NCBI RefSeq assembly: GCF_900100605.1
Contig: NZ_FNCN01000011.1
Span: 62,001 to 126,000, forward strand
Length of the DNA: 64,000 nucleotides
Direction of reading: 5' to 3'
Source of the DNA: Sinosporangium album
GTDB taxonomy: Bacteria > Actinomycetota > Actinomycetes > Streptosporangiales > Streptosporangiaceae
The position numbers were made by a program, and so were the translations under genes. Positions 1 through 64,000 of this stretch are shown here, one piece after another (the stretch's first letter is position 1; every line of letters starts with the position of its first letter). Below the pieces are notes generated by a model. The model did no database searches. It was not told the DNA's origin and worked only from the letters and a program-made list of their open reading frames with translations.

Positions 1-1
1 C

Positions 2-517
2 GACGCCGCCCCCGCCACCCTGCTCGGGCTTGACGGGGCGGCCCCGATCCCGTCGCTTCTCGACACCGCGGTGATCCTGCTCGCGGCCGAACAGGTCGGC
101 GTCGCTGAGCGCTGTCTCGACATGGCCGCGGAGTATGCCCGCCAACGAACCCAGTTCGGCCGTTCCATCGGTTCATTCCAAGCGGTCAAGCACAAGTTGG
201 CCGATGCCCTCCTTGAGGTGGAAGCGGCCCGGTCGGCCGCACTCTACGCCGCGTACGCGGCCGACCGCTCCCTGGACGAAGAGCGCGCCGAGGCCGCGGC
301 CATCGCCGGCATCATCTGCTCGGAGGCCGCGCTACGCGCGGCGGGCGATAACGTCCAGGTGCATGGCGGCATCGGGATGACATGGGAGCATCCCGCTCAT
401 CTCTTCCTGAAGCGGGCCACAGTCAGCCGCATGCTGCTGCGGCACCCGGACGACCACGTCGAGCGCCTGCTGGAGCTGGCCGGACTGCCCGCGGCGGCCG
501 GGGAGCACAGACCATGA
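2..517 (+). CDS. Acyl-CoA dehydrogenase, C-terminal part (cut by window edge)
   Basis: The frame is open from base 2, so the start lies outside the window. The visible 171 residues are the C-terminal helical bundle of an acyl-CoA dehydrogenase, an FAD enzyme that turns acyl-CoA into 2-enoyl-CoA and passes electrons to ETF. Family signs are the block RTQFGRSIGSFQAVKHKLAD followed by a long helix and VHGGIGMTWEHP near the end, the conserved segment of the C-terminal domain. Its stop shares ATGA with the start of the CoA-transferase gene, so the two are translationally coupled and probably belong to one acyl-CoA catabolic operon. The substrate cannot be told from the fragment. Confidence 0.93.
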   Translation, partial: DAAPATLLGLDGAAPIPSLLDTAVILLAAEQVGVAERCLDMAAEYARQRTQFGRSIGSFQAVKHKLADALLEVEAARSAALYAAYAADRSLDEERAEAAAIAGIICSEAALRAAGDNVQVHGGIGMTWEHPAHLFLKRATVSRMLLRHPDDHVERLLELAGLPAAAGEHRP

Positions 518-1689
518 CGGCCGACTTCGACGACCGATTGGCCCGCCTCGTGAAGCCCGGGGCACGGATCGCACTCGCGGACGGCTTGGGGACCCCGCGT
601 GTGCTGCACGGTCCGCTGAGCCGCGCCGCAGAGGGCAGGGCGGTACGGCTGGTGCTCGGCTGGCTGCCTATGCCCGCCCCCGACCTGGACGCGAGCGCGT
701 TCGCCGACGTGCGCATCGTCGTAGGAGGCCCCGGCACGCGCGCGATGGTGGAGGCGGGCCAAGCGCACGCCGTACCCGCCCGTATCTCCGCCGTGCCCGC
801 GCTCCTGAGCGGGCCGCTCCGCCCGGACCTGCTGATCGCGACCGTTGTCCAGCGGCCGGACGGACTGCATTTCGGCACGGAGGTCGGCTATCTGCGCGGC
901 CTCGTAGACGCCGGTGTGCCGGTGGGGGCCGTCGTCTCCTCCGGCTCGCCCTGCGCTGACGCCGGCCGCGCACTGCCCGACGAACTGGTCACCGTCATCG
1001 GTGAGACCGGCGACACGCCGGGAGAAGTGGGCACCCCGGCGCCGACCGACGCGGACGTGGCGATCGCCACGCGGGTCGCCCGGCTCGTGCCGGAGTACAG
1101 CCGGGTGCAGATCGGCCCGGGGCGGCTCGCGCAGGCGATGGTGTCGGCACTCGAGGTGCCGGTACGGATCGACTCCGGTCTGCTGCCGGACCCCGTCGTC
1201 GACCTCGACGAGAAGGGCCTTCTCGTGGGCGAGCCCGTCGCCGCCTACCTGAGCGGCACGCGTCGGCTCTACGAATGGGCCGACACGCGGCCGATCCTGC
1301 ATCCCGTCGAGACGATCCACGACACAAGCCGGCTCTCGTCACCCGACCTTCCGCCGTTGATCGCGCTCAACTCCGCGCTCGAAATCGATGTGGAGGGGCA
1401 GGTGAACGTCGAAGGCGTGGGCCCCGCGGCGGTCGGCATGATCGGCGGCCACCCCGACTTCGCCGTCGCCGGAGTGCGGGGCCGCGGCCTGTCGTTGATC
1501 GCCATCGCCTCTGCGCACAACGGCCGCTCCACGTTGGTGAACCGTCTGTCGCGACCGGTGACAACAGGCTCCCACGACGTCGACATCGTCGTCACCGACC
1601 GGGGAATCGCCGACCTGCGGGGACTCGACCGGCCCGAACGGAGGCGGGCGCTGCTCGACCTCTGGGACGGCGAGGTCGCCGAGCGATGA
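514..1689 (+). CDS. Acetyl-CoA hydrolase/CoA-transferase family protein
   Basis: A 391-residue protein starting at the ATG that overlaps the previous stop (ATGA); an open extension further upstream only reads through the acyl-CoA dehydrogenase in another frame. The family moves CoA between carboxylates or hydrolyses acetyl-CoA, as in 4-hydroxybutyrate CoA-transferase. Visible signs are the N-terminal half with GGPGTRAMVEAG, and a C-terminal domain with NSALEIDVEGQVNVEG, the region that in the family carries the conserved E-x-D-x-x-G-Q-VN block, then GGHPDFAVAG and VTDRGIADLRG. Coupling to an acyl-CoA dehydrogenase suggests short acyl-CoA breakdown. The exact acceptor acid is not predictable. 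Confidence 0.88.
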   Translation: MTADFDDRLARLVKPGARIALADGLGTPRVLHGPLSRAAEGRAVRLVLGWLPMPAPDLDASAFADVRIVVGGPGTRAMVEAGQAHAVPARISAVPALLSGPLRPDLLIATVVQRPDGLHFGTEVGYLRGLVDAGVPVGAVVSSGSPCADAGRALPDELVTVIGETGDTPGEVGTPAPTDADVAIATRVARLVPEYSRVQIGPGRLAQAMVSALEVPVRIDSGLLPDPVVDLDEKGLLVGEPVAAYLSGTRRLYEWADTRPILHPVETIHDTSRLSSPDLPPLIALNSALEIDVEGQVNVEGVGPAAVGMIGGHPDFAVAGVRGRGLSLIAIASAHNGRSTLVNRLSRPVTTGSHDVDIVVTDRGIADLRGLDRPERRRALLDLWDGEVAER

Positions 1690-1909
1690 CCGACGACGGG
1701 CCGAGATCGGATATCACCTCTCCCGCCGGTGACGGCGTCCCACAGACTGTTCGTGTTTCGTCTGGACGGCGCTTGCGGCGCAATCGCTCTCGCGTATTCC
1801 CGGACTCGACCCGCTCGGCGCCGGGGCCTCCCGACGCCGTCTTTGTCGTCCTCTCGACCCCGATTCGCTGGGCGGCGCAGCCGTGGCCCTGTGCACGAGG
1901 AGTGTTCAG

Positions 1910-2407
1910 ATGATCGAAATGGAGCCGGTGAACGCCGACGTTCGTCTGCTCAAGCAGGCCTTCGGATGCTTCCCGTCCGGAGTGACCGCCATTTGCGGCT
2001 TATCCGATGGAGAACCCGTCGGGATGGTGGCGAGCTCGTTCACCTCGGTCTCGATACGGCCGCCGCTCGTGTCCGTGTGCATGCAGGACACATCCGAGAC
2101 CTGGCCGCGGCTGCGGGGCCTGGCGAGGCTCGGGCTGAGCGTCCTGGCGGAGGAGCACGAAGAGGCCTGCCGGCGGCTCTCACGCAAGGACGGCGATCGC
2201 TTCGGGGGAGTGAGCTGGGAGGCGGAACGGGAGGGAGGAGTCTTCCTCTCCGGCGCCAGTGCCTGGCTGGACTGCTCGCTGTATGCGGAGCATCCCGCGG
2301 GTGACCACTCGATCGTGCTGCTCGAAATCCACCAGTTGTGGTCGGAACCCGGTAGGCCACCGCTGGTGTTCCACGGCAGCCGGTTCCGCCGGCTCATGTC
2401 GGTATAG
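1910..2407 (+). CDS. Flavin reductase domain protein
   Basis: A 165-residue protein of the FMN-binding split-barrel flavin reductase family, the small NAD(P)H:flavin component that feeds reduced flavin to a two-component monooxygenase. Visible signs are FGCFPSGVTAICG near the start, then GMVASSFTSVSIRPPLVSVC, which is the typical S-F-T-S-V-S-x-x-P-P flavin-contacting segment, and the closing motif PLVFHGSRFRRL. The start at 1910 is chosen because GAGGAG lies 7 bases upstream; a second Met (1919) is possible. No oxygenase partner is visible next to it. A perfect palindrome 120 bases downstream probably ends its transcript. Confidence 0.85.
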   Translation: MIEMEPVNADVRLLKQAFGCFPSGVTAICGLSDGEPVGMVASSFTSVSIRPPLVSVCMQDTSETWPRLRGLARLGLSVLAEEHEEACRRLSRKDGDRFGGVSWEAEREGGVFLSGASAWLDCSLYAEHPAGDHSIVLLEIHQLWSEPGRPPLVFHGSRFRRLMSV

Positions 2408-2524
2408 TCCGGCCCAGCCCCGGCCCCCCTTCGGCGTCGCCGCGCAATCCGCCGCGGAACGCATGGGGGGCGTTTCTGGTCGGCCCCGCGACGGGCTCCG
2501 GGCAGGGCACCCCGTACACGCGCA

Positions 2525-2558
2525 GATCCGGCACTCGGCGATCGCCGAGTGCCGGATC
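2525..2558. terminator. Perfect 34-base palindrome between convergent genes, probable bidirectional terminator
   Basis: Both 17-base arms match perfectly around GGCGATCGCC. It sits between the ends of the flavin reductase (+) and the MFS transporter (-), where one hairpin can stop both transcripts. There is no T-run, which is usual for actinomycete terminators. Confidence 0.7.
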
Positions 2559-2614
2559 CTTAGGTGCTTGACGATGGAGCTCCCACGGCGGGTCCATCGA
2601 GGCCTATGTCCGGG

Positions 2615-4024
2615 CTACCTGTCCCGCATCTCGACGTTCGGGGCGCCGTCGACTCCGGCAACCGTCTCCGAGATGGTCTCCAAGGAGCGGTTCCGGGTGC
2701 GCTCGCCCAAAAGGCCGATGACGAGTGCGGCCACGCACGCTGCTCCTCCCAGGACCAGGAAGACCGTCTCGCTGCCGAGTTCTGTGAGAGCCCACGCGAT
2801 GACGAACATGGTCACGACTGTCGCGATCCGACCGGCGCCGTTCCCGATGCCCGCGCCAAGGGCGCGAAGGCGGGTCGGGAAGACCTCCGGAAGATAGGTG
2901 TAGGTGCAGGCGGTTCCGGCATAGGTCACGAGGATGAGGAGTATCCCGGCGATGAGCAGGACCGTGTAGTCGGTGACGAAGGCGAACACCAGCAGCAGCA
3001 CGCCGAAGGAGGCGTTGATCAGCATCAGCGAGGTCCGGCGTTCGATCCTGTCGATGAACAGGGTCGCGAGGAGCGCCCCTGGGCAGGCCGCGATGGCGAT
3101 CGTCGAGGTGAAGGAAAGGCTCTGCGCCGTGCTGTAGCCGTTCTCGACCAGCAATGTGGGCAGCCAGGCGTTGAAGCCGTAGCCGGTCGACGTCGCGATC
3201 ACCATGTAGGTGGACAGGACCAGGAGGCGCTTGAGAAGCGGCTGGCGGAGGAGCTCGCGAGGAGAGCCGCTGACGAGGACCGCTCGCGGTTCGACCGGAG
3301 GCAGTTCCTCGCCGGTGCGGCGCCGCGCATCCTCCTCAAGCCGGGTGACGAGTGCCTCGGCATCGGCACTTCGCCCGTTGGCCGCGGCCCAACGCACGGA
3401 CTCCGGAAGGACGCGCAGGGCGATGAGCGCGGCCACTACGCCTGCGGCTCCGAGGACGAAGACCCACTTCCAGCCGGACGGATCACGAGGGACGGCGAAG
3501 CTCGCGAAGCCGGCCATCACCGGGATCCCGAGGAGGCCGACGGCGAGGACAAGCGCTTGGATGCGCCCGCGGATCTGCTTCGGATACATCTCGGAGATGT
3601 AGGTGAGGAGGACGACCGTCATGGCCTGTACACCGAACCCGACCATCACCCGATAGATCGACAGATCGACGATGCCGGTGGCGAATGCCGAGGCCAGCGA
3701 GAATGCCGAGTAGATCGCGACAGACCCGATGATGACGGGCTTGCGACCCAGCCGGTCCGCGACTCTGCCGCCGACGATCGAGCCGAAGAACATGCCGAGG
3801 AAGGACGCGGAGGTGATCAATCCCACCTCGCCCAACGTCAGGTCCCATTGATCACGGATCGCCGGGGCGACCAGAGCGAAGCTGTTGAGGTCGGCCATGT
3901 CGAAGAAGAGCAGAGCAGCGAGCACGCCCAGCCAGACGCGATGCTGCCGCGTCAGAACAGGAATGCGATCCATTCGGTCACTGAGACCGGCGCCGCCGGA
4001 CTGGGCATGGGGAGGGTGGGACAT
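2615..4024 (-). CDS. MFS transporter, metabolite:proton symporter type
   Basis: A 469-residue major facilitator with about 12 hydrophobic segments, probably importing an organic acid or sugar acid by proton symport at the membrane. The loop between helices 2 and 3 reads GGRVADRLGRKP, the classical G-x-x-x-D-R-x-G-R-[RK] signature. ISEMYPKQIRGRIQAL and LPEVFPTRLRALGAG are the repeated PE-x-x-P-x-x-x-R type motifs of the sugar/aromatic-acid symporter subgroups. It lies 102 bases downstream of the enolase-superfamily gene on the same strand. The two probably form an uptake-plus-catabolism pair, so the substrate is likely an acid sugar or similar. The start could be the internal Met in MDRIPVLTR. 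Confidence 0.87.
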   Translation of the reverse strand: MSHPPHAQSGGAGLSDRMDRIPVLTRQHRVWLGVLAALLFFDMADLNSFALVAPAIRDQWDLTLGEVGLITSASFLGMFFGSIVGGRVADRLGRKPVIIGSVAIYSAFSLASAFATGIVDLSIYRVMVGFGVQAMTVVLLTYISEMYPKQIRGRIQALVLAVGLLGIPVMAGFASFAVPRDPSGWKWVFVLGAAGVVAALIALRVLPESVRWAAANGRSADAEALVTRLEEDARRRTGEELPPVEPRAVLVSGSPRELLRQPLLKRLLVLSTYMVIATSTGYGFNAWLPTLLVENGYSTAQSLSFTSTIAIAACPGALLATLFIDRIERRTSLMLINASFGVLLLVFAFVTDYTVLLIAGILLILVTYAGTACTYTYLPEVFPTRLRALGAGIGNGAGRIATVVTMFVIAWALTELGSETVFLVLGGAACVAALVIGLLGERTRNRSLETISETVAGVDGAPNVEMRDR

Positions 4025-4126
4025 CGTGCTCTCCGCGGTAAGAAATCGGTCTTGCTGGTGGAACGCGTAGTGGAGGATCGGGCGAGAGCAGGCCCCCCTG
4101 CGGCTGCCGCGCGTCGGATCGGGTGG

Positions 4127-5260
4127 CTAGTGGTCCCCGGCGAGGTTCATCCAGTCCGATCGGGAGAACCGTTCGATCGCCTCCGGGTGAGGCTCGAAGC
4201 CCGAGCCTGGGAGATCAGAGACGGTGAGGTATCCGTCGTGGATGTCGAACTTCTGCTGGACCAATCCGTCGAACCACGGCACGTACTCCCACCACACCTC
4301 GCGCTGATCGAGGGCGGCCGCCAGTTGTGCCGAGACATGCGGATAGATGTGCGGCAGGAACACCGAGGACGCACTCGCCGCGAGCTCAGCCAGGCGCATC
4401 CACGGCCGGAAACCACCGACCCGCTCGAGCTCCCCGACGATGTACGGCACTCCCGCATCCATGAGTGCGCGGAAGTCGTCCGCGCGGTACAGAGACTCCC
4501 CGGTCGCGATCGGGACGTGCGACCTGGCGACCAGGCGTCGGTAGCCTGCGAGGTCGCGGTGGTCGAGCGGATCCTCCACCCACGCGAGCTCGAATTCCGC
4601 GAAGTGCTCGACGGCCTGGAGGGCCGTGCGGTAGTCCCATCTCTGGAGCGCGTCCACCATGAGGGTCGCATCGGACGGCAGGCTCTCCTTGACGAGCCTG
4701 ACTCGTGCGGCATCCTCCGCGAGGCGCGGTTTCCCGACGATCATTTTCACGGCTTTGATACCGCTCGCGTAGATGGCCTTCGCTTCCCCGACGAGTTCGT
4801 CCTCCGAGCTTTCGAGCATCAAACCCGTTTGATAGGCCCGGATCCGATCAGACGCCTTGCCGAAGGCCTGTCCAAGACTGACGCCTTGACGCCTGCACCG
4901 AAGATCCTCAACGGCCATCTCCAAGCCGGAGAGAGCGAATGCAGCAATTCCCTCCGAACCAACGAAAGCAAGCTGCCGGCGGAGCAAATGCTGTAAGGTG
5001 GCGCCTTCCTGCGGGCGCTTTCCGCGCACGTGGGGAGCGAGATGGCGGAGCCCGCATTCAAACAGGCTCAGCTGCCCTTCCTGCTGAGCCCAGAGCATCG
5101 AGTGGCCATGGGCGCCGTCCTCATCGGTAAGGCGTATGAGCAGCACGTTCAGGTCTGCGCGAACGCGCTGCCCGTTCGGTAGACGGATATCCTGGAGGCC
5201 GGTGGGGAGCGCCACTCTGCGGCCTTCGACACGGGCGATGTCCGAGCCGTGACGGTTCAC
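4127..5260 (-). CDS. Enolase-superfamily protein (mandelate racemase/muconate lactonising enzyme type)
   Basis: A 377-residue member of the enolase superfamily, which removes a proton alpha to a carboxylate with Mg2+. The three metal ligands are in place: D203 in MVDALQRW, E229 in WVEDPLDH and E255 in GESLYR. The C-terminal acid/base pair is also recognisable, with E277 in GELERVGG (usually Asp) and a His in LPHIYPHVS. The normal catalytic K-x-K at the end of strand 2 reads K172-M-I174, so the second lysine is lost. The chemistry therefore probably relies on the His/acid pair, as in some sugar-acid dehydratases. It is transcribed towards the MFS gene. The start is GTG; an ORF with a strong ribosome site lies just upstream. 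Confidence 0.85.
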   Translation of the reverse strand: MNRHGSDIARVEGRRVALPTGLQDIRLPNGQRVRADLNVLLIRLTDEDGAHGHSMLWAQQEGQLSLFECGLRHLAPHVRGKRPQEGATLQHLLRRQLAFVGSEGIAAFALSGLEMAVEDLRCRRQGVSLGQAFGKASDRIRAYQTGLMLESSEDELVGEAKAIYASGIKAVKMIVGKPRLAEDAARVRLVKESLPSDATLMVDALQRWDYRTALQAVEHFAEFELAWVEDPLDHRDLAGYRRLVARSHVPIATGESLYRADDFRALMDAGVPYIVGELERVGGFRPWMRLAELAASASSVFLPHIYPHVSAQLAAALDQREVWWEYVPWFDGLVQQKFDIHDGYLTVSDLPGSGFEPHPEAIERFSRSDWMNLAGDH

Positions 5261-5354
5261 CGCACATCAACCCCCACTCGAATTGCGGCGCCTCCGGAAG
5301 CATGAAAGAGGGCTGTGCGGCAAGAAACAGGAACGCCATCCCCAATACGGCGTC

Positions 5355-5477
5355 TCACGGCAGGAGCACCGTCGATTCGAAAGGACGGTCAGCCGTCAAA
5401 GAACAGCTCGCCGGGCCGTCGGGTACGGCCGCGCGGCCGGTCGCTTTGAAGCCTTTGAAGTAAAGACCGGCGTGCAT
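5355..5477 (-). CDS. Small ORF of 40 residues with a strong ribosome binding site
   Basis: The minus strand has AGGAGG (5485-5490) 7 bases before an ATG that opens a 40-codon frame starting MHAGLYFKGFKATG and ending STVLLP. The spacing and SD strength are better than for most genes in this window, which is the main reason for listing it. It precedes the enolase-superfamily gene by about 95 bases on the same strand and could be a leader or a small protein. No signal peptide or known family is visible. It may still be a chance frame. Confidence 0.4.
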   Translation of the reverse strand: MHAGLYFKGFKATGRAAVPDGPASCSLTADRPFESTVLLP

Positions 5478-6052
5478 GATGATGCCTCCTGGCAGTTGCT
5501 TTCGACATGACTGGCGCCACCATCGTTCCTTCGAAAGCGGGACGCCGACCAGGCCATAACCAGGCACAAGGACTACCCGTATTTCCCTGCATCAGGGCAG
5601 GCGATCCGGCTGGCCCGGGACGGGGAACCGTCCCGGGCCAGCTTGCTCACCTCCGATATTCAACGCGGCGAGGCGGTGGGTTGACCTCCTCGATTCCGAC
5701 GGCTGCGCCCGCACCCGGGCGTTGGCGGTGACCGCCTCGTCGGCCGAGTGCAGGTGGCCGGGTGGCGTTCGCTGCGTGAGGAGTCGCGCAGTCCACCGGG
5801 GCCGAGCCCTTGACCCGGGCCTCGACCTGGGCGATGAGCTTCCCACTGACATTCACCGGGTCGGCCCGCATGTGCTTGGTCCGATGGGGGACCGGCGTCA
5901 TCCTCACCGATCGCGGTGGAAGGGGCGCGAGAGCGGCTGTCGGCGTGACCCGCATCAGGATCGTGGACGGGGCTGCGGACGCTGCGGATCACCTGGCCGC
6001 GGCGGAGGTCACGGATGGCGCGATGGAACTTGCGAGGCCGGGGCCTGGAGTC
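5478..6052. other. Gap without a recognisable protein gene, with one strong hairpin
   Basis: Open frames here on both strands are low-complexity and carry no family signature. The only clear structure is the hairpin at 5610-5641. The stretch separates the enolase/MFS unit from the ABC exporter genes. Confidence 0.6.
5610..5641. terminator. 14-bp perfect stem with GGAA tetraloop
   Basis: CTGGCCCGGGACGG pairs perfectly with its complement across a four-base GGAA (GNRA-type) loop. Such a stable stem is most likely a terminator, for transcripts leaving the ABC permease gene (-) or for an unseen short transcript. There is no U-run. Confidence 0.6.
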
Positions 6053-6811
6053 TCAGACATCACGGACACGGAATGCGGCATGGCCGGCAACGGTGGTCGC
6101 CGCGGCGGCCAGCGCCAGGATGACGATCCCCAGCACGGGGGTGACCATGTCGCTCATGGGGACGACCTTGTAGGCGGCTTGGCCGGCGGTGATCGGCCAG
6201 TATCGAGCGAACCACTCGCCGACGAACCCGGGCAGGCTCGGACCGAGAGCGGGAACGAGAAGGAGGGCGCCGACGAGCACGGCGAGACTGCTGGCGGTCG
6301 ACCGGGTCACCGTGCCGATCCCGGCGCCGATGAGAGCGATGAAGGTCAGGTAGAGCGTGGCGCCGATGAGAGCCCCTGCGACGCCGGGATCGCCGATGCC
6401 GGCCGCGGGGAGGCCCGCCCTGCTGACCATGATCTGCCCCCCGGTGAAGGTGAGGAGCGTCGTGACGAGGCTCGTGACGAGCGCGATCGCCGTCACGACG
6501 ATGGCCTTCGCCGCGAGCAGGCGAGAGCGGGCCGGAACGGTGGCGAGACTGGTGCCGATCATGCCGTTGTGGAATTCAGGTGTGATGCTGAGCGCGCCCA
6601 GCATCCCGATGACGAGCTGTGCGAAGAGGAAGCCGTCCAGGCTCGCCGCGGTCGGATCCCAGTCGGCGGGCAGATTCGTCGGCGACACGTCGCTGAGATC
6701 GGACGACCCGAGCACGCTCAGCGCGACGGCGGAGGAAATGGTGCTCAGGACCGCGATCCAGGTGCTCCGGACACTGCGGAGCTTGGTCCATTCGGACCGG
6801 ATGACGTTCAT
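6053..6811 (-). CDS. ABC transporter permease, ABC-2 type
   Basis: A 252-residue membrane protein starting MNVIRSEWTKLRSVRSTW, the typical amphipathic N-terminus of ABC-2 permeases, followed by about six hydrophobic segments (first at about 18-38, last near 220-240). It is the channel half of an exporter whose ATPase is encoded immediately upstream; the two genes share ATGA. Context with a divergent TetR regulator suggests drug or lipid efflux under ligand control. The substrate is unknown. Confidence 0.85.
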   Translation of the reverse strand: MNVIRSEWTKLRSVRSTWIAVLSTISSAVALSVLGSSDLSDVSPTNLPADWDPTAASLDGFLFAQLVIGMLGALSITPEFHNGMIGTSLATVPARSRLLAAKAIVVTAIALVTSLVTTLLTFTGGQIMVSRAGLPAAGIGDPGVAGALIGATLYLTFIALIGAGIGTVTRSTASSLAVLVGALLLVPALGPSLPGFVGEWFARYWPITAGQAAYKVVPMSDMVTPVLGIVILALAAAATTVAGHAAFRVRDV

Positions 6812-7758
6812 GCTGGCTGGCTTCCGTAGTCGGTGACATCGTGGGTGAGTCGGAGGAAGATGTCTTCCAGCGACTCGCGGACCTTGGTGAGCTCCTCAAG
6901 GGCGATTCCCTCGGCCGCGGCGATTCTGCCGACCGTGGCCGAGTCGACTCCGTGGACGAGGAGGCCGGAGTCCGGTGTCTCCTCGAGCTTGATACCGGCC
7001 CGGTTCAGCGCCCGAACGAGCTCCACCCGTGACGCGGTCCGGACTGTGACCCCCTGCGTGGTATGGGCTCGGACGAACTCGTCGAGCGTTGACTCGGCGA
7101 TGAGCCGGCCCTGTCCGATGACGATGAGGTTGTCCGCGGTGAGTTCCATCTCCGACATCAGGTGACTGGAGAACAGGATGGTGCGGCCCTCGGCGGCCAT
7201 CTTCCGCATCAATGTGCGTATCCATCGGATCCCTTCCGGATCCAGACCGTTGAGCGGCTCGTCGAACACCAGCACTCCCGGGTCGCCGAGCAGGGCCGTC
7301 GCGATGCCGAGCCGCTGCTTCATGCCCAACGAGTACTCGCCCGCGCGGCGAGTGGCCGCATCCGTCAGCCCCACGATCTCCAGGACCTCGTCGACGCGTT
7401 CCCTGCCGAGGCCGGCGGCGTGTGCGAAGGCAAGCAAATGATCTTGTGCGGTGCGGTGCGGATGGATCGCGCGGGCATCCAGGAGGGTGCCGATGGTGCG
7501 TGCCGGGTCGTCGAGTTCGGCGATGTGGTGGCCGCCGATCGTGATCTTGCCCTGAGTGGGTCGGACAAGGCCGAGCAGCATGCGCAGCGTTGTGCTCTTG
7601 CCGGATCCATTGGGCCCGAGGAACCCGGTGATGACGCCCGGCTCTGCACTGAAGGACAGATCGCTCACCGCGGCCTTGTCGCCATATTGCTTCGTCAGCC
7701 CTTCTGCTCGAATGCCGACGGCGTATGCGGAGCGCGTTGCGGACTCCGTAGGTAGCAC
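6808..7758 (-). CDS. ABC transporter ATP-binding protein (drug-efflux type)
   Basis: A 316-residue ATPase powering the ABC-2 permease encoded next. Motifs in order: Walker A GPNGSGKST, the Q-loop region after GGHHIAEL, signature YSLGMKQRLGIA, Walker B VLVFDEPLNGLD, switch His in FSSHLMSEM. The roughly 100-residue C-terminal extension with VRTASRVELVRAL is the usual tail of the drug-export subfamily (DrrA/CcmA-like). A near-palindrome at 7784-7798 lies 25 bases before its start. The neighbouring TetR gene is divergent, so repression by that regulator is the simplest model. Confidence 0.9.
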   Translation of the reverse strand: MLPTESATRSAYAVGIRAEGLTKQYGDKAAVSDLSFSAEPGVITGFLGPNGSGKSTTLRMLLGLVRPTQGKITIGGHHIAELDDPARTIGTLLDARAIHPHRTAQDHLLAFAHAAGLGRERVDEVLEIVGLTDAATRRAGEYSLGMKQRLGIATALLGDPGVLVFDEPLNGLDPEGIRWIRTLMRKMAAEGRTILFSSHLMSEMELTADNLIVIGQGRLIAESTLDEFVRAHTTQGVTVRTASRVELVRALNRAGIKLEETPDSGLLVHGVDSATVGRIAAAEGIALEELTKVRESLEDIFLRLTHDVTDYGSQPA

Positions 7759-7783
7759 TTGTTCTCCCTTCCTTTTGAACTAC

Positions 7784-7798
7784 ACTACACGGTGTAGT
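7784..7798. promoter_or_regulatory. Inverted repeat ACTACAC-g-GTGTAGT, probable TetR operator
   Basis: A perfect 7-bp inverted repeat around one central base lies in the 57-base region between the divergent ABC ATPase and TetR genes, 17 bases before the TetR start. Position and symmetry fit an autoregulated TetR operator controlling both directions. Confidence 0.65.
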
Positions 7799-7815
7799 AC
7801 GGATACGCTGAGAAC

Positions 7816-8538
7816 ATGGCGAAGACGAGAACGGCGGCTCAGATCCCCGGACGTCGGCCACGATCGGCGAGTAAACGGGCGGCCATCATGAATGCGGCTG
7901 AGGCGTTGTTCGTCGCCGACGGGTATGAATACACGAGCGTCGACGCCATAGCGGCACGGGCCGAAGTGTCCAAACGCACCCTTTACAACCATTTCGGCGA
8001 CAAGCAGGCCCTCTTCCAGGCGGTTTTCGAGCGAGCCAACGACGCACTGGTGGCGACCGTACGCACGGCGATAGACCAAGAGCTCACAGAGGGGCGCGAC
8101 CTGTGCGACGCGCTCACGGCCTTCGCTTTGAGGGTGGTGACGGGGACATTCCCGTCGTCGGACTACGTGACATACCGCAGACTGACCTCGCAGGGCGGAC
8201 CCGCGTCACGGTCGCCCGAGACCGCTCGCAACCACCCCGACCGGATGATCGAGGAGTGTTTCGCGAAGCTCACCGCAGGCGGCGAGATGCGGGCGGTCGC
8301 CCCCCGCCGCGCCACGCAGCACTTCACCGCCCTGACCGTCCTCCTCGCCCTGGACACGCTCGGGGGCGACCTGGCGAACACGGTGAACAAGGCGGAAATC
8401 CGCTCGATCATCGCCGCCGGGGTCGACGCGTTCCTCCGCGCCTACCGCTCACCCCCCACGTCACCGCCGGCGATCCCGGAAGGTCATCCGGATCCGCGCC
8501 ACGACGCGGCCGTCGGTCCTCCTGCTAGGGCGACATGA
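7816..8538 (+). CDS. TetR/AcrR family transcriptional regulator
   Basis: A 240-residue regulator. The N-terminal TetR HTH is clear: IMNAAEALFVADGYEYTS, then VDAIAARAEVSKRTLYNHFG followed by DKQALFQAVF. The C-terminal ligand domain has the AefR-like pattern around VVTGTFPSSDYVTYRRL and ends in a Pro-rich tail that may be non-essential. It is divergent from the ABC exporter operon and an inverted repeat lies between them, so it probably represses the exporter until a substrate binds. Confidence 0.9.
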   Translation: MAKTRTAAQIPGRRPRSASKRAAIMNAAEALFVADGYEYTSVDAIAARAEVSKRTLYNHFGDKQALFQAVFERANDALVATVRTAIDQELTEGRDLCDALTAFALRVVTGTFPSSDYVTYRRLTSQGGPASRSPETARNHPDRMIEECFAKLTAGGEMRAVAPRRATQHFTALTVLLALDTLGGDLANTVNKAEIRSIIAAGVDAFLRAYRSPPTSPPAIPEGHPDPRHDAAVGPPARAT

Positions 8539-8617
8539 ATGGTCTTCCAGGGCAGTACCCGCCGCTTCGACGAAGCGTTCGGCCAGCCCCGCTTTCCGTA
8601 CATGTGTGATCTTCAGC

Positions 8618-9085
8618 TCAGCCGTGCATCCGCTTGCCCAAAGCGGTCTCGTAGGCACGCATCGTCCGCACGACCGTGGCGCGTTCGGCCGGCGTGAGGT
8701 CGGCTAGGACCTCGGCCCACGCCAGCGCGCTGCCCTCCAGCCACTCGCGGATCGGCTCGACGTACTGCGGTGCGATCGCGACGACCCTCCGTCGCCGGTC
8801 GAGGCCATCCTCTTCCCGTGTCAGGGCACCGCGGCGAGACAGGTCGCCCACCATGAGGCTGACGGTCGTCGGAGCGATCTCCAGCCGCTCCGCCAGCCGG
8901 CTCACCGTGAGAGAACCGTCGTACTGCAGGTAGGCCAGCAGTGACAGGTGGCGGGGCGCGAGATCGAGCGTCCGCAGCGCCTCCGGGACGGGTAGCCGCT
9001 TGGCCCGCCCGACGATCCTGGGCATGAGCAGCAGCATGGACCGCACCGCCTGGTCGGTGGTCATGCCGTCCGCGTTGTTGACCAT
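8618..9085 (-). CDS. MarR family transcriptional regulator
   Basis: A 155-residue winged-helix MarR protein: LDLAPRHLSLLAYLQ, helix-turn-helix LTVSRLAERLEIAPTTVSLMVGDL, then the wing with REEDGLDRRRRVVAI, which holds the conserved D-x-R-R dipeptide region. The start is set at the ATG with AGG nearby (MVNNADG); a TTG further out and an ATG at 9064 are alternatives. It is divergent from the tautomerase gene, with TTTGA/TCAAA repeats between. It likely controls itself and that enzyme in response to an aromatic or other small molecule. Confidence 0.88.
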   Translation of the reverse strand: MVNNADGMTTDQAVRSMLLLMPRIVGRAKRLPVPEALRTLDLAPRHLSLLAYLQYDGSLTVSRLAERLEIAPTTVSLMVGDLSRRGALTREEDGLDRRRRVVAIAPQYVEPIREWLEGSALAWAEVLADLTPAERATVVRTMRAYETALGKRMHG

Positions 9086-9105
9086 CTGGCACCTCGCCAA
9101 CTATG

Positions 9106-9127
9106 TTTGACATCAAAGCTAATTTGA
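9106..9127. promoter_or_regulatory. Overlapping TTTGA/TCAAA inverted repeats, probable MarR operator
   Basis: TTTGA-ca-TCAAA (9106-9117) is followed by TCAAA-gctaa-TTTGA (9113-9127) in the 61 bases between the divergent MarR and tautomerase starts. TTGACA inside the first repeat could also serve as a -35 box for the tautomerase gene, so binding would block it. Confidence 0.55.
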
Positions 9128-9146
9128 GAACAAACAGGAGTCTACA

Positions 9147-9533
9147 ATGCCACATCTGACGGCCCGAGTCCTGGAGTCACAGCTCCAGGGCAACGAATCG
9201 GCCCTCATCGCCGCGCTGACCGAAGCGGTGGTCGACGTATACGGTGAGTGGGCGCGCGACGTCGCGGTTATCCACCTCGACGGCGTACCCGCCGGACGGT
9301 GGGGCCTGCGGGGCAAGCCGGTCGACGAGGCCCCACCCGCGATCACGTTCGGTATCCGCGAGGCGGCGTTCACCCGTCCCGACAGCGGCGAACTCGTTGC
9401 CAAACTCGTGCAGACCGTCACCGACGCCGTCGCCGACGTCCTCGGAGCGCACTTGCGCGACACCATCACCGTCGAGCTCGTCGCCACCCCTGCCGGCCGC
9501 ACCGCGATTGGAGGTGTGATCGTCGACAGCTGA
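9147..9533 (+). CDS. Tautomerase-superfamily protein, duplicated 4-OT-like domain
   Basis: A 128-residue protein with the superfamily hallmark Met-Pro at the N-terminus; Pro-2, freed by methionine removal, is the catalytic base. The length is about twice a 4-oxalocrotonate tautomerase unit, and two beta-alpha-beta halves can be traced (ARVLESQLQGNESALIAALTEAV and SGELVAKLVQTVTDAVADVLG). It thus resembles the MIF/MSAD/cis-CaaD-size members. A good ribosome site, AACAGGAG, precedes it. It is divergent from a MarR gene, suggesting inducible catabolism of an enolisable acid. Confidence 0.8.
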   Translation: MPHLTARVLESQLQGNESALIAALTEAVVDVYGEWARDVAVIHLDGVPAGRWGLRGKPVDEAPPAITFGIREAAFTRPDSGELVAKLVQTVTDAVADVLGAHLRDTITVELVATPAGRTAIGGVIVDS

Positions 9534-10200
9534 CCGTTCCCCGTACGGCAGTGACGGCGATCCCGGCCTGGATCTGCTTCAGATCCGGCCTGCGGTCCTT
9601 GCGACGGCCGAATCTCGGCCGCGCGATCTCCCTGCTCGGCCTGCCCGCAGCCGCCGTGCGGGGAGATCGAGGTCATACCCCAATGCAGGCGCGTCACCTC
9701 AATACCGAACGCCGCGATCGCGAGTCGGACGGGGTGGAGCCGACCTTGCAATGGAGTCCTCCCCACGCCCGCGGGGGTGACTCGCCGTCTTCCCGATGCC
9801 AGATAGGCACCGGAGCGCACCATGCACGGCAGCTCGAATTCAATCTCAACCGCGCGCGGCCCGCGTTGAAGTCCTCGGTCCACGCCTCGGGTTGCTGGCC
9901 GCCACAGGCGTGTATGCCCGCGTCCGAGTCGATCGGTTGCATGCGACCTCCGCACTGGCGGAGTACGTTGCGGGCTACCGCCGGGCGGACACCACCGCCG
10001 GACCGTACGGCGGCGGCCCTCGCACTCGGCGGCCGGGTAGTGCAGGCGGTCAGCGGGGGCGGGCGGGGGCGAGGCTGACCAGGCCGCAGCCGTATGGTCG
10101 GCCACCTCGGCGGCAGGGACAGCACGGCGTGGTCCTCGTCCCCGACTGGCACTAAGGGGTCGCATGGCTTGGTGATGCCTGCCACGGGGGTTGCTTCAAG
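9534..10200. other. Gap without a convincing gene; start of the accessory region
   Basis: Open frames are Arg/Pro-rich and fit no family. The one structure of note is a single CRISPR-repeat-like 28-mer at 9756-9783. The stretch lies between the tautomerase gene and a transposase relic and is probably decayed mobile DNA. Confidence 0.5.
9756..9783 (+). repeat. Solitary type I-E repeat-like sequence
   Basis: By eye 21 of 28 bases match the repeat of the arrays at 30-48 kb (in the GTTCTCC-to-GGTCC direction), including the CTCCCC and GCGGGGGTG blocks that form the stem. No second repeat occurs one 61-base period away on either side, so it is not an array. It may be a relic or chance. Confidence 0.35.
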
Positions 10201-10587
10201 CCTGCGGACCAGGCTCACCAGCGCCATGAGCAGGCGTTCCCCGAGTCGCGCCATCTGCTCGGGGTCGGTCAGGCCCGCAACCGGACCACCGCGGCCGTCG
10301 AGCGGGCTCTGCCCCTGGGGATGATCGCCTACAGCCTGGTCATCATCTGCTACGCCTGCATGCTCATCACGCCGCCGACGTCGTCGCCGAGCACCGCCGA
10401 CGTCGTCGCCGAGCACCGCCGATGCGCTCCCTGGTACCGCACCAAGAGCCAGCCCAGCTTCGACGGCATGCCCGCCCTGCTCCGCCGCCAGGTCATCGCC
10501 TCACGATTTTCCGCTACCCGGCCCGCGCAGCCCGACCTCGCGAAAATCGAGGACGAGGCTCTGGCTTGGGCTTACGCAACGGGATAA
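10201..10587 (+). pseudogene. Transposase C-terminal remnant (DDE type)
   Basis: A frame without a start reads QRHEQAFPESRHLLGVGQA, then RNRTTAAVERALPLGMIAYS and, near the end, PSFDGMPALLRRQVIASRF. This is the tail of a DDE transposase of the IS701/NF-type group seen in actinomycetes: the conserved E of EQAF, the Q-x-R-N-R block and the closing W-Y-R-T-K-x-x-PSF region. The N-terminal two thirds are absent and no inverted repeats are visible. It marks past insertion at the left side of the accessory region. Confidence 0.7.
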
Positions 10588-10613
10588 CGGCCAAACTCGA
10601 GCAAGGAATCAAC

Positions 10614-11432
10614 CTAACCTTCAATAGACCCGCGGACGAGCTGCGCGCGGCTCGGGCGCATCAGCCACGCGGCAGCGGCGAGCGTGAGCACCCAGCCGAT
10701 CACTTCGATGAGCAGGTGATCCGTTGCGTTGGGGACGGATTGCAGCAGGTACACCCGGACGCTGTTGATCGCTCCGTGCGTCAAAACCGCGGGCCAGACG
10801 CTCCCCGACCGCCAGCGAAGCGCGAGCAACAGCGGCGCCCATGGCAGCATGCCCGCGTAGTAGATAACGATGTCCCAGAGTGGGCGATCACCGATGACGG
10901 CGAGGACCGGCAGGTGCCAGACGATCCAGACCAGACCGCTGACAAGGGCCAGCGGCCAGAATCCCCATGACGCGGCGCGCGTCGCCAGCCAGCCGCGCCA
11001 GCCGAACTCTTCGCCGATGGAGAAGAGTGACTGCATGAGGAAGACCGGGACAATCCAGATGGTCGCCACGAAGATCTGGTCAAGCGGGTTGAGCTGCCAG
11101 ATCCCCAATGCCAGTGCGATGGCGGTTTGGATCGCGGCGATCGCCGCGATGAGGCCGATGCCGATGCCGGCCCACTTGGGCGTGCCGCGCCACCTGGTGG
11201 CGAACGTCTCTCGGAACGTTCCGGGTCGTCGGGCAAGCCACATGATGATCGCTGCGAGCAGCGGGGTCTGTTGCAAGATCGGAGTGATCAGGTTGTTGAA
11301 GTCCGTCGGGACGAGCCGGAAGACCATCGGAACGGACAGCGTGAAACACAGCAGGACGGCGATCGCGAAGAACCACGTGACATCGGTAATAGTTGATCTG
11401 GCAGAACTGGAGCGCGTGGGGGACGCAGTCAT
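10614..11432 (-). CDS. CPBP family intramembrane metalloprotease
   Basis: A 272-residue multi-pass protein of the CAAX-protease and bacteriocin-processing (CPBP/Abi) family. The catalytic motifs are intact: E141-E142-x-x-x-R146 in GEEFGWRG, H173 in WHLP, and H219-x-x-x-N223 in THGAINS, all placed in hydrophobic segments. Members cleave within membranes; bacterial roles range from bacteriocin self-immunity to unknown. The upstream neighbour on the same strand is a truncated serine hydrolase, and a transposase relic lies downstream, so the gene may be a survivor of a larger imported unit. Confidence 0.88.
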   Translation of the reverse strand: MTASPTRSSSARSTITDVTWFFAIAVLLCFTLSVPMVFRLVPTDFNNLITPILQQTPLLAAIIMWLARRPGTFRETFATRWRGTPKWAGIGIGLIAAIAAIQTAIALALGIWQLNPLDQIFVATIWIVPVFLMQSLFSIGEEFGWRGWLATRAASWGFWPLALVSGLVWIVWHLPVLAVIGDRPLWDIVIYYAGMLPWAPLLLALRWRSGSVWPAVLTHGAINSVRVYLLQSVPNATDHLLIEVIGWVLTLAAAAWLMRPSRAQLVRGSIEG

Positions 11433-11462
11433 AATGACCTCGTTTCGTGCGGGCGCGAGGAG

Positions 11463-11828
11463 CTAGCTCGATGAACGTACGGTGATCTTGGTGTAGCGCG
11501 GATCGGCCACCTTGAACTCGGGGAGCACCTTGACGACCGGGTCGTCCCCGGAGAATCGGCCCGTCAGCAGCACGATCGCCGTAGCCGTCATCGACTTGCC
11601 CAAGGACGCGATACGGAACGGCGTCCGGGGCGCCACCGCATTGTCGTCCCCATCCCGGCCGCGGACGATCGTCTCGACGGACGACCCGTCGATCACGGCA
11701 GCTGCGATGCCCGGCGTGCCGTAGACGGAGCGGTAGTCGTCGATCAGCTCCTGGTCACCGGCATAGGCCGGGGCTGTCCAGCCGAAGAGCATGACGACGC
11801 TGAGAAGTATGAGACGTAGGAAACGCAC
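11463..11828 (-). pseudogene. Serine hydrolase (beta-lactamase/DD-peptidase fold), truncated after 121 residues
   Basis: The protein starts with a clean signal peptide (MRFLRLILLSVVMLFGW, cleavage near AYA). It then shows the class C beta-lactamase-like N-terminus with YGTPGIAAAVIDG and the catalytic S-x-x-K in IASLGKSMTATAI. It stops at KITVRSSS, where relatives continue with an H-L-L-x-H-T-S-G block; about 250 residues with the Tyr and His-x-Gly motifs are missing. It is therefore almost certainly inactive, cut by the rearrangement that placed the CPBP gene beside it. Confidence 0.75.
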
Positions 11829-11941
11829 AACCTCGAAGCTAGGCCGGGCGGAATCGGTCCGGCCTCACCCGAAGGGGTGAACCCGGTACCGCCCGTCAGG
11901 GTGGAATTCGTGGCGAGCGACGAGCCCGTTCTCGTAGGCTC

Positions 11942-12142
11942 TTCCACGTCGACCCGCACGGCAAAGCGAGCATCTGCAAGATCGGCATAGAGCCCACGAT
12001 CGCCGCCGGTACCAGCACCGCCAGGACCACCGGCATGACCATCGCGAGCATCGCCACAGGCGACTACATCACGGTCGACGTCGACCAGACCGGGTCCACC
12101 GCCAAGGGCTCCGACCTGGTCGTCCAGATCACGGCGGCGTAG
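11942..12142 (+). pseudogene. Phage-like structural protein, C-terminal fragment
   Basis: A frame open from about 11942 to a TAG at 12140 has no start codon of its own. It encodes a Thr/Ser-rich beta-type segment (AAGTSTARTTGMTIASIATG, then YITVDVDQTGSTAKGSDLVV) ending VQITAA. This resembles the end of a tail or fibre-associated protein. The stop abuts the ATG of the next gene directly, as in phage structural operons. The 5-prime part was lost next to the truncated hydrolase. Identification is by style and context only. Confidence 0.5.
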
Positions 12143-12841
12143 ATGGCCATCACCTTCCACAACTCCACCACGGCCTTCTCCAACACCGGGCCGAGCATCA
12201 CGGTGCCGGTCCCGGCCGACACCGTTGACGGGGATTTCCTGGTGCTGTCCTACGTCAACAACCAGTCGGCATCCACTCCCACCCTCGCCGGATGGAACCT
12301 GGCCGTCACCGTGGGCGACGGCACCATCGACGTGCTCTCCCGCCTCTACTGGCGGCGCGCGAGCGGCGAATCCGCCTCCCACACGATCACCAAGGGGTCC
12401 ACCTACGGAGTGGAGTCGGTGGCGGCCATCAGCCGCTACAAGGGGGTGGCCGTCTCCGGCTCCCCGATCCGGACCACGGGAAACGCCATCATGCGGCGCG
12501 GCGGACCGTACACCGGTCCGGCCCTGTCCGGCTTTATGCCGACCGATCTGGCGATCCACTCATGCGGTACGGCCCTCAGCTCGTGGGCCGGTCGCGACTA
12601 CACCCTGGCCGGCCCAGGCGGGGCCTGGGCCGAACGGGTCAACCTCGTCAGCACCGACGCCACCGCCACCCCGGCCGTCATCGTCCTCGACCAGCTCGGC
12701 GCGGGCACCGGCCCCACGATCACATCCAGCGGTGTCGGTGCCTACGACGCGGCAGGCCGTATCGCGGCCATCGCGCTGATCGCCGAACCGGATGCGACCG
12801 TCAAACCATTCCAGGGTTGGGGAGTTCCCGCCTACTGGTAG
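12143..12841 (+). CDS. Phage-like tail/virion-associated protein
   Basis: A 232-residue protein beginning MAITFHNSTTAFSNTG with a repetitive, Gly/Ser/Thr-rich, cysteine-poor beta composition and a W-rich end (PFQGWGVPAYW). It reads like the receptor-side or accessory structural proteins encoded after tail genes in actinophages. It follows the fragment before it with zero spacing. No enzyme motif is visible. With no capsid, portal or integrase in the window it is a remnant of a prophage, not a complete one. Function is inferred only from composition and context. Confidence 0.55.
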   Translation: MAITFHNSTTAFSNTGPSITVPVPADTVDGDFLVLSYVNNQSASTPTLAGWNLAVTVGDGTIDVLSRLYWRRASGESASHTITKGSTYGVESVAAISRYKGVAVSGSPIRTTGNAIMRRGGPYTGPALSGFMPTDLAIHSCGTALSSWAGRDYTLAGPGGAWAERVNLVSTDATATPAVIVLDQLGAGTGPTITSSGVGAYDAAGRIAAIALIAEPDATVKPFQGWGVPAYW

Positions 12842-12878
12842 GAAGGCGGGTGCATCCATCTGTGGGGCTGCTGTCAGG

Positions 12879-13511
12879 TCACCAGAGTTGTTCCTGCACC
12901 CCTTCGCCGGCAGCGGGACCGGTGGATGGGCCTCCCGCTGCCAGCAGCTCTCCGAGCGTCGGCTCCACGTTCCAGCGTCCGGTCACGAGTTTTGCCAGCA
13001 GCAGCCCTGTGGCGGCTGCATCCCACAGCGCACGATGTGGTCGGCCATCTGGAACGAGCCGGTCGATATCGTCTCGTAGCGAGTACTCATCGACCAGCGA
13101 GGTCAGGGAGACTCGTCGGCCGTGGCCGGAGCGGGCGATCCTAAGCGTGTCGATCAGCCCCGCCGGATCGACCGATGGGTGGCGGAGGTGCAGCAGCCGC
13201 CAGTCGACGCCGACGTTGTGGCCCACCAGCCATACCCCGTCCAGACGGGCGACCAGCTCCGGGTCGATCTCAGAGGGTGCCGGGGCATCCCTCAGAACGG
13301 CGTCGTTGATTCCCGGGGAGATCCACGGGCGGCGGGGGACGGGCCGTCCGGGGTTGATCAGGCTGGTGAAGGCGGTGCTCATGTCGAGCCGACCGCCGGA
13401 CAGCGGGATGAGTGCGACCTCAAGGATGGCCTCCTGCTCGCGGTCCTGGGCTCCGGTGCCCTCCAGATCCACGACCACGAGCGGAGCCGCTGTCCAGGGC
13501 CGATCCAGCAT
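12879..13511 (-). CDS. DEDDh 3-prime to 5-prime exonuclease (RNase T/DnaQ family)
   Basis: A 210-residue exonuclease. The motifs are in order: Exo I VVVDLEGTG (D15, E17), Exo II HNVGVDWRLL and Exo III PHRALWDAAATG with the H-x(4)-D signature, so the two-metal centre is complete. It removes nucleotides from 3-prime ends of DNA or RNA. It starts 8 bases after the radical SAM gene and is the last gene of the thymidylate-synthase-like operon. The start chosen (MLDRPW) fits that spacing; longer frames upstream run through the radical SAM gene. Confidence 0.85.
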   Translation of the reverse strand: MLDRPWTAAPLVVVDLEGTGAQDREQEAILEVALIPLSGGRLDMSTAFTSLINPGRPVPRRPWISPGINDAVLRDAPAPSEIDPELVARLDGVWLVGHNVGVDWRLLHLRHPSVDPAGLIDTLRIARSGHGRRVSLTSLVDEYSLRDDIDRLVPDGRPHRALWDAAATGLLLAKLVTGRWNVEPTLGELLAAGGPSTGPAAGEGVQEQLW

Positions 13512-13519
13512 GGCACCCC

Positions 13520-14779
13520 TCAGTCGTCGTCGTAGCGTGTGCTTTCGGTCAGCCTGGTGCGGGCCTCGGCCAGCACACGGAGATCGTTTTCGTCTGGCTC
13601 GTATCCTTGCAGGGCACGGCCGTGCGCGGTGTGAAGGTGCGGGTGGTCGACCTCCCAGATCTGGTAGCCCAGAGCATGCTGGAGGGCATATCGGCGCTGC
13701 TCTCCCAGTGCGTGGGTGAGGACATGGCCGTCCTCCACGAGGAACGGTGTGGCCTCGTCGTAGCCGAACGACTCCAGAGCTGCCCGGAATTCGGCGCGGG
13801 TCGGTGCGCGGTGCGCGTCCGCGCAGCGGGCGAGTTGGGCGGCGGGGCAGATGTCGCACAGCTCAGGTACGCCCAGGTGCCCGTTGTAGTCGGCTTCCCG
13901 GTGCGCGTAGGTCACCCCGCAACTAGTCTTGCGGAATAGGGGCGTGGCGATGCCGGAGTCCTTCCACGCTTGGACGACGCGGGCGTCCAGCTCGGCGGGC
14001 AGGACCTTGCGCCGCTCCCAGTCGGTGCCGTACGGGACCTCCACACCCAGGTCGCGCAGATGGCCGGCGTTCTCCTCCTTGTGGTAGTAGCCGGTGAAGA
14101 CGATGGCGTCCACGTGGCGGCCGACCTCCAGCACGCCTGCCATGGTCTCGGGCGCGTCGTTCCATCCGGGCACGATCGGCCTCCAGTAGAGGACGACGCG
14201 TGACCGGTTGCGGTGGCGTGCCGCGTTGAGGATCGAGTCCACCGTCGTGGTGGACTTGGCGATCGGCTCGATCCTAGAGTCCTGGATGCCCGAGTAGGTG
14301 AACAGCAGCGTCGGCCGCACATGCCGCAGCCGCTCCAGGCGGGCCATGTCCTCGGTGGAGACGTGGAAGCGGGTGATGACGAGCACCAGATTGCTCAGGC
14401 CGCGCCGGTCCATCTCCTCCAGCACGGCGAACGTGTGCGGTTTGACCCCCGGCAGCATCGGGTCCGTGGCCTTGTTGAAGAGCTGGACAGGGGTGGTGTG
14501 CGGCCGGAACTCGCGGTGGGTGAGGAGTAGCTCGACGGCGTCCTCGGTGGAGATGAGGAGCTGGGGGATCTTCTGCTCGAAGTTCCCCCAGAAGTGCCGG
14601 ACGCAGTAGCCGCAGTCCAGCGGGCAGCCGATGATGTGGTTGAGCGAGAGCCCAGATTTGCGGTTGGTGATGATCTGCGCCATGTAGGGGTCCAGTCCGG
14701 CCTGCTGCTGGGCGGGCATCCGCTTCAGCGGGCGTCGGGACAGGGAGATGGTGTCGCCGAGGTGGACGGGCTGCTTCAT
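13520..14779 (-). CDS. Radical SAM protein, spore-photoproduct-lyase-like
   Basis: A 419-residue radical SAM enzyme with the cluster motif C52-x3-C56-x2-C59 in GCPLDCGYCVRHF, which binds a 4Fe-4S cluster and cleaves S-adenosylmethionine. The core then resembles the spore photoproduct lyase group (LFNKATDPMLPGVK, VLVITRFHVSTED). A second Cys set in the C-terminal third (SCGVTY, ELCDICPAAQLARC) could hold another cluster or Zn. Its ATG shares ATGA with the NDP-kinase stop and has AGGAG 5 bases upstream. In this operon it may modify a nucleotide made by the synthase-like enzyme; that is inference. DNA repair is the alternative. Confidence 0.85.
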   Translation of the reverse strand: MKQPVHLGDTISLSRRPLKRMPAQQQAGLDPYMAQIITNRKSGLSLNHIIGCPLDCGYCVRHFWGNFEQKIPQLLISTEDAVELLLTHREFRPHTTPVQLFNKATDPMLPGVKPHTFAVLEEMDRRGLSNLVLVITRFHVSTEDMARLERLRHVRPTLLFTYSGIQDSRIEPIAKSTTTVDSILNAARHRNRSRVVLYWRPIVPGWNDAPETMAGVLEVGRHVDAIVFTGYYHKEENAGHLRDLGVEVPYGTDWERRKVLPAELDARVVQAWKDSGIATPLFRKTSCGVTYAHREADYNGHLGVPELCDICPAAQLARCADAHRAPTRAEFRAALESFGYDEATPFLVEDGHVLTHALGEQRRYALQHALGYQIWEVDHPHLHTAHGRALQGYEPDENDLRVLAEARTRLTESTRYDDD

Positions 14780-15285
14780 CGGATCTCCTGGAGGCGGAGT
14801 GCGGGCAGGTGTGCCGGCCCGAACCACACTGCGAACTCGCGTTCGGCGCCTGCGGCGTCGTCGCTGGTGTGGACGAGGTTGTCGATGAACCGGCCTTCGG
14901 CCGCCGCGACGGCGGCGCTGTCCGCGCCGAAGTGGCCGCGGATCGTGTCGGGGCGAGCGCGGGCGGGGTCGTAGTGGCCGAGCAGGTCCCGGACCCGCCG
15001 AGCCGTGTCCTCGCCGGTTCCGTGGCCTACGGCGACTGTGACCGCCTGGCCGACGTAGTTGCGGCGCAGTTCGCCGGTGACGTCGAAGGGGAAGCGGTGG
15101 TCCAGGGCGACCATGTCGGCGTAGTGGGTGAGGATCTGCTGCTCGGCCACCACGACCTGGCGGGTGAGGACGATGCGGATGCGGCGGCCGACCCAGTCCA
15201 GGATCGGCTCGACAAGAGCGCGGCGGACGGCGTCCGGCTTGCACAGGACGACCGTCCAGCGGTCCCATCCGCCTTCCGGCGTCAC
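14776..15285 (-). CDS. Nucleoside diphosphate kinase-like protein
   Basis: A 169-residue protein with the NDP kinase fold: VVLCKPDAVRR (K16, the catalytic Lys of the K-P-D block), NYVGQAVTV, RGHFG, and NLVHTSDDAAGAEREFAVWF, where H139 is the phosphohistidine of the N-x-x-H-x-S-D motif. It moves gamma-phosphate between nucleotides. It is about 30 residues longer than housekeeping NDK, with insertions around 80-115. GTGA overlaps with the synthase-like gene before it and ATGA overlaps with the radical SAM gene after it. A second, specialised NDK inside an operon suggests a dedicated triphosphate-making step. Confidence 0.85.
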   Translation of the reverse strand: MTPEGGWDRWTVVLCKPDAVRRALVEPILDWVGRRIRIVLTRQVVVAEQQILTHYADMVALDHRFPFDVTGELRRNYVGQAVTVAVGHGTGEDTARRVRDLLGHYDPARARPDTIRGHFGADSAAVAAAEGRFIDNLVHTSDDAAGAEREFAVWFGPAHLPALRLQEIR

Positions 15286-16301
15286 GAGGCGGCCTGCGGC
15301 ATGCGGGAGGGCCAGCGCCGCTCCAGGTGCCATCGGTACCCCGGATCAAGTGCGGCCAGCACCGAGGCGCCGACCTCGCCGATGGTGTGCTTGATCTGGC
15401 GGAAGGCTTCGAGCACGAGCAGCACCTGCTGCCAGTAGCGGGGCAGCCCCGTCTCGGCGACGCTCGCCGGAGTGTGGCGGGCGGCGTTCGTGCGCAAGGA
15501 CTCCTCGGCGAGCAGGACGAATGTGATGTCCGCTGCTGTGGTGACCGGCATTGTCGGCGGCTTGGAGACAGGAGGTCTGCGGCCTGGGGCGGTCGCCTCC
15601 TCGATCAGATGTTCAACCGCTCCCAGGTCGGGCGCGTTGACGTGCATGGACCCGACGTGGTGGGAGTAGTGCCCGAGCCGGGCACCCAGCCGGAGAGCGG
15701 CCAGCTCTTGGAGGACGGTGAATGCGAAGACATCGCTCACCATGCCCCGGTAGGCGTCGTTGCCCCGCATGTAGACCGAAAGGTGCAAGGCCCCCTCACG
15801 CAGGAGGAATTGCGCGGCGATCGTGCAGGAGACGTCGGGATTGGGGTCTGCGGCGAGTTCGTCCGAGCCGAAGATGGAGATCACCGCGCGTTTGCTGTCA
15901 GGGTCGTGGGCGAGCAGGTCCAGGACCCGGTCCCACTGCGAGCGGCTGTCGCCGCCCGGCTGGAACAGAGGGCGGCCGTAGGCGGTGCCCGCCAGCCTGA
16001 TGCCGTCACCGCTGTGAGCCCTGATGCGGGGGGCGTAGTAGGAGATCATCTCCAGGTCGTCGCGGCCGGCGAGGAACCACAGCAGCTCGCCCCAGTTGTA
16101 GGGGAGGTTGATGGGCCGCCGACCGAAGTAGGGGAGCCTGTCGCGTGGGTCGGCGATCCGGAAGGAGACGTCGAGCAGCTCCAGCGAGGTGTTGCCGCGC
16201 GTGGAGATCTTGCCTGTCGGGTGCTCGGTGACGGCTTTGAGCACGGCGAGGTAGGCGTCATGGAAGCTGGGGAACACGTGGGGACATAAGCCCGATGGCA
16301 A
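15282..16301 (-). CDS. Thymidylate-synthase-family enzyme, possible (d)CMP hydroxymethylase
   Basis: A protein of about 339 residues with the thymidylate synthase fold: NWGELLWFLAG, catalytic C159 in PDVSCT (usually P-P-C-H), R179 in YMRGND and H220 in HHVGSMH. The residue that reads the pyrimidine, Asn in the P-F-N block of true ThyA, is D190 here (GMVSDVFAF). That Asn-to-Asp change is the known hallmark of enzymes acting on cytidine nucleotides, such as T4 dCMP hydroxymethylase. A methylene-folate-dependent hydroxymethyl- or methyl-transfer to CMP/dCMP is therefore likely. The start is taken as TTG at 16301, 4 bases after GGAGG; GTG at 16277 or ATG at 16370 are alternatives. Confidence 0.75.
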   Translation of the reverse strand: MPSGLCPHVFPSFHDAYLAVLKAVTEHPTGKISTRGNTSLELLDVSFRIADPRDRLPYFGRRPINLPYNWGELLWFLAGRDDLEMISYYAPRIRAHSGDGIRLAGTAYGRPLFQPGGDSRSQWDRVLDLLAHDPDSKRAVISIFGSDELAADPNPDVSCTIAAQFLLREGALHLSVYMRGNDAYRGMVSDVFAFTVLQELAALRLGARLGHYSHHVGSMHVNAPDLGAVEHLIEEATAPGRRPPVSKPPTMPVTTAADITFVLLAEESLRTNAARHTPASVAETGLPRYWQQVLLVLEAFRQIKHTIGEVGASVLAALDPGYRWHLERRWPSRMPQAAS

Positions 16302-16438
16302 GCTTCCTCCCTGATGTCGAAGGATGGGAATGGCGGAACCTTGCTCCGGCGGCCTGATCTGGCGATGCATGAGGATCGGCTCGCACGGCTACTCCTGAGG
16401 GGGCACCTGGTCACTCGGACGCCATCTCGCCTGAACCG

Positions 16439-17275
16439 CTACGTGAATGTATGCAGTTTGGTCTCATCCAGCTTCGACAGGTCCAAGCGGGCGGCGACCG
16501 CGTGGTGGTCGCTGTACCCCTCGGTGTCGACGAGCCAGTAGTCCTCGATCGCCGGGCGCAGAGCACCGGTCACGTGGATCTGGTCGACCCGGACCTTTCC
16601 GTTGACGCCTGTGTGGGCCCGCAGCTTCGGGTCGCCCCGCTGGTCGGCCACGTAGGCTCCGACGTCGGTCATGTCGGCCGCCTTCAGCACCCGCCCGACG
16701 ACGTCGTTGCCCTTCGGCGGCGCGTCCGGGGCGTCCGGGTCGGGCAGCAGGCAGCGCGAGGTCCGGTTGTAGGGGCGCACCTGGGACCAGTCGATCTCGT
16801 CATCCCCCATGGGGACGTGGTTGAAGTCCCCGCCCAGCAGCCCCAGGCCCTGCGGTTTGTGCGTCCTGGCCAGGACGGTCTGGGCCTCGATGGTGGCCTG
16901 CACTGCGCTGTAGCAGGACAACTGCGTTGAGACGACCGTCAGCGGGGCGGGCAGTCCCTCCATCTCGAACCACATGCCGGTGTACCCGTTGGCGAGTGTG
17001 TACCTGTTGCTCTCGTAAGCGATCCAGCGTGCCTTGTCCTGGCGCCATCCGACAGCGGTGTAGATCTTGGTCCGGGACCTGCCGACCTTCAACCGGAGCC
17101 CCAGCTCGCGCTCGGCCTGCGCGATGTGGCGCTGGTCCCCGTCCAACCACCCGCTGCACTCCTGCAAGAGCAGCAGGTCGGGGGCGACGCCCTGGATGAT
17201 CCTGGACAGGCCAGCCCATCTCCCGTCCAGATGGGAGCCGTGGAGAGTGTTCAAGCTCATGACCGTGATCTGCAT
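16439..17275 (-). CDS. Endonuclease/exonuclease/phosphatase (EEP) family protein
   Basis: A 278-residue EEP-fold metal hydrolase. Signs in order: VMSLNTLHG (first Asn), LLLQECSG (metal-binding Glu), LGGDFNHVP (D-x-N motif), and YSDHHAVAARL (S-D-H-x-x-V, the catalytic His). Members hydrolyse DNA, RNA ends, nucleotides or phospholipids. No secretion signal is present, so it acts in the cytoplasm. It lies 137 bases before the thymidylate-synthase-like gene on the same strand and may belong to the same unit, acting on a nucleotide or nucleic acid substrate. Confidence 0.85.
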   Translation of the reverse strand: MQITVMSLNTLHGSHLDGRWAGLSRIIQGVAPDLLLLQECSGWLDGDQRHIAQAERELGLRLKVGRSRTKIYTAVGWRQDKARWIAYESNRYTLANGYTGMWFEMEGLPAPLTVVSTQLSCYSAVQATIEAQTVLARTHKPQGLGLLGGDFNHVPMGDDEIDWSQVRPYNRTSRCLLPDPDAPDAPPKGNDVVGRVLKAADMTDVGAYVADQRGDPKLRAHTGVNGKVRVDQIHVTGALRPAIEDYWLVDTEGYSDHHAVAARLDLSKLDETKLHTFT

Positions 17276-17370
17276 AGGTGCCCAGTCCTTTCAGTCCTGT
17301 GGTGTGGTGGGGCGGCGCCGTCGCCACGCGGGGGGTGCACGGCCTTTGGGCGGCGCTCGACGGGTGGGTC

Positions 17371-17402
17371 GCGGAGCCCCCGGAGGCCGCCGAGGGCTCC
17401 GC
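17371..17402. terminator. 9-bp stem-loop upstream of the EEP gene
   Basis: GCGGAGCCC pairs with GGGCTCCGC across a 14-base GC-rich loop. It lies between the zinc-ribbon gene and the EEP gene, both on the minus strand, and could reduce read-through into the operon. Confidence 0.4.
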
Positions 17403-17501
17403 CGTTCAACAAGGCGAAGCGTCAACGCGGTGCCGGCATACATCCCCTTCCTTGCGCCTGGCAGGGCCCTGGTGGGTGAGCCCCCCTCGCCGGGGCTCAA
17501 C

Positions 17502-17642
17502 TCAGTAGCTGAGGGCTTGCACGCAGGTCGGGCAGTTCGTGGCCATCTCGTGCTTGTAGATCTTCACGATGGTCTGACAACCGGAGCAGATCCGGGCTCT
17601 GAACTTGCCGCCGTCGTCCTCTCCCTCGTCCCCGATGTGCAT
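17502..17642 (-). CDS. Small zinc-ribbon protein, 46 residues
   Basis: A 46-residue protein starting MHIGDEGEDDGGKF with two C-x2-C knuckles (ICSGCQTI and NCPTCVQAL) 16-20 residues apart, so it should fold around one zinc. GGGGGAG lies 4-5 bases before the ATG. It has no known family that I can name. It sits before the EEP gene and may be co-regulated with the nucleotide operon. Confidence 0.65.
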   Translation of the reverse strand: MHIGDEGEDDGGKFRARICSGCQTIVKIYKHEMATNCPTCVQALSY

Positions 17643-17773
17643 GCGCTCCCCCCTTCCCGGTGCAAAGGCTTCCGGTAATCGCTTCGCAGGCACCTGCCCA
17701 GGTCCCTGAACCGGGGCAGGAGACCTGGCCTCCCATGCCTGGCGAGCACGGGTCACGCCGCAGGCAGTGTTCT

Positions 17774-17808
17774 CATCCGGTAGGCGGATCTGATCCGCCT
17801 ACCGGATG
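17774..17808. terminator. 16-bp perfect stem with 3-base loop
   Basis: CATCCGGTAGGCGGAT pairs perfectly with its complement around CTG. It lies just downstream of the minus-strand gene ending at 17887 and upstream of the zinc-ribbon gene, so it cleanly separates two transcription units. Confidence 0.75.
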
Positions 17809-17886
17809 CAGGTGACCGGACAACGTGCTTCCCCGCCGGTCACGGGACATACGAGGCCGAGGGGCCTCTGATGAAAAAGGGACTCT

Positions 17887-18495
17887 CTACGCAGGCCGCA
17901 GGTCGTGCAGCCGGACTATGAGCTGGGTGGCCAGCGCCGAGCGCACCAGGTCGGTCCACTCCAGCGAGACGAACACGTTGTGCTCCCCGGTGTGGACCGC
18001 CCGCCCACCGGGGCCGGGCGCGAACATGTCGGCCAGCACGGCCGAGGGCTCGGCAGAGGCCGCTGTGTAGACCTCCCCGGACTTGCGGAGCTGCGGGCAG
18101 GAGGCCAGCGACTCCGGAATGCAGTGTCGGCAGGTGGCCGGAGCGCTGGTGTGGTGCCCGTCGCCCAACTGCCGGTAGGCGGTCTCGGTGATGATCCAGG
18201 GGAGGCGGCCGTCCGGATCGATTGCCGGTTGGCCGCACACCTGGCACAAGCCTTTGACCATGCAACGCCACTGCCTCGCGGTGTTCATGAAGCGCCACTG
18301 CGGCTGCCCCCTGCGGTTTCCCCGCACACGGGCGCGCAGCACACCGAGCGCCCAGTCGGTGCCGCGCGGGTTGGGATAGGACAGGTACGGCTCCTGCATG
18401 GCGCTGCGCCGGAAGGCTAGGTGCTGGGGAACGGCCTCTTCGGAGTAGGCGATCACATGGGGAACCCGCAGGGCGGTTTGCACGGCGGCGGTCAT
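17887..18495 (-). CDS. Uncharacterised Cys-rich protein, 202 residues
   Basis: A 202-residue protein that I cannot assign. It contains CMVKGLCQVCGQPAID and ATCRHCIPESLASCPQL, i.e. two clusters of C-x2-C type that suggest a metal-binding or HNH-like treble-clef core, flanked by WIITETAYRQL and a C-terminal segment with HNVFVSLEWTDLVRSAL. It is the third gene of a tightly overlapped three-gene unit (19027 to 17887), the ATG sharing ATGA with the gene before. Such small sets often travel with XRE/DUF5753 regulators in actinomycetes. No function is proposed. Confidence 0.65.
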   Translation of the reverse strand: MTAAVQTALRVPHVIAYSEEAVPQHLAFRRSAMQEPYLSYPNPRGTDWALGVLRARVRGNRRGQPQWRFMNTARQWRCMVKGLCQVCGQPAIDPDGRLPWIITETAYRQLGDGHHTSAPATCRHCIPESLASCPQLRKSGEVYTAASAEPSAVLADMFAPGPGGRAVHTGEHNVFVSLEWTDLVRSALATQLIVRLHDLRPA

Positions 18496-18671
18496 GAGGA
18501 TCGCCAGGTCCGGGCGATCCGCGCGGCGATGCAGGCCAACTCCAGTCCTCGGAAGGTGTCGGAGGCCGCAGCGGGCGGCGCGTCGGCCGAGTCGCCCTGC
18601 CAGCGGGCCTCCCACGTGCCGGACTCCTGTCCGCTGACGTGGAACTCGGGGATCTCGCGGGCGGGACTCAC
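18492..18671 (-). CDS. Small uncharacterised protein, 59 residues
   Basis: A GTG-started frame of 59 residues whose start overlaps the preceding stop (GTGA) and whose stop overlaps the next start (ATGA). The double 4-base overlap is the best evidence that it is real. The sequence PEFHVSGQESGTWEARW is followed by a helical end, LELACIAARIARTW. No family is recognised. Confidence 0.55.
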   Translation of the reverse strand: MSPAREIPEFHVSGQESGTWEARWQGDSADAPPAAASDTFRGLELACIAARIARTWRSS

Positions 18672-19027
18672 GCCGGCCCCGCGATCATCGACGAGCGGAT
18701 CAGGCGGGGGATGTCCCCGATGTCCTCGGGGCGCACCATGAACAGCTTGTTGCCCTGGGGCGGCAGTGTGACCAGGTAGTGGCGGCTGTGCGCCCCGACC
18801 GCGACCTTGGCCAGCTCCCACCCGTGACCGTCGGTGACGTCCAGCTCCTCGGGCAGGGGGCGGCCGTTGGGGGAAGGATTCGGCCGGGTCGGGGTCGCGG
18901 TGAACCCTTCGGCGTGCAGGAGGGCACGGACCGGTTCCAGCGGGCTGGCGTGCTGACCGGCCTCCCCCTCGGTGGTCTGCCGTTGGGCGGGGACCTCGCG
19001 GGGGTTCGCGGTGTGTGCTGAGGTCAT
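18668..19027 (-). CDS. Uncharacterised protein, 119 residues
   Basis: First gene of the three-gene overlapped unit. It has a polar, probably disordered N-terminus followed by a small domain (ELDVTDGHGWELAKVAVG, then HYLVTLPPQGNKLFMVRP). No motif is recognised. It is the upstream neighbour of an XRE/DUF5753 gene on the same strand, 62 bases away. It may encode a partner of the two downstream proteins. Confidence 0.6.
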   Translation of the reverse strand: MTSAHTANPREVPAQRQTTEGEAGQHASPLEPVRALLHAEGFTATPTRPNPSPNGRPLPEELDVTDGHGWELAKVAVGAHSRHYLVTLPPQGNKLFMVRPEDIGDIPRLIRSSMIAGPA

Positions 19028-19089
19028 GCAGACGACGGTAGAAGCGGGCGACTACAGGGCTCTACAAACTTGCGGATACTTGCAGCCAC

Positions 19090-19950
19090 TCACTCAAGTG
19101 CGTCCATCGCTGCCTTGATTAGGACCCTCGCCGACCGTCCGAAAACCGCTATCTCGTGGAGCCGCATGAATGCCTCGACATACATTGCGATCTCTCGCGG
19201 CTGCGTAATTGTCAGAAACCCGGAGACCAGCTCCACATTGGCCTGAGCATTGTCAAAGACGTAGAAGCTCTCCACCGGCCAGCGGCCTGCACGTTCGACA
19301 TCTGGTGGAATCACCCCCAAGGAGACCGATGGGAGCGACATCGCCTCCAAAAGGTGGCCAAGCTGGCCGATCATGACTTCTTGGCCGCCACGGCGGTACT
19401 TCAGGGCCGCTGCTTCCAAGATGAACACGAAACGGTGGTTGCCCTCATACAGGATGTGCTGGCGGGCCATGCGTTCGGCAACGGCATCTGCAACGTCATC
19501 GACAGCCACGCGCCTAGTGCTGCGGATGGCCTCTAGCGTGGCCGTGGTGTAGCCGGTCGTTTGCAGCAGCCCGGGAATGACGTCTTGGCAGTAGGAGCGA
19601 TAGAGCGTTGTCCGCTCATACAGCTCCCGAACTGCCACGTTGAGGCGGGTCAGGCCGGCCTTCTCCGCCCTCCGCCAATCCAGCCAGGCAGAATCCACCG
19701 CTCGCAGTTCAGCGATTAACTCGGCCAGTTGACCAGGAACACCGCATGCCTGCACCCAGGCGGCAAGGTCGGGTTCCGACGGCTGCTTCTTACCATGCTC
19801 GATACGGGAGGTCTTGGCCTCGTGCCACCCCGCTTTGGCCGCCAGCGCCCGAGCGGTCAGGCCCGCGTCAAGCCGCAGCTCGCGCAGTTTGGAAGCAAGC
19901 GCGAACCTGGCTGCCTGAGCGCTGGAGCTAGCCGAATGTGAGGTGGACAT
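19090..19950 (-). CDS. XRE-type helix-turn-helix regulator with DUF5753 domain
   Basis: A 286-residue regulator. The N-terminal HTH is ASKLRELRLDAGLTARALA followed by AKAGWHEAKTSRIEHGKK. The C-terminal DUF5753 domain has YRSYCQDVIPGLLQTTGYT and RMARQHIL, plus the closing FMRLHEIAVFG. Such proteins are abundant in filamentous actinomycetes and are normally encoded next to a small DUF397 or DUF6879 protein that they control. The gene for a DUF6879-like partner lies just upstream on the same strand. Confidence 0.9.
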   Translation of the reverse strand: MSTSHSASSSAQAARFALASKLRELRLDAGLTARALAAKAGWHEAKTSRIEHGKKQPSEPDLAAWVQACGVPGQLAELIAELRAVDSAWLDWRRAEKAGLTRLNVAVRELYERTTLYRSYCQDVIPGLLQTTGYTTATLEAIRSTRRVAVDDVADAVAERMARQHILYEGNHRFVFILEAAALKYRRGGQEVMIGQLGHLLEAMSLPSVSLGVIPPDVERAGRWPVESFYVFDNAQANVELVSGFLTITQPREIAMYVEAFMRLHEIAVFGRSARVLIKAAMDALE

Positions 19951-19980
19951 GGATCTGCATTCACTGGGTCAGGTGTGCAA

Positions 19981-20481
19981 TCAGATCCGGTACTCCGAAT
20001 GATCGACGGCCCGATCCCAAGCAGATGCGAAGGCCGTGGCGCAGAGCTTCACAGTCGCCGGATCTTCGCTCTCGTCGTTTGAGACCCAAGTTCCATCCCC
20101 GGCGAAGTGGCAGAACTGGACCATTCGATCATCGAAGATCCATACGTCGTTTCCGGGCAGAGCGAGATCAGAGACCGCGCGCCTTGGGAGCCACTTGATC
20201 GCTTCTCCGGCAGCCAAGTTGACCGTCGGGGTCACCGCATGCTCAAAGGAGATGTAGGTGCTGACCGGCTCTGAGATGATGCGGACCCGCCTCATGAGCA
20301 CTCCGCGCTCCACTGCGGTCTTGGCGATGTTCGTCCAGTCGGCATACAGCCGAGCCGCCTCGGCAAGGTCCCCTGCCTCCCAAGCCAGGTATCCGGGATC
20401 AGCGGTCATGTATTGATCGCGCATCTCCAACTTGAAGGCCGTGCGCTCACATGAGGCCAGGAGTTCGCTGAAGTCCGCCAC
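19981..20481 (-). CDS. DUF6879-like protein
   Basis: A 166-residue protein, GTG start with GGAGG 6 bases upstream. The sequence FSELLASCERTAFKLEMRDQ, with RVRIISEPVSTYISFEH, WLPRR and DVWIFDDRMVQFCHF, follows the pattern of the actinobacterial DUF6879 family, which is paired with DUF5753 regulators. Function is unknown; the pairs behave like regulator/partner or toxin-antitoxin-like units in some studies. It overlaps the end of the small gene upstream by 35 bases. Confidence 0.75.
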   Translation of the reverse strand: MADFSELLASCERTAFKLEMRDQYMTADPGYLAWEAGDLAEAARLYADWTNIAKTAVERGVLMRRVRIISEPVSTYISFEHAVTPTVNLAAGEAIKWLPRRAVSDLALPGNDVWIFDDRMVQFCHFAGDGTWVSNDESEDPATVKLCATAFASAWDRAVDHSEYRI

Positions 20482-20698
20482 GGCATGCCTCCATGATGAT
20501 CTCAACCATGCGCTCCGGAAGGCGCACGACCGACTCGGTGTCCAGGATCGGGCTCTTCGCCTCGACCATTGCCAGTATCTCCGGGTCCGTCACGGTCTCT
20601 CCTTGGAAGTAGAAGTCACCTGTCACGGGGTCCCTGAAGACCGCAGGGCAGTTGTTGCCTGGATTCTGGGGGTCCTTGCCGTAGAACGCTATCGCCAT
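20447..20698 (-). CDS. Small conserved-looking protein, 83 residues
   Basis: An 83-residue protein beginning MAIAFYGKDPQNPGNNCPAV, followed by a beta-rich middle (FRDPVTGDFYFQGETV) and a helical end (RLPERMVEIIMEACRGG). Proteins of this look accompany DUF6879/DUF5753 genes in Streptomyces-like genomes. Its 3-prime end overlaps the DUF6879-like gene in another frame, an unusual 35-base overlap that suggests coupled translation. No biochemical function can be given. Confidence 0.65.
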   Translation of the reverse strand: MAIAFYGKDPQNPGNNCPAVFRDPVTGDFYFQGETVTDPEILAMVEAKSPILDTESVVRLPERMVEIIMEACRGGLQRTPGLM

Positions 20699-20800
20699 GG
20701 TCGTCTCCCATGTTTGGGGTTTGCGACTCCTTGCGCACACGAAGCTTGCGCGCGTAGAGCGTAGGAGTCAAGGACTGCGAGCCGGATCGGCTCACGGAGG

Positions 20801-21304
20801 TCAGTGCGCGATCATCATCCTTCGCGCGTCAACAACTTCACTCGCCGAAGGAGCCTGCTCGTTGATCGGCAGGGCCGCCCACACGAGGCGTTCGTGTCCA
20901 GCACCGAGCGACCTGGTTGACCATCTGCCGCCGCATAGCAGCGAGATGAGATGCAGGCCCCTTCCGCCTTCATCGAAGTCCCCTGGCTCGACGCCGAGCC
21001 GTGGCATATCCGAGAACGAGCCGGGGTCGCGAACCTCCACGATGAGCAGATCGTCCGAGGCAAGGAGCCGCAGCGTCACAGAGGCACGCGATGTGCCTCT
21101 GTTTGCGTGGAGCACGGAGTTGGTCACCAGCTCGGAGACGATCAGCAGGATGTCGTCCTTGCGGGGATGGTCGCGGCCGACGATGTCCAGCGCGACCTGT
21201 CGTGCCGCACCGACCGATGCTGGCAACTTCGCCAAGACGACTTCTCCCAGGAGCTTCTCGCTCCAGCAGGTATGCCCGCTTTTGATGGCTCTCACCTCGC
21301 TCAT
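20801..21304 (-). CDS. ATP-binding protein of the RsbW/anti-sigma histidine-kinase-like fold
   Basis: A 167-residue GHKL ATPase domain alone: N-box DDILLIVSELVTNSVLHA, G1 box VEVRDPGSFSDMP, G2 box GGRGLHLISLL and a C-terminal W-x-x-L end. Single-domain proteins of this kind are anti-sigma or regulatory kinases, very numerous in streptomycetes, and typically accompany XRE/DUF5753 genes. It is divergent from the second XRE gene. The start at MSEVRAI is chosen for family length; frames further upstream are polar filler. Confidence 0.85.
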   Translation of the reverse strand: MSEVRAIKSGHTCWSEKLLGEVVLAKLPASVGAARQVALDIVGRDHPRKDDILLIVSELVTNSVLHANRGTSRASVTLRLLASDDLLIVEVRDPGSFSDMPRLGVEPGDFDEGGRGLHLISLLCGGRWSTRSLGAGHERLVWAALPINEQAPSASEVVDARRMMIAH

Positions 21305-21455
21305 CCACTTTGCCCTGGACGAGATCACCACAAGATCTCTCAAGTGCTGTGTGGTTCCTCCAGTGGCATGCTCCCGTTCCTCCGGAGCTAGTGCCCAGAG
21401 TGCCTTCTGAGTAGTACTTTCTACAGAAGAGCGGCTGTACACTCACGCGACAGAT

Positions 21456-21476
21456 CTACAACACAAGTGTGTGTAG
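21456..21476. promoter_or_regulatory. Imperfect inverted repeat CTACA...TGTAG, possible operator
   Basis: CTACA and TGTAG arms with CACA/TGTG inner symmetry lie in the 215-base region between the divergent GHKL ATPase gene and the XRE/DUF5753 gene, about 45 bases before the latter. It is a candidate autoregulatory site. Confidence 0.35.
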
Positions 21477-21519
21477 TAGCTGTGTTGTCACGTAGCGCAG
21501 ATGTGACGGAGATGCGTGG

Positions 21520-22344
21520 ATGGCGTCAAACGAGCTGGACCCGGCCTCAAGCCCGCTCGCCCTGTTCGGGGCCGAGCTGCGCAGAATCCGGTCCGCCCAG
21601 AACCTCACACTGGAGCAGCTCGCCGAGAGGATCATGTTCAGCCCGAGTCTGGTGGGGGCGATCGAGCGGGCCACCCGCCGTCCCGGCCGCGACTTCGTCG
21701 AGCGCTGCGAGGAGGAGCTGGGACTGTCAGGTGAGTTGATACGCCTGTGGCCGCTGATCTCAAAGGAGTCCAGCCCGAAGTGGTTCCGATCATGGACGAG
21801 GATCGAGCAGGAGGCCCGTACGCTTCGGACCTGGGAGCCCCTGCTGGTCCCCGGCCTGCTCCAGACCCCCGGCTACGCCCGTGCGGTCCTCAGCGGCGAA
21901 CCCGGTGTGTCTATGGAGCGGGTGGAGGAGATGCTGGAGGCCCGCTTGCAGCGGCAGATCCTGTTCCAGCGCCAGACCCCTCCCATGTTCCAGGCACTGA
22001 TAGACGAGAGTGTGCTCCACCGCCCCATAGGCGGCGCGGAGGTGATGCGGCAGCAGCTCGAACACCTGCTGAAGCAGATGGCGCATCCCCGGATCACGAT
22101 CCAGGTCGTACCTTTGGCCGTGGGGTCGACCACCGGTCTGCTCGGCGGATTCGTCATCGCGCAGCTCGGCGGCGCGCATGACGCCGTATACCTGGAGACC
22201 GCCAACAACGGGCAGGTGACCGATCGCATGGACGATGTCGATGCCGTTAGTCTCAGGTACGACGCGATCCGCGCGTGGGCACACCCCCTGCACGTCTCAG
22301 AGAACGTGATACGCGAGATGTTGGTGAAGTATGAAAATCGATGA
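21520..22344 (+). CDS. XRE-type helix-turn-helix regulator with DUF5753 domain
   Basis: A 274-residue regulator. HTH: FGAELRRIRSAQNLTLEQLA then ERIMFSPSLVGAIERATR. DUF5753: RTWEPLLVPGLLQTPGYARA, LFQRQTPPMFQALIDESVLH, ITIQVVPL and the closing WAHPLHVSENVIREML. It overlaps the DUF397 gene by 14 bases, the standard regulator/partner arrangement in sporulating actinomycetes (as in WhiJ-like systems). It probably binds DNA in a way modified by the small partner. Confidence 0.92.
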   Translation: MASNELDPASSPLALFGAELRRIRSAQNLTLEQLAERIMFSPSLVGAIERATRRPGRDFVERCEEELGLSGELIRLWPLISKESSPKWFRSWTRIEQEARTLRTWEPLLVPGLLQTPGYARAVLSGEPGVSMERVEEMLEARLQRQILFQRQTPPMFQALIDESVLHRPIGGAEVMRQQLEHLLKQMAHPRITIQVVPLAVGSTTGLLGGFVIAQLGGAHDAVYLETANNGQVTDRMDDVDAVSLRYDAIRAWAHPLHVSENVIREMLVKYENR

Positions 22345-22543
22345 CGAGCTGGCCAAAGCCGTATGGCGCAAGGCCGCCAAGTCCGGCTCGAACGGCGGGA
22401 ACTGCCTCGAAGTCGCCCCCTTGTCCGGCGGCAGGGTCGGCATTCGGGACACTGAGGCTCCGGAGAGGGCGCCCTTCGTGGTCAGCGCCGGCGTCTGGGA
22501 CGCCTTCATCGACGGGGCCAAGCGCGGAGAGTTCGACTTCTAA
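22331..22543 (+). CDS. DUF397 protein
   Basis: A 70-residue DUF397 protein: WRKAAKSGSNGGNCLEVA and the end APFVVSAGVWDAFIDGAKRG match the family pattern (W-x-K-S-S-x-S-x-x-x-G-x-C-V-E-V and a W-x-x-F close). These proteins partner the XRE/DUF5753 regulator encoded before them. Translational coupling is evident from the 14-base overlap. Confidence 0.92.
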   Translation: MKIDDELAKAVWRKAAKSGSNGGNCLEVAPLSGGRVGIRDTEAPERAPFVVSAGVWDAFIDGAKRGEFDF

Positions 22544-22567
22544 GTCTCATCCCGGTGGATGAAGGAG

Positions 22568-22591
22568 GACCCCTGCACATGTGCAGGGGTC
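22568..22591 (+). terminator. Perfect 24-base palindrome after the DUF397 gene
   Basis: GACCCCTGCACA meets its exact complement with no loop bases, followed by TTCTC. It lies 25 bases after the DUF397 stop and before the tRNA genes of the opposite strand. Confidence 0.75.
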
Positions 22592-22867
22592 TTCTCGCAG
22601 GACGGTGCTGATCATTGGCGCATGTCCGCCATCTGGCAGGCAAGGCACTCGCTCTTCTGCCCTTGCAGGCGTGCTCGCCGACTGGAGTGAACGCACCGAG
22701 CTTTGTAGATCAACCTCGCTAGGGGTCAGCACAAAGTCAGCACCGGGGCGGAGAAGTACCGCAAACAACCACAAACAACGAGAAGCCCCAGACTCCCGGC
22801 TGCTGCCGTGAGCTGGGGCTATGCCGCCTGTTTGACCAGGTCAGCCCAGGTCTGCTATGGAACCTGG

Positions 22868-22939
22868 TGGGCGATACTGGGATTGAACCAGTGGCCTCTA
22901 CCGTGTCAAGGTAGCGCTCTCCCACTGAGCTAATCGCCC
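22868..22939 (-). tRNA. tRNA-Val, anticodon GAC
   Basis: On the minus strand GGGCGAT pairs with ATCGCCC. The D-loop AGCTCAGTGGGAGAGC, the anticodon loop reading TTGACAC with GAC, and the T-loop GGTTCAATCCC are all present; discriminator A. The 3-prime end faces the accessory region on the left, a usual attachment-site position for integrative elements. Confidence 0.95.
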
Positions 22940-22956
22940 TTGTTGAACAACATCAG

Positions 22957-23027
22957 AGGTGGAGACGGGATTTGAACCCGTGTAGACGGCTTTGCAGGCC
23001 GCTGCCTCGCCTCTCGGCCACTCCACC
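22957..23027 (-). tRNA. tRNA-Cys, anticodon GCA
   Basis: Acceptor GGTGGAG/CTCCACC, D-loop TGGCCGAGAGGC, anticodon loop with GCA inside CTGCAAA, T-loop GGTTCAAATCC, discriminator U as expected for tRNA-Cys. The 71-base gene is second in the Gly-Cys-Val cluster. Confidence 0.95.
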
Positions 23028-23059
23028 GGGCGAGGCCTCACCTCTGCAAGGCCTCTCCG

Positions 23060-23132
23060 AGCGGACGACGGGATTCGAACCCGCGACCCTCACCTTGGCA
23101 AGGTGATGCTCTACCAACTGAGCCACGTCCGC
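23060..23132 (-). tRNA. tRNA-Gly, anticodon GCC
   Basis: Acceptor GCGGACG/CGTCCGC, D-loop GGCTCAGTTGGTAGAGC, anticodon loop TTGCCAA with GCC, T-loop GGTTCGAATCC, discriminator U. It is the promoter-proximal tRNA of the cluster on the minus strand. Confidence 0.95.
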
Positions 23133-23241
23133 GTGTCTGCCGGTTGCCCGGCCTCACGCAGTGAACTCTAGCGAATCTGGGGCCACTACCCAAACCGGAG
23201 CGGGTGGGTGGCTCTGGAGAAGGCGAAAGTAAGGAGCTAAC

Positions 23242-23274
23242 ATGCCTTACGGAAGTGACCATGGAGGAAAGTGA
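23242..23274 (+). promoter_or_regulatory. Possible 10-residue leader ORF before hutH
   Basis: AAGGAG stands 5 bases before an ATG that opens MPYGSDHGGK and stops at TGA, sharing GTGA with the GTG start of hutH. It contains one His codon. It may couple translation or sense ribosome progress; the ORF also carries the hutH ribosome site within its last codons. Confidence 0.35.
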
Positions 23275-24833
23275 CACTCATGCCCGATTACGACAACGAG
23301 GTCGTGGACATCGGCACCGGGCCGCTCGGCTTCGACGAGGTGGTCAGGGTCGCGAGACATGGCGCCGCCGTACGGTTGACAGACGATGCGGTGGCGGCGA
23401 TGGCGGCTTCGCGCGGCCGGGTCGAGGAGCTCGCGGAGAGCCCGACGCCCGCATATGGCATCTCCACCGGGTTCGGGGCGCTCGCGACACGCCACATCGA
23501 TCCGGCGCTTCGGGCGAAACTCCAGAAGTCGCTGGTCCGGTCGCACGCGGCGGGGTCGGGGCCGGAGGTCGAGGCCGAGGTCGTACGGGCACTCATGCTG
23601 CTGCGGCTGAACACGCTGGCCACGGGGCACACGGGTGTGCGGCCGACGACGGCGAAGGTGCTGGAGGGGCTGCTGAACGCCCGGCTGACGCCTGTGGTGC
23701 ATGAGTACGGAAGCCTGGGCTGTTCGGGTGACCTCGCCCCGCTGTCCCACGTCGCACTGGCGATCATGGGGGAGGGTGTGGTCCGCGACGCGGACGGCGA
23801 GCTGCGCGACGCCGCCGAGGCGATGAAGCAGGCCGGCGTCGAGCCGGTGGAGCTGGCCCCCAAGGAGGGACTGGCGCTGATCAACGGCACCGACGGCATG
23901 CTCGGCATGCTGGTGCTGGCCCTGGCCGATCTCCGGCTGCTGCTCAAGACCGCCGATGTGACGGCGGCGATGAGCGTGGAGGCGCTGCTCGGCACCGACG
24001 CCGTGTTCGACCCCGCGCTGCAGGCGCTCAGACCGCACCCCGGCCAGGCCGCGAGCGCGGCGAACCTCCGCGCCATCCTCCGCGGTTCGGGCATCATGGC
24101 CAGCCACCGCGACGGCAGCTGCACCCGCGTCCAGGACGCCTACTCCCTGCGCTGCGCCCCCCAGGTCGCCGGCGCCGCCCGCGACACCGCCGACCACGCC
24201 GCCACGGTCGCCGAGCGGGAGCTCGCGAGCGCGGTCGACAACCCGGTGGTGCTCGCAGACGGCCGGGTCGAGTCGAACGGCAACTTCCACGGCGCGCCCG
24301 TGGGCTACGTCTTGGACTTCCTCGCCATCGCCGTGGCCGACGTCGCGTCGATGTCCGAACGCCGCACCGACCGCTTCCTCGACGTCGCCCGCAACCACGG
24401 GCTGCCGGCGTTCCTCGCCGACGATCCCGGCGTCGACTCCGGCCACATGATCGCGCAGTACACCCAGGCCGCGATCGTGTCCGAGTTGAAGCGCCTCGCC
24501 GTACCGGCCAGCGTGGACTCGATCCCGAGCTCCGCGATGCAGGAGGACCACGTCTCGATGGGCTGGTCGGCCGCGCGCAAGCTGCGCCGGGCGCTCGACG
24601 GGCTGGCGCGGGTGCTCGCGGTGGAGCTGCTCACGGCCGCGCGGGCGATCGACCTGCGCGCCCCGCTGCTCGCGGCCCCGGCGACCGGCGCGGTGGTGGC
24701 CGCGCTGCGGGAGTCGGTGAAGGGCCCAGGGCCGGACCGCTTCCTCGCACCCGAGATCGAGTCGGCGGTACGGCTGGTCGCCTCGGGCGCGGCCGTCGCC
24801 GCGGCCGAGACGGTGACCGGCCCACTGGCCTGA
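23271..24833 (+). CDS. hutH: Histidine ammonia-lyase
   Basis: A 520-residue aromatic amino acid lyase that converts L-histidine to urocanate and ammonia, first step of histidine degradation. The MIO prosthetic group forms from C151-S152-G153 in GSLGCSGDLAPLSH; Cys replaces the common Ala, as also seen in Streptomyces enzymes. The catalytic Tyr is in YGISTGFG (Tyr62). The substrate-reading pair S91-H92 in LVRSHAAG indicates histidine and not Phe or Tyr. GTG at 23271 overlaps the leader stop; ATG at 23280 is the alternative start. No other hut gene is adjacent. Confidence 0.9.
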   Translation: MTLMPDYDNEVVDIGTGPLGFDEVVRVARHGAAVRLTDDAVAAMAASRGRVEELAESPTPAYGISTGFGALATRHIDPALRAKLQKSLVRSHAAGSGPEVEAEVVRALMLLRLNTLATGHTGVRPTTAKVLEGLLNARLTPVVHEYGSLGCSGDLAPLSHVALAIMGEGVVRDADGELRDAAEAMKQAGVEPVELAPKEGLALINGTDGMLGMLVLALADLRLLLKTADVTAAMSVEALLGTDAVFDPALQALRPHPGQAASAANLRAILRGSGIMASHRDGSCTRVQDAYSLRCAPQVAGAARDTADHAATVAERELASAVDNPVVLADGRVESNGNFHGAPVGYVLDFLAIAVADVASMSERRTDRFLDVARNHGLPAFLADDPGVDSGHMIAQYTQAAIVSELKRLAVPASVDSIPSSAMQEDHVSMGWSAARKLRRALDGLARVLAVELLTAARAIDLRAPLLAAPATGAVVAALRESVKGPGPDRFLAPEIESAVRLVASGAAVAAAETVTGPLA

Positions 24834-24848
24834 CCGGGAGTACGGCAC

Positions 24849-25874
24849 GTGCCCGACAATGGGGGAGTGTACGAGAGCTTTGCCTACTTTGGAGGGATTC
24901 TCGCCACCTGCCTCCGTGACATCACCACGGACGTGTCCGCGTTGGACAGCGCAGGCTGGTGGGCGGTTGTGGCTGACTACGGGGGCGAAGTCATCTGTGC
25001 CCGGTTCGATGAGGTCCGCCCCGCCCCGCTGCCACGGCCCACAGGGCCGTGGCGCGGCCCCCGCCGCTCGGCGTGGCGCAGCTCCCTCGATCAGTCGGCC
25101 TACGAACAGGGCGTCCAGCGCATCCGCGACTACATCGAGCGCGGCGAGGTCTACCAGGCGAACCTCTGCCGGGTGCTGTCGGCTCCGCTCACGGAGCGGG
25201 CGGATCCGGCGGCTCTCGCCGTACGGCTCGCCGAAGGCAACCCCGCGCCTTACGCGGCGACGGTGGTCCTGCCCGGTCTGAGCGTGGTGTCCGCCTCGCC
25301 CGAGCTGTACCTGTCCAGGGAGGGCGATGTCATCGAATCCCGCCCTATCAAGGGCACCGGGGTCGTCAAGGACGATCTCCTGGAGAAGGACTACGCCGAG
25401 AACGTGATGATCGTGGACCTTGTCCGCAATGATCTGGGGCGCGTGGCGGAGATTGGATCGGTATCGGTTCCCGCGTTGTGCGAGGTGGAAGAGCATCCGG
25501 GGCTCGTCCACCTGGTTTCGACCGTACGCGCCAGACTCGCGGAGGGACGCGGCTGGGCGGACCTGTTCGCGGCGAGTTTCCCGCCCGGGTCTGTGACGGG
25601 CGCGCCGAAATCATCCGCGTTGCGGATCATCGCGGAACTCGAACCCGACGCCCGGGGGCCCTACTGTGGGGCCGTGGGTTGGGTCGACGCCGACCGGCGG
25701 CGCGCGTCGCTGGCGGTCGGCATCCGCACCTTCTGGATCACCGAGGGCACCGTCCGCTTCGGCACGGGCGCGGGCATCACCTGGGGCAGTGATCCGCGGC
25801 GCGAATGGCTGGAGACGGAGTTGAAAGCCAACCGACTCATCAGCTTGGCTTCATCTGGAGAGGAAACACCGTGA
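24849..25874 (+). CDS. pabB: Aminodeoxychorismate synthase component I
   Basis: A 341-residue chorismate-binding enzyme. It adds ammonia to chorismate to give 4-amino-4-deoxychorismate on the way to folate. Signs: YIERGEVYQANLCRVL, ASPELYLSREG, SRPIKGTG (the P-I-K-G-T motif whose Lys marks PabB as against TrpE, which has P-I-A-G-T), FPPGSVTGAPK and GTGAGITWGSDP. The N-terminal tryptophan-binding-like domain is shortened. GTGA overlap with the lyase gene next door confirms the folate assignment. The glutaminase subunit gene pabA is not in the window. Confidence 0.9.
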   Translation: MPDNGGVYESFAYFGGILATCLRDITTDVSALDSAGWWAVVADYGGEVICARFDEVRPAPLPRPTGPWRGPRRSAWRSSLDQSAYEQGVQRIRDYIERGEVYQANLCRVLSAPLTERADPAALAVRLAEGNPAPYAATVVLPGLSVVSASPELYLSREGDVIESRPIKGTGVVKDDLLEKDYAENVMIVDLVRNDLGRVAEIGSVSVPALCEVEEHPGLVHLVSTVRARLAEGRGWADLFAASFPPGSVTGAPKSSALRIIAELEPDARGPYCGAVGWVDADRRRASLAVGIRTFWITEGTVRFGTGAGITWGSDPRREWLETELKANRLISLASSGEETP

Positions 25875-26725
25875 ACACCATGGCGTGGGCGAATACGACG
25901 GTCTGGCTGGACGGCCGGCTGGTCGCCCCCGAAAACGCGGTCGTGTCCGTCTTCGACCACGGTCTGGTGGTCGGCGACGGCGTCTTCGAAACCATCAAGA
26001 TCGTCAACGGCACGCCGTTCGCCCTCACCCGCCACCTCCACCGCCTCAGAGCCTCGGCCGCGGCCATGGACCTGCCCGAACCCGACCTCGACGCCTTCGC
26101 CGACGGCATACGCGCCTGCCTGGCAGCGGCCCCGCCGCGGCCACTCGGCAAGATCCGCGTGACCTACACCAGCGGCGCCGGACCGCTCGGCTCGGAGCGG
26201 GGCGACTCCGGCACCACATCCGTCGTGATCGTGGGGGAGCAGGCGCCCCCCGCCGACACCGCGGCCGTCGTCGTGGTCCCCTGGGCACGCAACGAGCACG
26301 GCGCGATGACCGGGGTCAAGACCACCTCATACGGCGAGAACGCCCGAGCCCTCGCCTACGCCAAGGCGAAGGGCGGCAGCGAGGCCCTCTTCGGAAACAC
26401 TGCCGGCGACCTGTGCGAAGGCACCGGCAGCAACGTGTTCCTCGTACGGCACGGCCGCCTCACCACCCCGCCCCTCTCCTCCGGATGCCTGGCCGGCGTG
26501 ACACGCGGGCTGGTGCTGGAGTGGTGCGGCGGCGAGGAGGCCACGGCGCCGCTCGCGGCGCTGACCGAGGCCGACGAGGTGTTCCTGACCTCCACGACCC
26601 GCGACATCCAGCCGGTCCGCATGGTCGACGGCACCGCCATCCCGGCCGCCCCGGGGCCGGTGACCGCCAAGGCGATGCGCGTCTTCGCCGAGCGCGCCGA
26701 GGCCGACACCGACCCGCGCCCCTGA
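25871..26725 (+). CDS. pabC: Aminodeoxychorismate lyase (class IV aminotransferase fold)
   Basis: A 284-residue PLP enzyme of fold type IV that releases pyruvate from aminodeoxychorismate to give 4-aminobenzoate. Signs: FDHGLVVGDGVFETIK near the start, the PLP Lys in GVKTTSYGEN, GDLCEGTGSNVFLVR, and the closing EADEVFLTSTTRDIQPV. GTG start inside the pabB stop (GTGA). Branched-chain or D-amino-acid aminotransferases share the fold, but the pabB neighbour decides. Confidence 0.88.
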   Translation: MNTMAWANTTVWLDGRLVAPENAVVSVFDHGLVVGDGVFETIKIVNGTPFALTRHLHRLRASAAAMDLPEPDLDAFADGIRACLAAAPPRPLGKIRVTYTSGAGPLGSERGDSGTTSVVIVGEQAPPADTAAVVVVPWARNEHGAMTGVKTTSYGENARALAYAKAKGGSEALFGNTAGDLCEGTGSNVFLVRHGRLTTPPLSSGCLAGVTRGLVLEWCGGEEATAPLAALTEADEVFLTSTTRDIQPVRMVDGTAIPAAPGPVTAKAMRVFAERAEADTDPRP

Positions 26726-26743
26726 CGGCCGCCCCGGCCTTGA

Positions 26744-28162
26744 TCAGTAACCCACCTGGGTCTGGACGTTGAACTCCTCCATCCGCGCCTTCTTCGCGGG
26801 ATCGGTCAGCGGATCGTTGATCTCAAGGACGTCCAGGCCCTTGGTGATGTCGCTCGAATAGATGTAGCCGTTGTAGTAGTACGCCGACCAGGAGCCGCCC
26901 AGCATGCCCTCGCTGCGGCCCAGCGGGCCGCGCTCGAAGTAGGCGATCTCCTTAGGGCCGTCGGAGTCGGTGAAGTCCCAGACCGACACGCCGCCCTGAT
27001 ACCACGCCTGCACCATGATGTCCTTGCCGGGGATCGGCAGCAGCGAGCCGTTGTGGGCCACGCAGTTCTCCGTCGAGGTCTGCTCGCGCGGCATCTTGAA
27101 GTAGCCCCGCCGAGTCAGCTTCCCGTCCTTCAGATCGTAGATCGCGTTCGCGCCCTTGGTCTTCGGCGTCTGGGACGTGCAGGTCGCCGTGGCGCCGCCG
27201 CCCAGCTCATCGGAGAACACGATCTTGGTGGCGTCGTTGTTGAAGGTGGCCGAGTGCCACACCGAGAAGTTCTCGGTGTCCCTGAGCTGCTGGAGCACCT
27301 TCGGCTTCACCGGGTCGGAGATGTCCAGCAGCACCCCGTCGCCGAAGCACGCCGCCGCGGCGAGCTTCTTCTCCGGGTAGGCCGTGATGTCGTGGCAGCC
27401 GGAGACCTCCACCCCCTCATCCTTGGCGTTCGGGAAGAGGTCCGGCGCGGCCACCACCGAGGCGCGCTCGGGATCCTTCACCGGCACCTCGATGATCGAG
27501 ACGTCCGGGTGGGGCGCCTCGCAGGTCGTCGAGCCCCTATCGGGACCCGGCGAGGAGACGTACACGTAGAGCGTGTCGGCCGACTTCCCGGGCACGAGGG
27601 AGTGCGTGTGCGACCCGCACGACGTGGCGATGGACTTGAGATACTTCGGACGGGCCTTGTCGCTCACGTCGAAGATGCGCACGCCCTCCCAGTCGTCCGC
27701 GGACGGCACACCGCCCAATCCCGCCTCGCACGTCTCGTCGGACCGCACGTCGTCCACCGAGACGAACAGAAGGTCTCCGCTGATCGACACGTCGTTCTGG
27801 CCGCCGGGGCACACCACCTGGCTCACCATGGAGGGTTTGGCGGGCGTGGAGATATCGAAGATCGTGAATCCCTCGTAGTTGCCTACAAAGGCGTAGTCGC
27901 CCTGGAACGCCAGATCTGTGCCCCATGCCTCGGGGCCGTTCAGGGCCCCCGAGGGCGGCACGTTGGCGACCAGCTTCATGTTGGGGCTCGCCGCCTTCTC
28001 ATCGACGCCCGTCGGGCCCTTCCGCGTCGGGTCGGCGGCCGGCGCCGCGGGCGACGCGGACCTCTGGCCCGTCCCCTGGGCCTCGGTCGGCTGCGTGGAA
28101 CACGCCGTCACCAGCAAGAGCGCACCCACGCCCATACCCGCCCAGAGCCTTCTGTTGATCAC
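26744..28162 (-). CDS. LVIVD-repeat lipoprotein
   Basis: A 472-residue secreted protein. A lipoprotein signal (MGVGALLLVTACS) would anchor it to the outer face of the membrane. The rest is a run of beta-propeller-like LVIVD repeats: FVGNYEGFTIFDISTPAKP, GVRIFDVSDKARPKYL, GVLLDISDPVKPKVL and GGVSVWDFTD are successive copies. The GTG start at 28162 gives the signal peptide the right length. It is divergent from a DUF305 lipoprotein gene only 39 bases away, an arrangement I have seen repeatedly in actinomycetes, so the two probably work together at the cell surface. Biochemical role unknown. Confidence 0.85.
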   Translation of the reverse strand: MINRRLWAGMGVGALLLVTACSTQPTEAQGTGQRSASPAAPAADPTRKGPTGVDEKAASPNMKLVANVPPSGALNGPEAWGTDLAFQGDYAFVGNYEGFTIFDISTPAKPSMVSQVVCPGGQNDVSISGDLLFVSVDDVRSDETCEAGLGGVPSADDWEGVRIFDVSDKARPKYLKSIATSCGSHTHSLVPGKSADTLYVYVSSPGPDRGSTTCEAPHPDVSIIEVPVKDPERASVVAAPDLFPNAKDEGVEVSGCHDITAYPEKKLAAAACFGDGVLLDISDPVKPKVLQQLRDTENFSVWHSATFNNDATKIVFSDELGGGATATCTSQTPKTKGANAIYDLKDGKLTRRGYFKMPREQTSTENCVAHNGSLLPIPGKDIMVQAWYQGGVSVWDFTDSDGPKEIAYFERGPLGRSEGMLGGSWSAYYYNGYIYSSDITKGLDVLEINDPLTDPAKKARMEEFNVQTQVGY

Positions 28163-28201
28163 ATTGCCCCCTCGGACCCATCGTCGCGACCGTGCCCCAG
28201 T

Positions 28202-28849
28202 ATGGAAGCTATGCGGAATCGGTCCAAAGCGAGAGGGTTTTCGGCCGCTGTTCTTGCGGCGTTCGCCCTGGCCGGGTGCACGGACAGCGCCTCCACCGCC
28301 CCCGCCGCCCCGGAGCAGACCGCCCCGGTGATCGTGCCTGGCGGCCCCGGAGGCGAAAGCCGTACGGCACAGCCGGGCGAAACGCCCGGCCCCGCCGCGG
28401 CGGGGCCCTCGGCGGCCGACGTCAGATTCGCCGAGTCCATGATCCCTCACCACCGCCAGGCGCTGGAGATGTCGGCCTTGGTCGCCGACCGTACCCAAAC
28501 CCCCTCAATCCGGGCGCTGGCCGACCGGATCGCCACCTCCCAGGGGCCGGAGATCGCCGTCATGTCCGACTGGCTGACCCGGCTCGGCCGTGCCGTACCC
28601 GCCCATGGCCATAAGGGGGATATGCCGGGAATGGCCGCCCTGGAGGAGATGAACCGGCTGCGGGGGCTCAGAGGAGCGGAATTCAACCGGTACTTCCTCG
28701 AACTGATGATCACACACCATCAAGGCGCACTCGGCATGGCCGCCGATGAGATGAAGAACGGCACCGACCAGGGGATGCGGCGTATCGCCAAGGACGTGTA
28801 CCACGGGCAGAACATCGAGATCGCCCGGATGAAGAACCTGTCCGGCTGA
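28202..28849 (+). CDS. DUF305 lipoprotein
   Basis: A 215-residue lipoprotein: signal MRNRSKARGFSAAVLAAFA with lipobox LAGC, a Pro/Ala-rich linker, then a DUF305 (ferritin-like) four-helix domain with the paired motifs ESMIPHHRQALEMS and ELMITHHQGALGMA. The H-H pairs and Met/Glu residues suggest metal binding at the cell surface, copper or iron being the usual suggestions. Start at 28202 or the Met three codons later. Confidence 0.88.
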   Translation: MEAMRNRSKARGFSAAVLAAFALAGCTDSASTAPAAPEQTAPVIVPGGPGGESRTAQPGETPGPAAAGPSAADVRFAESMIPHHRQALEMSALVADRTQTPSIRALADRIATSQGPEIAVMSDWLTRLGRAVPAHGHKGDMPGMAALEEMNRLRGLRGAEFNRYFLELMITHHQGALGMAADEMKNGTDQGMRRIAKDVYHGQNIEIARMKNLSG

Positions 28850-28896
28850 CGGTGTATCGGTAGATACGCGTCAACCGGACATCGCTCATGAGCCGG

Positions 28897-29313
28897 TCAA
28901 GAACTCCAGAGCATGTTGCTCAGCTCGGAGTCGAGATCCATGAAATCGGTCTCCCTCCCGGCCGGCACCAGCTCGTACGTGCGATGCAGGAACTCCGTCA
29001 AAGGCGCCAGCGGCACCTCGAACAACGCCTGCCCGAACGGGGACGTCAAACTGATGTGAAGCGTGCGCTCGCCCTCGGCGCGTGCCGGCCACACCTGCAC
29101 GTCGCCGTCGCCGACACGTCTCACGATCCCCACGGTCAGCAACTCGCGGGCGAAGATCCACTCGACCGGTTCGTCGTTCCCCACATGGAAGGCCATCCGG
29201 ATCGCATACGGATCGTCGGCCGTGTAGCTCAGTCCGGCGAGCAGGGGGACGGTGGTACGGTCAGGGACCACGAGCCGAAGGCCCAGCTCGGCAGAGACGG
29301 TGGTGCTGTTCAT
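28897..29313 (-). CDS. SsgA-like sporulation/cell-division regulator (SsgB type)
   Basis: A 138-residue SsgA-like protein: MNSTTVSAELGLRLVVP, YTADDPYAIRMAFHVG, VEWIFARELLTVGI, GDVQVWPAR and DLDSELSNMLWSS follow the family pattern from end to end. In sporulating actinomycetes SsgB positions FtsZ at future septa. The family is restricted to morphologically complex actinobacteria, which makes it the best organism marker here. The start is chosen at MNSTT; the open stretch upstream is not family-like. Confidence 0.9.
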   Translation of the reverse strand: MNSTTVSAELGLRLVVPDRTTVPLLAGLSYTADDPYAIRMAFHVGNDEPVEWIFARELLTVGIVRRVGDGDVQVWPARAEGERTLHISLTSPFGQALFEVPLAPLTEFLHRTYELVPAGRETDFMDLDSELSNMLWSS

Positions 29314-29759
29314 CGTCAGCCAAACCTTTTCGTCGTACGGTCCCCTCATCGGGGCTTGCACTGCTCTGAGACGGACTTCGTTCGGAGCTATGACGCGGGA
29401 ACGAAGAAACCTGTAGGAAAGATTCCGCTCCCACGGCCTTCTGTAACGCACATCACAGCCCGACATTTAGCCTCTTACCTGGTCAAACGTTGCCAAGAGG
29501 CCCGAATTTACAAGGGTTTTGCGTGTCGTTCGCCCCCTCCGCGGACGCCACGAAGAGGGGTATGTACGGGTCAATGCTCATGGATCAGTTCTCATGCTCC
29601 CACTGCGGGTTTAGATGATGCTATGCCACCGAGCCCCCACAACGATGGCATCCACTCACGAAACCCTCCCCCCTCTTCCGCCCCGCTCGCCGCTTCGCCA
29701 CGATCCCCGAAGTGCGGTATGGTTTTCCCCGTCGGCGCCGCGAGGAGCCAACACCACCC
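29314..29759. other. Non-coding region upstream of the ssgB-like gene
   Basis: No open frame with family features on either strand. It is AT-richer around 29380-29520 than its surroundings and probably holds the promoter of the ssgB-like gene and that of the tRNA. Confidence 0.5.
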
Positions 29760-29831
29760 GGGCGATTAGCTCAGCGGGAGAGCGCTTCGTTCACACCGAA
29801 GAGGTCACTGGTTCGATCCCAGTATCGCCCA
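29760..29831 (+). tRNA. tRNA-Val, anticodon CAC
   Basis: GGGCGAT/ATCGCCC acceptor, AGCTCAGCGGGAGAGC D-loop, stem CTTCG/CGAAG around a loop with CAC, GGTTCGATCCC T-loop and discriminator A. CRISPR array 1 begins about 500 bases downstream. Confidence 0.95.
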
Positions 29832-30339
29832 CTCGGGTCGAGGGCGACGTGTGCCGCGCAACATGCGCTGGCCGCGTCGCCCTCGCCGTGTAGTGCTCGC
29901 TTCGCTCGCTTGCGGGGGCTCCGCCACCCGCACCCCCGTGGCTCGCGCCCCTCGGCCATGTTCCCTGTTGGTGGCCTTCTGATCCTTTGGCCTCGTTGGG
30001 GCTGTCGCCCCTTGGGCAGGGGCGTGAACCCTTGGCCGCGTTCATTCGGGGACGTGAAGGGGCCCGAGAAGAGCTGGCCACCTCCAGAGCCTGGGGCCGC
30101 GTGAGGGGAGTGCCCGCCGTTGTCGACACCGACATGCTCCCTAACCTCACCCACCCCGTCATTCGCCATGGTTCTCGGCGTCAGCGTCGGTACCTCTACA
30201 ACCATCTCCGGGCGCCAAGCCGTATCGCGGTAACTCGGAAAGCTCGGCAAATGGGCTTGTATCAGTCCATTCTGAGTACGGGGTCGGTTTTCACGTGCCG
30301 TCGACAGTGCCGAGGGCTGGACGATCGCGTTTCGCAGTC
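29832..30339. other. Region between tRNA-Val and CRISPR array 1 without a gene
   Basis: Only low-complexity frames that continue into the array in other frames are present. A few short GC hairpins occur, such as GGGGCTGTCGCCCC near 30000. This is the trailer side of the array, opposite the leader. Confidence 0.5.
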
Positions 30340-31099
30340 GGATCACCCCGCCTGCGCGGGGAGAACCGGGAATCGGGAGCGGCGGCGAGTGCCGCCGCCG
30401 GGTCACCTCCGCCTGCGCGGGGAGAACGGGCAAAGGATCACGCTCGCTCACCAGCACGGAGGACCACCCCCCGCCTGCGCGGGGAAAACTGGGCCCGAGT
30501 ACGCAAGCCGAGCGGCATCATCGGACCACCCCCGCCTACGCGGGGAGAACGAACCGCTGGGAGACCGCCGTCTCCCAAAGCGCGGACCACCCCCGCCTGC
30601 GCGGGGAGAACGTCGACGAGCTCGCCCTCATCCCCGAGGCGTTCGGACCACCCCCGCCTGCGCGGGGAGAACTCGATCCCGAGATCCGCGAGATCTACGC
30701 ACTGAGGACCACCCCCGCCTGCGCGGGGAGAACGCCAGCGAGGACGGCAGCATTCTGCTGTACATCGGACCACCCCCGCCTGCGCGGGGAGAACGTCCAC
30801 CTCAAGAGGATCTCCGTCAAGAAGTTCGGACCACCCCCGCCTGCGCGGGGAGAACGCAGTCCAACACGTTCACCGCTGGATCACCGGCGGACCACCCCCG
30901 CCTGCGCGGGGAGAACTCGCGCGCTGTGTGGCTCGCCTCGATCAACGCCGGACCACCCCCGCCTGCGCGGGGAGAACGACTTTACATAACACCTACCGGC
31001 TTTACCACCCGGACCACCCCCGCCTGCGCGGGGAGAACCTGCCAAAGTCCAGCGGGGAGTCGTGCCTCATCGGACCACCCCCGCCTGCGCGGGGAGAAC
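30340..31099 (-). CRISPR. CRISPR array 1, type I-E, 13 repeats/12 spacers, leader on the right
   Basis: Thirteen copies of a 28-base repeat (plus-strand form GGACCACCCCCGCC...GGGGAGAAC) with 32-33-base spacers and an exact 61-base period from 30523 on. Repeats 1-4 carry substitutions or one-base indels, so the old end is on the left and the leader, with new spacers, on the right at 31100. Transcription is therefore on the minus strand. The stem is CCCCGC/GCGGGG with a GCAG loop, typical of Cas6e substrates. No cas gene is attached apart from a duplicated cas3 5-prime end. Confidence 0.97.
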
Positions 31100-31397
31100 A
31101 CTTGCTGACCTGGGCTTAAAGGGGGGCGTTGCTGATTTGTGACCTTGAGGGCTGGGGTGGTGGATGGCTTGGCATGGGGAGAGCTTACGCGCTCGTGCGA
31201 TTTTGTCGGTGGTGTGTGGTGCAGTTGCCTCGAAGGCCGAGTCGCGATGTGTGGAGCCGAGCCTATGCCTGTAGAGAATCTTGGTGGAGAGTCTCTGTGG
31301 TCGGTTGACGCGCGTTTGTGGGGGAAGCGCGACAAGCTGCCGGGCCTATCCGGTGGTCTGTCATCTCATCGACACCGCGGCGATTGCCGGGGCGCTC
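31100..31397. repeat. Duplicate of the array-2 leader plus the first 150 bases of cas3
   Basis: These 298 bases repeat 38103-38402 with a constant offset of 7003, three substitutions near the array and a 2-base deletion after CTGCCGGG. The copied cas3 start (ATG at 31247) runs about 30 codons and then frameshifts and leaves homology at 31397, so it is a dead cas3 fragment. The leader half includes the repeat-proximal block ACTTGCTGACCTGGG, which is shared by the arrays. Confidence 0.93.
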
Positions 31398-31478
31398 CCC
31401 TCTGCGTCAGGCTCAAGTGAGACGGAAGGGGTCAAAGATCACAGGATGATATGAGCAGGGCGAGATCGGGTACTGCAC

Positions 31479-31685
31479 GTGACGATGAGCAACCATGACC
31501 TCCACAGCAGCGATGGACCGCGGGCCGGCCGACCGAAACGCCGGCACTTCACGGCCGCCTACGAACTGCGGATGGTCGAGGAATACGACACGGCCGCGCA
31601 AGGTGAGAAGGGCGCGCTGCTGCGCAGGGAGGGCCTTTACGATTCCAGCATCCAGTTGTGGCGGAGGCAGCGGTCAGCGCCTTAG
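31479..31685 (+). pseudogene. IS3-family transposase OrfA remnant
   Basis: A 68-residue frame with the HTH of IS3-type OrfA proteins: RRHFTAAYELRMVEEYDTAA, EKGALLRREGLYDSSIQLWR. It stops at QRSAP where relatives continue with A-L-x-P-K-x-G-R-K and a leucine zipper; OrfB is absent. It begins where the cas3 duplicate ends, so an IS insertion probably trimmed the duplicate. Confidence 0.75.
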
Positions 31686-31833
31686 AGGTCGAGATCAGAC
31701 GTGTGGCCAAAGGCCGTAGGGCCTGGCGCGAGCGAATAAGAGGCAAGCGCTGAGACCGCACCCTGGCCTCCAGGTACTGGAGGAGCGAGCTCACGCTCGA
31801 GCCGGAGAGCAATGTTCGCGAAGGCCCAGCGGT

Positions 31834-31858
31834 GGCGCAGGCCCGTGGAGCCTGCGCC
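31834..31858 (-). terminator. 9-bp stem-loop downstream of the kinase gene
   Basis: GGCGCAGGC pairs with GCCTGCGCC across CCGTGGA, about 75 bases past the stop of the last gene of the peptide/cyclitol operon. It probably ends that transcript. Confidence 0.6.
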
Positions 31859-31934
31859 ATGACGAGGGAGCCGTCGGGGGTGCTGAGAAGTGCCGGGTGA
31901 GGAGGGCCGAGCAGCAATGTAACGGCCAGTGGCA

Positions 31935-32492
31935 TTAGCGAGCGCGGGGCAGGGCCCCGACTTCGGTCGAGTTGACGATCGTCTCCCGTATCGCTGCGGC
32001 GGTCGCTTCGGCTGGCTGCTGCCCGTCGAGACACAGATCGGCGGTGGCGGCGGCGACTTCGACGTGCCGCTCGTAGCCGCTTCGGCCGCGCTCTAGGTAA
32101 CCACGGATACTCGCTTCGACGTCGGCGCCTTCGGCGAGTTTGCGCAACAGCTTGCGGGCCAGGCCGATGTCCCACGGGACGTCCATCCACACCGCCAGCC
32201 CGGCGCGCGAGCGCACCTCCGGCAACGTGAGTGCGAAGATCCCTTCGACGACCACCAAAGGAGCGCCCCCGGCGGTGTGCCGGTCGATCTCGCCGAGCAC
32301 CGCAGCGACGTCCATGGTGTCCGGATCGCTGAAGTCCACTCCGGCGCCAGGCATGGCGGGCGGATGGTAGTGGGTGTCCATCGCGATAACCGGTGCCTCC
32401 AAGTCGGCCCCAACGCGTGTGGCGACCGTCGACTTCCCCGACCCGGGGATGCCAGCGATCGCCACGATGAGACTGTCTTCGGCAGCAGCCAC
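31935..32492 (-). CDS. Small P-loop kinase (uridine kinase-like)
   Basis: A 185-residue P-loop kinase with Walker A GIPGSGKST (14-22), a Walker B-like VVVEGIFAL, and a lid region with LLRKLAEGADVEASIRGYLERG, the look of uridine kinase/phosphoribulokinase-like enzymes. It transfers phosphate to a small hydroxyl substrate. The start is GTG at 32492 with AGGAGG 7 bases upstream. It is last in the operon after the sugar phosphate cyclase, so a cyclitol hydroxyl (as with valiolone 7-kinases) is a plausible target. That is inference; a nucleoside is the alternative. Confidence 0.75.
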   Translation of the reverse strand: MAAAEDSLIVAIAGIPGSGKSTVATRVGADLEAPVIAMDTHYHPPAMPGAGVDFSDPDTMDVAAVLGEIDRHTAGGAPLVVVEGIFALTLPEVRSRAGLAVWMDVPWDIGLARKLLRKLAEGADVEASIRGYLERGRSGYERHVEVAAATADLCLDGQQPAEATAAAIRETIVNSTEVGALPRAR

Positions 32493-32567
32493 TCCTGCCC
32501 CTCCTAGCCGGCCATTCCGAAGGGCTACCATCTCACAGGCCGGAGGGGGCGTTCGGCAAGCTCCGGG

Positions 32568-33815
32568 TCAGCGCGTGTACATGTCCTGACCGTCGCAGCC
32601 GGAGCGCGTCTCACACAGAGCGGAGTGAGCCCCTATCGCCGAGCGCAGCAGGCTGAGGCTGACGTCGGGAACGTAGCCGCAGCCGCCGATACCGCGCGGC
32701 AGCGGCGCCCACAGGCCACCACCGCCGCGCTTGGCCAGCATCGCCTGCTGGGCCCGGACCAGCATGTCCACGTCGGTGATCGCCGGGTGGTGGATCGCCA
32801 GCCCGAGCTTCTGGCACACGTCCAGGATACGATCGCGCTCGGCCGAGGTGAGCCAGCCGAGCAGAGCGGCCAGGGTGGCGCTGAACGCTATCTCCACCGA
32901 CACGGCATGGCCGTGCCGCAGCCCGGCCGCCAGCTCGAACCCAGGCGACCAGGTGTGGCCGTAGGCATGTGGCCGATCCTGGAACACCTCGAACAGATTG
33001 GGGCCCTCGTGCCGCAGGTAGGAGCGCAGCGTCCGGAACACGATCGCATCATCGACGCTGCCGGGGCGGGCAAGGCGGGCGGCGACAAGATCGCCGCCGT
33101 GGGAGTCCAGAAGGTCGAACAGCTCGAAGTCGTCGACGATCGCCATCTTCAGCACTTCGGCCAGGCCGTGCCGGAAGTCCGGCTCTGCGAGGGTGGCGAA
33201 CAGCGACCGGTCCACCAGGGTGAGCACCGGGGGGTGGTAGGTGCCCAGGAAGTTCTTGTGGGTGCCGACGTTGACGCAGGTGCGCGGGGAGGGGCCGGCG
33301 TCGATCGCGGCGACCAGGCTGGTGGCCACCATGACGTATGGGGTACGACGGTGCAGCAGCGAGCACGCCAGCCCCGCCGTGTCGGTCAGGACGCCTCCAC
33401 CGACGACCAGGACCGGCTCGCTGCGGTTCACCTCCAGAGATCCGAGGAAGGCGGCGATGCGCTGCACCATGCCAAAGGTCTTGTCCGCTTCACGCGCCCG
33501 GCACGTCATCACGTGCAGGGCGATGCCGTGGCCCGCGAAGTATGCGGTGATGCGCTGGCCGTGCAGCCGGTGAACCTCCTCGTCGATCACTGCCGTACAG
33601 CGGCCGAGAGAACTGTAGATGTCGGCGAGGGCGCTGCACTCAGGGTCGAACACCTGCCAGGCGAGCTGGACGTCGCTACGGACCCGCAGATGGGATTCAA
33701 CGCTGATCCGCCCGCGCGCTGGGTCGGTGTCAATGTGGCCGGTTCCGTCGTAGTAGTTGCACGTGCGGAAGCGTTCGCGGTCGCCGGCCTGCGGGCGCTC
33801 GATCTGCACCGTCAC
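32568..33815 (-). CDS. Sugar phosphate cyclase, 2-epi-5-epi-valiolone synthase-like
   Basis: A 415-residue member of the dehydroquinate-synthase superfamily. The NAD-binding block is GGGVLTDTAGLACSL (139 on), followed by RTPYVMVATSLVAAIDAG, the T-S/T-L-x-x-x-I-D-A-G pattern of EEVS-type cyclases of C7-cyclitol pathways. The Zn ligands are in place: E220 (LAEVLK), H287 (GHTWSP) and H303 (HGHAVS). It should cyclise a sugar phosphate such as sedoheptulose 7-phosphate to a cyclitol. True AroB has different residues around the lysines of the active site. ATGA overlap with the flavoprotein gene before it shows co-translation. Confidence 0.82.
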   Translation of the reverse strand: MTVQIERPQAGDRERFRTCNYYDGTGHIDTDPARGRISVESHLRVRSDVQLAWQVFDPECSALADIYSSLGRCTAVIDEEVHRLHGQRITAYFAGHGIALHVMTCRAREADKTFGMVQRIAAFLGSLEVNRSEPVLVVGGGVLTDTAGLACSLLHRRTPYVMVATSLVAAIDAGPSPRTCVNVGTHKNFLGTYHPPVLTLVDRSLFATLAEPDFRHGLAEVLKMAIVDDFELFDLLDSHGGDLVAARLARPGSVDDAIVFRTLRSYLRHEGPNLFEVFQDRPHAYGHTWSPGFELAAGLRHGHAVSVEIAFSATLAALLGWLTSAERDRILDVCQKLGLAIHHPAITDVDMLVRAQQAMLAKRGGGGLWAPLPRGIGGCGYVPDVSLSLLRSAIGAHSALCETRSGCDGQDMYTR

Positions 33816-34396
33816 TCGGGGTGTCCCTTCTCGTCAAGGTCGTCGATGTAGTGGCGAAGCAGCGCGGCGACGACGTCCGGCCATGCGCACGCCACACCGG
33901 CCGGATTGCCGCCGCCCTGGCGGTTGACGCCGTCTGTGAGGCTGGGGTTAGGGGCCGGTTCCAGGACGCGGTGCTGGCGCGCAGCCAGGACCGCGACGTG
34001 CTGCTGCACCACCGGGTTGGACCACATGGCGCGGTTGGTGGCCGGCGCGAACCACACCGGTGCGGGGTAGGCGAGGATGCACGCGGTGAGCAGGGTGTCG
34101 GCGAGGCCGAGTGCCGCTTTGGCCAGGGTGTTGGCCGTCGCCGGGCACACGATGAACTCATCGGCGGAACGGGCCAGCTCGACGTGCAGGGGTGACTGTC
34201 CGGAGTGCCAGTCGGCGTCGCCGGTGACGGGCCCGGGAAAGCCGGTCAGGAACGGGACCGCGGCGGGGGTGGCGACGACGATGACCTGCGGGGCGATGTG
34301 CTCGCGCAGCAGCTCGACCAGCCCGTGCACGCCGGTCGCGGAGGAGGAGCCACAGACGCCGAGCAGGACCCGGCGGCGCGGAAGCCGGTCGTTCAC
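33812..34396 (-). CDS. Flavoprotein of the HFCD family (cysteine decarboxylase-like)
   Basis: A 194-residue FMN protein of the homo-oligomeric flavin-containing Cys decarboxylase family (EpiD, MrsD, TvaF, and the CoaC half of Dfp). The catalytic His is H71 in HVELARSADE, the FMN/substrate motif P-A-S-A-N-T appears as CPATANTLAK (84 on), and the P-A-M-N motif as PATNRAMW (118-125). EpiD-like members oxidatively decarboxylate a peptide C-terminal Cys to an enethiol. GTG start inside the nucleotidyltransferase stop (GTGA). A peptide ending in Cys is encoded at the head of the operon, which favours the peptide role over phosphopantothenoylcysteine decarboxylation. Confidence 0.85.
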   Translation of the reverse strand: MNDRLPRRRVLLGVCGSSSATGVHGLVELLREHIAPQVIVVATPAAVPFLTGFPGPVTGDADWHSGQSPLHVELARSADEFIVCPATANTLAKAALGLADTLLTACILAYPAPVWFAPATNRAMWSNPVVQQHVAVLAARQHRVLEPAPNPSLTDGVNRQGGGNPAGVACAWPDVVAALLRHYIDDLDEKGHPE

Positions 34397-35298
34397 CGGA
34401 CCGGTTGCAGCCGCAGCGGCAGCGGCGCGGTCATGGCCAGATCGGCGATCGGGCCCGGCACTGCGAGGTTCCGCATCCGCTCGTGGAACACCGACCGCCA
34501 CCAGAATTCCCGGTGGTCGAGGGTGAGAATGTCGACTTCGGCGGCGGCGAGCTCCTGGTAGACACCGAGGACCTGGCGGCGGTCGGTGACGTCGCATGAC
34601 GCTGCGGCGTCAAGGCAGCGCCGCAGCGTGCGGTGCTGCGGCAGCGCTGTGAGGTAGGTGTCGGCGAGCGCCCATTTGCGGGGGGCGGGCAGCCGTCCGG
34701 CGGCCAGGTGGCACAGATCCACCAAATACTTGATCATGTCGGTGGTGAGCAGGCGCCACGAATGCGGGTCCTGCCGCAGGTACCCCTGGAAGGCGGAACG
34801 CCAGTAGGTGGAGGCGTAGCGGCTCACCCACTCGCTCGCCAGCTGCGGAGTGAACGGCTCGACGATTCGTTCCCGTAGGACCCGCTGGTGCAGGGTGATG
34901 AAGTCCTCGTGCTCCCACATCACGTGCATGGTGTGGTAGTTCTCCAGGTCGTCCAGGTAGCCGCGGTCAAAGGAAGGGGCGGCTTGGACGAATTCAGTGA
35001 GCACCTGCAAAGACAAGATCTTGAGGTTGAGGATGCCGTCTGCGGTCAGCGTGTTGTAGACCGAGAACGGCACCAGGGTGTCGTCGCGGCCTTCCGACAG
35101 CAGCTCGATGCCCAGCCCGGTGGGGATGATGTTGTCCAGGCAGTAGCTGTCCGACAGCGGAGTCTCGGGTTCGACGAACACCCAGACGTCGACGTCGGAG
35201 TAGCGGTCTTCGACGCCCAGTCGGTGGGAGCCGCACAGGCTCAGGCCGACCACGTGCTGGGTGCCGGACAGTCGCTCAAAGATCTCGGTGTTCTTCAC
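34393..35298 (-). CDS. MNT-type nucleotidyltransferase domain protein
   Basis: A 301-residue protein whose N-terminal domain has the minimal nucleotidyltransferase motif: LCGSHRLGVEDRYSDVDVWV with G23-S24 and the metal-binding D35-x-D37. The rest is helical (HVMWEHEDFITLHQRVLRER; WRLLTTDMIKYLVDLCHLAAG) as in kanamycin nucleotidyltransferase and HEPN-like partners. It should transfer a nucleotide onto a small molecule, cyclitol phosphate, peptide or protein. GTG start after a hairpin downstream of the peptide gene. Antitoxin-type MNT proteins are much shorter. Confidence 0.78.
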   Translation of the reverse strand: MKNTEIFERLSGTQHVVGLSLCGSHRLGVEDRYSDVDVWVFVEPETPLSDSYCLDNIIPTGLGIELLSEGRDDTLVPFSVYNTLTADGILNLKILSLQVLTEFVQAAPSFDRGYLDDLENYHTMHVMWEHEDFITLHQRVLRERIVEPFTPQLASEWVSRYASTYWRSAFQGYLRQDPHSWRLLTTDMIKYLVDLCHLAAGRLPAPRKWALADTYLTALPQHRTLRRCLDAAASCDVTDRRQVLGVYQELAAAEVDILTLDHREFWWRSVFHERMRNLAVPGPIADLAMTAPLPLRLQPVR

Positions 35299-35323
35299 GT
35301 CCTAGTCCTCCCGGGGGCTGTAA

Positions 35324-35356
35324 GGGCCGGCCCGCGGACGTCTAGCGGGCCGGCCC
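35324..35356 (-). terminator. 12-bp stem-loop between the peptide gene and the enzyme genes, probable attenuator
   Basis: GGGCCGGCCCGC pairs perfectly with its complement across a 9-base loop. It lies 12 bases past the peptide stop and 25 bases before the nucleotidyltransferase start. Partial termination here would give far more peptide mRNA than enzyme mRNA, the usual arrangement for precursor-peptide genes. Confidence 0.7.
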
Positions 35357-35368
35357 AGTGGGGCGGAA

Positions 35369-35464
35369 CTAGCAGACGCGACCGGTGGTGGTCGGCATCG
35401 CCGCAGCGGTGCCGGTCACGCGGGCCAGGGAAGCCACCAGGGACTCGCGGGTCGTCTTCGCCAT
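35369..35464 (-). CDS. Short peptide ending in Cys, candidate RiPP precursor (31 residues)
   Basis: A 31-codon ORF with a near-perfect ribosome site (AAAGGAG, 8 bases before ATG). It begins MAKTTRESLVASLARVTG, a helical leader-like half. The last nine residues are M23-P24-T25-T26-T27-G28-R29-V30-C31, i.e. a Thr-rich core closing on a single C-terminal Cys. A Cys at the very end is what EpiD/TvaF-type decarboxylases need, and such a flavoprotein is encoded two genes downstream. No dehydratase or cyclase of known lanthipeptide classes is in the cluster, so the product class is open. Confidence 0.72.
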   Translation of the reverse strand: MAKTTRESLVASLARVTGTAAAMPTTTGRVC

Positions 35465-35479
35465 CACGTCACTCCTTTG

Positions 35480-35770
35480 CTCGTGCCCTGCCGGGCAACG
35501 TTTCGGGTCGGCACGCACGCGCCGCCCCCTTGTGGTTGTCGTGACCGCTGCTTCCGGGACTGCGATCCCCCTGCTGCGGTCGCAACTTGTCACACGATGA
35601 CTCCTGCACCGGCACCTTCGGTAGAGGTCGGCGCGGTGAGGCAGGTGCGGAACGGCGCCGCTTTGGTGTGGTTGGTGCGCTCAGGGGCGTCTGGGCGCGG
35701 GACCCGCTAAATTCGAAGATCTAGCTCGCCTGTGATCGGACCGTCACCTCCTGTCCGGAAGGGCCTCGCC
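35480..35770. promoter_or_regulatory. Divergent promoter region of the peptide operon and its HTH regulator
   Basis: About 290 bases between the peptide gene (-) and the regulator gene (+). I could not place -35/-10 boxes with confidence. A 38-codon frame on the plus strand (35597-35710) has no ribosome site and is not called. Confidence 0.4.
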
Positions 35771-37055
35771 ATGGCACCCCCCGCGAACGAACGGCTAGCG
35801 CGAAACGAGAACCTTCAGCTGCTGATGGAGAGGGCCGGATGGCGCCCGGAGACCCTCGCCCGGAAAGTCAACCTCGTACTGGCTGGAACGCGTGAGAAAC
35901 GCCGCGTGCATGAGAAGACGCCGTACCGATGGCTGAACCGGGGCGAGGTGCCGCACGCGCCGGTGCCGGACGTGGTCGCCTACCTGCTGTCACGGGCGAT
36001 CGGCGAACCCGTCGCCTTCGACCAGGTGTGGCCGCCCGGCACCCGTCCCTGCGCGACGTGGGCTTGGGCCGACGACGGCCGCGACATACCGTGGGATCAC
36101 CAAGGACTGCTGCAACTCCTGGGAGAGTGGTCGCACACCATGCTGACCCGACGCAGGTGCCTCGTGCTCGGCGGGGCCGCCCTCACCGGAGCCGCCTGGC
36201 AATGGCTGGACGCGCCCGCCCCGATCCCCGCGCTGCGCGGTGAAGGCGACCAGATCACTCCCGAGACGCTGTCGCTGATCGATACCATCGTGGCCGGCGC
36301 CCAGAGCCTGGACGAAAAGCACGGCAGCGGCGCCGCCGATTTCGTCGCAAGCCAGTTCAACGCCGTGGCCCGGCTGCTGCGCCGCAGTAGCTACGACGCC
36401 AAGACCGGGCAGCGGCTGTGCACCGCCCTCGGCCAGCTCGCCCAGACCTCCGGCTGGATGGCGCACGAGGCGGCTCGCGACGGACAGGCCCAGCGCTGGT
36501 TTCTGACCGGGCTGCGCGCCGCTCACTCGGCCGGTGACCCCGCGCTGGCCGCGGGCATCATCGCGTTGATGAGCAATCAGGCCACCACGATCGGCAAATC
36601 CGCTGAGGCGATCCAGCTGGCCGCAGCCGCGCAGGAAGCGGCCCGTGGCTGCTCGCGTAGCGTGCGGGCGATTGTCAGTGCCCGCAGCTGCCTGGCCTAC
36701 GCTGACGTCGGCGACTCCGCTGGCTTCCATCGATCCCGTGACGGCGCCATGGAGCTCATCACCAGGGCGGCCGAAGAGGGCGAGCAGCCGCCGGGGTGGG
36801 CGAGCCATGTCACACCGAGCGAACCAGCGGTCGGCGCTGCGGCACGGCATCTGGCTCAGCCTCGCCCACACCCGCGCCGGCGACCTGGACGAGGCCGTCG
36901 CAGCGGGCCGATCCGCGCTGCGGCGGCTGCTGTCGGTGACGTCGGCGCAGTGCGTGGCCCTACTCGGCGACCTCCGCGACGACCTGGTGCCGCACGCGCC
37001 GCGCACCACCGCAGTCCGCGACCTGGTGCACGACATCGAACGGCACCTTGCCTGA
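35771..37055 (+). pseudogene. HTH regulator with TPR-like C-terminal domain, frameshifted
   Basis: The N-terminus reads LARNENLQLLMERAGWRPET followed by ARKVNLVLAGT and ends its DNA-binding part with KTPYRWLNRGEVP, the atypical HTH of Streptomyces cluster-linked regulators; a helical repeat domain (residues about 150-340) follows. Near 36800-36830 the sense frame moves by one base. The natural C-terminus (HGIWLSLAHTRAGDLDEAVA through RDLVHDIERHLA) is read in the next frame to a stop at 37055, while the first frame runs on into an Arg/Pro-rich tail. This is either a real inactivating mutation or a sequencing error. It is divergent from the peptide/cyclitol operon and most likely its regulator. 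Confidence 0.75.
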
Positions 37056-37220
37056 AGCTACTTCAACCTCCAGTCCAGCGACTTGCCAGCGCCTAGGCAG
37101 AGGGGGCGGGCAGCAGGTCACCCCGGTCGTTGCGTCGCTTCACGCCCTCAGATCAGGCGTCGAAGTCGTACTGGAACACATAAGAACATCTCGCCCAAAG
37201 CACTCACGATCCCGTTGGCC

Positions 37221-38102
37221 GGGCCACCCCCGCCTGCGCGGGGAGAACCTAGGCGCGCGGCGATTGCCGCCTTCCCAGGTCGGACCACCCCCGCCTGCGC
37301 GGGGAGAACGACGACGAGCTCGGCGAGGCGCAGGGCGAGGGCGGACCACCCCCGCCTGCGCGGGGAGAACGAGGCACCGGCACCACCCGGTGGGACATCA
37401 AACGGACCACCCCCGCCTGCGCGGGGAGAACGAGGGCTGGGGCGACGTGGGTGTAATGAGGGACGGACCACCCCCGCCTGCGCGGGGAGAACGAGGGCTG
37501 GGGCGACGTGGGTGTAATGAGGGACGGACCACCCCCGCCTGCGCGGGGAGAACGACGTGCAGAAAATCCAAGACGTCGGCAAAGTCGGACCACCCCCGCC
37601 TGCGCGGGGAGAACGAGGGCTGGGGCGACGTGGGTGTAATGAGGGACGGACCACCCCCGCCTGCGCGGGGAGAACGACGTGCAGAAAATCCAAGACGTCG
37701 GCAAAGTCGGACCACCCCCGCCTGCGCGGGGAGAACAGGTGTTGGCGTGGTGCTGGGCTGCGGCGCGGCGGACCACCCCCGCCTGCGCGGGGAGAACGCC
37801 AGCCGCCAGGACCGGCCATCGCCGTCATCCGGACCACCCCCGCCTGCGCGGGGAGAACCATCTGGTCGTACGCCGCTCGGACGCCGGGCTCGGACCACCC
37901 CCGCCTGCGCGGGGAGAACGCCGAGGTGACGCGCAGCTTCACGGTGGGAGCCGGACCACCCCCGCCTGCGCGGGGAGAACTGCCCACGCCTGACGAGGCT
38001 GACGAGCTGCGACGGACCACCCCCGCCTGCGCGGGGAGAACGCGTGCATGTTGTCCGGCAGAAGCGCCAAGGTCGGACCACCCCCGCCTGCGCGGGGAGA
38101 AC
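37221..38102 (-). CRISPR. CRISPR array 2, type I-E, 15 repeats/14 spacers, leader on the right
   Basis: Fifteen 28-base repeats of the same sequence as array 1, with an exact 61-base period throughout. The leftmost repeat has GGGCC in place of GGACC, marking the old end. The leader starts at 38103, shared in divergent orientation with cas3. One spacer (starting GAGGGCTGGGGCGACG) occurs three times (37432, 37493, 37615) and another (GACGTGCAGAAAATCC) twice (37554, 37676), in the order A-A-B-A-B, which shows repeat-mediated duplication inside the array. Confidence 0.98.
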
Positions 38103-38249
38103 ACTTGCTGACCTGGGCTTAAAGGGGGGCGTTGCTGATTTGTGACCTTGGGGGCTGGGGCGGTGGCTGGCTTGGCATGGGGAGAGCTTACGCGCTCGTG
38201 CGATTTTGTCGGTGGTGTGTGGTGCAGTTGCCTCGAAGGCCGAGTCGCG
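38103..38249. promoter_or_regulatory. Leader of array 2 and promoter region of cas3
   Basis: About 147 bases between the first repeat of array 2 (read leftwards) and the cas3 start (read rightwards). The repeat-proximal block, read towards the array, is GCCCAGGTCAGCAAGT; the same block stands before the first repeat of array 3 (GCCCCAGGTCAGTAAGT). This fixes array orientation and marks a probable Cas1-Cas2 docking element. The whole leader is duplicated beside array 1. Confidence 0.8.
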
Positions 38250-41132
38250 ATGTGTGGAGCCGAGCCTATGCCTGTAGAGAATCTTGGTGGAGAGTCTCTG
38301 TGGTCGGTTGACGCGCGTTTGTGGGGGAAGCGCGACAAGCTGCCGGGGCCTTATCCGGTGGTCTGCCATCTCATCGACACGGCGGCGATTGCCGGGGCGC
38401 TCTGGGACGCGTGGGCCGTCGGGCTGAACGTCCTGTCTGTGGATGTGCTCGGTGAGCATGTTGGTGCCCGCATGAGAAATTTCGTGTGCTTCTGGGCGGG
38501 CCTGCACGATATAGGCAAGGTATCGCCGTCATTCCAGGCGCTGGTTGGAGACTGCTATCAGACGCTGCTCGCGGAGGCGTCGGAGTACGGCGAGGACGAC
38601 GCGGTGGTCGGCTTGCGTCATAACGAGGTGACGCAGTGGGTCCTGGTCGAGATCTTCAAGGCGCTGGGTTACCCCGCTGCCGACCGTGCGCGCCGGGACG
38701 TTGGGCATCAGATCGCCCAGTTGCTCGGAGGGCATCACGGGCAGTTCTGCCGTGCGATGAGGCGCCAGGAGTTGAGCGATCCCCGCTCCCGTCCCGGCAT
38801 CGGCGAGGGTGTTTGGGAGGAGCAGTGCCGCGCGCACGCGGATGTGCTCCGAGAACTGACGGGCGCGGATGAGGCGCTGCGTGAGCGGTTGCCGGTGCCG
38901 GCGGCGGTTGTGGTGCTCGGCATTGTGATTGTGGCGGACTGGCTCGCGAGCCAGGAGTCGTTCATTATCGCGCGGATGCCGAAATCCGGCTGGGAGGCTT
39001 CGCCGGGCGAGCTGCGTGCCCATTGGGAAGTGGCGGTGGCCGACGCGCCGCGGGTGGTGCGGGATGCGGGGTTGGGCCGTGGCCTGTTCGAGGACCGGAC
39101 CTTCAAGGAGCTGTTCGGCTTCGACGAGCCTAATCCGCTGCAGGCCTCGGTGATGAAGGAGCTACCCGGGCTGGTCGACGGTCCGGGCCTGCTGCTGGCC
39201 ACGGCTCCGCCGGGCGAGGGTAAGACGGAGATGGCCCTGTACGCGGCGGGGGTGCTGGCGCGGGCCTGCCGGGCCAATGGGCTGGGGTTCTGCCTGCCGA
39301 CGATGGCGACGACGGACGCGATGCACAGGCGGGTTTCGCTGTTCGCCAAGCGGGCGCTGCTGGGGGACGCCGCTTTGGCCAAGGTCCACAGCATGGCCTG
39401 GTTGTCTTCGGACGCAGCCGGCGATGCGGCGGCCGACGCGTCTATCGGCGATGTCGTGATCACGGACGCGGAGGCTTCGATCGAGGCGACGCAATGGCTG
39501 CGCGCCGGTCGGCGTGGCCTGATGGCGCCGTTGAGCACGTTCACCATCGACCAGGGCCTGACCGGTGTGCTGCCTGTGAGATACAACGTCCTGCGCTTGA
39601 TGGCGATGGCGGGCAAGGTCGTGGTCATCGATGAGGCCCACTCCTATGACGCGTGGATGCACGCCCTGCTGCTGCGGTGGCTGGAATGGCTCGGAGCGTT
39701 TCGGGCGCCCGTGATCCTGTTGTCGGCCACGCTCACCGGCGACACGGCGCGGTCGCTGGTCGAGGCGTATATGCGTGGGGCCGGGCACGGGGTGCCGCGG
39801 GAGCTGCGGCCCTGCTATCCGGGGTGGCTGTTCGCCGACGCGGTCAGTGGGACCGTTCGCTCTCCCCGGGAAGTGGCCAGCGAACGGGAGCGCAGCGTGA
39901 GGTTCGAGATGGTGCCGGTACGGCGGGGCAAGGACGTCGCGCGGCCGGGGCATCGGCTCGCGGTCGTCAAGAGGCTGCTGGAGCAGGTGGTCGACAGTGA
40001 CCGTGGATGTGTCCTGGTGTGCTGCACTACAGTCGCCGAAGCCCAGCACACCTACCGTCATATCGCCGACTGGTTCCGTGAACTCAAGGAGAACGGCGGA
40101 CAGCCCCCTGAGTTGAGGCTGCTGCATTCCCGGTACCGCGCCCGCGACCGGTCCAAGATCATCGACGCGTGTGAGCGCGACTTCGGCAAGACGGGGCAGC
40201 GCCCCCGCACGGTCCTGGTCTCCACGCAGATCATCGAACAGTCCCTGGACCTGGACTTCGATCTGCTCATCACCGACCTGGCATCTATGGCGCTGCTCCT
40301 CCAGCGCTCAGGTCGATGCCAGCGCCGCCGCGACAAGCACAGCGACCTGCACCAGGCTCGCCGACCGGATTGGATCGGCGCCGAGCCCCGCGTGGTCGTG
40401 CTGGAGCCAGTGAACGAAGAGGGCGTGTTCGCGGTGCCGAAGGAGTGGGGTGAGGTCTACGACGAGTCCCTGCTGCGCCGTACGAGCAGGCTTCTGCACG
40501 AACGCGGCACCGATCCTGTCGAGGTCCCGGGCGATGTGCAGAGCCTTGTCGACGCGGTCTATGCCGAGGACTTCGCGGCGGTGGCCACGTTGAGCGACGC
40601 CGCCGCGCGAGAGATCGTCCTAGCGGATGGTGAACGTCTCGCGAGAGAGGCTGTCCAACGGCAGACCGCGAGCCTGGTCAGGATCTACTCGCCCCACGAC
40701 GGGCAGCTCCACGATCTTCACAAGCTCAGCGAGTCATGGCCCGGCGTGGACTCCGCATGGCTCACGACGCGCCTGGGGGCCGACTCCGAACGACTGGTGT
40801 GCGTCTATGAGCAGGAACCGGGCGTGTGGACGTTGGACGAGTCCGGGCAGGTGGCCGTGCCCGGTTGGAAGGGGCGGTCGCGGGTCACCCGCGACCAGGC
40901 GCGCCTGATCGCGGAGTACGTGATCCCGGCGCCTGGGCGGTACTTCGGTGAGGATGCCGAGCTGCTGGAGCTGCCGCCCGCCTGGGCGAAGAACGCCGTG
41001 CTGCGCGACTGGAAGCTGCTGCCGATGCGGCGTGCGGGCGAGCGGTGGTACGGCCGGATGCGGCCGGGCCCGGTGCGCTATGAGGCGGAGCCGGGGCTTG
41101 AGCTGGTTGCTACCCCTTACGCTCTTGATTAA
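38250..41132 (+). CDS. cas3: CRISPR-associated helicase/nuclease Cas3
   Basis: A 960-residue HD nuclease plus superfamily 2 helicase, recruited by target-bound Cascade to unwind and shred DNA. HD part: YPVVCHLIDTAA, GLHDIGKVSPSFQ (the H-D pair) and GGHHGQF. Helicase: motif I TAPPGEGKTEMAL, motif II VVIDEAHSYDAW (DEAH), motif III LLSATLTGDT, motif VI LLQRSGRCQRRR. Start ATG 38250, or ATG 38268, which has GGAG 8 bases upstream. Its last 35 bases hold the target-like site of the regulatory mini-array. It is separated from the other cas genes by 342 bases, so it can be expressed apart from Cascade. Confidence 0.97.
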   Translation: MCGAEPMPVENLGGESLWSVDARLWGKRDKLPGPYPVVCHLIDTAAIAGALWDAWAVGLNVLSVDVLGEHVGARMRNFVCFWAGLHDIGKVSPSFQALVGDCYQTLLAEASEYGEDDAVVGLRHNEVTQWVLVEIFKALGYPAADRARRDVGHQIAQLLGGHHGQFCRAMRRQELSDPRSRPGIGEGVWEEQCRAHADVLRELTGADEALRERLPVPAAVVVLGIVIVADWLASQESFIIARMPKSGWEASPGELRAHWEVAVADAPRVVRDAGLGRGLFEDRTFKELFGFDEPNPLQASVMKELPGLVDGPGLLLATAPPGEGKTEMALYAAGVLARACRANGLGFCLPTMATTDAMHRRVSLFAKRALLGDAALAKVHSMAWLSSDAAGDAAADASIGDVVITDAEASIEATQWLRAGRRGLMAPLSTFTIDQGLTGVLPVRYNVLRLMAMAGKVVVIDEAHSYDAWMHALLLRWLEWLGAFRAPVILLSATLTGDTARSLVEAYMRGAGHGVPRELRPCYPGWLFADAVSGTVRSPREVASERERSVRFEMVPVRRGKDVARPGHRLAVVKRLLEQVVDSDRGCVLVCCTTVAEAQHTYRHIADWFRELKENGGQPPELRLLHSRYRARDRSKIIDACERDFGKTGQRPRTVLVSTQIIEQSLDLDFDLLITDLASMALLLQRSGRCQRRRDKHSDLHQARRPDWIGAEPRVVVLEPVNEEGVFAVPKEWGEVYDESLLRRTSRLLHERGTDPVEVPGDVQSLVDAVYAEDFAAVATLSDAAAREIVLADGERLAREAVQRQTASLVRIYSPHDGQLHDLHKLSESWPGVDSAWLTTRLGADSERLVCVYEQEPGVWTLDESGQVAVPGWKGRSRVTRDQARLIAEYVIPAPGRYFGEDAELLELPPAWAKNAVLRDWKLLPMRRAGERWYGRMRPGPVRYEAEPGLELVATPYALD
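41092..41126 (-). promoter_or_regulatory. Protospacer-like target of the pseudo-crRNA, with AAG PAM
   Basis: On the minus strand AAG (plus-strand CTT 41124-41126) is followed by AGCGTAAGGGG (41123-41113). The pseudo-spacer at 41210-41241 begins AGCGTGAGGGG. Over 32 positions 20 match by my count. In the first 14 the only mismatches are 6 and 12, the positions that type I-E Cascade flips out and does not read. A -35-like TTGATT (41125-41130) overlaps the PAM on the plus strand, but no good -10 was found. Bound Cascade here would sit directly upstream of the cas8e operon. Confidence 0.75.
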
Positions 41133-41187
41133 GGTTGGAAAGGCTAAGACGGCCTAGCCTCATCACGCCGGGTCGTCTCAGCCCTGC

Positions 41188-41269
41188 CCCCCGCTTTCGC
41201 AGGGACTAGTCGGAGCTGCGTGGGCTTCTGCCCCTCACGCTCGGACCACCCCCGCCGCGCGGGGAGTTC
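41188..41269 (-). ncRNA. Degenerate CRISPR mini-array, candidate Cas-regulating RNA (CreR-like)
   Basis: Read on the minus strand. First, a repeat-like unit (41269-41242) identical to the array repeat except GAAC for GTTC at its start and one missing loop base; its last eight bases GTGGTCCG equal the crRNA 5-prime handle. Then exactly 32 bases of spacer-like sequence (41241-41210). Then a second repeat-like unit whose 18-base core (41205-41188) keeps the stem as CCCTGC/GCGGGG with a GAAA loop. Cas6e could therefore cut a crRNA-like RNA. The guide seed matches the end of cas3. CreA/CreR RNAs with this architecture repress toxin or cas promoters by partial pairing. No toxin ORF is visible in the gap, which favours cas autorepression. 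Confidence 0.78.
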
Positions 41270-41474
41270 GAGGTCTCGGCCGGTGGCGCTACCTCTGCCA
41301 TCGGGTGGCGGCTGCATACGCGCCGCACATGAACGCAGAATCCGGTTCCACCAACAGCTCGACCTCAAGTAGCTGAGGGGTCAAGCAGTGCGCGCGAGAC
41401 AGGCTTTGCTCGCACGGCCGAAGGTCCTTCGCACAATCTACCCGGTGGGTGTCCAGACACAGGAAGGAGGGGGC

Positions 41475-43640
41475 GTGGTACCGAAAGCCAGTTTCGATCT
41501 GGCCGTATGCCAGTGGGCGGAGGTCCGCTGGAAGCAGGCCCGGCCGGATCGCCCCTCGAAGCTCGGCCTGCGGGATCTGCTCGTGCATGCCCATGAGATC
41601 GAGGCGTTGGCCATCACCCCTCCGCCTGCGTTGTCGGCGGTGTACCGCTTGCTGTACGCGATCACGGCACGGATCACGGACCTGGACAAGAACACCGAGG
41701 GGTTCGATGACTGGCTGGACCGGCGGAGCGAGATCTTCGGCAAGCCTTTGAACCCAGAACGCGTCGACGACTACTTCAACAAGTACTCGGGCAAGTTCGA
41801 CCTCTTCCACCCCGAACGGCCGTTCCTCCAGGACCCCAGGCTGGCGGACCCGAAGGTGTGTCCCAAGGGCGCTGGGGTGAACAAGCTGGCTCTAGGGCGT
41901 CCCGCGGGTAACAACTCGGTGTGGTTCGGGCACCACTGGGACGCCTCGCCCGTCCCCGTGCCGACGCCTGAGGCCTTCCTCGCGTTGCTGTGCTGGCTCT
42001 ACTACGGACCTTCCGGCCGGTGCGCGACACGAACCCACGCCGATGTCACCGCTGCGGACGTGTCCGCCGGCCCCCTGCGGTCGAGCCTCTCCTACCATCC
42101 CGAGGGCAACACCCTGTTGGAGACCCTCCTGGCGGGGCTGCCCTCGCCAACCGATGAGTTCCGGCAAGGGGACGACCCATGCCCCTGGGAACTGCCCGAC
42201 CTGCCCGACCCGCTGGCCCCGCCACGGGAGCCCGACCCCTATCCGGGCCCGTGCGCCCGGCTGACCGGCGGCTGGCAGCACGCGCTGCTCCTGACGCCCG
42301 ACGAGACGGGGCAGAACGTCGTCGACGCCCATATCACCTGGGGCCGCCGCAACAAGCAGCCGCCGACCGGAGACGCCTACGTGATCTTCCAGGTCAGCAA
42401 ACAGGGCAACATCTACGCACGGCCTGCCGATTCGGGACGCGCACTGTGGCGCGACCTGGACGGCCTGCTGGACCTGCCCAACACCACCACGGCGCAGCCC
42501 CGGCGCCCCGCGGTGTTCGGCGGCGACATCGACGACCTCGGCTCGTTCAAGGTCAGGGCATTGGGTTTCGAGCAGGACGGGAAGACCAAGGACATCCAGT
42601 TCGTGTCGGCCGTCACCCCGCCGCTGCTCTTCCGGATCAACGAGACGGATCCCGGCACCTCCCGGCGCATCGGCGACCTGCGGACGGCCGGTGAGCTGTA
42701 CGGCAGTCGCCTCGATTTCGCCGTCAAACTGGCGTGGGCCTCCATCGTCAGCGATAAGCCGAAGAAGTGCGCGTGGTCCGAGCACGCCGCCGCCGCGTAC
42801 TGGCCGATGGCGGAGGAGACCTTCTGGAGGCGGATGCGCGACCAGGACTTCGACCGCCCTTGGCGTTCGTTTCTCGGCGCGGCGATCTCCGCGTTCGAGC
42901 AGGTCACCCAGGGGCATGTCCGCAGTGCCCGGACCGCCCGTGCCATCGAGAGAGCCCGCTTGGAGCTCTATGGCGGCGTCCGCAAGATCAGCCGTACGAA
43001 ACGGCGCTCCACGTCACCGTCATCGAACGATCGGCAGGGAAGCATGGCCGGCCAGCAGACACCCACCATCCACCCCGCTCTGGAGCAGGCTCGCCAGTTC
43101 GTCACTGGGGTCTTCGAGCTGTGTGAAGATCCAGGAAAGCGTTCTGCCTTGCGTAGTGGCCTGGGCCGTCCTCTCGATGAGTGTCACCGCATGCACAAGG
43201 TGATCGCGGGGCGGGTGCCCAACAAGCAGGAGAACATTCAGCGCGCCTACTACGCGATCGCCGCCATGATCGCATCACTTCCGCCGCAGGCCAGGGGAAG
43301 ATCGTCCGCCGATAATCCCGTGGGCCGCGGCTTCGGCCAGTGCCTCGCCGAAGGCGTGGCCCATGGAGTTCTCCGTGAGTCCACGGCCGAGAGCCACCTG
43401 GACCTGCTCACTCGGCAGAGCGTGGACGGCCTGCACCGTCACCTGCCGGCGATGGTCCGCGCCGTGGCGGACCGGTCCTCGGCGGTCGATTGGGGACAGC
43501 TCCTGCTGGACCTGCAGCGGTGGGAGGAGCACCGCGACCAGATAGCGCGCCGCTGGTTGCAGTCGTTCTACCGGACACGCTTCGAGGCGGATCTTGAGGC
43601 CGCCCGCGCGGCGGACGACGACGACCACGACTCCCAGTAG
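41475..43640 (+). CDS. casA-casB: Cas8e-Cas11 (Cse1-Cse2) fusion protein of Cascade
   Basis: A single 721-residue frame. Residues 1 to about 520 are the Cascade large subunit Cas8e, which reads the PAM: ASFDLAVCQWAEVRW, HPERPFLQDPRL, LLCWLYYGPSGRC, and the C-terminal helical part. After a polar linker (KRRSTSPSSNDRQG) the last ~195 residues are Cas11/Cse2: LGRPLDECHRMHKVIAG, AYYAIAAMIASLP, GRGFGQCLAEGV and LLLDLQRWEEHRDQIARRW. Normally these are two genes. Met524 (ATG 43044) has AGGGA just before it and could give free Cas11, which Cascade needs in two copies. GTG start 41475 follows AGGAAGGAGG. Confidence 0.92.
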   Translation: MVPKASFDLAVCQWAEVRWKQARPDRPSKLGLRDLLVHAHEIEALAITPPPALSAVYRLLYAITARITDLDKNTEGFDDWLDRRSEIFGKPLNPERVDDYFNKYSGKFDLFHPERPFLQDPRLADPKVCPKGAGVNKLALGRPAGNNSVWFGHHWDASPVPVPTPEAFLALLCWLYYGPSGRCATRTHADVTAADVSAGPLRSSLSYHPEGNTLLETLLAGLPSPTDEFRQGDDPCPWELPDLPDPLAPPREPDPYPGPCARLTGGWQHALLLTPDETGQNVVDAHITWGRRNKQPPTGDAYVIFQVSKQGNIYARPADSGRALWRDLDGLLDLPNTTTAQPRRPAVFGGDIDDLGSFKVRALGFEQDGKTKDIQFVSAVTPPLLFRINETDPGTSRRIGDLRTAGELYGSRLDFAVKLAWASIVSDKPKKCAWSEHAAAAYWPMAEETFWRRMRDQDFDRPWRSFLGAAISAFEQVTQGHVRSARTARAIERARLELYGGVRKISRTKRRSTSPSSNDRQGSMAGQQTPTIHPALEQARQFVTGVFELCEDPGKRSALRSGLGRPLDECHRMHKVIAGRVPNKQENIQRAYYAIAAMIASLPPQARGRSSADNPVGRGFGQCLAEGVAHGVLRESTAESHLDLLTRQSVDGLHRHLPAMVRAVADRSSAVDWGQLLLDLQRWEEHRDQIARRWLQSFYRTRFEADLEAARAADDDDHDSQ

Positions 43641-43672
43641 TCCATCTCGAAACCCTGAAGCTGGAGCCTTCC

Positions 43673-44914
43673 GTGACCACGATCCCCGGCCGCTACATTG
43701 AAGCGCACATCATCCAGGCCATCCCGTTCGCCAATCTCAACCGGGACGACACCAACGCGGTCAAGACCGTCAAATGGGGCGATAGGGAGCGCACTCGGGT
43801 CAGCAGCCAGTGCTGGAAGCGGGCCATGCGCCTGTACCTGCAGACCTCCCTCGGCCAGGAGGCCGCCCTGCGTACCCGCCGCTTGGCCGAGTACCTCGCC
43901 CGGCACTTGCGGGAAAAGCACGACTGGCCCGCTGAGCTGGCCGAGCGCGCGGGGCGGCACACAGTGGTCGCCAGCAGTGTCGGTGGCGAAGCGCCGAAGA
44001 AAAAGACCGACGAAGCGTCGAAGAAAAAGACCGATAAGGCGTCGAAGCAGGCCGAGGGGGCGTCGAACGGCACCAACGAGCACTGGTCCACAGCCGCGAT
44101 GGTCTACGTGCCGGCCTCCGCCATCGGCGAGCTCGCCGAACTCGCCATCCGCTACCGCGAAGCGCTGGAGAAGGCCAAGGAGCCCAAGCCCCCGACCCAG
44201 TTCGAGCGCAGTCACAGCGTCATCCCGACCGCCGAAGTCGACGCGATCCTGCGTAGCCGCAATGGCGTCATCAACCTGTTCGGGCGGATGCTCGCCCAGG
44301 TAGACGATGCCAAGGTCGACGGAGCCGTCCAGGTCGCCCATTCCTTCACCACGCACGCCACCGACACCGAGATCGACTACTTCAGCGCGGTGGACGACGT
44401 CACCGACATCTGGGGCGACACCACCGGCAGCGCCCACATGGGGCAGGCCGAGCACAGCGCCGGAGTGCTCTACCGCTACGTCGTTCTCGACCTGAACGAC
44501 CTGCACGCCAACCTGGGCGGAGACCTCGCCGACACCCGGGACTTGGCGGCCGGTCTCCTCAAGGCGGCGTTGTTGTCGCTTCCCCATGCCAAGAGGAACT
44601 CCACTGCCCCCAACACCATCCCGCATCTGGCGCACCTGACCGTACGGACCGACCGGCCCGTCTCCTACGCGGGCGCTTTCGAGAAGCCGGTGCGCGCCGA
44701 CCGGCTCGGCGGGCACGGCGACCTTTCGGTCATCAAGATGGACGAGTACGCCGGCGCCGTGCAGAAACTGCTGGGCAAGGAGGGATGCCGCTATGCTGCC
44801 CATGCGACGCTGTCGGAGGAGAAGATCGACAAACTCGGTAAGCGAGTCGAATCCTTCGAGGAGCTGATCGACAAGGCACTGGCCGACGCCCTGGCCGCGC
44901 GGGAGACCAAGTGA
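43673..44914 (+). CDS. casC: Cas7e (Cse4/CasC), Cascade backbone subunit
   Basis: A 413-residue backbone protein, six copies of which line the crRNA. Family signs: YIEAHIIQAIPFANLNRDD, TNAVKTVKWGDRERTRVSSQ, HSVIPTAEVDAI, VDGAVQVAHSFTTHATDTEI and SAGVLYRYVVLDLN. An unusual Lys-rich low-complexity insertion, residues about 104-135 with KKKTDEASKKKTDKASKQ, interrupts the thumb region. GTG start with GGAG 7 bases upstream; the stop overlaps cas5 by ATGA-type coupling. Confidence 0.95.
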   Translation: MTTIPGRYIEAHIIQAIPFANLNRDDTNAVKTVKWGDRERTRVSSQCWKRAMRLYLQTSLGQEAALRTRRLAEYLARHLREKHDWPAELAERAGRHTVVASSVGGEAPKKKTDEASKKKTDKASKQAEGASNGTNEHWSTAAMVYVPASAIGELAELAIRYREALEKAKEPKPPTQFERSHSVIPTAEVDAILRSRNGVINLFGRMLAQVDDAKVDGAVQVAHSFTTHATDTEIDYFSAVDDVTDIWGDTTGSAHMGQAEHSAGVLYRYVVLDLNDLHANLGGDLADTRDLAAGLLKAALLSLPHAKRNSTAPNTIPHLAHLTVRTDRPVSYAGAFEKPVRADRLGGHGDLSVIKMDEYAGAVQKLLGKEGCRYAAHATLSEEKIDKLGKRVESFEELIDKALADALAARETK

Positions 44915-45762
44915 ACGCGCCTCCCACCACGGGCTTCCTGCTGCACCTGAGCGGGCCGCTGCAGTCGTGGGGGGAGCGCTCCCGCTTCAACCAGCGGGAC
45001 ACCGCCACCGCTCCCACGCGCTCCGGGCTCATCGGCTTGATCGCCGCCGCCTTGGGGCTGCGTCGCGACGAGCTCGGGCAGCGCGCCGGCGGACCCATCA
45101 CCGAACTGAGGACCTTGCGGTTCACCGTACGGATAGATCGCCCTGGCACGTTGCTGCGAGACTTTCACACGGTCGGCGGAGGAATGCCCCGTCCCCTCAC
45201 CGTGATCACTGCCGAGGGCAAGCGGCGCGCCGAGGACAAGGCCACGGTCACCTCAGACCGCTACTACCTTCAGGACGCCGCGTTCATCGTCGCCGTCACG
45301 GCGGACGACCCGGCCCTGCTGGACCGCTGCGCCCAGGCCGTGCGTGCCCCGATGTGGCCGCCCTATCTGGGCCGCCGGTCATGCCCGCCGGACGCCCCGT
45401 TCCTGCTCGACGTTCTGGGCGGAGACCCGATCACCGCGCTGATCGATTTCCCCCTCGCCCGGCGGAAACCTCGCGACCAGGGCAGTGTCCTGGTCGAGTT
45501 CCGCAGCGACACGCCGTTCGACGCCGCCGCGTGGCCGGACGACCCCGCCGCCCCGCAGACCGAGCAGGTCTACAGCGAGGCCCAGGACGAACCGGTCTCT
45601 TTCGAGTCTCACAACCGGCGCTACCAGACCCGTCCCGTGTACCGCAGGCATCTGAGCCTTCCCGCGCGACAGTGCGCAGGACGAGGCATCGACTATCTCA
45701 CCGAGATCACCAAGCATCTGAACCCCGAGCAGTCCAACGGAAGCACTCCGACGACGCCATGA
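44911..45762 (+). CDS. casD: Cas5e (CasD), Cascade subunit binding the crRNA 5-prime handle
   Basis: A 283-residue Cas5 protein: FLLHLSGPLQSWGERSRFNQ, RDTATAPTRSGLIGLIAAAL, and the typical FRDFHTVGGG-like block here as LLRDFHTVGGGMPR. It caps the 5-prime handle of crRNA next to Cas8e. GTGA overlap with cas7; ATGA overlap with cas6. Slightly longer than the E. coli protein, with a C-terminal stretch LTEITKHLNPEQSNG. Confidence 0.94.
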   Translation: MNAPPTTGFLLHLSGPLQSWGERSRFNQRDTATAPTRSGLIGLIAAALGLRRDELGQRAGGPITELRTLRFTVRIDRPGTLLRDFHTVGGGMPRPLTVITAEGKRRAEDKATVTSDRYYLQDAAFIVAVTADDPALLDRCAQAVRAPMWPPYLGRRSCPPDAPFLLDVLGGDPITALIDFPLARRKPRDQGSVLVEFRSDTPFDAAAWPDDPAAPQTEQVYSEAQDEPVSFESHNRRYQTRPVYRRHLSLPARQCAGRGIDYLTEITKHLNPEQSNGSTPTTP

Positions 45763-46412
45763 ACACCGAACTGTGGATCACCCAGATCATCCTCGACACC
45801 AGCAACCGCGCCGTCCTCGGCGATCTGCGGGACGTCGTCCGGCTGCACCGGCGCGTCATGAGCCTGTTCCCGGACGGGCTCGGACCTGACGCCCGGCGGC
45901 AGGCCGCCGCCCTCTTCCGCCTGGAAGAACAGACCCGCGGATCCGCCATCTTGGTGCAGAGCGCCGTCAGACCTGCGCTGGAACGGCTTTCCGCCTCCTA
46001 TGGAACCGCTCGCTGCAAATCCTTGACGCCGCTGCTCGACGGGGTGCGCGAAGGGGTGAACATCCACTACCGGATCATCGCCAACGCCACCCGTAAGCTC
46101 GGCATGAACACCACCGCCGGCCGTCCCAAGCAGGTCGTTCCGCTCCACGGTGCCGAAGCCGACGAGTGGTGGCAGCGCCAAGCCGATGCCGCCGGCCTCA
46201 TCCTGCGCAGTTCGCACAGCAGGCAGCTCGACAGCGGAATCGGCGAACGGGGCGACGACAGCCGTGTCACCCACGCCCGCACCCAGTTCGACGGCACCGC
46301 CACCGTCTCCGAGCCCAAGGCTCTCCTCCACCGGATCCACGCGGGTATCGGCCGGGGCAAGTCCTTCGGGTGCGGGCTGCTCACCATCGCCCCGGCCGCT
46401 CCGGCGTCATGA
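45759..46412 (+). CDS. casE: Cas6e (CasE), crRNA-processing endoribonuclease
   Basis: A 217-residue Cas6e. LWITQIILDTSNRAVLGDLR begins the first ferredoxin-like domain, DVVRLHRRVMSLFPDG carries the catalytic His, and the Gly-rich loop GIGRGKSFGCGLLTIAP is at the C-terminus. It cuts each repeat 3-prime of the stem, leaving the 8-base handle GUGGUCCG. It would also process the mini-array RNA described above. ATGA overlaps on both sides. Confidence 0.94.
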   Translation: MNTELWITQIILDTSNRAVLGDLRDVVRLHRRVMSLFPDGLGPDARRQAAALFRLEEQTRGSAILVQSAVRPALERLSASYGTARCKSLTPLLDGVREGVNIHYRIIANATRKLGMNTTAGRPKQVVPLHGAEADEWWQRQADAAGLILRSSHSRQLDSGIGERGDDSRVTHARTQFDGTATVSEPKALLHRIHAGIGRGKSFGCGLLTIAPAAPAS

Positions 46413-47383
46413 GCTCCACCTCGGCACGCAACGCCCGCCAGCGCCTGGCCGCGCCCACCGCGGCCATGCTCCCGCGCATCGGCGACTCGTTGTCGTTCCT
46501 GTACATCGACATAGCCCGCATCGTGCAGGACGACACCGGCGTCAAGGCCTTCTTCCAACTGGACGACGAACAACGCCGTGTCGCTCTGCCCACCGCCGCG
46601 CTGGGCTGCCTCCTGCTCGGGCCGGGGGTCTCCATCACCAGCCGTGCCCTGTCCACGCTCGCCAGGCACGGCACCACCGTCATCTGTGTGGGAAGCGCCG
46701 GTATATGCTGCTACGCGGCCAACGTCCCGGACTCCCTCCCCACACGCTGGCTGGAACTGCAGGCCCGCGCCTGGGCCGACGACACCGAACGCGCTGCCGT
46801 CGCCCGCCGCATGTACCTGCGGCGGTTCGGCGAGACGGCCCCCGCCAACGCCACCATCGCCCAACTACGCGGCCTGGAAGGCCAGCGCATGAAGGCGCTC
46901 TACCGTCTGTGCGCCCAGCAGCATGGGCTGCGGCCCTTCAAACGCTCCTACGCCCCCGACGACTGGGACGGCCAGGACCCTGTCAACAGGGCTCTCTCGG
47001 CCGCCAACACGTGCCTCTACGGCATCGTCCACGCCGCCATCAACGCCATCGGCTGCTCACCCGGCCTCGGCTTCGTCCACACCGGCACATCTCACTCCTT
47101 CGTGTACGACATCGCCGACCTCTACAAAGCCGAACTCACCGTCCCACTCGCCTTCTCCCTCCACGCCGCCGTCGACCCCGATGGCCAAGCCCGCCGTTCC
47201 TTCCGCGACGGCCTGCGTCTCTTTCGTCTCCTCCCACGCATCGTCGCCGACATCCAAACCCTCCTGGACCCCGACGACGGCACCCGCCGGGAAGACGCCG
47301 AAGAAGCCGCAGAGGAACTTGTCGACCTCTGGGACCCGGACTTCGGCCGCCTGGCCGGCGGCACCAACTACGGGCACGACTGA
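46409..47383 (+). CDS. cas1: Cas1e, adaptation integrase
   Basis: A 324-residue Cas1. It has an N-terminal beta domain with LSFLYIDIARIVQDD and ITSRALSTLARHGTTVICVG, and a catalytic helical domain with metal-binding Glu in LRGLEGQRMKALYR, His in FVHTGTSHSFVYD and Asp in the same block (D-I-A-D-L-Y-K). With Cas2 it inserts new spacers next to leaders. The start overlaps the cas6 stop (ATGA). Confidence 0.96.
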   Translation: MSSTSARNARQRLAAPTAAMLPRIGDSLSFLYIDIARIVQDDTGVKAFFQLDDEQRRVALPTAALGCLLLGPGVSITSRALSTLARHGTTVICVGSAGICCYAANVPDSLPTRWLELQARAWADDTERAAVARRMYLRRFGETAPANATIAQLRGLEGQRMKALYRLCAQQHGLRPFKRSYAPDDWDGQDPVNRALSAANTCLYGIVHAAINAIGCSPGLGFVHTGTSHSFVYDIADLYKAELTVPLAFSLHAAVDPDGQARRSFRDGLRLFRLLPRIVADIQTLLDPDDGTRREDAEEAAEELVDLWDPDFGRLAGGTNYGHD

Positions 47384-47384
47384 C

Positions 47385-47699
47385 ATGGCCTCCATGACCG
47401 TCATCGCCACCACAGCCATTCCCGACCACCTACGCGGAGCCCTCACCCGCTGGATGATCGAACCCATGCCAGGGCTCTACGTCGGCACTCTCTCCGCCCG
47501 AGTCCGCACCGAACTCTGGGCCGCCGTCGCCGCTTCCGTCGGCGACGGCGCTGCCGTACTCCTCCACCCCGACGCCAACGAACAGGGGTTCACCCTCCAC
47601 ACCGCAGGTCATCGCCGCCGCACTCCCATAGACCTCGACGGCCTGACCCTCATCGCCCTCAACCCAGCCGAGCCAGATAACGAATCAGTAAACCCCTGA
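47385..47699 (+). CDS. cas2: Cas2e, adaptation protein
   Basis: A 104-residue type I-E Cas2: MTVIATTAIPDHLRGALTRW, MPGLYVGTLSARVRTELW and the C-terminal extension GFTLHTAGHRRRTPIDLDGL typical of the I-E form. It starts one base after the cas1 stop (MASMTV); the internal Met at 47394 is an equally good start. Array 3 begins 21 bases downstream, so the gene end doubles as its leader. Confidence 0.94.
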   Translation: MASMTVIATTAIPDHLRGALTRWMIEPMPGLYVGTLSARVRTELWAAVAASVGDGAAVLLHPDANEQGFTLHTAGHRRRTPIDLDGLTLIALNPAEPDNESVNP

Positions 47700-47720
47700 C
47701 ATCGCCCCAGGTCAGTAAGT

Positions 47721-48176
47721 GTTTTCCCCGCGCAGGCGGGGGTGGTCCGCAGTACCACAAGCAACCCGCCAACATCCTCTAGTTTTCCCCGCGCAGGCGG
47801 GGGTGGTCCGGTAGGGCCGCGTGAGCTTGTTCCATCGGCGTGGTTTTCCCCGCGCAGGCGGGGGTGGTCCGCGGTGGCCCGAGGATTCGGCCAACAAGGC
47901 GAGGTTTTCCCCGCGCAGGCGGGGGTGGTCCGAGGCGGTTGAATGGTGCGTCGGGCGACAGCGCGTTTTCCCCGCGCAGGCGGGGGTGGTCCGGAATTTA
48001 CGGCCCGGAGGGCGCGGTGGATGAAGTTTTCCCCGCGCAGGCGGGGGTGGTCCGCAATCCACCGTGGACTCCCCGCGCCAAGAGCGGTTTTCCCCGCGCA
48101 GGCGGGGGTGGTCCGCCAGGGACTGATCGACAGGCGCTCGACCGCGTGTTTTCCCCGCGCAGGCGGAGGTGGTTTG
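47721..48176 (+). CRISPR. CRISPR array 3, type I-E, 8 repeats/7 spacers, leader on the left
   Basis: Eight 29-base repeats, 61-base period, in plus orientation (GTTTTCCCCGCG...GGTCCG), opposite to arrays 1 and 2. The repeat differs from theirs in base 4 (T for C). The last repeat (48148) is degenerate (GGAGGTGGTTTG), marking the trailer. It follows cas2 directly, and the block GGTCAGTAAGT just before the first repeat matches the leader-proximal block of array 2. Confidence 0.98.
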
Positions 48177-48360
48177 AGCAGCGCGTCTCCGAGGATGACG
48201 TAGCCGGGGTTCCGACGAGCAGGAGTCCGCTGGCCGCGGCGGGGCCTCTGATGGAGGCGACGCTGCGGTTGAGCGTGACGAGCGCTGTAGCGTTGCGGAT
48301 CCGCTCGGCGGGCACGAGGTCCGGCACCACGCCTGTGTTGGTGGGGGAGGAGAAAGGCAT
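48177..48360 (-). pseudogene. MFS exporter fragment next to the array trailer
   Basis: The minus strand reads VVPDLVPAERIRNATALVTL, then SVASIRGPAAASGLLLVG, the well-conserved helix 4-5 segment of EntS-like MFS exporters (P-D-L-V-P-x-x-R-L-x-x-A-N-A-L ... G-P-A-x-x-G). Only about 60 residues survive; the frame runs into the last repeat. The array appears to have replaced the rest of the gene. Confidence 0.65.
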
Positions 48361-48405
48361 GGTGTTCCGGCTTTGAGGGAAGCGTGGGCGGGGGGCGGTC
48401 GCCGT

Positions 48406-49104
48406 TCAGGGTTGCTTTCGCTGGTGTGCGGCGGCCGGCGGTTTGGGGGACCGGCGGTGGCGATTCGTACCCTGCCGGTAGTGGCGTTGTTGGCATGCGC
48501 GTGAGCAGTATTTGCGGCGTCGGCCGCGTGCTCGTTGGGTGAAGGGTTTCGTGCAGACGGTGCAGCGGTCCGGCGTTGGGGCTTTTTCGTCACGCTGGGA
48601 GTCTGTTTCGTCACGCTTCTGGTGGGTTGCTCCCCGAGGGGGGATCGATTGCGCTGCGGTGACGAGACTCTGGGCGGTGACGAGTCCGCGCGGTGTGTGG
48701 TTCATGAGTTCATCGTCGAGGTCCGGGCATTCGGTGACGATGTCATCGTCTGGGCATTGCAGCAGGTGCAGCAGATACGCATGCGCGCTCTGCATCTGCT
48801 TGATCTTTTCCTCGACCGCGTCGGCGTGGCGCCTGACGGTGCCTTGCCAGTCGTGGTTCCTGTTTCCCGAGGTTACGACGGATGCGTGTTCGAGGGGCAT
48901 CGCGGCGGTGACGCAGCACAGGTAGGCGAGGCCGATGTGGCGGAGGCCGGTTTCGGTGTAGACGCGGCGCCCGTTCGTGCGTGGTGGCTCGGGAAGCACG
49001 CGTTGGGATTCCCACCATCGCAGCGTGGAGGGGGCGAGGCGGTAGAGGGCCGCCGCTTGGCCGATCGAGACACCCGGTGGATTGCTCATATGCCTATTTG
49101 ACAT
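48406..49104 (-). CDS. MerR-family regulator with C-terminal zinc finger
   Basis: A 232-residue protein. The N-terminal MerR winged helix is SIGQAAALYRLAPSTLRWWE followed by RVYTETGLRHIGLAYL. A coiled-coil-like helix (ADAVEEKIKQMQSAHAYLL) follows, as in MerR dimers. The C-terminus adds a Cys finger, DRCTVCTKPF ... KYCSRACQQRHYRQ (C-x2-C ... C-x3-C), which is unusual for the family. ATG at 49104 with AAGGTGA upstream; ATG 49089 is possible. It is divergent from the ABC pair and may regulate it. Confidence 0.82.
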   Translation of the reverse strand: MSNRHMSNPPGVSIGQAAALYRLAPSTLRWWESQRVLPEPPRTNGRRVYTETGLRHIGLAYLCCVTAAMPLEHASVVTSGNRNHDWQGTVRRHADAVEEKIKQMQSAHAYLLHLLQCPDDDIVTECPDLDDELMNHTPRGLVTAQSLVTAAQSIPPRGATHQKRDETDSQRDEKAPTPDRCTVCTKPFTQRARGRRRKYCSRACQQRHYRQGTNRHRRSPKPPAAAHQRKQP

Positions 49105-49134
49105 CAAGTCACCTTGAAGATCGAGGATAGCAGG

Positions 49135-49153
49135 TGAGGTTAGGCATACCTTG
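49135..49153. promoter_or_regulatory. Probable iron box (IdeR/DmdR-type operator)
   Basis: The 19-mer TGAGGTTAGGCATACCTTG matches the actinobacterial iron-box consensus TTAGGTTAGGCTCACCTAA at 14 positions, including the whole AGGTTAGGC half. It lies about 80 bases before the ABC exporter-type gene, in the shared region with the MerR gene. Repression by iron-loaded IdeR/DmdR1 is expected. Confidence 0.72.
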
Positions 49154-49233
49154 CTTCCGAGTGTGGAGGCTGCTTCGAGGACTACGGGGCCGTGGATCCA
49201 GTATGCGGTGCCGGCCCCAGGAGGAACACAGAC

Positions 49234-51036
49234 ATGAGCACGGCTACAGACACACGCGTGGCCGCCGGGTCGGGGTCCCACGCGGACTCCGACCAGTCGG
49301 TCGGACTCGCGAAGGCCGGGGCGCTGGCGCGACTTTTCGCTCCGATCCGGACGCACCTCGTGGTCTGCGCGGTCCTGTCGACCCTGAGCGCGGCGGCGGG
49401 GATCGTGCCGTACATCGCGGTCGCCGAGATCGCGCGGGCCATGCTCAATGATCCCGCCGGGGCGGGCGCGGCCATCTGGACCTGGGTCGGCATCGGTGCT
49501 GCGGGTGCCACGGTGTGGCTGGTGCTGATGGTGCAGTCCTCTCGTGTGGGGCATTATGCGGACGCGAAGATTCTGCACGAGCTGCGCACGCGGATTGTGC
49601 GGCACCTCGGCGCGCTGCCGATCGGTTGGTTCCGCGCGTCGGGTTCGGGCAGGGTGAAGCGGGCGATGACGGGCGACCTTGAGGAGATGCACGAGGTCAT
49701 CGCGCACGCTTTGGGGCAGCTGACCGGGGCGGTCACGGTGGTGCTCGTGGGGGCGGGCTACCTGTTCTCCGTTGACGTGCCCATGGCGCTGATCGCGCTG
49801 GGGGTCCTCGTCGTGATGGGGATCTTCTACCGCATCTCCATGCGGTCCATGACGGCCCATGTGAACCGTCTGATCGTCGCCGACACGCGGATCAGCGCCG
49901 CCAGTGTCGAGTACGCCGACGGGATCCAGGTGGTGAAGACGTTCGGCACCGGGGGCCGCGTCCTGCGCCGCTTCGACGACGCTGTGGACGAGCACACGCA
50001 GGCGTTCGCGGCATGGGTCGCCGAGGTGCGCCACAGTTCGGCGGCATCGCGGCTGTTCGGCTCGGAGATGGCGGTTCTGACCGCCGTGATGGCCGCCGGG
50101 CTGGCCTTCGTCTCCCAAGGGTCGCTCGCGGTCGCGGATCTCGTGCCGTTCCTGGTGGTCGCGGTCGGGATGCCGAACTCGATCCTGCCGGCCGTGACCG
50201 CCTCCCAAGGGGTGCGGAAGGGCCGGATGGGCGCGGCCAACATCGAGCGGCTGCTGTCCCGCCCGCCGCTGCCGGAGCCCGAACGCCCGCAGAAGCCGCA
50301 GGGGCATGGTGTTGAGTTCGATCAGGTGTCGTTCTCCTACGACGGGGTGACCAACGCCGTCGAGGATGTCAGCGCCGTCTGCCCGCCGGGTACGGTGACC
50401 GCGATCGTGGGGCCGTCGGGAGCCGGCAAGACCACGCTCACGAGTCTGCTGCCGCGGTTCTACGACGTGACGGCCGGGGCGATCCGGATCGGCGGGGTCG
50501 ATGTGCGCTCGATCCCGTCGGCCGACCTGCTGGGGTCGATGTCGCTGGTGTTCCAGGATGTCGCCCTGCTGCGCGACAGCGTCGCGGAGAACATCCGGAT
50601 CGGCCGGCCCGACGCCGACGACGCCGAGGTCCGGCGGGCGGCGGTCGCGGCGCACATCCACGATGTGATCGAGCGTCTGCCCGGCGGGTATGACACGCTG
50701 CTCGACGGGGGCGGAGGCAGCCTGTCCGGCGGTGAGCGCCAGCGGCTGACGATCGCGCGGGCGATCCTGTCCGGGGCGCCGGTCGTGGTCCTGGACGAGG
50801 CGACGGCCGCGCTGGACGCCGACAGTGAGTCGGCGGTCCAGGAGGCGCTCGCGACTTTGGCGGTCGGCAAGACGGTGATCGTGATCGCCCACCGGCTGCA
50901 CACGATCGTCGGCGCCGACCAGATCCTCGTCTTCGACAACGGGCGGTTGGTCGAGCGGGGTCCCCACGATGAACTGCTCGCGCGCGAAGGGCTGTACGCC
51001 CGGATGTGGGCCGCACAGGAAGGAGTGCTCGCGTGA
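49234..51036 (+). CDS. ABC transporter, fused membrane and ATPase domains (first of a pair)
   Basis: A 600-residue half-transporter: six membrane helices (first after LARLFAPIRTHLVVC), then an ATPase with Walker A GPSGAGKTT, signature LSGGERQRLTIARAIL, Walker B VVVLDEATAALD and H-loop IAHRLHT. It pairs with the next gene, GTGA overlapped, as a heterodimer. Exporter-fold pairs behind an iron box are typically IrtAB/YbtPQ-type ferri-siderophore importers or siderophore exporters. There is no siderophore-reductase domain at the N-terminus. ATG with AGGAGG 8 bases upstream. Confidence 0.9.
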   Translation: MSTATDTRVAAGSGSHADSDQSVGLAKAGALARLFAPIRTHLVVCAVLSTLSAAAGIVPYIAVAEIARAMLNDPAGAGAAIWTWVGIGAAGATVWLVLMVQSSRVGHYADAKILHELRTRIVRHLGALPIGWFRASGSGRVKRAMTGDLEEMHEVIAHALGQLTGAVTVVLVGAGYLFSVDVPMALIALGVLVVMGIFYRISMRSMTAHVNRLIVADTRISAASVEYADGIQVVKTFGTGGRVLRRFDDAVDEHTQAFAAWVAEVRHSSAASRLFGSEMAVLTAVMAAGLAFVSQGSLAVADLVPFLVVAVGMPNSILPAVTASQGVRKGRMGAANIERLLSRPPLPEPERPQKPQGHGVEFDQVSFSYDGVTNAVEDVSAVCPPGTVTAIVGPSGAGKTTLTSLLPRFYDVTAGAIRIGGVDVRSIPSADLLGSMSLVFQDVALLRDSVAENIRIGRPDADDAEVRRAAVAAHIHDVIERLPGGYDTLLDGGGGSLSGGERQRLTIARAILSGAPVVVLDEATAALDADSESAVQEALATLAVGKTVIVIAHRLHTIVGADQILVFDNGRLVERGPHDELLAREGLYARMWAAQEGVLA

Positions 51037-52775
51037 TCCGCCGGTTGTACCGCCTGTGGCCGGAGCCCAAGCTGCTGGCCCGCCTATGGCTGCTCACGGG
51101 GGCTCAGGCCGTACTGCAAGGCCTGCTGCTGGCCGTGCTCGTCCCCGTCCTCGCCGCCGTCATCCGACCCGAGCCCGACCTGGCCGCGGCCACTCCGTGG
51201 CTTGTTCTGGGCGGGATCGGCGCGGTCGCGTATGCGGTGCTGAGCATCATCGCCACCCCGGTGGGTTTCAAAGCGGCCGGCACGCTCGCGGCGCAGCTGC
51301 GGCGGCGGCTGATGCGCCATGTGAGCACGCTGCCGCTGGGCTGGTTCACCGCTGAGAACAAGGCGCGGCTCGCGCGGGGGGTGACCGCGGACGTGGGCGA
51401 CGCCGCGCACCTCGCCGTGACGGTCGCCGGCCCAGCGATCACCTCGACGCTGCTGCCCGCCACCGTCGTCGTGGTGACGTTCACGGTCGACTGGCGGATG
51501 GCGCTGCTGTTCTGTGTGACCGCGCTGGTCGCTTATTGGGCGCTGCAGCGGGCCGCGCGGATCTCCGAGATCGCCGAGATCGAGCTGGAACGGGCGGCCG
51601 TGGGAGTCGCGGGTCGGGCGATCGAACTGGGCCAGGCCCAGCCGGTCCTGCGGGCCGCCGGCCATGCCGAAGGCACGCCCCGGATGCATGCCGCGCTGGA
51701 GGAGCACCGCGAGGTCTACCGGGAGGGCATGCGCCGCGCGCGGCGGCCGTTCTTCGTCTACACCGCGGTCATCGCGGGCGGCTTCGTGGCGGCGCTGGCG
51801 CTGGCCGGGGAGCTCCTGCTGAGCGGCCGCATCGAGCTCGCGGGGGCGATCGCACTGCTCGTGCTGGCCGCCCGCTTCCTGGAGCCGCTCGGCAACCTCA
51901 TCGAGCTCATCGGGGCCCTGCGCGCGATGACCAACAAGATCGGGCGTGTCGAGGAGCTGCTGGCCGCTCCCGCGCTGCCGACGGCGGCCGATCCGGTGCG
52001 CGGGATCGACGCGGCCGACGTCGAGTTCTCGCATGTCAGCTTCACCTATCCAGGTGGTGACAGCCCGGCGCTGCGCGACGTGTCGCTGCGCTGCCGGCCG
52101 GGCACCACCACCGCGCTGGTCGGGTCGTCGGGCTCGGGGAAGACGACGGTGACCCGTCTCATCGCCCGGTTCTTCGACGTCGACTCGGGGCAGGTGCGCA
52201 TCGGTGGCGTCGACGTCCGCGAACTCGATCCGGCCGCCTTGCTCGACGAGATCGCCATCGTCTTCCAGGACGTCTACCTGTTCGACGACACCATCGAGAA
52301 CAATCTGCGTCTGGCCCGGCCGGAGGCGACGTGGGACGAGCTGGAGAAGGCCGCCGGCGCGGCGCGGCTCGATGAGGTGATCGAGCGCCTGCCGCACGGT
52401 TGGCAGACCCGCGTGGGTGAGGCCGGAGCCCAGCTGTCGGGCGGTGAACGTCAACGCGTCGCGATCGCCCGGGCGATCCTCAAGCAGGCGCGCATCGTGC
52501 TCGTCGACGAGGCCAGCTCCGCGCTCGACCCGGAGAACGAGGCCGCGATCACGCAGGCCATCGCCAATCTCGGTGACGACCCCGACCGTACGGTGGTCGT
52601 GATCGCCCACCGTCCCGCCACTTTGGCCGCGGCGGATCACGTGGTCTCGCTCGACGGCGGAGTGGTCATCGAGTCGGGCACGCCCGATGAGCTGCTGCGT
52701 ACGGGCGGGGCGTTCGCGCGCCTCAACCGGCAGTACGAGCGGGCGCGGCACTGGCGTATCGCCAACCACGGGTGA
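51033..52775 (+). CDS. ABC transporter, fused membrane and ATPase domains (second of a pair)
   Basis: A 580-residue partner half-transporter starting MIRRLYRLWPEPKLLARLW at the GTG inside the previous stop. Membrane part with AQLRRRLMRHVSTLPLGWFT; ATPase with Walker A GSSGSGKTT, Q-loop region IAIVFQDVYLFD, signature LSGGERQRVAIARAIL, Walker B IVLVDEASSALD and H-loop IAHRPAT. Both ATP sites look complete, unlike many heterodimeric exporters with one degenerate site. Together with the first gene it forms the probable iron/siderophore transporter. Confidence 0.9.
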   Translation: MIRRLYRLWPEPKLLARLWLLTGAQAVLQGLLLAVLVPVLAAVIRPEPDLAAATPWLVLGGIGAVAYAVLSIIATPVGFKAAGTLAAQLRRRLMRHVSTLPLGWFTAENKARLARGVTADVGDAAHLAVTVAGPAITSTLLPATVVVVTFTVDWRMALLFCVTALVAYWALQRAARISEIAEIELERAAVGVAGRAIELGQAQPVLRAAGHAEGTPRMHAALEEHREVYREGMRRARRPFFVYTAVIAGGFVAALALAGELLLSGRIELAGAIALLVLAARFLEPLGNLIELIGALRAMTNKIGRVEELLAAPALPTAADPVRGIDAADVEFSHVSFTYPGGDSPALRDVSLRCRPGTTTALVGSSGSGKTTVTRLIARFFDVDSGQVRIGGVDVRELDPAALLDEIAIVFQDVYLFDDTIENNLRLARPEATWDELEKAAGAARLDEVIERLPHGWQTRVGEAGAQLSGGERQRVAIARAILKQARIVLVDEASSALDPENEAAITQAIANLGDDPDRTVVVIAHRPATLAAADHVVSLDGGVVIESGTPDELLRTGGAFARLNRQYERARHWRIANHG

Positions 52776-52802
52776 GGTGCCCGCGTTCGAACGGACGGGG
52801 AC

Positions 52803-52836
52803 CGGTGACCGGGGACGTGGACTTCCCCGGTCACCG
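52803..52836 (+). terminator. 12-bp stem-loop after the ABC pair
   Basis: CGGTGACCGGGG pairs perfectly with CCCCGGTCACCG across a 10-base loop, 28 bases past the second ABC stop and followed by TTTC. Confidence 0.8.
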
Positions 52837-52954
52837 TTTCCAGGTCCCCCCACCTGACGCCTTCGGGCAGGCGCTCAAGCTGGATGTCGCCATGCCGGGG
52901 CTGCCCGCCACGGGCCGTCACCACCGGAAGCGGAGGTCGTCGCGGGCGGCCCGG

Positions 52955-53374
52955 TCAGCGCTCGCGGTGGAAGATCATGCCGCCGTGGTGCAGTGTGTCG
53001 GCGTCGACGAAGGTGCCGTCGGCGGTGAAACCGGTGTCGTCGACGTAGTCGATCTGGTTGCCGGTGATGGTGTAGCTGCCGGTGTAGGCGCTCTTGCGGG
53101 TACCGCGCGCCTCGTCGTAGCGGCCGTCGGCGGTGAGCTCCTGGCGGATGTGTCCGTCTGCGGTGACCCACATGCCGACGTACGGGTGGCGGGCGGTGCT
53201 GGTGGATGTCACGGAGGGCTCCCGGCTGTCGGAGGTGGTGGGCGAAGGGGGGAGGGGGGTGGCCGAGGGGAGGGCTGCGCCCTGGTCGGAGGCCTCGTTC
53301 GTGGAACAGGCGGCGAGGGTGAGGGCAAAGGTGAGAGCGGCGGTGGCGGTGATGGCGCGTCTGCGCATGGTCAT
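52955..53374 (-). CDS. Atu4866-domain lipoprotein
   Basis: A 139-residue secreted protein: basic N-terminus MTMRRRA, hydrophobic core, lipobox LAAC, a Ser/Thr/Pro linker, then a compact domain YVGMWVTADGHIRQELTADG, RYDEARGTRKSAYTGSY, DYVDDTGFTADGTFVDADTL, HHGGMIFHRE. This matches the small Atu4866 family pattern. The biochemical role is unknown. It is the last gene of its strand before the ABC terminator. Confidence 0.8.
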   Translation of the reverse strand: MTMRRRAITATAALTFALTLAACSTNEASDQGAALPSATPLPPSPTTSDSREPSVTSTSTARHPYVGMWVTADGHIRQELTADGRYDEARGTRKSAYTGSYTITGNQIDYVDDTGFTADGTFVDADTLHHGGMIFHRER

Positions 53375-53495
53375 GGGAGGGGGCTCCTGTCAGGGGCGGC
53401 GCACGGTGCGCGGCCCCGACCCGACGGCATGTCTTCTGGGCGGAAGCGGCGATCCACGTCCGAAGCCTCGGAGGCTTCGGCGGCGAGCTAAGCGC

Positions 53496-54338
53496 TCACA
53501 CAGGCCGTTCCTGTACGGCGTGAGCCGTACCGAGCCGGTAACCGCCGAGTATGGCCAGGGCGTCGGAGGAGGGGCTCCCCGGTTCGGCCTGGTAGACGAC
53601 CAACTGCTGGCCGGGGCTGGAGTTGACGGTCAGCGATTGATAGCTCAGCTCGATGTCGCCGACGAGGTGGTGGTGGAACCGCTTGGTCTCAGCGGTCTTG
53701 CTGCGCACGTCGTGCCGTGACCACAGGTGGGCGAAGTCGGCGCTCTTCAGGGACAGCCCGCCGACCAGCCTGATCAGGGCCGGGTCGTCCAGGTCCGCGC
53801 CGGCCCCGGCGCGCAGTGCCGCCACGCAGTTCTCGGCGATGACATTCCAGTCGCGGTAGAAGGTCCGGGCGGCCGGACGGAGGAACACCGAGGCGATCAG
53901 ATTCGTCTCCTCGCCCATCCAGTCGAACAGCGCTTCGCCGAGAGGATTGGCGGCCAACTGGGTGAGGTAGCGGTCGAAGATGAGCGCGGGGGTGGTGTGC
54001 CAACCGTCCATGAGGCGGATCAGGGAGGCGTCGGCATACGCGGTGCGGGTGGATCGTTTGCGCGGCGGTGCGGGGCGTGCCAGGGTGCGCAGGTGGTCGG
54101 CCGCGTCGGCGCTCAGGCCCAGAGCCGTCGCGAGGGCTTCGACGACCTGGGACGAGGGGTGTTTGTCGCGGCCTTGTTCCAGCCGGATGTAGTAGTCGGT
54201 GGACACTCCGGCCAGGATCGCGACCTCTTCGCGGCGCAGACCCGGTGTGCGGCGCTTACCGGCGGGCAGTCCGTGATGCGCGGGGTCGGCCGCGGCGCGG
54301 CGGGCGCGCAGGAACTCTCCGAGACGGTTGCCGGTCAT
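53496..54338 (-). CDS. XRE-type regulator with MmyB-like ligand domain
   Basis: A 280-residue regulator: NRLGEFLRARRAAADP, RTPGLRREEVAILAGVSTDY (the characteristic P-G-L-R-R-E-E-V-A-x-L-A-G-V-S block), YIRLEQGRDKHPS, then the MmyB-type C-terminal domain with WNVIAENCVAALRAGAG and FAHLWSRHDVRSKTAETKRF. Such proteins usually control a neighbouring oxidoreductase gene. ATG shares ATGA with the SnoaL-like ORF, so both are co-translated. Confidence 0.9.
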   Translation of the reverse strand: MTGNRLGEFLRARRAAADPAHHGLPAGKRRTPGLRREEVAILAGVSTDYYIRLEQGRDKHPSSQVVEALATALGLSADAADHLRTLARPAPPRKRSTRTAYADASLIRLMDGWHTTPALIFDRYLTQLAANPLGEALFDWMGEETNLIASVFLRPAARTFYRDWNVIAENCVAALRAGAGADLDDPALIRLVGGLSLKSADFAHLWSRHDVRSKTAETKRFHHHLVGDIELSYQSLTVNSSPGQQLVVYQAEPGSPSSDALAILGGYRLGTAHAVQERPV

Positions 54339-54541
54339 GAGGAAGAGCCTAGGGTGTCGACGCCCAGGCTCCAGGCCGTGGTCAGGTGCTGCTTGGCGAC
54401 TTTCCAGCCTTCGCCGGTGCGGACGACGATCTCGAAATGCGTGTTGAGCAGGTAGTGGCCGCGGATGGCCTCCTTGTCGGCGAGGGCGGTCAGGGCGGTC
54501 AGCGTCTCGCTCGCCGGGGCCGGGGTGGGAGCGTCGGTCAC
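54335..54541 (-). CDS. SnoaL-like (NTF2 fold) protein, internally shortened
   Basis: 68 residues starting with a helix ETLTALTALADKEAIRGHYL that joins directly to LNTHFEIVVRTGEGWKVAKQHLTTAWSLG, the last two strands of a SnoaL-like domain. Roughly 60 central residues of the family are missing, although the frame is intact. Such an in-frame deletion should abolish the normal barrel. It may survive because its translation drives the XRE gene with which it shares ATGA. Confidence 0.5.
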   Translation of the reverse strand: MTDAPTPAPASETLTALTALADKEAIRGHYLLNTHFEIVVRTGEGWKVAKQHLTTAWSLGVDTLGSSS

Positions 54542-54676
54542 GAAAGGTTCCTTCCGGTGTGCCCCTTGGAGGGCGTGATGGTGTCACCGTACGGACGACC
54601 TGCACATGCCGGGTAGACCTGTCGCTCCCACCCGCCGCCCGCCCCCGGCCGGGCGGTGCCGCCGATCGGGCCCCGA

Positions 54677-55747
54677 CTACCGGCCGGGGCCGTCGACCGT
54701 GACGAGGACCTTGCGCACGTGTTCCGCTTGGGTGTGCATGACGTCGAATGCGCGCTCGATCTGGTGGAAGCCGAAGCGGTGGGTGATGAGGCGGGCGAAC
54801 CGTTCTTGGTGCCGCGCGATGAGCCGCAGGCCGTCACCGATCAGGTCGAGGCTGTTGCGGCTGCCGAGGATGTCGAGTTCCTTCAGCGGGATCGTCCGCA
54901 GGGGGAGGCGTGCGTCGCGGTCGGAGATGCCGACCGCGACGACCCTGCCTGTGGGCGCGGCGACGTCCAGCGCCGCGGCGAAGGCCGAGGGCGACCCTGT
55001 CGCCTCGATCACTACGGTCACAGGCCTTGTCGAGTCGGTGGCGGTCAGCGCGGATATCTGCGGGCCTGTGGGGAACGCCGCCGCGGGGTCGACCACGATG
55101 GCTTCGACCGCGCCGAATTCCTTGGCCGTCTCCGCGCGCTCGGGCAGGGTGTCGGCGGCGACGACGTCGACGCCGAGCTCTCTCAAGTAGAGCGTGGAGA
55201 TCAGCCCGATGGGCCCGCACCCGATGACGAGAGCGAGTTCGCCCGCGTGGGCGCGGCTGCGGCGTACGGCCTGCATGGCGATGCTTGCGGGCTCGCCGAG
55301 CGGCGCGAGCTCGCTCGGCAGCCCGGGTGGCACCTTCCGCAGTGTCTCGACCGGAGCCAGGATGTACTGGGCCAGTGCGCCGTCCTCGTAGCAGCCGAGC
55401 ACCGAGACGCGCTCGCATACGTTGGGGCGGCCGACGCGGCAGGCGTAGCAGGCCCCGCACGAGCGGACGGGGGACAGCACGACGGTGTCACCGCACGCGA
55501 TCGAGGCACCCGAAGCGTCCGAGGTGTCAGAGGTGTCGGAGTCCGCCACCTGTTCGACCCGGCCGACGACCTCGTGCCCCTGGACGATCGGGAAGGGGTT
55601 GAGGTATTCGCCCTGCCAGATGTGCAGGTCGGTTCCGCACAGCGTGACGTGCTCGACGCGGACGAGCGCGGTGCCGGCCGTGGGGGTGGGGATCGGCCGC
55701 TCCTGATACTCCAGGGTGCCGGCGGCCACCGTGGTGGCGGCCTTCAT
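54677..55747 (-). CDS. Zinc-dependent alcohol dehydrogenase family protein
   Basis: A 356-residue medium-chain dehydrogenase: catalytic Zn ligands in VTLCGTDLHIWQGE and QGHEVVGRVEQV, four structural-Zn Cys in SCGACYACRVGRPNVC, and the Rossmann G-x-G-x-x-G as VIGCGPIGLIS. It oxidises alcohols or polyols with NAD(P). Between strands it carries an Asp-Thr-Ser repeat (DSDTSDTSDASGAS), probably from slippage of a 9-base unit. Last gene of the long minus operon; its ATG overlaps the YCII stop by one base (TAATG). Confidence 0.88.
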   Translation of the reverse strand: MKAATTVAAGTLEYQERPIPTPTAGTALVRVEHVTLCGTDLHIWQGEYLNPFPIVQGHEVVGRVEQVADSDTSDTSDASGASIACGDTVVLSPVRSCGACYACRVGRPNVCERVSVLGCYEDGALAQYILAPVETLRKVPPGLPSELAPLGEPASIAMQAVRRSRAHAGELALVIGCGPIGLISTLYLRELGVDVVAADTLPERAETAKEFGAVEAIVVDPAAAFPTGPQISALTATDSTRPVTVVIEATGSPSAFAAALDVAAPTGRVVAVGISDRDARLPLRTIPLKELDILGSRNSLDLIGDGLRLIARHQERFARLITHRFGFHQIERAFDVMHTQAEHVRKVLVTVDGPGR

Positions 55748-56040
55748 TATTCGAGCGCTGCCTTCGCGAACGCCACGTTCCATGTTCTGATATCCCTTTC
55801 TCGGATGACGCCGGCCGACCAGAACGGGTCGTGATCGAGGGACCGCTCGACCGCGGCCGGGTCGTCCGCGCGGACGACGATCAGCGCCCCGGGGCGGTCG
55901 TCGTGTTCCAGACGTCCGCTGAGGACGAGCGTGTCGGCCTCGAAGAGCCCGCGGAGGAAGGCGACGTGGGCCGGCCGGTGGCGGTCGCGTTCGACCGCGC
56001 TGCCTTCGGCGTACTCATAGCGCACCGCGTACAGAGTCAT
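55747..56040 (-). CDS. YCII-related small protein
   Basis: A 97-residue protein with the YciI/dimeric alpha-beta barrel pattern: LYAVRYEYAEGSAVERDRHR, HVAFLRGLFEADTLVLSG, DRPGALIVVRADDPAAVER and the closing D-P-F-W-x-A-G-V (HDPFWSAGVIRERDIRTW). Several members are hydrolases or isomerases with a catalytic His-Asp pair. Its context in an oxidative catabolic operon suggests a step on the pathway intermediate. Confidence 0.85.
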   Translation of the reverse strand: MTLYAVRYEYAEGSAVERDRHRPAHVAFLRGLFEADTLVLSGRLEHDDRPGALIVVRADDPAAVERSLDHDPFWSAGVIRERDIRTWNVAFAKAALE

Positions 56041-56062
56041 CCGGTCTCCTTCCCGGTCCTGC

Positions 56063-56127
56063 CACGTCGGCCTGTCACGTCTGCCCGGCACGTCGCTCTT
56101 TCACGTCGCCCTGTCACGTCTGCCGGG
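56063..56127. repeat. Five tandem 13-base units beginning CACGTC
   Basis: CACGTC occurs at 56063, 56076, 56089, 56102 and 56115, exactly 13 bases apart, with a G-C-C-t/c-G-like remainder. The last unit overlaps the stop of the FAD oxidoreductase gene; the others fill the space before the YCII gene. Confidence 0.9.
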
Positions 56128-57775
56128 CGAACTCTGCAGAGGCGGCGGGCTTGACGTAGCCGAACCGGCTCATGGGGGTCAGCGCGCCGATCTCGGGCCA
56201 CTCCAGCGGGATGTCGAGCTGTGTCCGCAGCAGGCGCTGGAAGTCGGCGAGTATGCGTTCGTCCTCGTGTACCCGCGCCGGTGCCGACCCTTCGCGCACG
56301 CAGAACGCGGCGAGCGCGCCGGCCGCCTCTCCGACGGCCCACTCCACGGGATGCACCCGGTAGGCGCCGTTGGTGATGTGCGTCGTGCCGATGTTCTTGG
56401 CGGCGGCTATCAGGTTCGACACGCGCACGGGAAGGAGCGCGCCGAGCGGGATCTGGAAGGGCCAGGTGTCGATGTCGACGCTGTTGCGGCCGGAGGTCGA
56501 CGGGTGGAGGTCCATCCGGTAGGCGCCGATGCCGACGGTGTCGGCGAACGGCTCCGCGCCCGTCCGCCCCTCCCGCGCCTCCACGCCGAGGTGGGACTCC
56601 GTGACCGTGAAGCGGGCGCGGATACGGCGTGCCTCCCGGATGTACGGCTCCATCGCCAGTCCGTCCTCCGTGCCGGTGAGGTCGGGGCGGGGGCGCAAGC
56701 CCGGGTAGCCGAATCCGCCGTCGTGGCGCGGAGCCTCGGTCTGGATCCAGTAGATCAGCGAGAGCGAGAGCTGGCGGGCGCCCTCAAGGGCCAGGGCCCT
56801 CTGCTCCTCGTCGACTCCGAGCAGCGGACGGTCGAAGTAGTCCATCATCGGCCACACCGCGGCCGACAGGTCGGACTCCCACTCGTCGTCGAACTGGTGG
56901 GACGCCAGGATGCGCCGGGAGGACCACAGGTCGTAGCGGAGCCCCGACTCCTGCACCTCGTCCGTGAAGAGCGGGCGCGGACGCGGCTTGTGGGTCACGT
57001 AGTCGGAGATCTGCCACCCGAGGAAGGGCCCCGGCCAGAACTCCGGCCGGTAGGAACGCCAGTAGTCGTACTGCTCGGGGCGGTCGATCGTGTAGTCGCC
57101 CTCCGGGACGTAGCCCAGGACCATCGCCCAGGTCACGGCCTGCTGGTCGAGGGGGTCGGCGACGTCGGGCGCGTGCGGCTCGCCCGTCTCGCCGCGGCTC
57201 TCGGCTCCGATGACATGCTCGGCCGACGCCTTGTCGATGAGGTCGCCGAGTTCGCTGGCGTCGAGGTAGTAGCGCGCCTCGTACTCCTGCACGGCGCCGC
57301 TGCGCCCGCGCACGCCGATCGAGCGGATGCGGTCGCCCTCGACGTGCGCCTCGGCCAGCGTGGAATGTTTGAGCACACGCAGCCTGCCGCGGCTCATCCA
57401 CGGGTACAGCTCGCTTTCCAGCACCAGTTGGGCGACGTACGGCTCGTGCGTGAGCGGCCCGACGTTGCCCAGCCCGGGGTTGAAGGCGGGCCGGCTCCGG
57501 CCTCGGGCGGAGACCGGATACCTGTCGAAGTAGAAGCGGCGCACCGCGTCGCGGAAGCCGCGATAGCTCGCGGAGCATCCGAACGACTCGATCCAGGGGT
57601 GCTCGTCCGGCGGTACGGCTTGCGCCGACACCTGCCCGCCGATCCACTCGCCGGGGACGACGAGCAGGACGGTGGCGCCGGTTTTCACGGCGGCGAGGGC
57701 GGCGGCGACGCCGCCGAGGCCTCCGCCGTACACGGCGACGTCGAACCGTTGTCTTGCTTGCACGTGGGTCTCCAT
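56114..57775 (-). CDS. FAD-dependent oxidoreductase (FAD_oxidored type), 553 residues
   Basis: An FAD protein starting METHVQARQRF with the dinucleotide fold VAVYGGGLGGVAAALAAVK and the GEWIGGQVSAQ block, a Gly-Gly-Q region common in this family. A second signature, AAKNIGTTHITNGAYRVHPV followed by WAVGEAAGALAAF, closes the FAD site. The long central part (tryptophan-rich, e.g. EQYDYWRSYRPEFWPGPF) is substrate-specific and unassigned. Likely oxidises a hydroxyl or amine group in the pathway. It begins one base after the GlcG-like stop. Confidence 0.83.
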   Translation of the reverse strand: METHVQARQRFDVAVYGGGLGGVAAALAAVKTGATVLLVVPGEWIGGQVSAQAVPPDEHPWIESFGCSASYRGFRDAVRRFYFDRYPVSARGRSRPAFNPGLGNVGPLTHEPYVAQLVLESELYPWMSRGRLRVLKHSTLAEAHVEGDRIRSIGVRGRSGAVQEYEARYYLDASELGDLIDKASAEHVIGAESRGETGEPHAPDVADPLDQQAVTWAMVLGYVPEGDYTIDRPEQYDYWRSYRPEFWPGPFLGWQISDYVTHKPRPRPLFTDEVQESGLRYDLWSSRRILASHQFDDEWESDLSAAVWPMMDYFDRPLLGVDEEQRALALEGARQLSLSLIYWIQTEAPRHDGGFGYPGLRPRPDLTGTEDGLAMEPYIREARRIRARFTVTESHLGVEAREGRTGAEPFADTVGIGAYRMDLHPSTSGRNSVDIDTWPFQIPLGALLPVRVSNLIAAAKNIGTTHITNGAYRVHPVEWAVGEAAGALAAFCVREGSAPARVHEDERILADFQRLLRTQLDIPLEWPEIGALTPMSRFGYVKPAASAEFARQT

Positions 57776-57776
57776 G

Positions 57777-58250
57777 TCATGCGTTGGGGGAGGTGGTGTG
57801 CGGGACCGGCGGCGCATCGGCCGCGGCGGTGAGATACGCCGAGACGGCCGCCTCCGCGATCTCGGCGTCCTGCTCGCCGGTGCCGCCGCTGACTCCGACG
57901 GCGCCGAAGCAGTAGCCGCCGACGAGCAGCGGCAGCCCGCCGGCGAAGGTCGCGATCGGTGCGGCGACGGCGGCCGGCAGGCCGAAGTACGGCGCGCCGG
58001 GCTGCACGGCGGCGGCGAGCGACTCGGAGGGCCTGCCGAAGCCGGCCGCCGCGCGGGCCTTCGCCAGCGCGAGGTCGGAGGTGGCGGGGAGCGCGTCCTC
58101 GTCGCGGCATCCGGCGGCGGGGGCGCCGGTCCGGTCCACGACGACGACGGCGACCTTGGTGGCGATGCTCTCGGCGTGCCGCAGCGCCGCCTCGACGGCG
58201 GCCAGCGCCCGGCGGCCCGAGACGACCGCGCGTTCGGTGTGCCGGGTCAT
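57777..58250 (-). CDS. GlcG/HbpS family protein
   Basis: A 157-residue member of the GlcG/HbpS (DUF336) family: [73 protein letters not shown] and [20 protein letters not shown]. Relatives include the heme-binding HbpS of Streptomyces and many operon-borne proteins of aldehyde or polyol catabolism. No signal peptide, so it is cytoplasmic here. ATGA overlap with the GMC oxidoreductase gene. Confidence 0.88.
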
Positions 58251-59845
58251 GAGGCGGCCTCCGGGAGGGTGTCGATCCGGAGCCGGTCGCCGAGTATCAG
58301 CTCGGCGGCCTTCTCGCCGATCATCACGGTGGGGGCGTGGGTGTTGACGCTCGGCACCGTCGGCATGATCGAGGCGTCGGCGACGCGGACGCCCTCGACG
58401 CCGCGCACCCGCAGCTCCGGGTCGACGACCGCCCCGTCGTCGATGCCCATGCGGCAGGTGCCGACCTGGTGGTGGTAGGTGATGCAGGTCCGCCGTACGT
58501 ATGTCTCCAGCTCGGCCCGCGTCGGGTGCGGGTGCGCGGGGGCGAGCAGGGAGGCCTTCAGGTGGGTGAAGGCGCCGCCGGCGGCGATCGCGAGCGCGAT
58601 CTCGACGGCGGAGATCATGGCGTCGACGTCGTAGCGCTGGGTCAGGTAGGCGGGGTCGATGACCGGGGTGTCGGACAGGTCCGCCGAACGCAGGGTGAGG
58701 CGCCCGCGGGACTTGGGGCGCATGATTCCCGCACCGATGGTGAACCCGAAGTCCGGCACCGGGTAGCCGTCGACCGGCTTGACGAAGTGCAGGAGGAGCG
58801 GCTGGAGGTCGGGGACGGCGATCCGCTCGTGGCTCCGCCAGAACAGGGCCGTGTCCATGAAGTTGTCGCCGGGCGACGGCAGGGGTTCGGGGACGCCGAA
58901 CAGCACCGGAGCGAGGGCGTGGTCCTGGAGGTTCTCTCCCACGCCGGGGGAGTCGACCTCGACGCCGACCCCGAGGCGCGCCAGGTCCCGCTCGGGGCCG
59001 ATCCCGGAGCGGAGCAGGATGGCGGGCGACTCGACGACACCGGCCGACAGGACGACCTCCCGGCGCGCGCGCACCGTGCGCGCCCGGCCCGAGTCGTCGA
59101 CGAGCCGGACACCGGTGCACCGGCCGTTCTCGATCACGAGCCTTTCGACCCTCGTCCCGGTGAGGAGCGTGAGGCGGGGGCTGCCCGCGACCGGCCGGAG
59201 GAAGGCTTGCGAGGTCGAGGCGCGCCGCCCCGCGCCGACGGTGAGGTCCACCGTCCCCGCGCCCTCCAGCGTCTCGCCGTTGAAGTCGTGGTTCTCGGGG
59301 ATGCCGATGGCCTTGGCGCCTTCGATGAAGGCCCGGCTGACGGGATTGTCGCGGGGGACGGGCGTGACGGCCATCGGCCCGGAGGCGCCGTGCCAGGGCG
59401 TCTCGCCGAGGGCGTGCCGTTCGCTGCGGAGGAACAGCGGGAAGACCGAGTCCCACCCCCAGCCGCGGCAGCCGTCGTACTCCCAGGCGTCATAGTCGCG
59501 CCGGTGGCCCCGGACGTAGATCATTCCGTTGATGGAGCTGCTTCCGCCCAGCACCTTGCCCCGCGGCCAGGCCAGCACGCGGTCGTACAGACCGCGTTGC
59601 GGCGTGGTCGTGTAGGCCCAGTCGTACGGACCGCCCCACAGCGTGCGCCAGGAGCTCGGATCGCCGAGCGGTTCGACGCCGCGGTCGCTGCCCCCGGCCT
59701 CCACGACGAGGACGTCGCCGACGTCGGAGTCCACCAGACGCCGCGCGATCACGCTTCCCGCCGACCCCGATCCGACAACGACATAGTCGAACTCGTCCCG
59801 GTCTTTCATCTCCGCGTTCCTCTCCGTGCCTGTCCGTGCTGTCAT
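58247..59845 (-). CDS. GMC-family oxidoreductase (choline dehydrogenase-like)
   Basis: A 532-residue flavoprotein: FAD motif [20 protein letters not shown] signature 1 [20 protein letters not shown], signature 2 [17 protein letters not shown], and C-terminal catalytic His in [13 protein letters not shown] with the Asn-region [17 protein letters not shown]. It oxidises an alcohol to an aldehyde or acid. ATG 59845 has GAGGAG upstream; Met 59809 is another start. Fits as the first oxidation in the operon pathway. Confidence 0.9.
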
Positions 59846-59867
59846 TGCCCTCTCCTCGGCGGCCTGA

Positions 59868-61289
59868 TCACCGGTCGTCGTACGGCACAGCCGCCGCGGC
59901 GTCGAGGACCGCCCCGCCGCGCGCCAGCGCGGCCGTCAGCGCGGCGGTGTCGAGCGCGAGCGGCGTGGCCGACGCGGCGGCGCTGAGGGCCGCGGCCGAA
60001 CCGGCCGCCTGCCCGAGCGCCATGGCGGTGCCCATATGCCGGAGACCGGCCATCCCCTTGCGGGTGGCCGACACGCACCGGCCCGCGACGAGCATGCCGT
60101 CGACCCCGCGGGGGACGAGGGCGCGGTAAGGGATGGGGAAGGGCCGGTCGGGCACGGCGAGCGAGATGCCGCCGCCCGCGGCGTGGTGGACGTCGAGCGG
60201 GCCCGCCCCCAGCGCGATCACGTCCTCGAAGGCCGTGCCGTACAGGACGTCGTGCTCGTCCACGACGTAGTGGCCGACGACCCGCCAGGTCTCCCGCACC
60301 CCGATCCAGGACGCCAGCGTGCCGAGTCGCGCGTTCTCGAATCCGGGGAGCGAGCCGCGCAGGAACGGGATCAGCCCGTCGATCATCCGCCGACCCTCGA
60401 TCTCGGCGAGCGCCAACTCGGACTCGTCGGTGCCGTCCCGGCCGGTGACCCTCGTCATCAGGACGATGGCGTCGTCGCCGTGCGGCGAGCTGAGCACCGG
60501 CAGCAGCTTCTGCGCCAGCACACCCCGGCGCAGCCCTTCCTCGGCTATCCGCCGCTTCTCCTCGCGCGGCAGCGCCCTGAACCGTGCCACGTCGACCCCG
60601 ACCACGCGGGCGATCTGCGTCATCGGCTGGCGCTTGCGGGGGTCCTCACGCGCGGCTTCCCGCTCCGCGCCCGCCCTGACCGCGATCGAACCGTGCGCGC
60701 TCGCGTCGACCACGGTCGTGGCGAGCAGCGCCCTGCGCTCCACGGGGCCCTGGTAGACCACGCCCACGCACGCGGAACCGTCCATCACGGGCTCGACGGC
60801 CTGCGCGTGGAGGTACGGCGTGACGCCGGCGTCGACCAGCATCCCGTCGAGCACGATCTTGAGCACTTCGGGGTCGAACGGGAAAGTGATCACATCGATG
60901 GGGTTGTCACTGGCCTCGGCCAGCACATAGCGCCCGAAGCCGGGGGAGGCGTCCCGTGCGACGAGACGCTCGGTCACCTCCAGCGGGATGCCTCCGACGA
61001 CGCGCAGGTCCTTCCAGAAGAAGCCCATGAAGCTCGCGACCATCGCGCCGGTGGCCGTGCCCCCGAGGAAGGCCGCCCGCTCGACGAGCGCGGTGCGCGC
61101 GCCCTCGCGGGCCGCGGCGATCGCGGCGCACACGCCGGCCGGCCCACCTCCCACGACGACGACGTCGAACGTCGCCGCGACGGGGACCGTGCCCGCGTCC
61201 TCAAGGACGGCGTCGCCGTGTCGCCCGGCTCGTACGGCTCGTACGGCGGGGCCGCGGCGGTCGCGATCGCCCGGTTCGCTCGACGTCAC
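59868..61289 (-). CDS. FAD-dependent oxidoreductase (FAD_oxidored type), 473 residues
   Basis: A second FAD_oxidored protein: [73 protein letters not shown], and the closing [36 protein letters not shown]. It differs clearly from the other FAD protein of the operon in length and central part. The first ~40 residues are a low-complexity Arg/Ala tail. ATGA overlap with the amidase gene. Confidence 0.85.
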
Positions 61290-62683
61290 GGAAGGTCCTC
61301 GGCGTCCGCGTCGTCCTCGTAGTCCGCATCGTCACGGCCGTCTCCGCCGGCGTCGTGGATCGACCTCGCCAGGCCGTACAGCGCGGACTCGGTGCCGGGA
61401 GCGCCGATCAGCTGGATCCCGATGGGCAGCCCGTCCGGGTCGCGCCCGCCGGTGACGCTCACCGAGGGCAGCCCGGTGACGGCGGCCGCGGAGATGTAGC
61501 GGACAAGGGCGGCGTCGCGCTCCACGAGGTTCCCTGGAGCCGTCTCCACGGAGTCGGCGTACTGGGGCAGCCGGGTGAAGGGGAAGGTCGGAAGCACGAG
61601 CACGCCGTCCGTGCCGAGCGCGTGCAGTGCGCGGCGCGTGAGTTCGAACCGCTGTGCCGCCGCGCTCAGGTAGTCCTCGCGCGGGATGAGGGCGCCTTGC
61701 TCAAAGGCGCCGCGGACGTCGGAGCCGTATTCGTCCGCGCGTTCCGGCAGCCATGTCTCGTGCAGGTCGGCCCCCTCGCGCAGGTAGGTGGTGGTCGCGA
61801 CGTCGATGCTGTCGAGCACCCACCCGGTGTCGGTGGTCCGGTCGATCCGCCCCCGGCCCCGAAGCCTCTCGACGACCGCCGCCAGCGTCTCGTGTACGGG
61901 TTCGGCGACGTCGTCGAGGGGGAGCGGGAGCAGGCGGAGGCGATCGGGTTCCGGCCGCCTCCGCACCCGCGGGTCCCGGCCGGAGATGACCCTGAACACC
62001 TCCGCGTTGTCGTCGACCGTGCGGGTGATGGGGCCGACCGTGTCCATGCTGAGGGCGAGGGGGAAGACCCCGTGCAGCGGCACGCTCCACGCCGTGGGGC
62101 GCAGCCCGACCGTTCCGGTGAGCGCTGCGGGCATCCGGATCGAGCCGCATGTGTCGGTGCCCAGAGCCACCATGGTGAGACCGGCCGCGACGGCGGCGGC
62201 CGAGCCTCCCGAGGAGCCGCCAGCCGACAGGCCCGCCCCGAGAGGGTTGCCGACCGTACCGAAATGCGGGTTCTCGCTGGTGCCGCCCATGGCGAACTCG
62301 TGCATGTTGGTGCTGCCGACGATCACGGCTCCGGCCGCCCTCAACCGGGCGACGACCGTCGCGTCGTCGGTGGGCACCCGACCCGCCAGCACGCGGCTGC
62401 CGGCCTGCGTTACCCGCCCGCCGACGTCGATGTTGTCCTTCACCCCCACCGTCACGCCCGCGAGCGGCAGATCCCGCCCGGCGGCGAGCGCGGCGTCGAC
62501 CCGCCGGGCCTGCGCGCGCGCCCCGTCACGGTCGACCCAGATGAACGACCGCAGGTCGGCGTCGACGGCGTCGATCGCGGCGAGCGCCCGCTCGACCGAC
62601 TCCAGCGCCGTCGTGCGGCCGGCGCGGAGCCGCCGGCGCAGCTCGCGCACGCTCGGCTGCGGCAGTGCGATGTTCTCCGCCAC
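61286..62683 (-). CDS. Amidase signature family enzyme
   Basis: A 465-residue amidase with the Ser-cis-Ser-Lys triad: Lys in VGVKDNIDVGG, the cis-Ser and following block in GGSSGGSAAAVAAG, and the nucleophile Ser in GTDTCGSIRMPAAL (Cys for the common Gly in T-G-G-S). It cleaves an amide to acid plus ammonia or amine. The C-terminus ends with an acidic low-complexity tail ([18 protein letters not shown]). GTG start three bases after the stop of the 42-residue ORF. Confidence 0.9.
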   Translation of the reverse strand: MAENIALPQPSVRELRRRLRAGRTTALESVERALAAIDAVDADLRSFIWVDRDGARAQARRVDAALAAGRDLPLAGVTVGVKDNIDVGGRVTQAGSRVLAGRVPTDDATVVARLRAAGAVIVGSTNMHEFAMGGTSENPHFGTVGNPLGAGLSAGGSSGGSAAAVAAGLTMVALGTDTCGSIRMPAALTGTVGLRPTAWSVPLHGVFPLALSMDTVGPITRTVDDNAEVFRVISGRDPRVRRRPEPDRLRLLPLPLDDVAEPVHETLAAVVERLRGRGRIDRTTDTGWVLDSIDVATTTYLREGADLHETWLPERADEYGSDVRGAFEQGALIPREDYLSAAAQRFELTRRALHALGTDGVLVLPTFPFTRLPQYADSVETAPGNLVERDAALVRYISAAAVTGLPSVSVTGGRDPDGLPIGIQLIGAPGTESALYGLARSIHDAGGDGRDDADYEDDADAEDLP

Positions 62684-62686
62684 GGC

Positions 62687-62815
62687 CTACCTCACCCGCG
62701 TTTCCGGCCGCCGGCCCTCGAAGCCGGCGGTGGTGGACGACGACGGGGGCGGCAGGCAGGCGGGCGCTGGCAGCGGCGCACGCGCGGGAGGCGCCGCGGT
62801 CTCCGTGATGTTCAT
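62687..62815 (-). CDS. Small ORF of 42 residues between permease and amidase genes
   Basis: AAGGAAAGG stands 6 bases before an ATG. The frame starts MNITETAAPPARAPLPAPAC, is Pro/Ala-rich, and ends FEGRRPETRVR. The stop lies three bases before the amidase start, so translation is coupled. It may be a leader ORF, a peptide substrate or a slippage product; no family known to me. Confidence 0.45.
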   Translation of the reverse strand: MNITETAAPPARAPLPAPACLPPPSSSTTAGFEGRRPETRVR

Positions 62816-62833
62816 CAATATCCTTTCCTTCAT

Positions 62834-62881
62834 CCGGGTGTCCGGGTGTCCGGGTGTCCGGGTGTCCGGGTGTCTGGGCGT
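62834..62881. repeat. 8-base tandem repeat, five perfect copies plus one variant
   Basis: CCGGGTGT repeats perfectly at 62834, 62842, 62850, 62858 and 62866, then CTGGGCGT. It lies just past the permease stop. Copy-number change here could alter mRNA folding before the small ORF. Confidence 0.92.
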
Positions 62882-62893
62882 CTGGAGCTGCGC

Positions 62894-64000
62894 TCAGACG
62901 CCGACGCGGTCGATCGTCGCCTCGAAGGCGGCGGGGTTCCGCTTCTTGATCACGGCGGCCTGGATCAGGGCGAGGATCGGGACGGCCGCGATCAGCCCGA
63001 GCAGCAGGATCGTCACCCCGCCGACCACCTGGTCGCCATTGGCGTCGACATCGCCGACCAGCAGCGGGAAGTACGCGATGATCAAGGCGGCTGCGGCGAG
63101 TATGCCGACGAGCCCGAGCACGGGGGCGATCACGGTGTTCCACAGCCGCCGGTCGGCCTTCGTCCTGGCGAAGTAGACCAGGATCGCGATGGATGTCAGC
63201 GCGATCAGCAGCGCGATCGCCAGGTTGGTGACGCCGCCGAGCGGTGTGAAGACCGCGAAGACCGGGTCGAGATCCATGATCGCGAACAGTGCGGTGAACG
63301 AGGCCGCGGTGATGGTCTGCACCAGCGACGACACGTGCGGGGACCGGTGCCTCGGGTGGATGCCGGAGAGGGCGCGGGGCAGGACGCCGGCGTTCGCCAT
63401 CGAGTGCTGGTAGCGGGCGAGCACGTTGTGGAACGCCAGCACGCACGCCAGCATCGCGGTGATCAGCAGGAGGTTCACGCCCTTCTCGCCGAACTCGCCG
63501 AGGTAGCGGTGCATGGTCGCGAAGATCATCGTTCCGGGGTCCTCCGCGGCCTTGGCCACCACCTTGTCGGCGCCCCAGGCCATGACGATCGACCACGCGG
63601 CGAGCGTGTAGAAGACCCCGATGCCGATCACGGCCGCGTAGGTCGAGCGGGGGATGGTGCGGCCGGGGTCGCGTGCCTCGTCGCGGAAGACGACGGTCGC
63701 CTCGAAACCGATGAACGAACCGATCGCGAACATCAGGCCGATGCCCGGGGAGCCGCTCACGATGTTGGCCGGTGCGAACGGCGAGAGGTCCAGCCCGGAG
63801 TCACCGCCGGTGAACAGGACGGCGACCACGAGCGCGAGGACGATGCCGACTTCGAGCACGAGCATGAAACCGAGCACCTTGCTCGACAGGTCGATGTTGC
63901 GGTAGCCGAGACAGCCGACCGCGGCGATGACCAGCAGCGACCAAGCCCACCAGGGCAGAGCCGGGCCGCCGAGCGAACTCACCGTGTCGCTGAGGACGAA
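62894..64000 (-). CDS. APC-family amino acid/polyamine permease, C-terminal part (cut by window edge)
   Basis: The frame is open to base 64000, so the N-terminus is missing; 368 residues are visible. About nine hydrophobic segments and the motifs FAIGSFIGFEATVVFRDEAR (the G-F-E-x-x-x family block), RTIPRSTYAAVIG and GIHPRHRSPHVSSLVQT mark an APC permease importing an amine or amino acid by cation symport. It is the first visible gene of the minus-strand catabolic operon and suggests that the substrate is an amino compound. Confidence 0.9.
   Translation of the reverse strand, partial: FVLSDTVSSLGGPALPWWAWSLLVIAAVGCLGYRNIDLSSKVLGFMLVLEVGIVLALVVAVLFTGGDSGLDLSPFAPANIVSGSPGIGLMFAIGSFIGFEATVVFRDEARDPGRTIPRSTYAAVIGIGVFYTLAAWSIVMAWGADKVVAKAAEDPGTMIFATMHRYLGEFGEKGVNLLLITAMLACVLAFHNVLARYQHSMANAGVLPRALSGIHPRHRSPHVSSLVQTITAASFTALFAIMDLDPVFAVFTPLGGVTNLAIALLIALTSIAILVYFARTKADRRLWNTVIAPVLGLVGILAAAALIIAYFPLLVGDVDANGDQVVGGVTILLLGLIAAVPILALIQAAVIKKRNPAAFEATIDRVGV

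Follow-up and report, generated by a model that had tools for sequence, protein, structure and literature searches.

In the window, the 64,000-nucleotide stretch of Sinosporangium album DNA analyzed here, a short peptide ORF is followed by genes for a nucleotidyltransferase (NT), an HFCD-type flavoprotein, a sugar-phosphate cyclase, and a P-loop kinase, all within about 3.5 kb (Table 1). A preliminary description of this DNA had reported these five genes as co-directional, and each was recovered on the minus strand at the coordinates it gave. It had also described three of them as having 4-base overlaps; there are two such overlaps, at 34393-34396 and 33812-33815, joining three genes.

Table 1. 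Features of the five-gene cassette in the window
Feature	Position	Strand	Description
Candidate precursor peptide ORF	35369..35464	-	31 codons from ATG; sole Cys C-terminal; ends ...TTTGRVC; SD AAAGGAG
Hairpin between peptide and NT gene	about 35324..35356	-	12-bp stem, no T-run
Pol-beta-type nucleotidyltransferase (NT)	34393..35298	-	301 aa; invariant G-S and D-x-D residues (5/5)
HFCD-type flavoprotein, putative peptidyl-Cys decarboxylase	33812..34396	-	194 aa; PF02441
Sugar-phosphate cyclase	32568..33815	-	415 aa; PF01761/PF24621 DHQ synthase; groups with mycosporine-cluster (DDGS-like) cyclases
P-loop kinase	31935..32531	-	198 aa; PF00485 PRK/uridine-kinase-like; Walker A GIPGSGKS

Searches with the NT yielded four further full cassettes: in G181, a genome of the same family as the window organism, in G793, a genome of the same class, and on two Streptomyces plasmids (S. 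halstedii NBC_00641 and S. microflavus NBC_01194). Pairwise identity between loci is 31-62% for the NT, flavoprotein, and kinase. The gene order is peptide-NT-flavoprotein-cyclase-kinase in the window and G181, and peptide-cyclase-NT-flavoprotein-kinase in the two plasmids and G793. Once helix-turn-helix regulators and ABC ATPases are set aside, the window and G181 have only the four enzymes in common with the remaining three loci (≥55 bits). The genes common to the five loci include no conserved ligase, coupling enzyme, dedicated exporter, or protease, nor any RiPP maturase of a known type, such as lanthionine or YcaO enzymes, in agreement with the earlier remark that lanthionine synthetase and YcaO are absent.

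The collection searched comprised 1,918 genomes, repeats included. The apparent rarity of the cassette is provisional, because several genome searches scored only some first-look candidates per genome (e.g., 5). The count of five excludes the weak NT matches G783 (E 3.3e-9), G157 (2.5e-5), G119 (1.4e-4), and G612 (7.9e-4). No cassette was found in the surroundings of the G783 match (locus L097), and the other three loci entered the short-ORF count only. The flavoprotein locus of the SAT1 plasmid (L095) was rejected as a cassette.

The peptide, its C-terminal motif, and the hairpin

The window peptide, MAKTTRESLVASLARVTGTAAAMPTTTGRVC, is read from an ATG preceded by AAAGGAG. Its frame is open further upstream, where SD-preceded GTG codons at 35467, 35518, and 35593 offer additional starts; the best-placed SD is that of the ATG. 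The statement that the peptide has one Cys is valid for the ATG start only, because the longer forms add Cys residues. With ATG starts, an SD-preceded ORF of 14 to 43 codons opens all five cassettes directly before the first enzyme gene, and in every one of these peptides the sole Cys is the last residue, within G-R-[P/V]-C. The preliminary description had named relatives lacking a Cys-ending peptide as the observation that would count against it, and the peptide is present in each full cassette.

The motif was counted in 92 sequences (1,286,316 bp), using the most upstream SD-preceded start, with eight cassette duplicates excluded and a small non-cassette overlap (L089 in L097) retained. Among the 5,065 SD-preceded ORFs of 10-60 codons in this 1.29 Mb, 165 end in Cys and exactly five end in GR[PV]C, namely, the five cassette peptides. 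In the GC-rich subset (16 sequences, 261,671 bp), 5 of 876 ORFs have this ending; 20 order-3 Markov resamplings gave 0.15 on average. The codons for Gly (GGT, GGC, or GGA) and Arg (CGC, CGT, or AGG) vary between peptides, and those for Pro (CCC, 4/4) and Cys (TGC, 5/5) do not. Because the Gly and Arg codons differ between loci, the motif is maintained at the protein level.

The last four residues alone are common to all five peptides, and the 10 to 39 residues before them vary. The N-terminal parts of the window and G181 peptides showed no similarity to those of the remaining three; by eye, a TRE-L...L..V stretch is common to these two only. Thus, a candidate precursor ORF co-occurs with modifying enzymes across taxa, as in RiPP systems, and the pattern of a conserved leader and a variable core is reversed, with a conserved tail and a variable N-terminal part. 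Such N-terminal divergence is unusual for RiPPs.

The reported hairpin after the peptide gene was also recovered. The 73-nt stretch containing it has a folding energy of -42.1 kcal/mol (z -3.25). A hairpin lies 3' of the peptide in all five cassettes (z -1.43 to -4.59), each time without a T-run.

The four enzymes

The flavoprotein had been assigned to the right family: it matches PF02441, and the profile of its five members matches MrsD and EpiD. H71, taken here as the aligned active-site His, and N121 are invariant in all five members; the PATANT-type motif is P[AT]TANT in four and PATATT in G793. A candidate substrate ending in Cys accompanies each of them. The profile scored 111.8 bits with MrsD, 110.6 with the phosphopantothenoylcysteine (PPC)-decarboxylase-like chain 1qzu, and 90.5 with EpiD, its best PDB matches being 7cfu and MrsD. 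Since MrsD and 1qzu scored about equally, the substrate is not chosen by sequence alone. The best NCBIfam match is CoaBC, at 91.6 bits against a cut-off of 219.7; the CoaC model gave 73.3 of 261.4 bits, and the RiPP model CypD (NF033753) gave 19.9 of 215. In the profile, no Cys corresponds to that of the CGD stretch of 1qzu, a stretch presumably functional in that chain; a Cys occurs near its place in the window (VACAW) and G181 (VGCEW) proteins and is absent from the other three. PF02441 proteins are found both in RiPP clusters and in clusters of other kinds (PMC7794033). Here, a flavoprotein acting only in CoA synthesis is made unlikely by the pairing with a peptide at 5/5 loci.

The cyclase had been described as EEVS-like and the gene set as acarbose/validamycin-type, a reading rejected in this form on the basis of the cyclase tree. 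The window and G181 cyclases form a group (UFBoot 95) with three cyclases from actinomycetes whose genes adjoin mycosporine-type O-methyltransferase and ATP-grasp genes. In a tree with one EEVS reference only, the window cyclase is not on the branch of that reference, ValA (4p53). Among the five cassettes, these two cyclases alone lie on the 4p53/5tpr side of the tree, as expected of a sedoheptulose 7-phosphate cyclase (DDGS/EEVS), and they retain the Glu/His/His residues that we assume to be metal ligands. Sedoheptulose 7-phosphate is probably the substrate in this lineage, judging from the phylogeny. The Streptomyces and G793 cassettes use another clade, on the DHQS side of the tree, with 28% identity between the two lineages. 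With two cyclase lineages in one slot, the ring may therefore differ, or sedoheptulose 7-phosphate may not be the cyclase substrate in the other three cassettes. Next after the G181 kinase gene comes a transketolase-like gene, possibly a supplier of sedoheptulose 7-phosphate.

The remaining two enzymes also depart from the acarbose/validamycin assignment, the NT being of Pol-beta type and the kinase PRK/Udk-like. The NT match to PF01909 (NTP_transf_2) is weak, at 20.9 bits against a cut-off of 21; a profile search of the PDB gave no significant match (best E 0.18), and single-sequence structure prediction reached a mean pLDDT of 39.9. The kinase may begin at an internal GTG near 32492, where AGGAGG was seen by eye ahead of the codon. 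A viral origin was considered and rejected: the NT had no match in phages, and none of 45 pattern-matching stretches from viral_contigs was confirmed. An anti-phage defence system was likewise rejected, with PADLOC matches in 0/5 proteins at E 0.01.

A proposed pathway and its alternatives

The observation made in the preliminary description is thus confirmed, and its interpretation is partly supported. The pairing at five loci suggests a type of gene-encoded modified peptide that has not been described. On balance, we lean slightly toward reading the gene set as a minimal RiPP-type pathway of Cys decarboxylation combined with activation and attachment of a C7 ring. The short ribosomal peptide would be the precursor, and it is very probably a substrate of the enzymes. 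Its terminal Cys would be converted to an enethiol by the flavoprotein through oxidative decarboxylation, a step that we consider quite probable from the enzyme family and the 5/5 pairing. The cyclase is predicted, with reasonable confidence, to make a C7 ring, either a cyclitol or a cyclohexenone, which the kinase and NT would activate by phosphoryl and nucleotidyl transfer. Joining of the activated ring to the peptide tail, most simply via the enethiol sulphur, is the least secure step, and we give about even chances that ring and peptide end up in one molecule. The variable N-terminal part would then be removed by a protease, which need not be encoded in the cassette. Counting against this pathway are the two cyclase lineages, the lack of any conserved coupling enzyme, exporter, or protease, the divergent N-terminal parts, the hairpin behind the ORF, the CoaBC match of the flavoprotein with its far lower CypD score, the occurrence of PF02441 proteins in other kinds of cluster, and the Cys near the CGD place in the window and G181 flavoproteins. 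A more specific version is tentative: the cassettes would form a new class of RiPPs whose precursors, as short as 14 residues, are almost leaderless and whose GR[P/V]C tail is turned into an enethiol that bears an activated C7 ring as a cap. For the window lineage, that ring would be an S-joined mycosporine-like cyclohexenone, with the kinase or NT replacing the ATP-grasp enzyme (a ribosomal thio-mycosporine or a cyclitol-nucleotide peptide).

The main rival, which we consider unlikely, is that the ORF and hairpin form an attenuator or ribosome-arrest element of a small-molecule operon, the substrate of the flavoprotein being a small cysteine compound, like that of PPC decarboxylase. The hairpin behind the ORF at every locus, the near absence of a leader part in the 14-18-residue peptides, and CoaBC as the best NCBIfam match all agree with it. 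Cysteine leader peptides lacking clear terminators have been predicted ahead of the cys operons of mycobacteria and certain other actinobacteria (PMC1262725); these have runs of Cys codons, whereas each cassette peptide has exactly one. Against a leader also speak the missing T-runs and the conserved unit itself, a four-residue protein motif ending in Cys, as a C-terminal-Cys decarboxylase requires. Moreover, both gene orders begin with this type of ORF, whether the next gene encodes the NT or the cyclase.

The peptide could instead be a disposable scaffold on which the Cys (or Arg-Pro-Cys) is modified and then released by proteolysis as a small ring-bearing thiol or enethiol metabolite or cofactor, like 3-thiaglutamate on TglA; we regard this as rather unlikely. 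It would fit a conserved part confined to the last four residues, and a peptide scaffold has a precedent (PMC9016710). The next listed gene upstream of the S. microflavus peptide encodes an M20 peptidase, but no protease is conserved among the shared genes, and no PEARL-type ligase match was found among the five window proteins. Very improbable, in our judgment, is closure of the enethiol on a dehydrated Ser/Thr of the same peptide (AviCys type) with dehydratases encoded elsewhere in the genome. The window (TGRVC) and G793 (SGRPC) peptides do have a Thr or Ser at the fourth position ahead of the Cys, and APH-family genes lie about 3 to 9 kb from the cassette in G181 and S. halstedii. HopA1-type lyase genes (PF17914) occur in two of the five genomes or records, the window organism and G793, but on contigs other than the cassette's, and none was found in the G181 genome or the two Streptomyces plasmid records. 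A class V lanthipeptide was rejected since this lyase is not linked to the precursor. The G181 peptide has no Ser/Thr closer to its Cys than 12 residues, and AviCys formation would leave the cyclase, NT, and kinase unexplained.

If the proposed Cys decarboxylation and ring attachment are right, one five-gene unit unites ribosomal peptide modification with sugar-phosphate-cyclase (cyclitol/mycosporine) chemistry, a union not found in the open-access literature searched, which also yielded no published description of such a cassette. HFCD-type enzymes would then work outside lanthionine-type clusters, in a setting that genome mining based on known maturases would overlook. Although microcin C and biarylitide precursors are even shorter, those of the cassettes are very short and seem to be recognized by their four C-terminal residues; therefore, the pathway would be easy to rebuild and re-program.

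Relation to known systems

With the HFCD-dependent RiPPs (epidermin/mersacidin, thioviridamide, kintamdin, and class V lanthipeptides), the cassette has in common a ribosomal peptide ending in Cys and a PF02441 protein whose His aligns and which carries a PATANT-type motif (PMC9415263, PMC12291118). It differs from them in having no Ser/Thr dehydratase, lyase, or kinase-fold cyclase and in combining 14-43-residue peptides with a sugar-phosphate cyclase, an NT, and a PRK-like kinase. The 3-thiaglutamate/pearlin pathway likewise uses a peptide C-terminal Cys as the site of chemistry (PMC9016710), but the Cys of the cassette is gene encoded, and no PEARL or TglHI-type match was found among the five window proteins.

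Unlike microcin C, whose MccB is ThiF-like, the cassette has no ThiF-like protein among its five window proteins. The microcin C precursor is very short (7 residues) and is modified at the C terminus with nucleotide chemistry (PMC6495379), as is proposed for the cassette. In the cassette, the presumed substrate residue is a Cys accompanied by a putative decarboxylase, and a ring-forming cyclase is present.

Set beside the enzyme families of the acarbose pathway, the likeness to acarbose/validamycin C7-cyclitol pathways lies in the combination of cyclase, kinase, and nucleotidyltransferase, and the differences lie in the type of each of these enzymes. In mycosporine-like amino acid clusters, a DDGS is accompanied by an O-methyltransferase and an ATP-grasp enzyme; homologues of the latter two (queries from L013, E 1e-3) were found in none of the five cassette loci, which therefore do not qualify as mycosporine clusters. 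The window and G181 cyclases nevertheless group with the cyclase lineage of those clusters, and the cassette adds a peptide and a flavoprotein.

Distribution and layout of the cassette

The five genes of the cassette lie on the minus strand of the window, and their positions were verified. Two 4-base overlaps were found, where the preliminary description had given three genes with such overlaps; the strong ribosome site that it reported (AAAGGAG before the ATG of the peptide gene) and the strong hairpin between the peptide and nucleotidyltransferase (NT) genes (z -3.25) were both recovered. It had also suggested a search for relatives with the same gene set, for which the NT was used as the query, being the rarest marker of the cassette. 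Genomes of the order (200), phylum (396), genus of G222 (295), family (250), and class (394) were searched, as were 199 genomes related to G793, 99 related to G181, and 81 from the family of G403; these sets overlap, and part of the first-look candidates were scored. Within that scope, strong matches came only from the window's own genome, G181 (same family), and G793 (same class). Two more were found on plasmids, Streptomyces halstedii NZ_CP109045.1 and Streptomyces microflavus NZ_CP108576.1, and the search of phages gave no match. Weak matches in G783, G612, G157, and G119 were left out of the count of five; no cassette was found around that in G783.

All five strong matches, window included, were full cassettes. 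The gene order is peptide, NT, flavoprotein, cyclase, and kinase in the window and G181, and peptide, cyclase, NT, flavoprotein, and kinase in the other three. Pairwise identities across the loci were 37-62% (NT), 31-53% (flavoprotein), and 36-57% (kinase). When ORFs of at least 70 codons were compared all against all at 55 bits or more (the G793 contig being 9 kb), only the four enzymes, helix-turn-helix regulators, and ABC ATPases were common to the window, G181, and the remaining loci; the two Streptomyces plasmids additionally share a DNA ligase and an ScbR-type regulator. G181 has extra genes for a transketolase-like protein, a luciferase-like oxidoreductase, a methyltransferase, an HAD protein, and two APH proteins.

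The window cassette lies between two CRISPR-like arrays, each ended by a 275-nt stretch, the two copies being 99% identical at a spacing of 7,003 bp. By eye, the copy at 38073 continues into a cas3-like ORF, and that at 31070 leads into a short ORF sharing the start of the cas3-like one. Because of these near-identical copies and the shared start, the 7-kb unit bearing the cassette looks like an insertion or duplication within a CRISPR locus. The divergent regulator-like ORF that neighbors the peptide gene apparently switches frame near 36645, and an overlapping ORF has the expected C-terminal part (by eye); the regulator gene may thus be frameshifted. An IS21-type transposase-like pair adjoins the G793 cassette and both Streptomyces plasmids are linear, so the cassette may be mobile.

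Cassette peptides and neighboring features
Feature	Source	Position	Sequence	Remark
Cassette peptide	window		MAKTTRESLVASLARVTGTAAAMPTTTGRVC	SD-preceded ORF before first enzyme gene
Cassette peptide	G181		MGNGSTVASTREELLSGLEQVASDTPASQDSNGAGPAAVGRPC	SD-preceded ORF before first enzyme gene
Cassette peptide	S. halstedii		MDDNTTVITGGRPC	SD-preceded ORF before first enzyme gene
Cassette peptide	S. microflavus		MFSIDEESAGAGRPC	SD-preceded ORF before first enzyme gene
Cassette peptide	G793		MTSPKPRKRPVIVSGRPC	SD-preceded ORF before first enzyme gene
CRISPR-like arrays	window	30522-31070; 37220-38134		61-bp period
275-nt copies	window	31070-31344; 38073-38347
Regulator-like ORF	window	35732-37096 (+)		divergent
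IS21-type transposase-like pair	L096 (G793)	6211-8684		two ORFs (by eye)
ABC transporter ATPase, lasso-peptide B2-like protein, Tad2-like (Thoeris anti-defence) protein	L086 (S. halstedii plasmid)	21294-24487		5 to 8 kb off cassette
M20-family peptidase gene	L087 (S. microflavus plasmid)	11281-12477		next listed gene upstream of peptide; candidate trimming protease
Distant NT relative	L097 (G783)	8847-9671		E 3.3e-9; adjoins Gfo/Idh-like oxidoreductase (by eye)

The peptide ORF and its C-terminal motif

The Cys-ending ORF first described in the window recurs in all five full cassettes, immediately 5' of the first enzyme gene, preceded by an SD and with one Cys, the final residue (counted from ATG starts). 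Both plasmid ORFs are unlisted in the PLSDB gene tables, and the window peptide had no match among the Pfam, NCBIfam, and PADLOC models. In the window, 28 of the 31 codons have G or C in the third position; longer in-frame versions from GTG starts are possible.

Across 92 sequences (1,286,316 bp, eight cassette duplicates excluded), an SD preceded 5,065 ORFs in the size range of 10-60 codons. Cys was the last residue in 165 and GR[PV]C the ending in 5, identical with the five cassette peptides; GR, any other residue, and C ended two further ORFs (L047 and L075), both without a cassette. Restricting the count to the GC-rich sequences (16, together 261,671 bp) gave 876 short ORFs, 22 ending in Cys and 5 in GR[PV]C, versus a mean of 0.15 expected from 20 order-3 Markov resamplings. 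Within the motif, different codons are used for Gly and for Arg, whereas all four Pro codons are CCC and all five Cys codons are TGC.

A hairpin lies 3' of the peptide ORF in every locus (z -1.43 in S. halstedii to -4.59), which makes an attenuator leader peptide the serious, if quite unlikely, rival. However, none of the five hairpins, that of the window included, has a T-run; predicted cysteine leader peptides of actinobacteria contain Cys runs, as described in an excerpt of PMC1262725, whereas the cassette peptides have one Cys each; and the tail motif suits the C-terminal-Cys enzyme found in every cassette. It is unlikely that the peptide is a scaffold from whose tail a small product is released, although the conserved tail and the free N-terminal part suit that role, and the present evidence agrees with this reading as well as with the main one. 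An AviCys-type peptide is very improbable, since a linked dehydratase is missing.

Affinities of the enzymes

The genome scan with the window cyclase confirmed 132 relatives, and comparisons rest on the best 80 (42-55% identity). Around these 80, no match to the NT, flavoprotein, or kinase was obtained at E 1e-3, the surrounding DNA being often cut short by contig ends. Mycosporine-type neighbors (O-methyltransferase and ATP-grasp) adjoin the cyclase in 53 of 57 relatives at 47% or more and in 3 of 23 below. The Umezawaea and Saccharothrix cyclases (stretches L006, L009, and L010; 55%) have these neighbors, as mycosporine-type clusters in actinomycetes.

In a 29-sequence tree that includes 18 of the best 80 loci, the window and G181 cyclases cluster with three actinomycete members of the mycosporine lineage (UFBoot 95). 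The union of this group with cyanobacterial mycosporine-cluster cyclases has a UFBoot of 63, and the wider clade excluding ValA and 5tpr one of 93. The window cyclase had been called EEVS-like, a label that was not supported as given, all of these groups being separate from ValA (4p53), the one EEVS reference in the tree. The cyclases of the other three cassettes make up a separate clade (100), which falls with DHQS (100). Superfamily enzymes are catalogued in the gadusol paper (PMC4426668, excerpt), and an excerpt of the ebo paper (PMC5133447) states that EVS enzymes would pass for DHQS by sequence. On the tree and this warning, a C7 ring is the likely product of the window cyclase and a possible one of the others.

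The best solved relatives of the flavoprotein profile are 7cfu, MrsD, 1qzu, CoaBC, AtHAL3a, and EpiD, so its family is certain and its substrate is not; CoaBC was also the top NCBIfam match of the window protein, under the cut-off. The profile has no counterpart of the Cys in the CGD stretch of 1qzu (database title, hypothetical protein MDS018), which we take to be PPC decarboxylase. That stretch presumably has a role in thiol versus enethiol formation, and the missing Cys would fit an enethiol.

All five NTs matched the NTP_transf_2 family (window, 20.9 bits; borderline at the cut-off of 21) and four matched Polbeta at E up to 1; outside such broad Pfam nucleotidyltransferase families, the Pfam, NCBIfam, and PADLOC models gave no match for the NT. 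All five members have the same G-S and D-x-D residues. The kinase is closest to uridine kinases and phosphoribulokinases.

Proposed pathway

We provisionally class the cassette, known here from its genes, as a putative RiPP-type pathway. Among the matches listed in the open-access literature (titles and abstract starts), none combined a sugar-phosphate cyclase with a peptide pathway of the HFCD type. In the proposed pathway, the flavoprotein would decarboxylate the terminal Cys to an enethiol, as its family and the 5/5 pairing suggest, and the cyclase would make the C7 ring, as phylogeny suggests. From gene content, the kinase and NT would activate this ring, which would be joined to the peptide tail; last, the N-terminal part of the peptide would be removed. 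In mycosporine synthesis, a cyclohexenone is activated by an ATP-dependent enzyme for attack by an amine. By analogy, the kinase or NT could activate the ring for attack by sulphur, which is as far as an interpretation of the present evidence can go.
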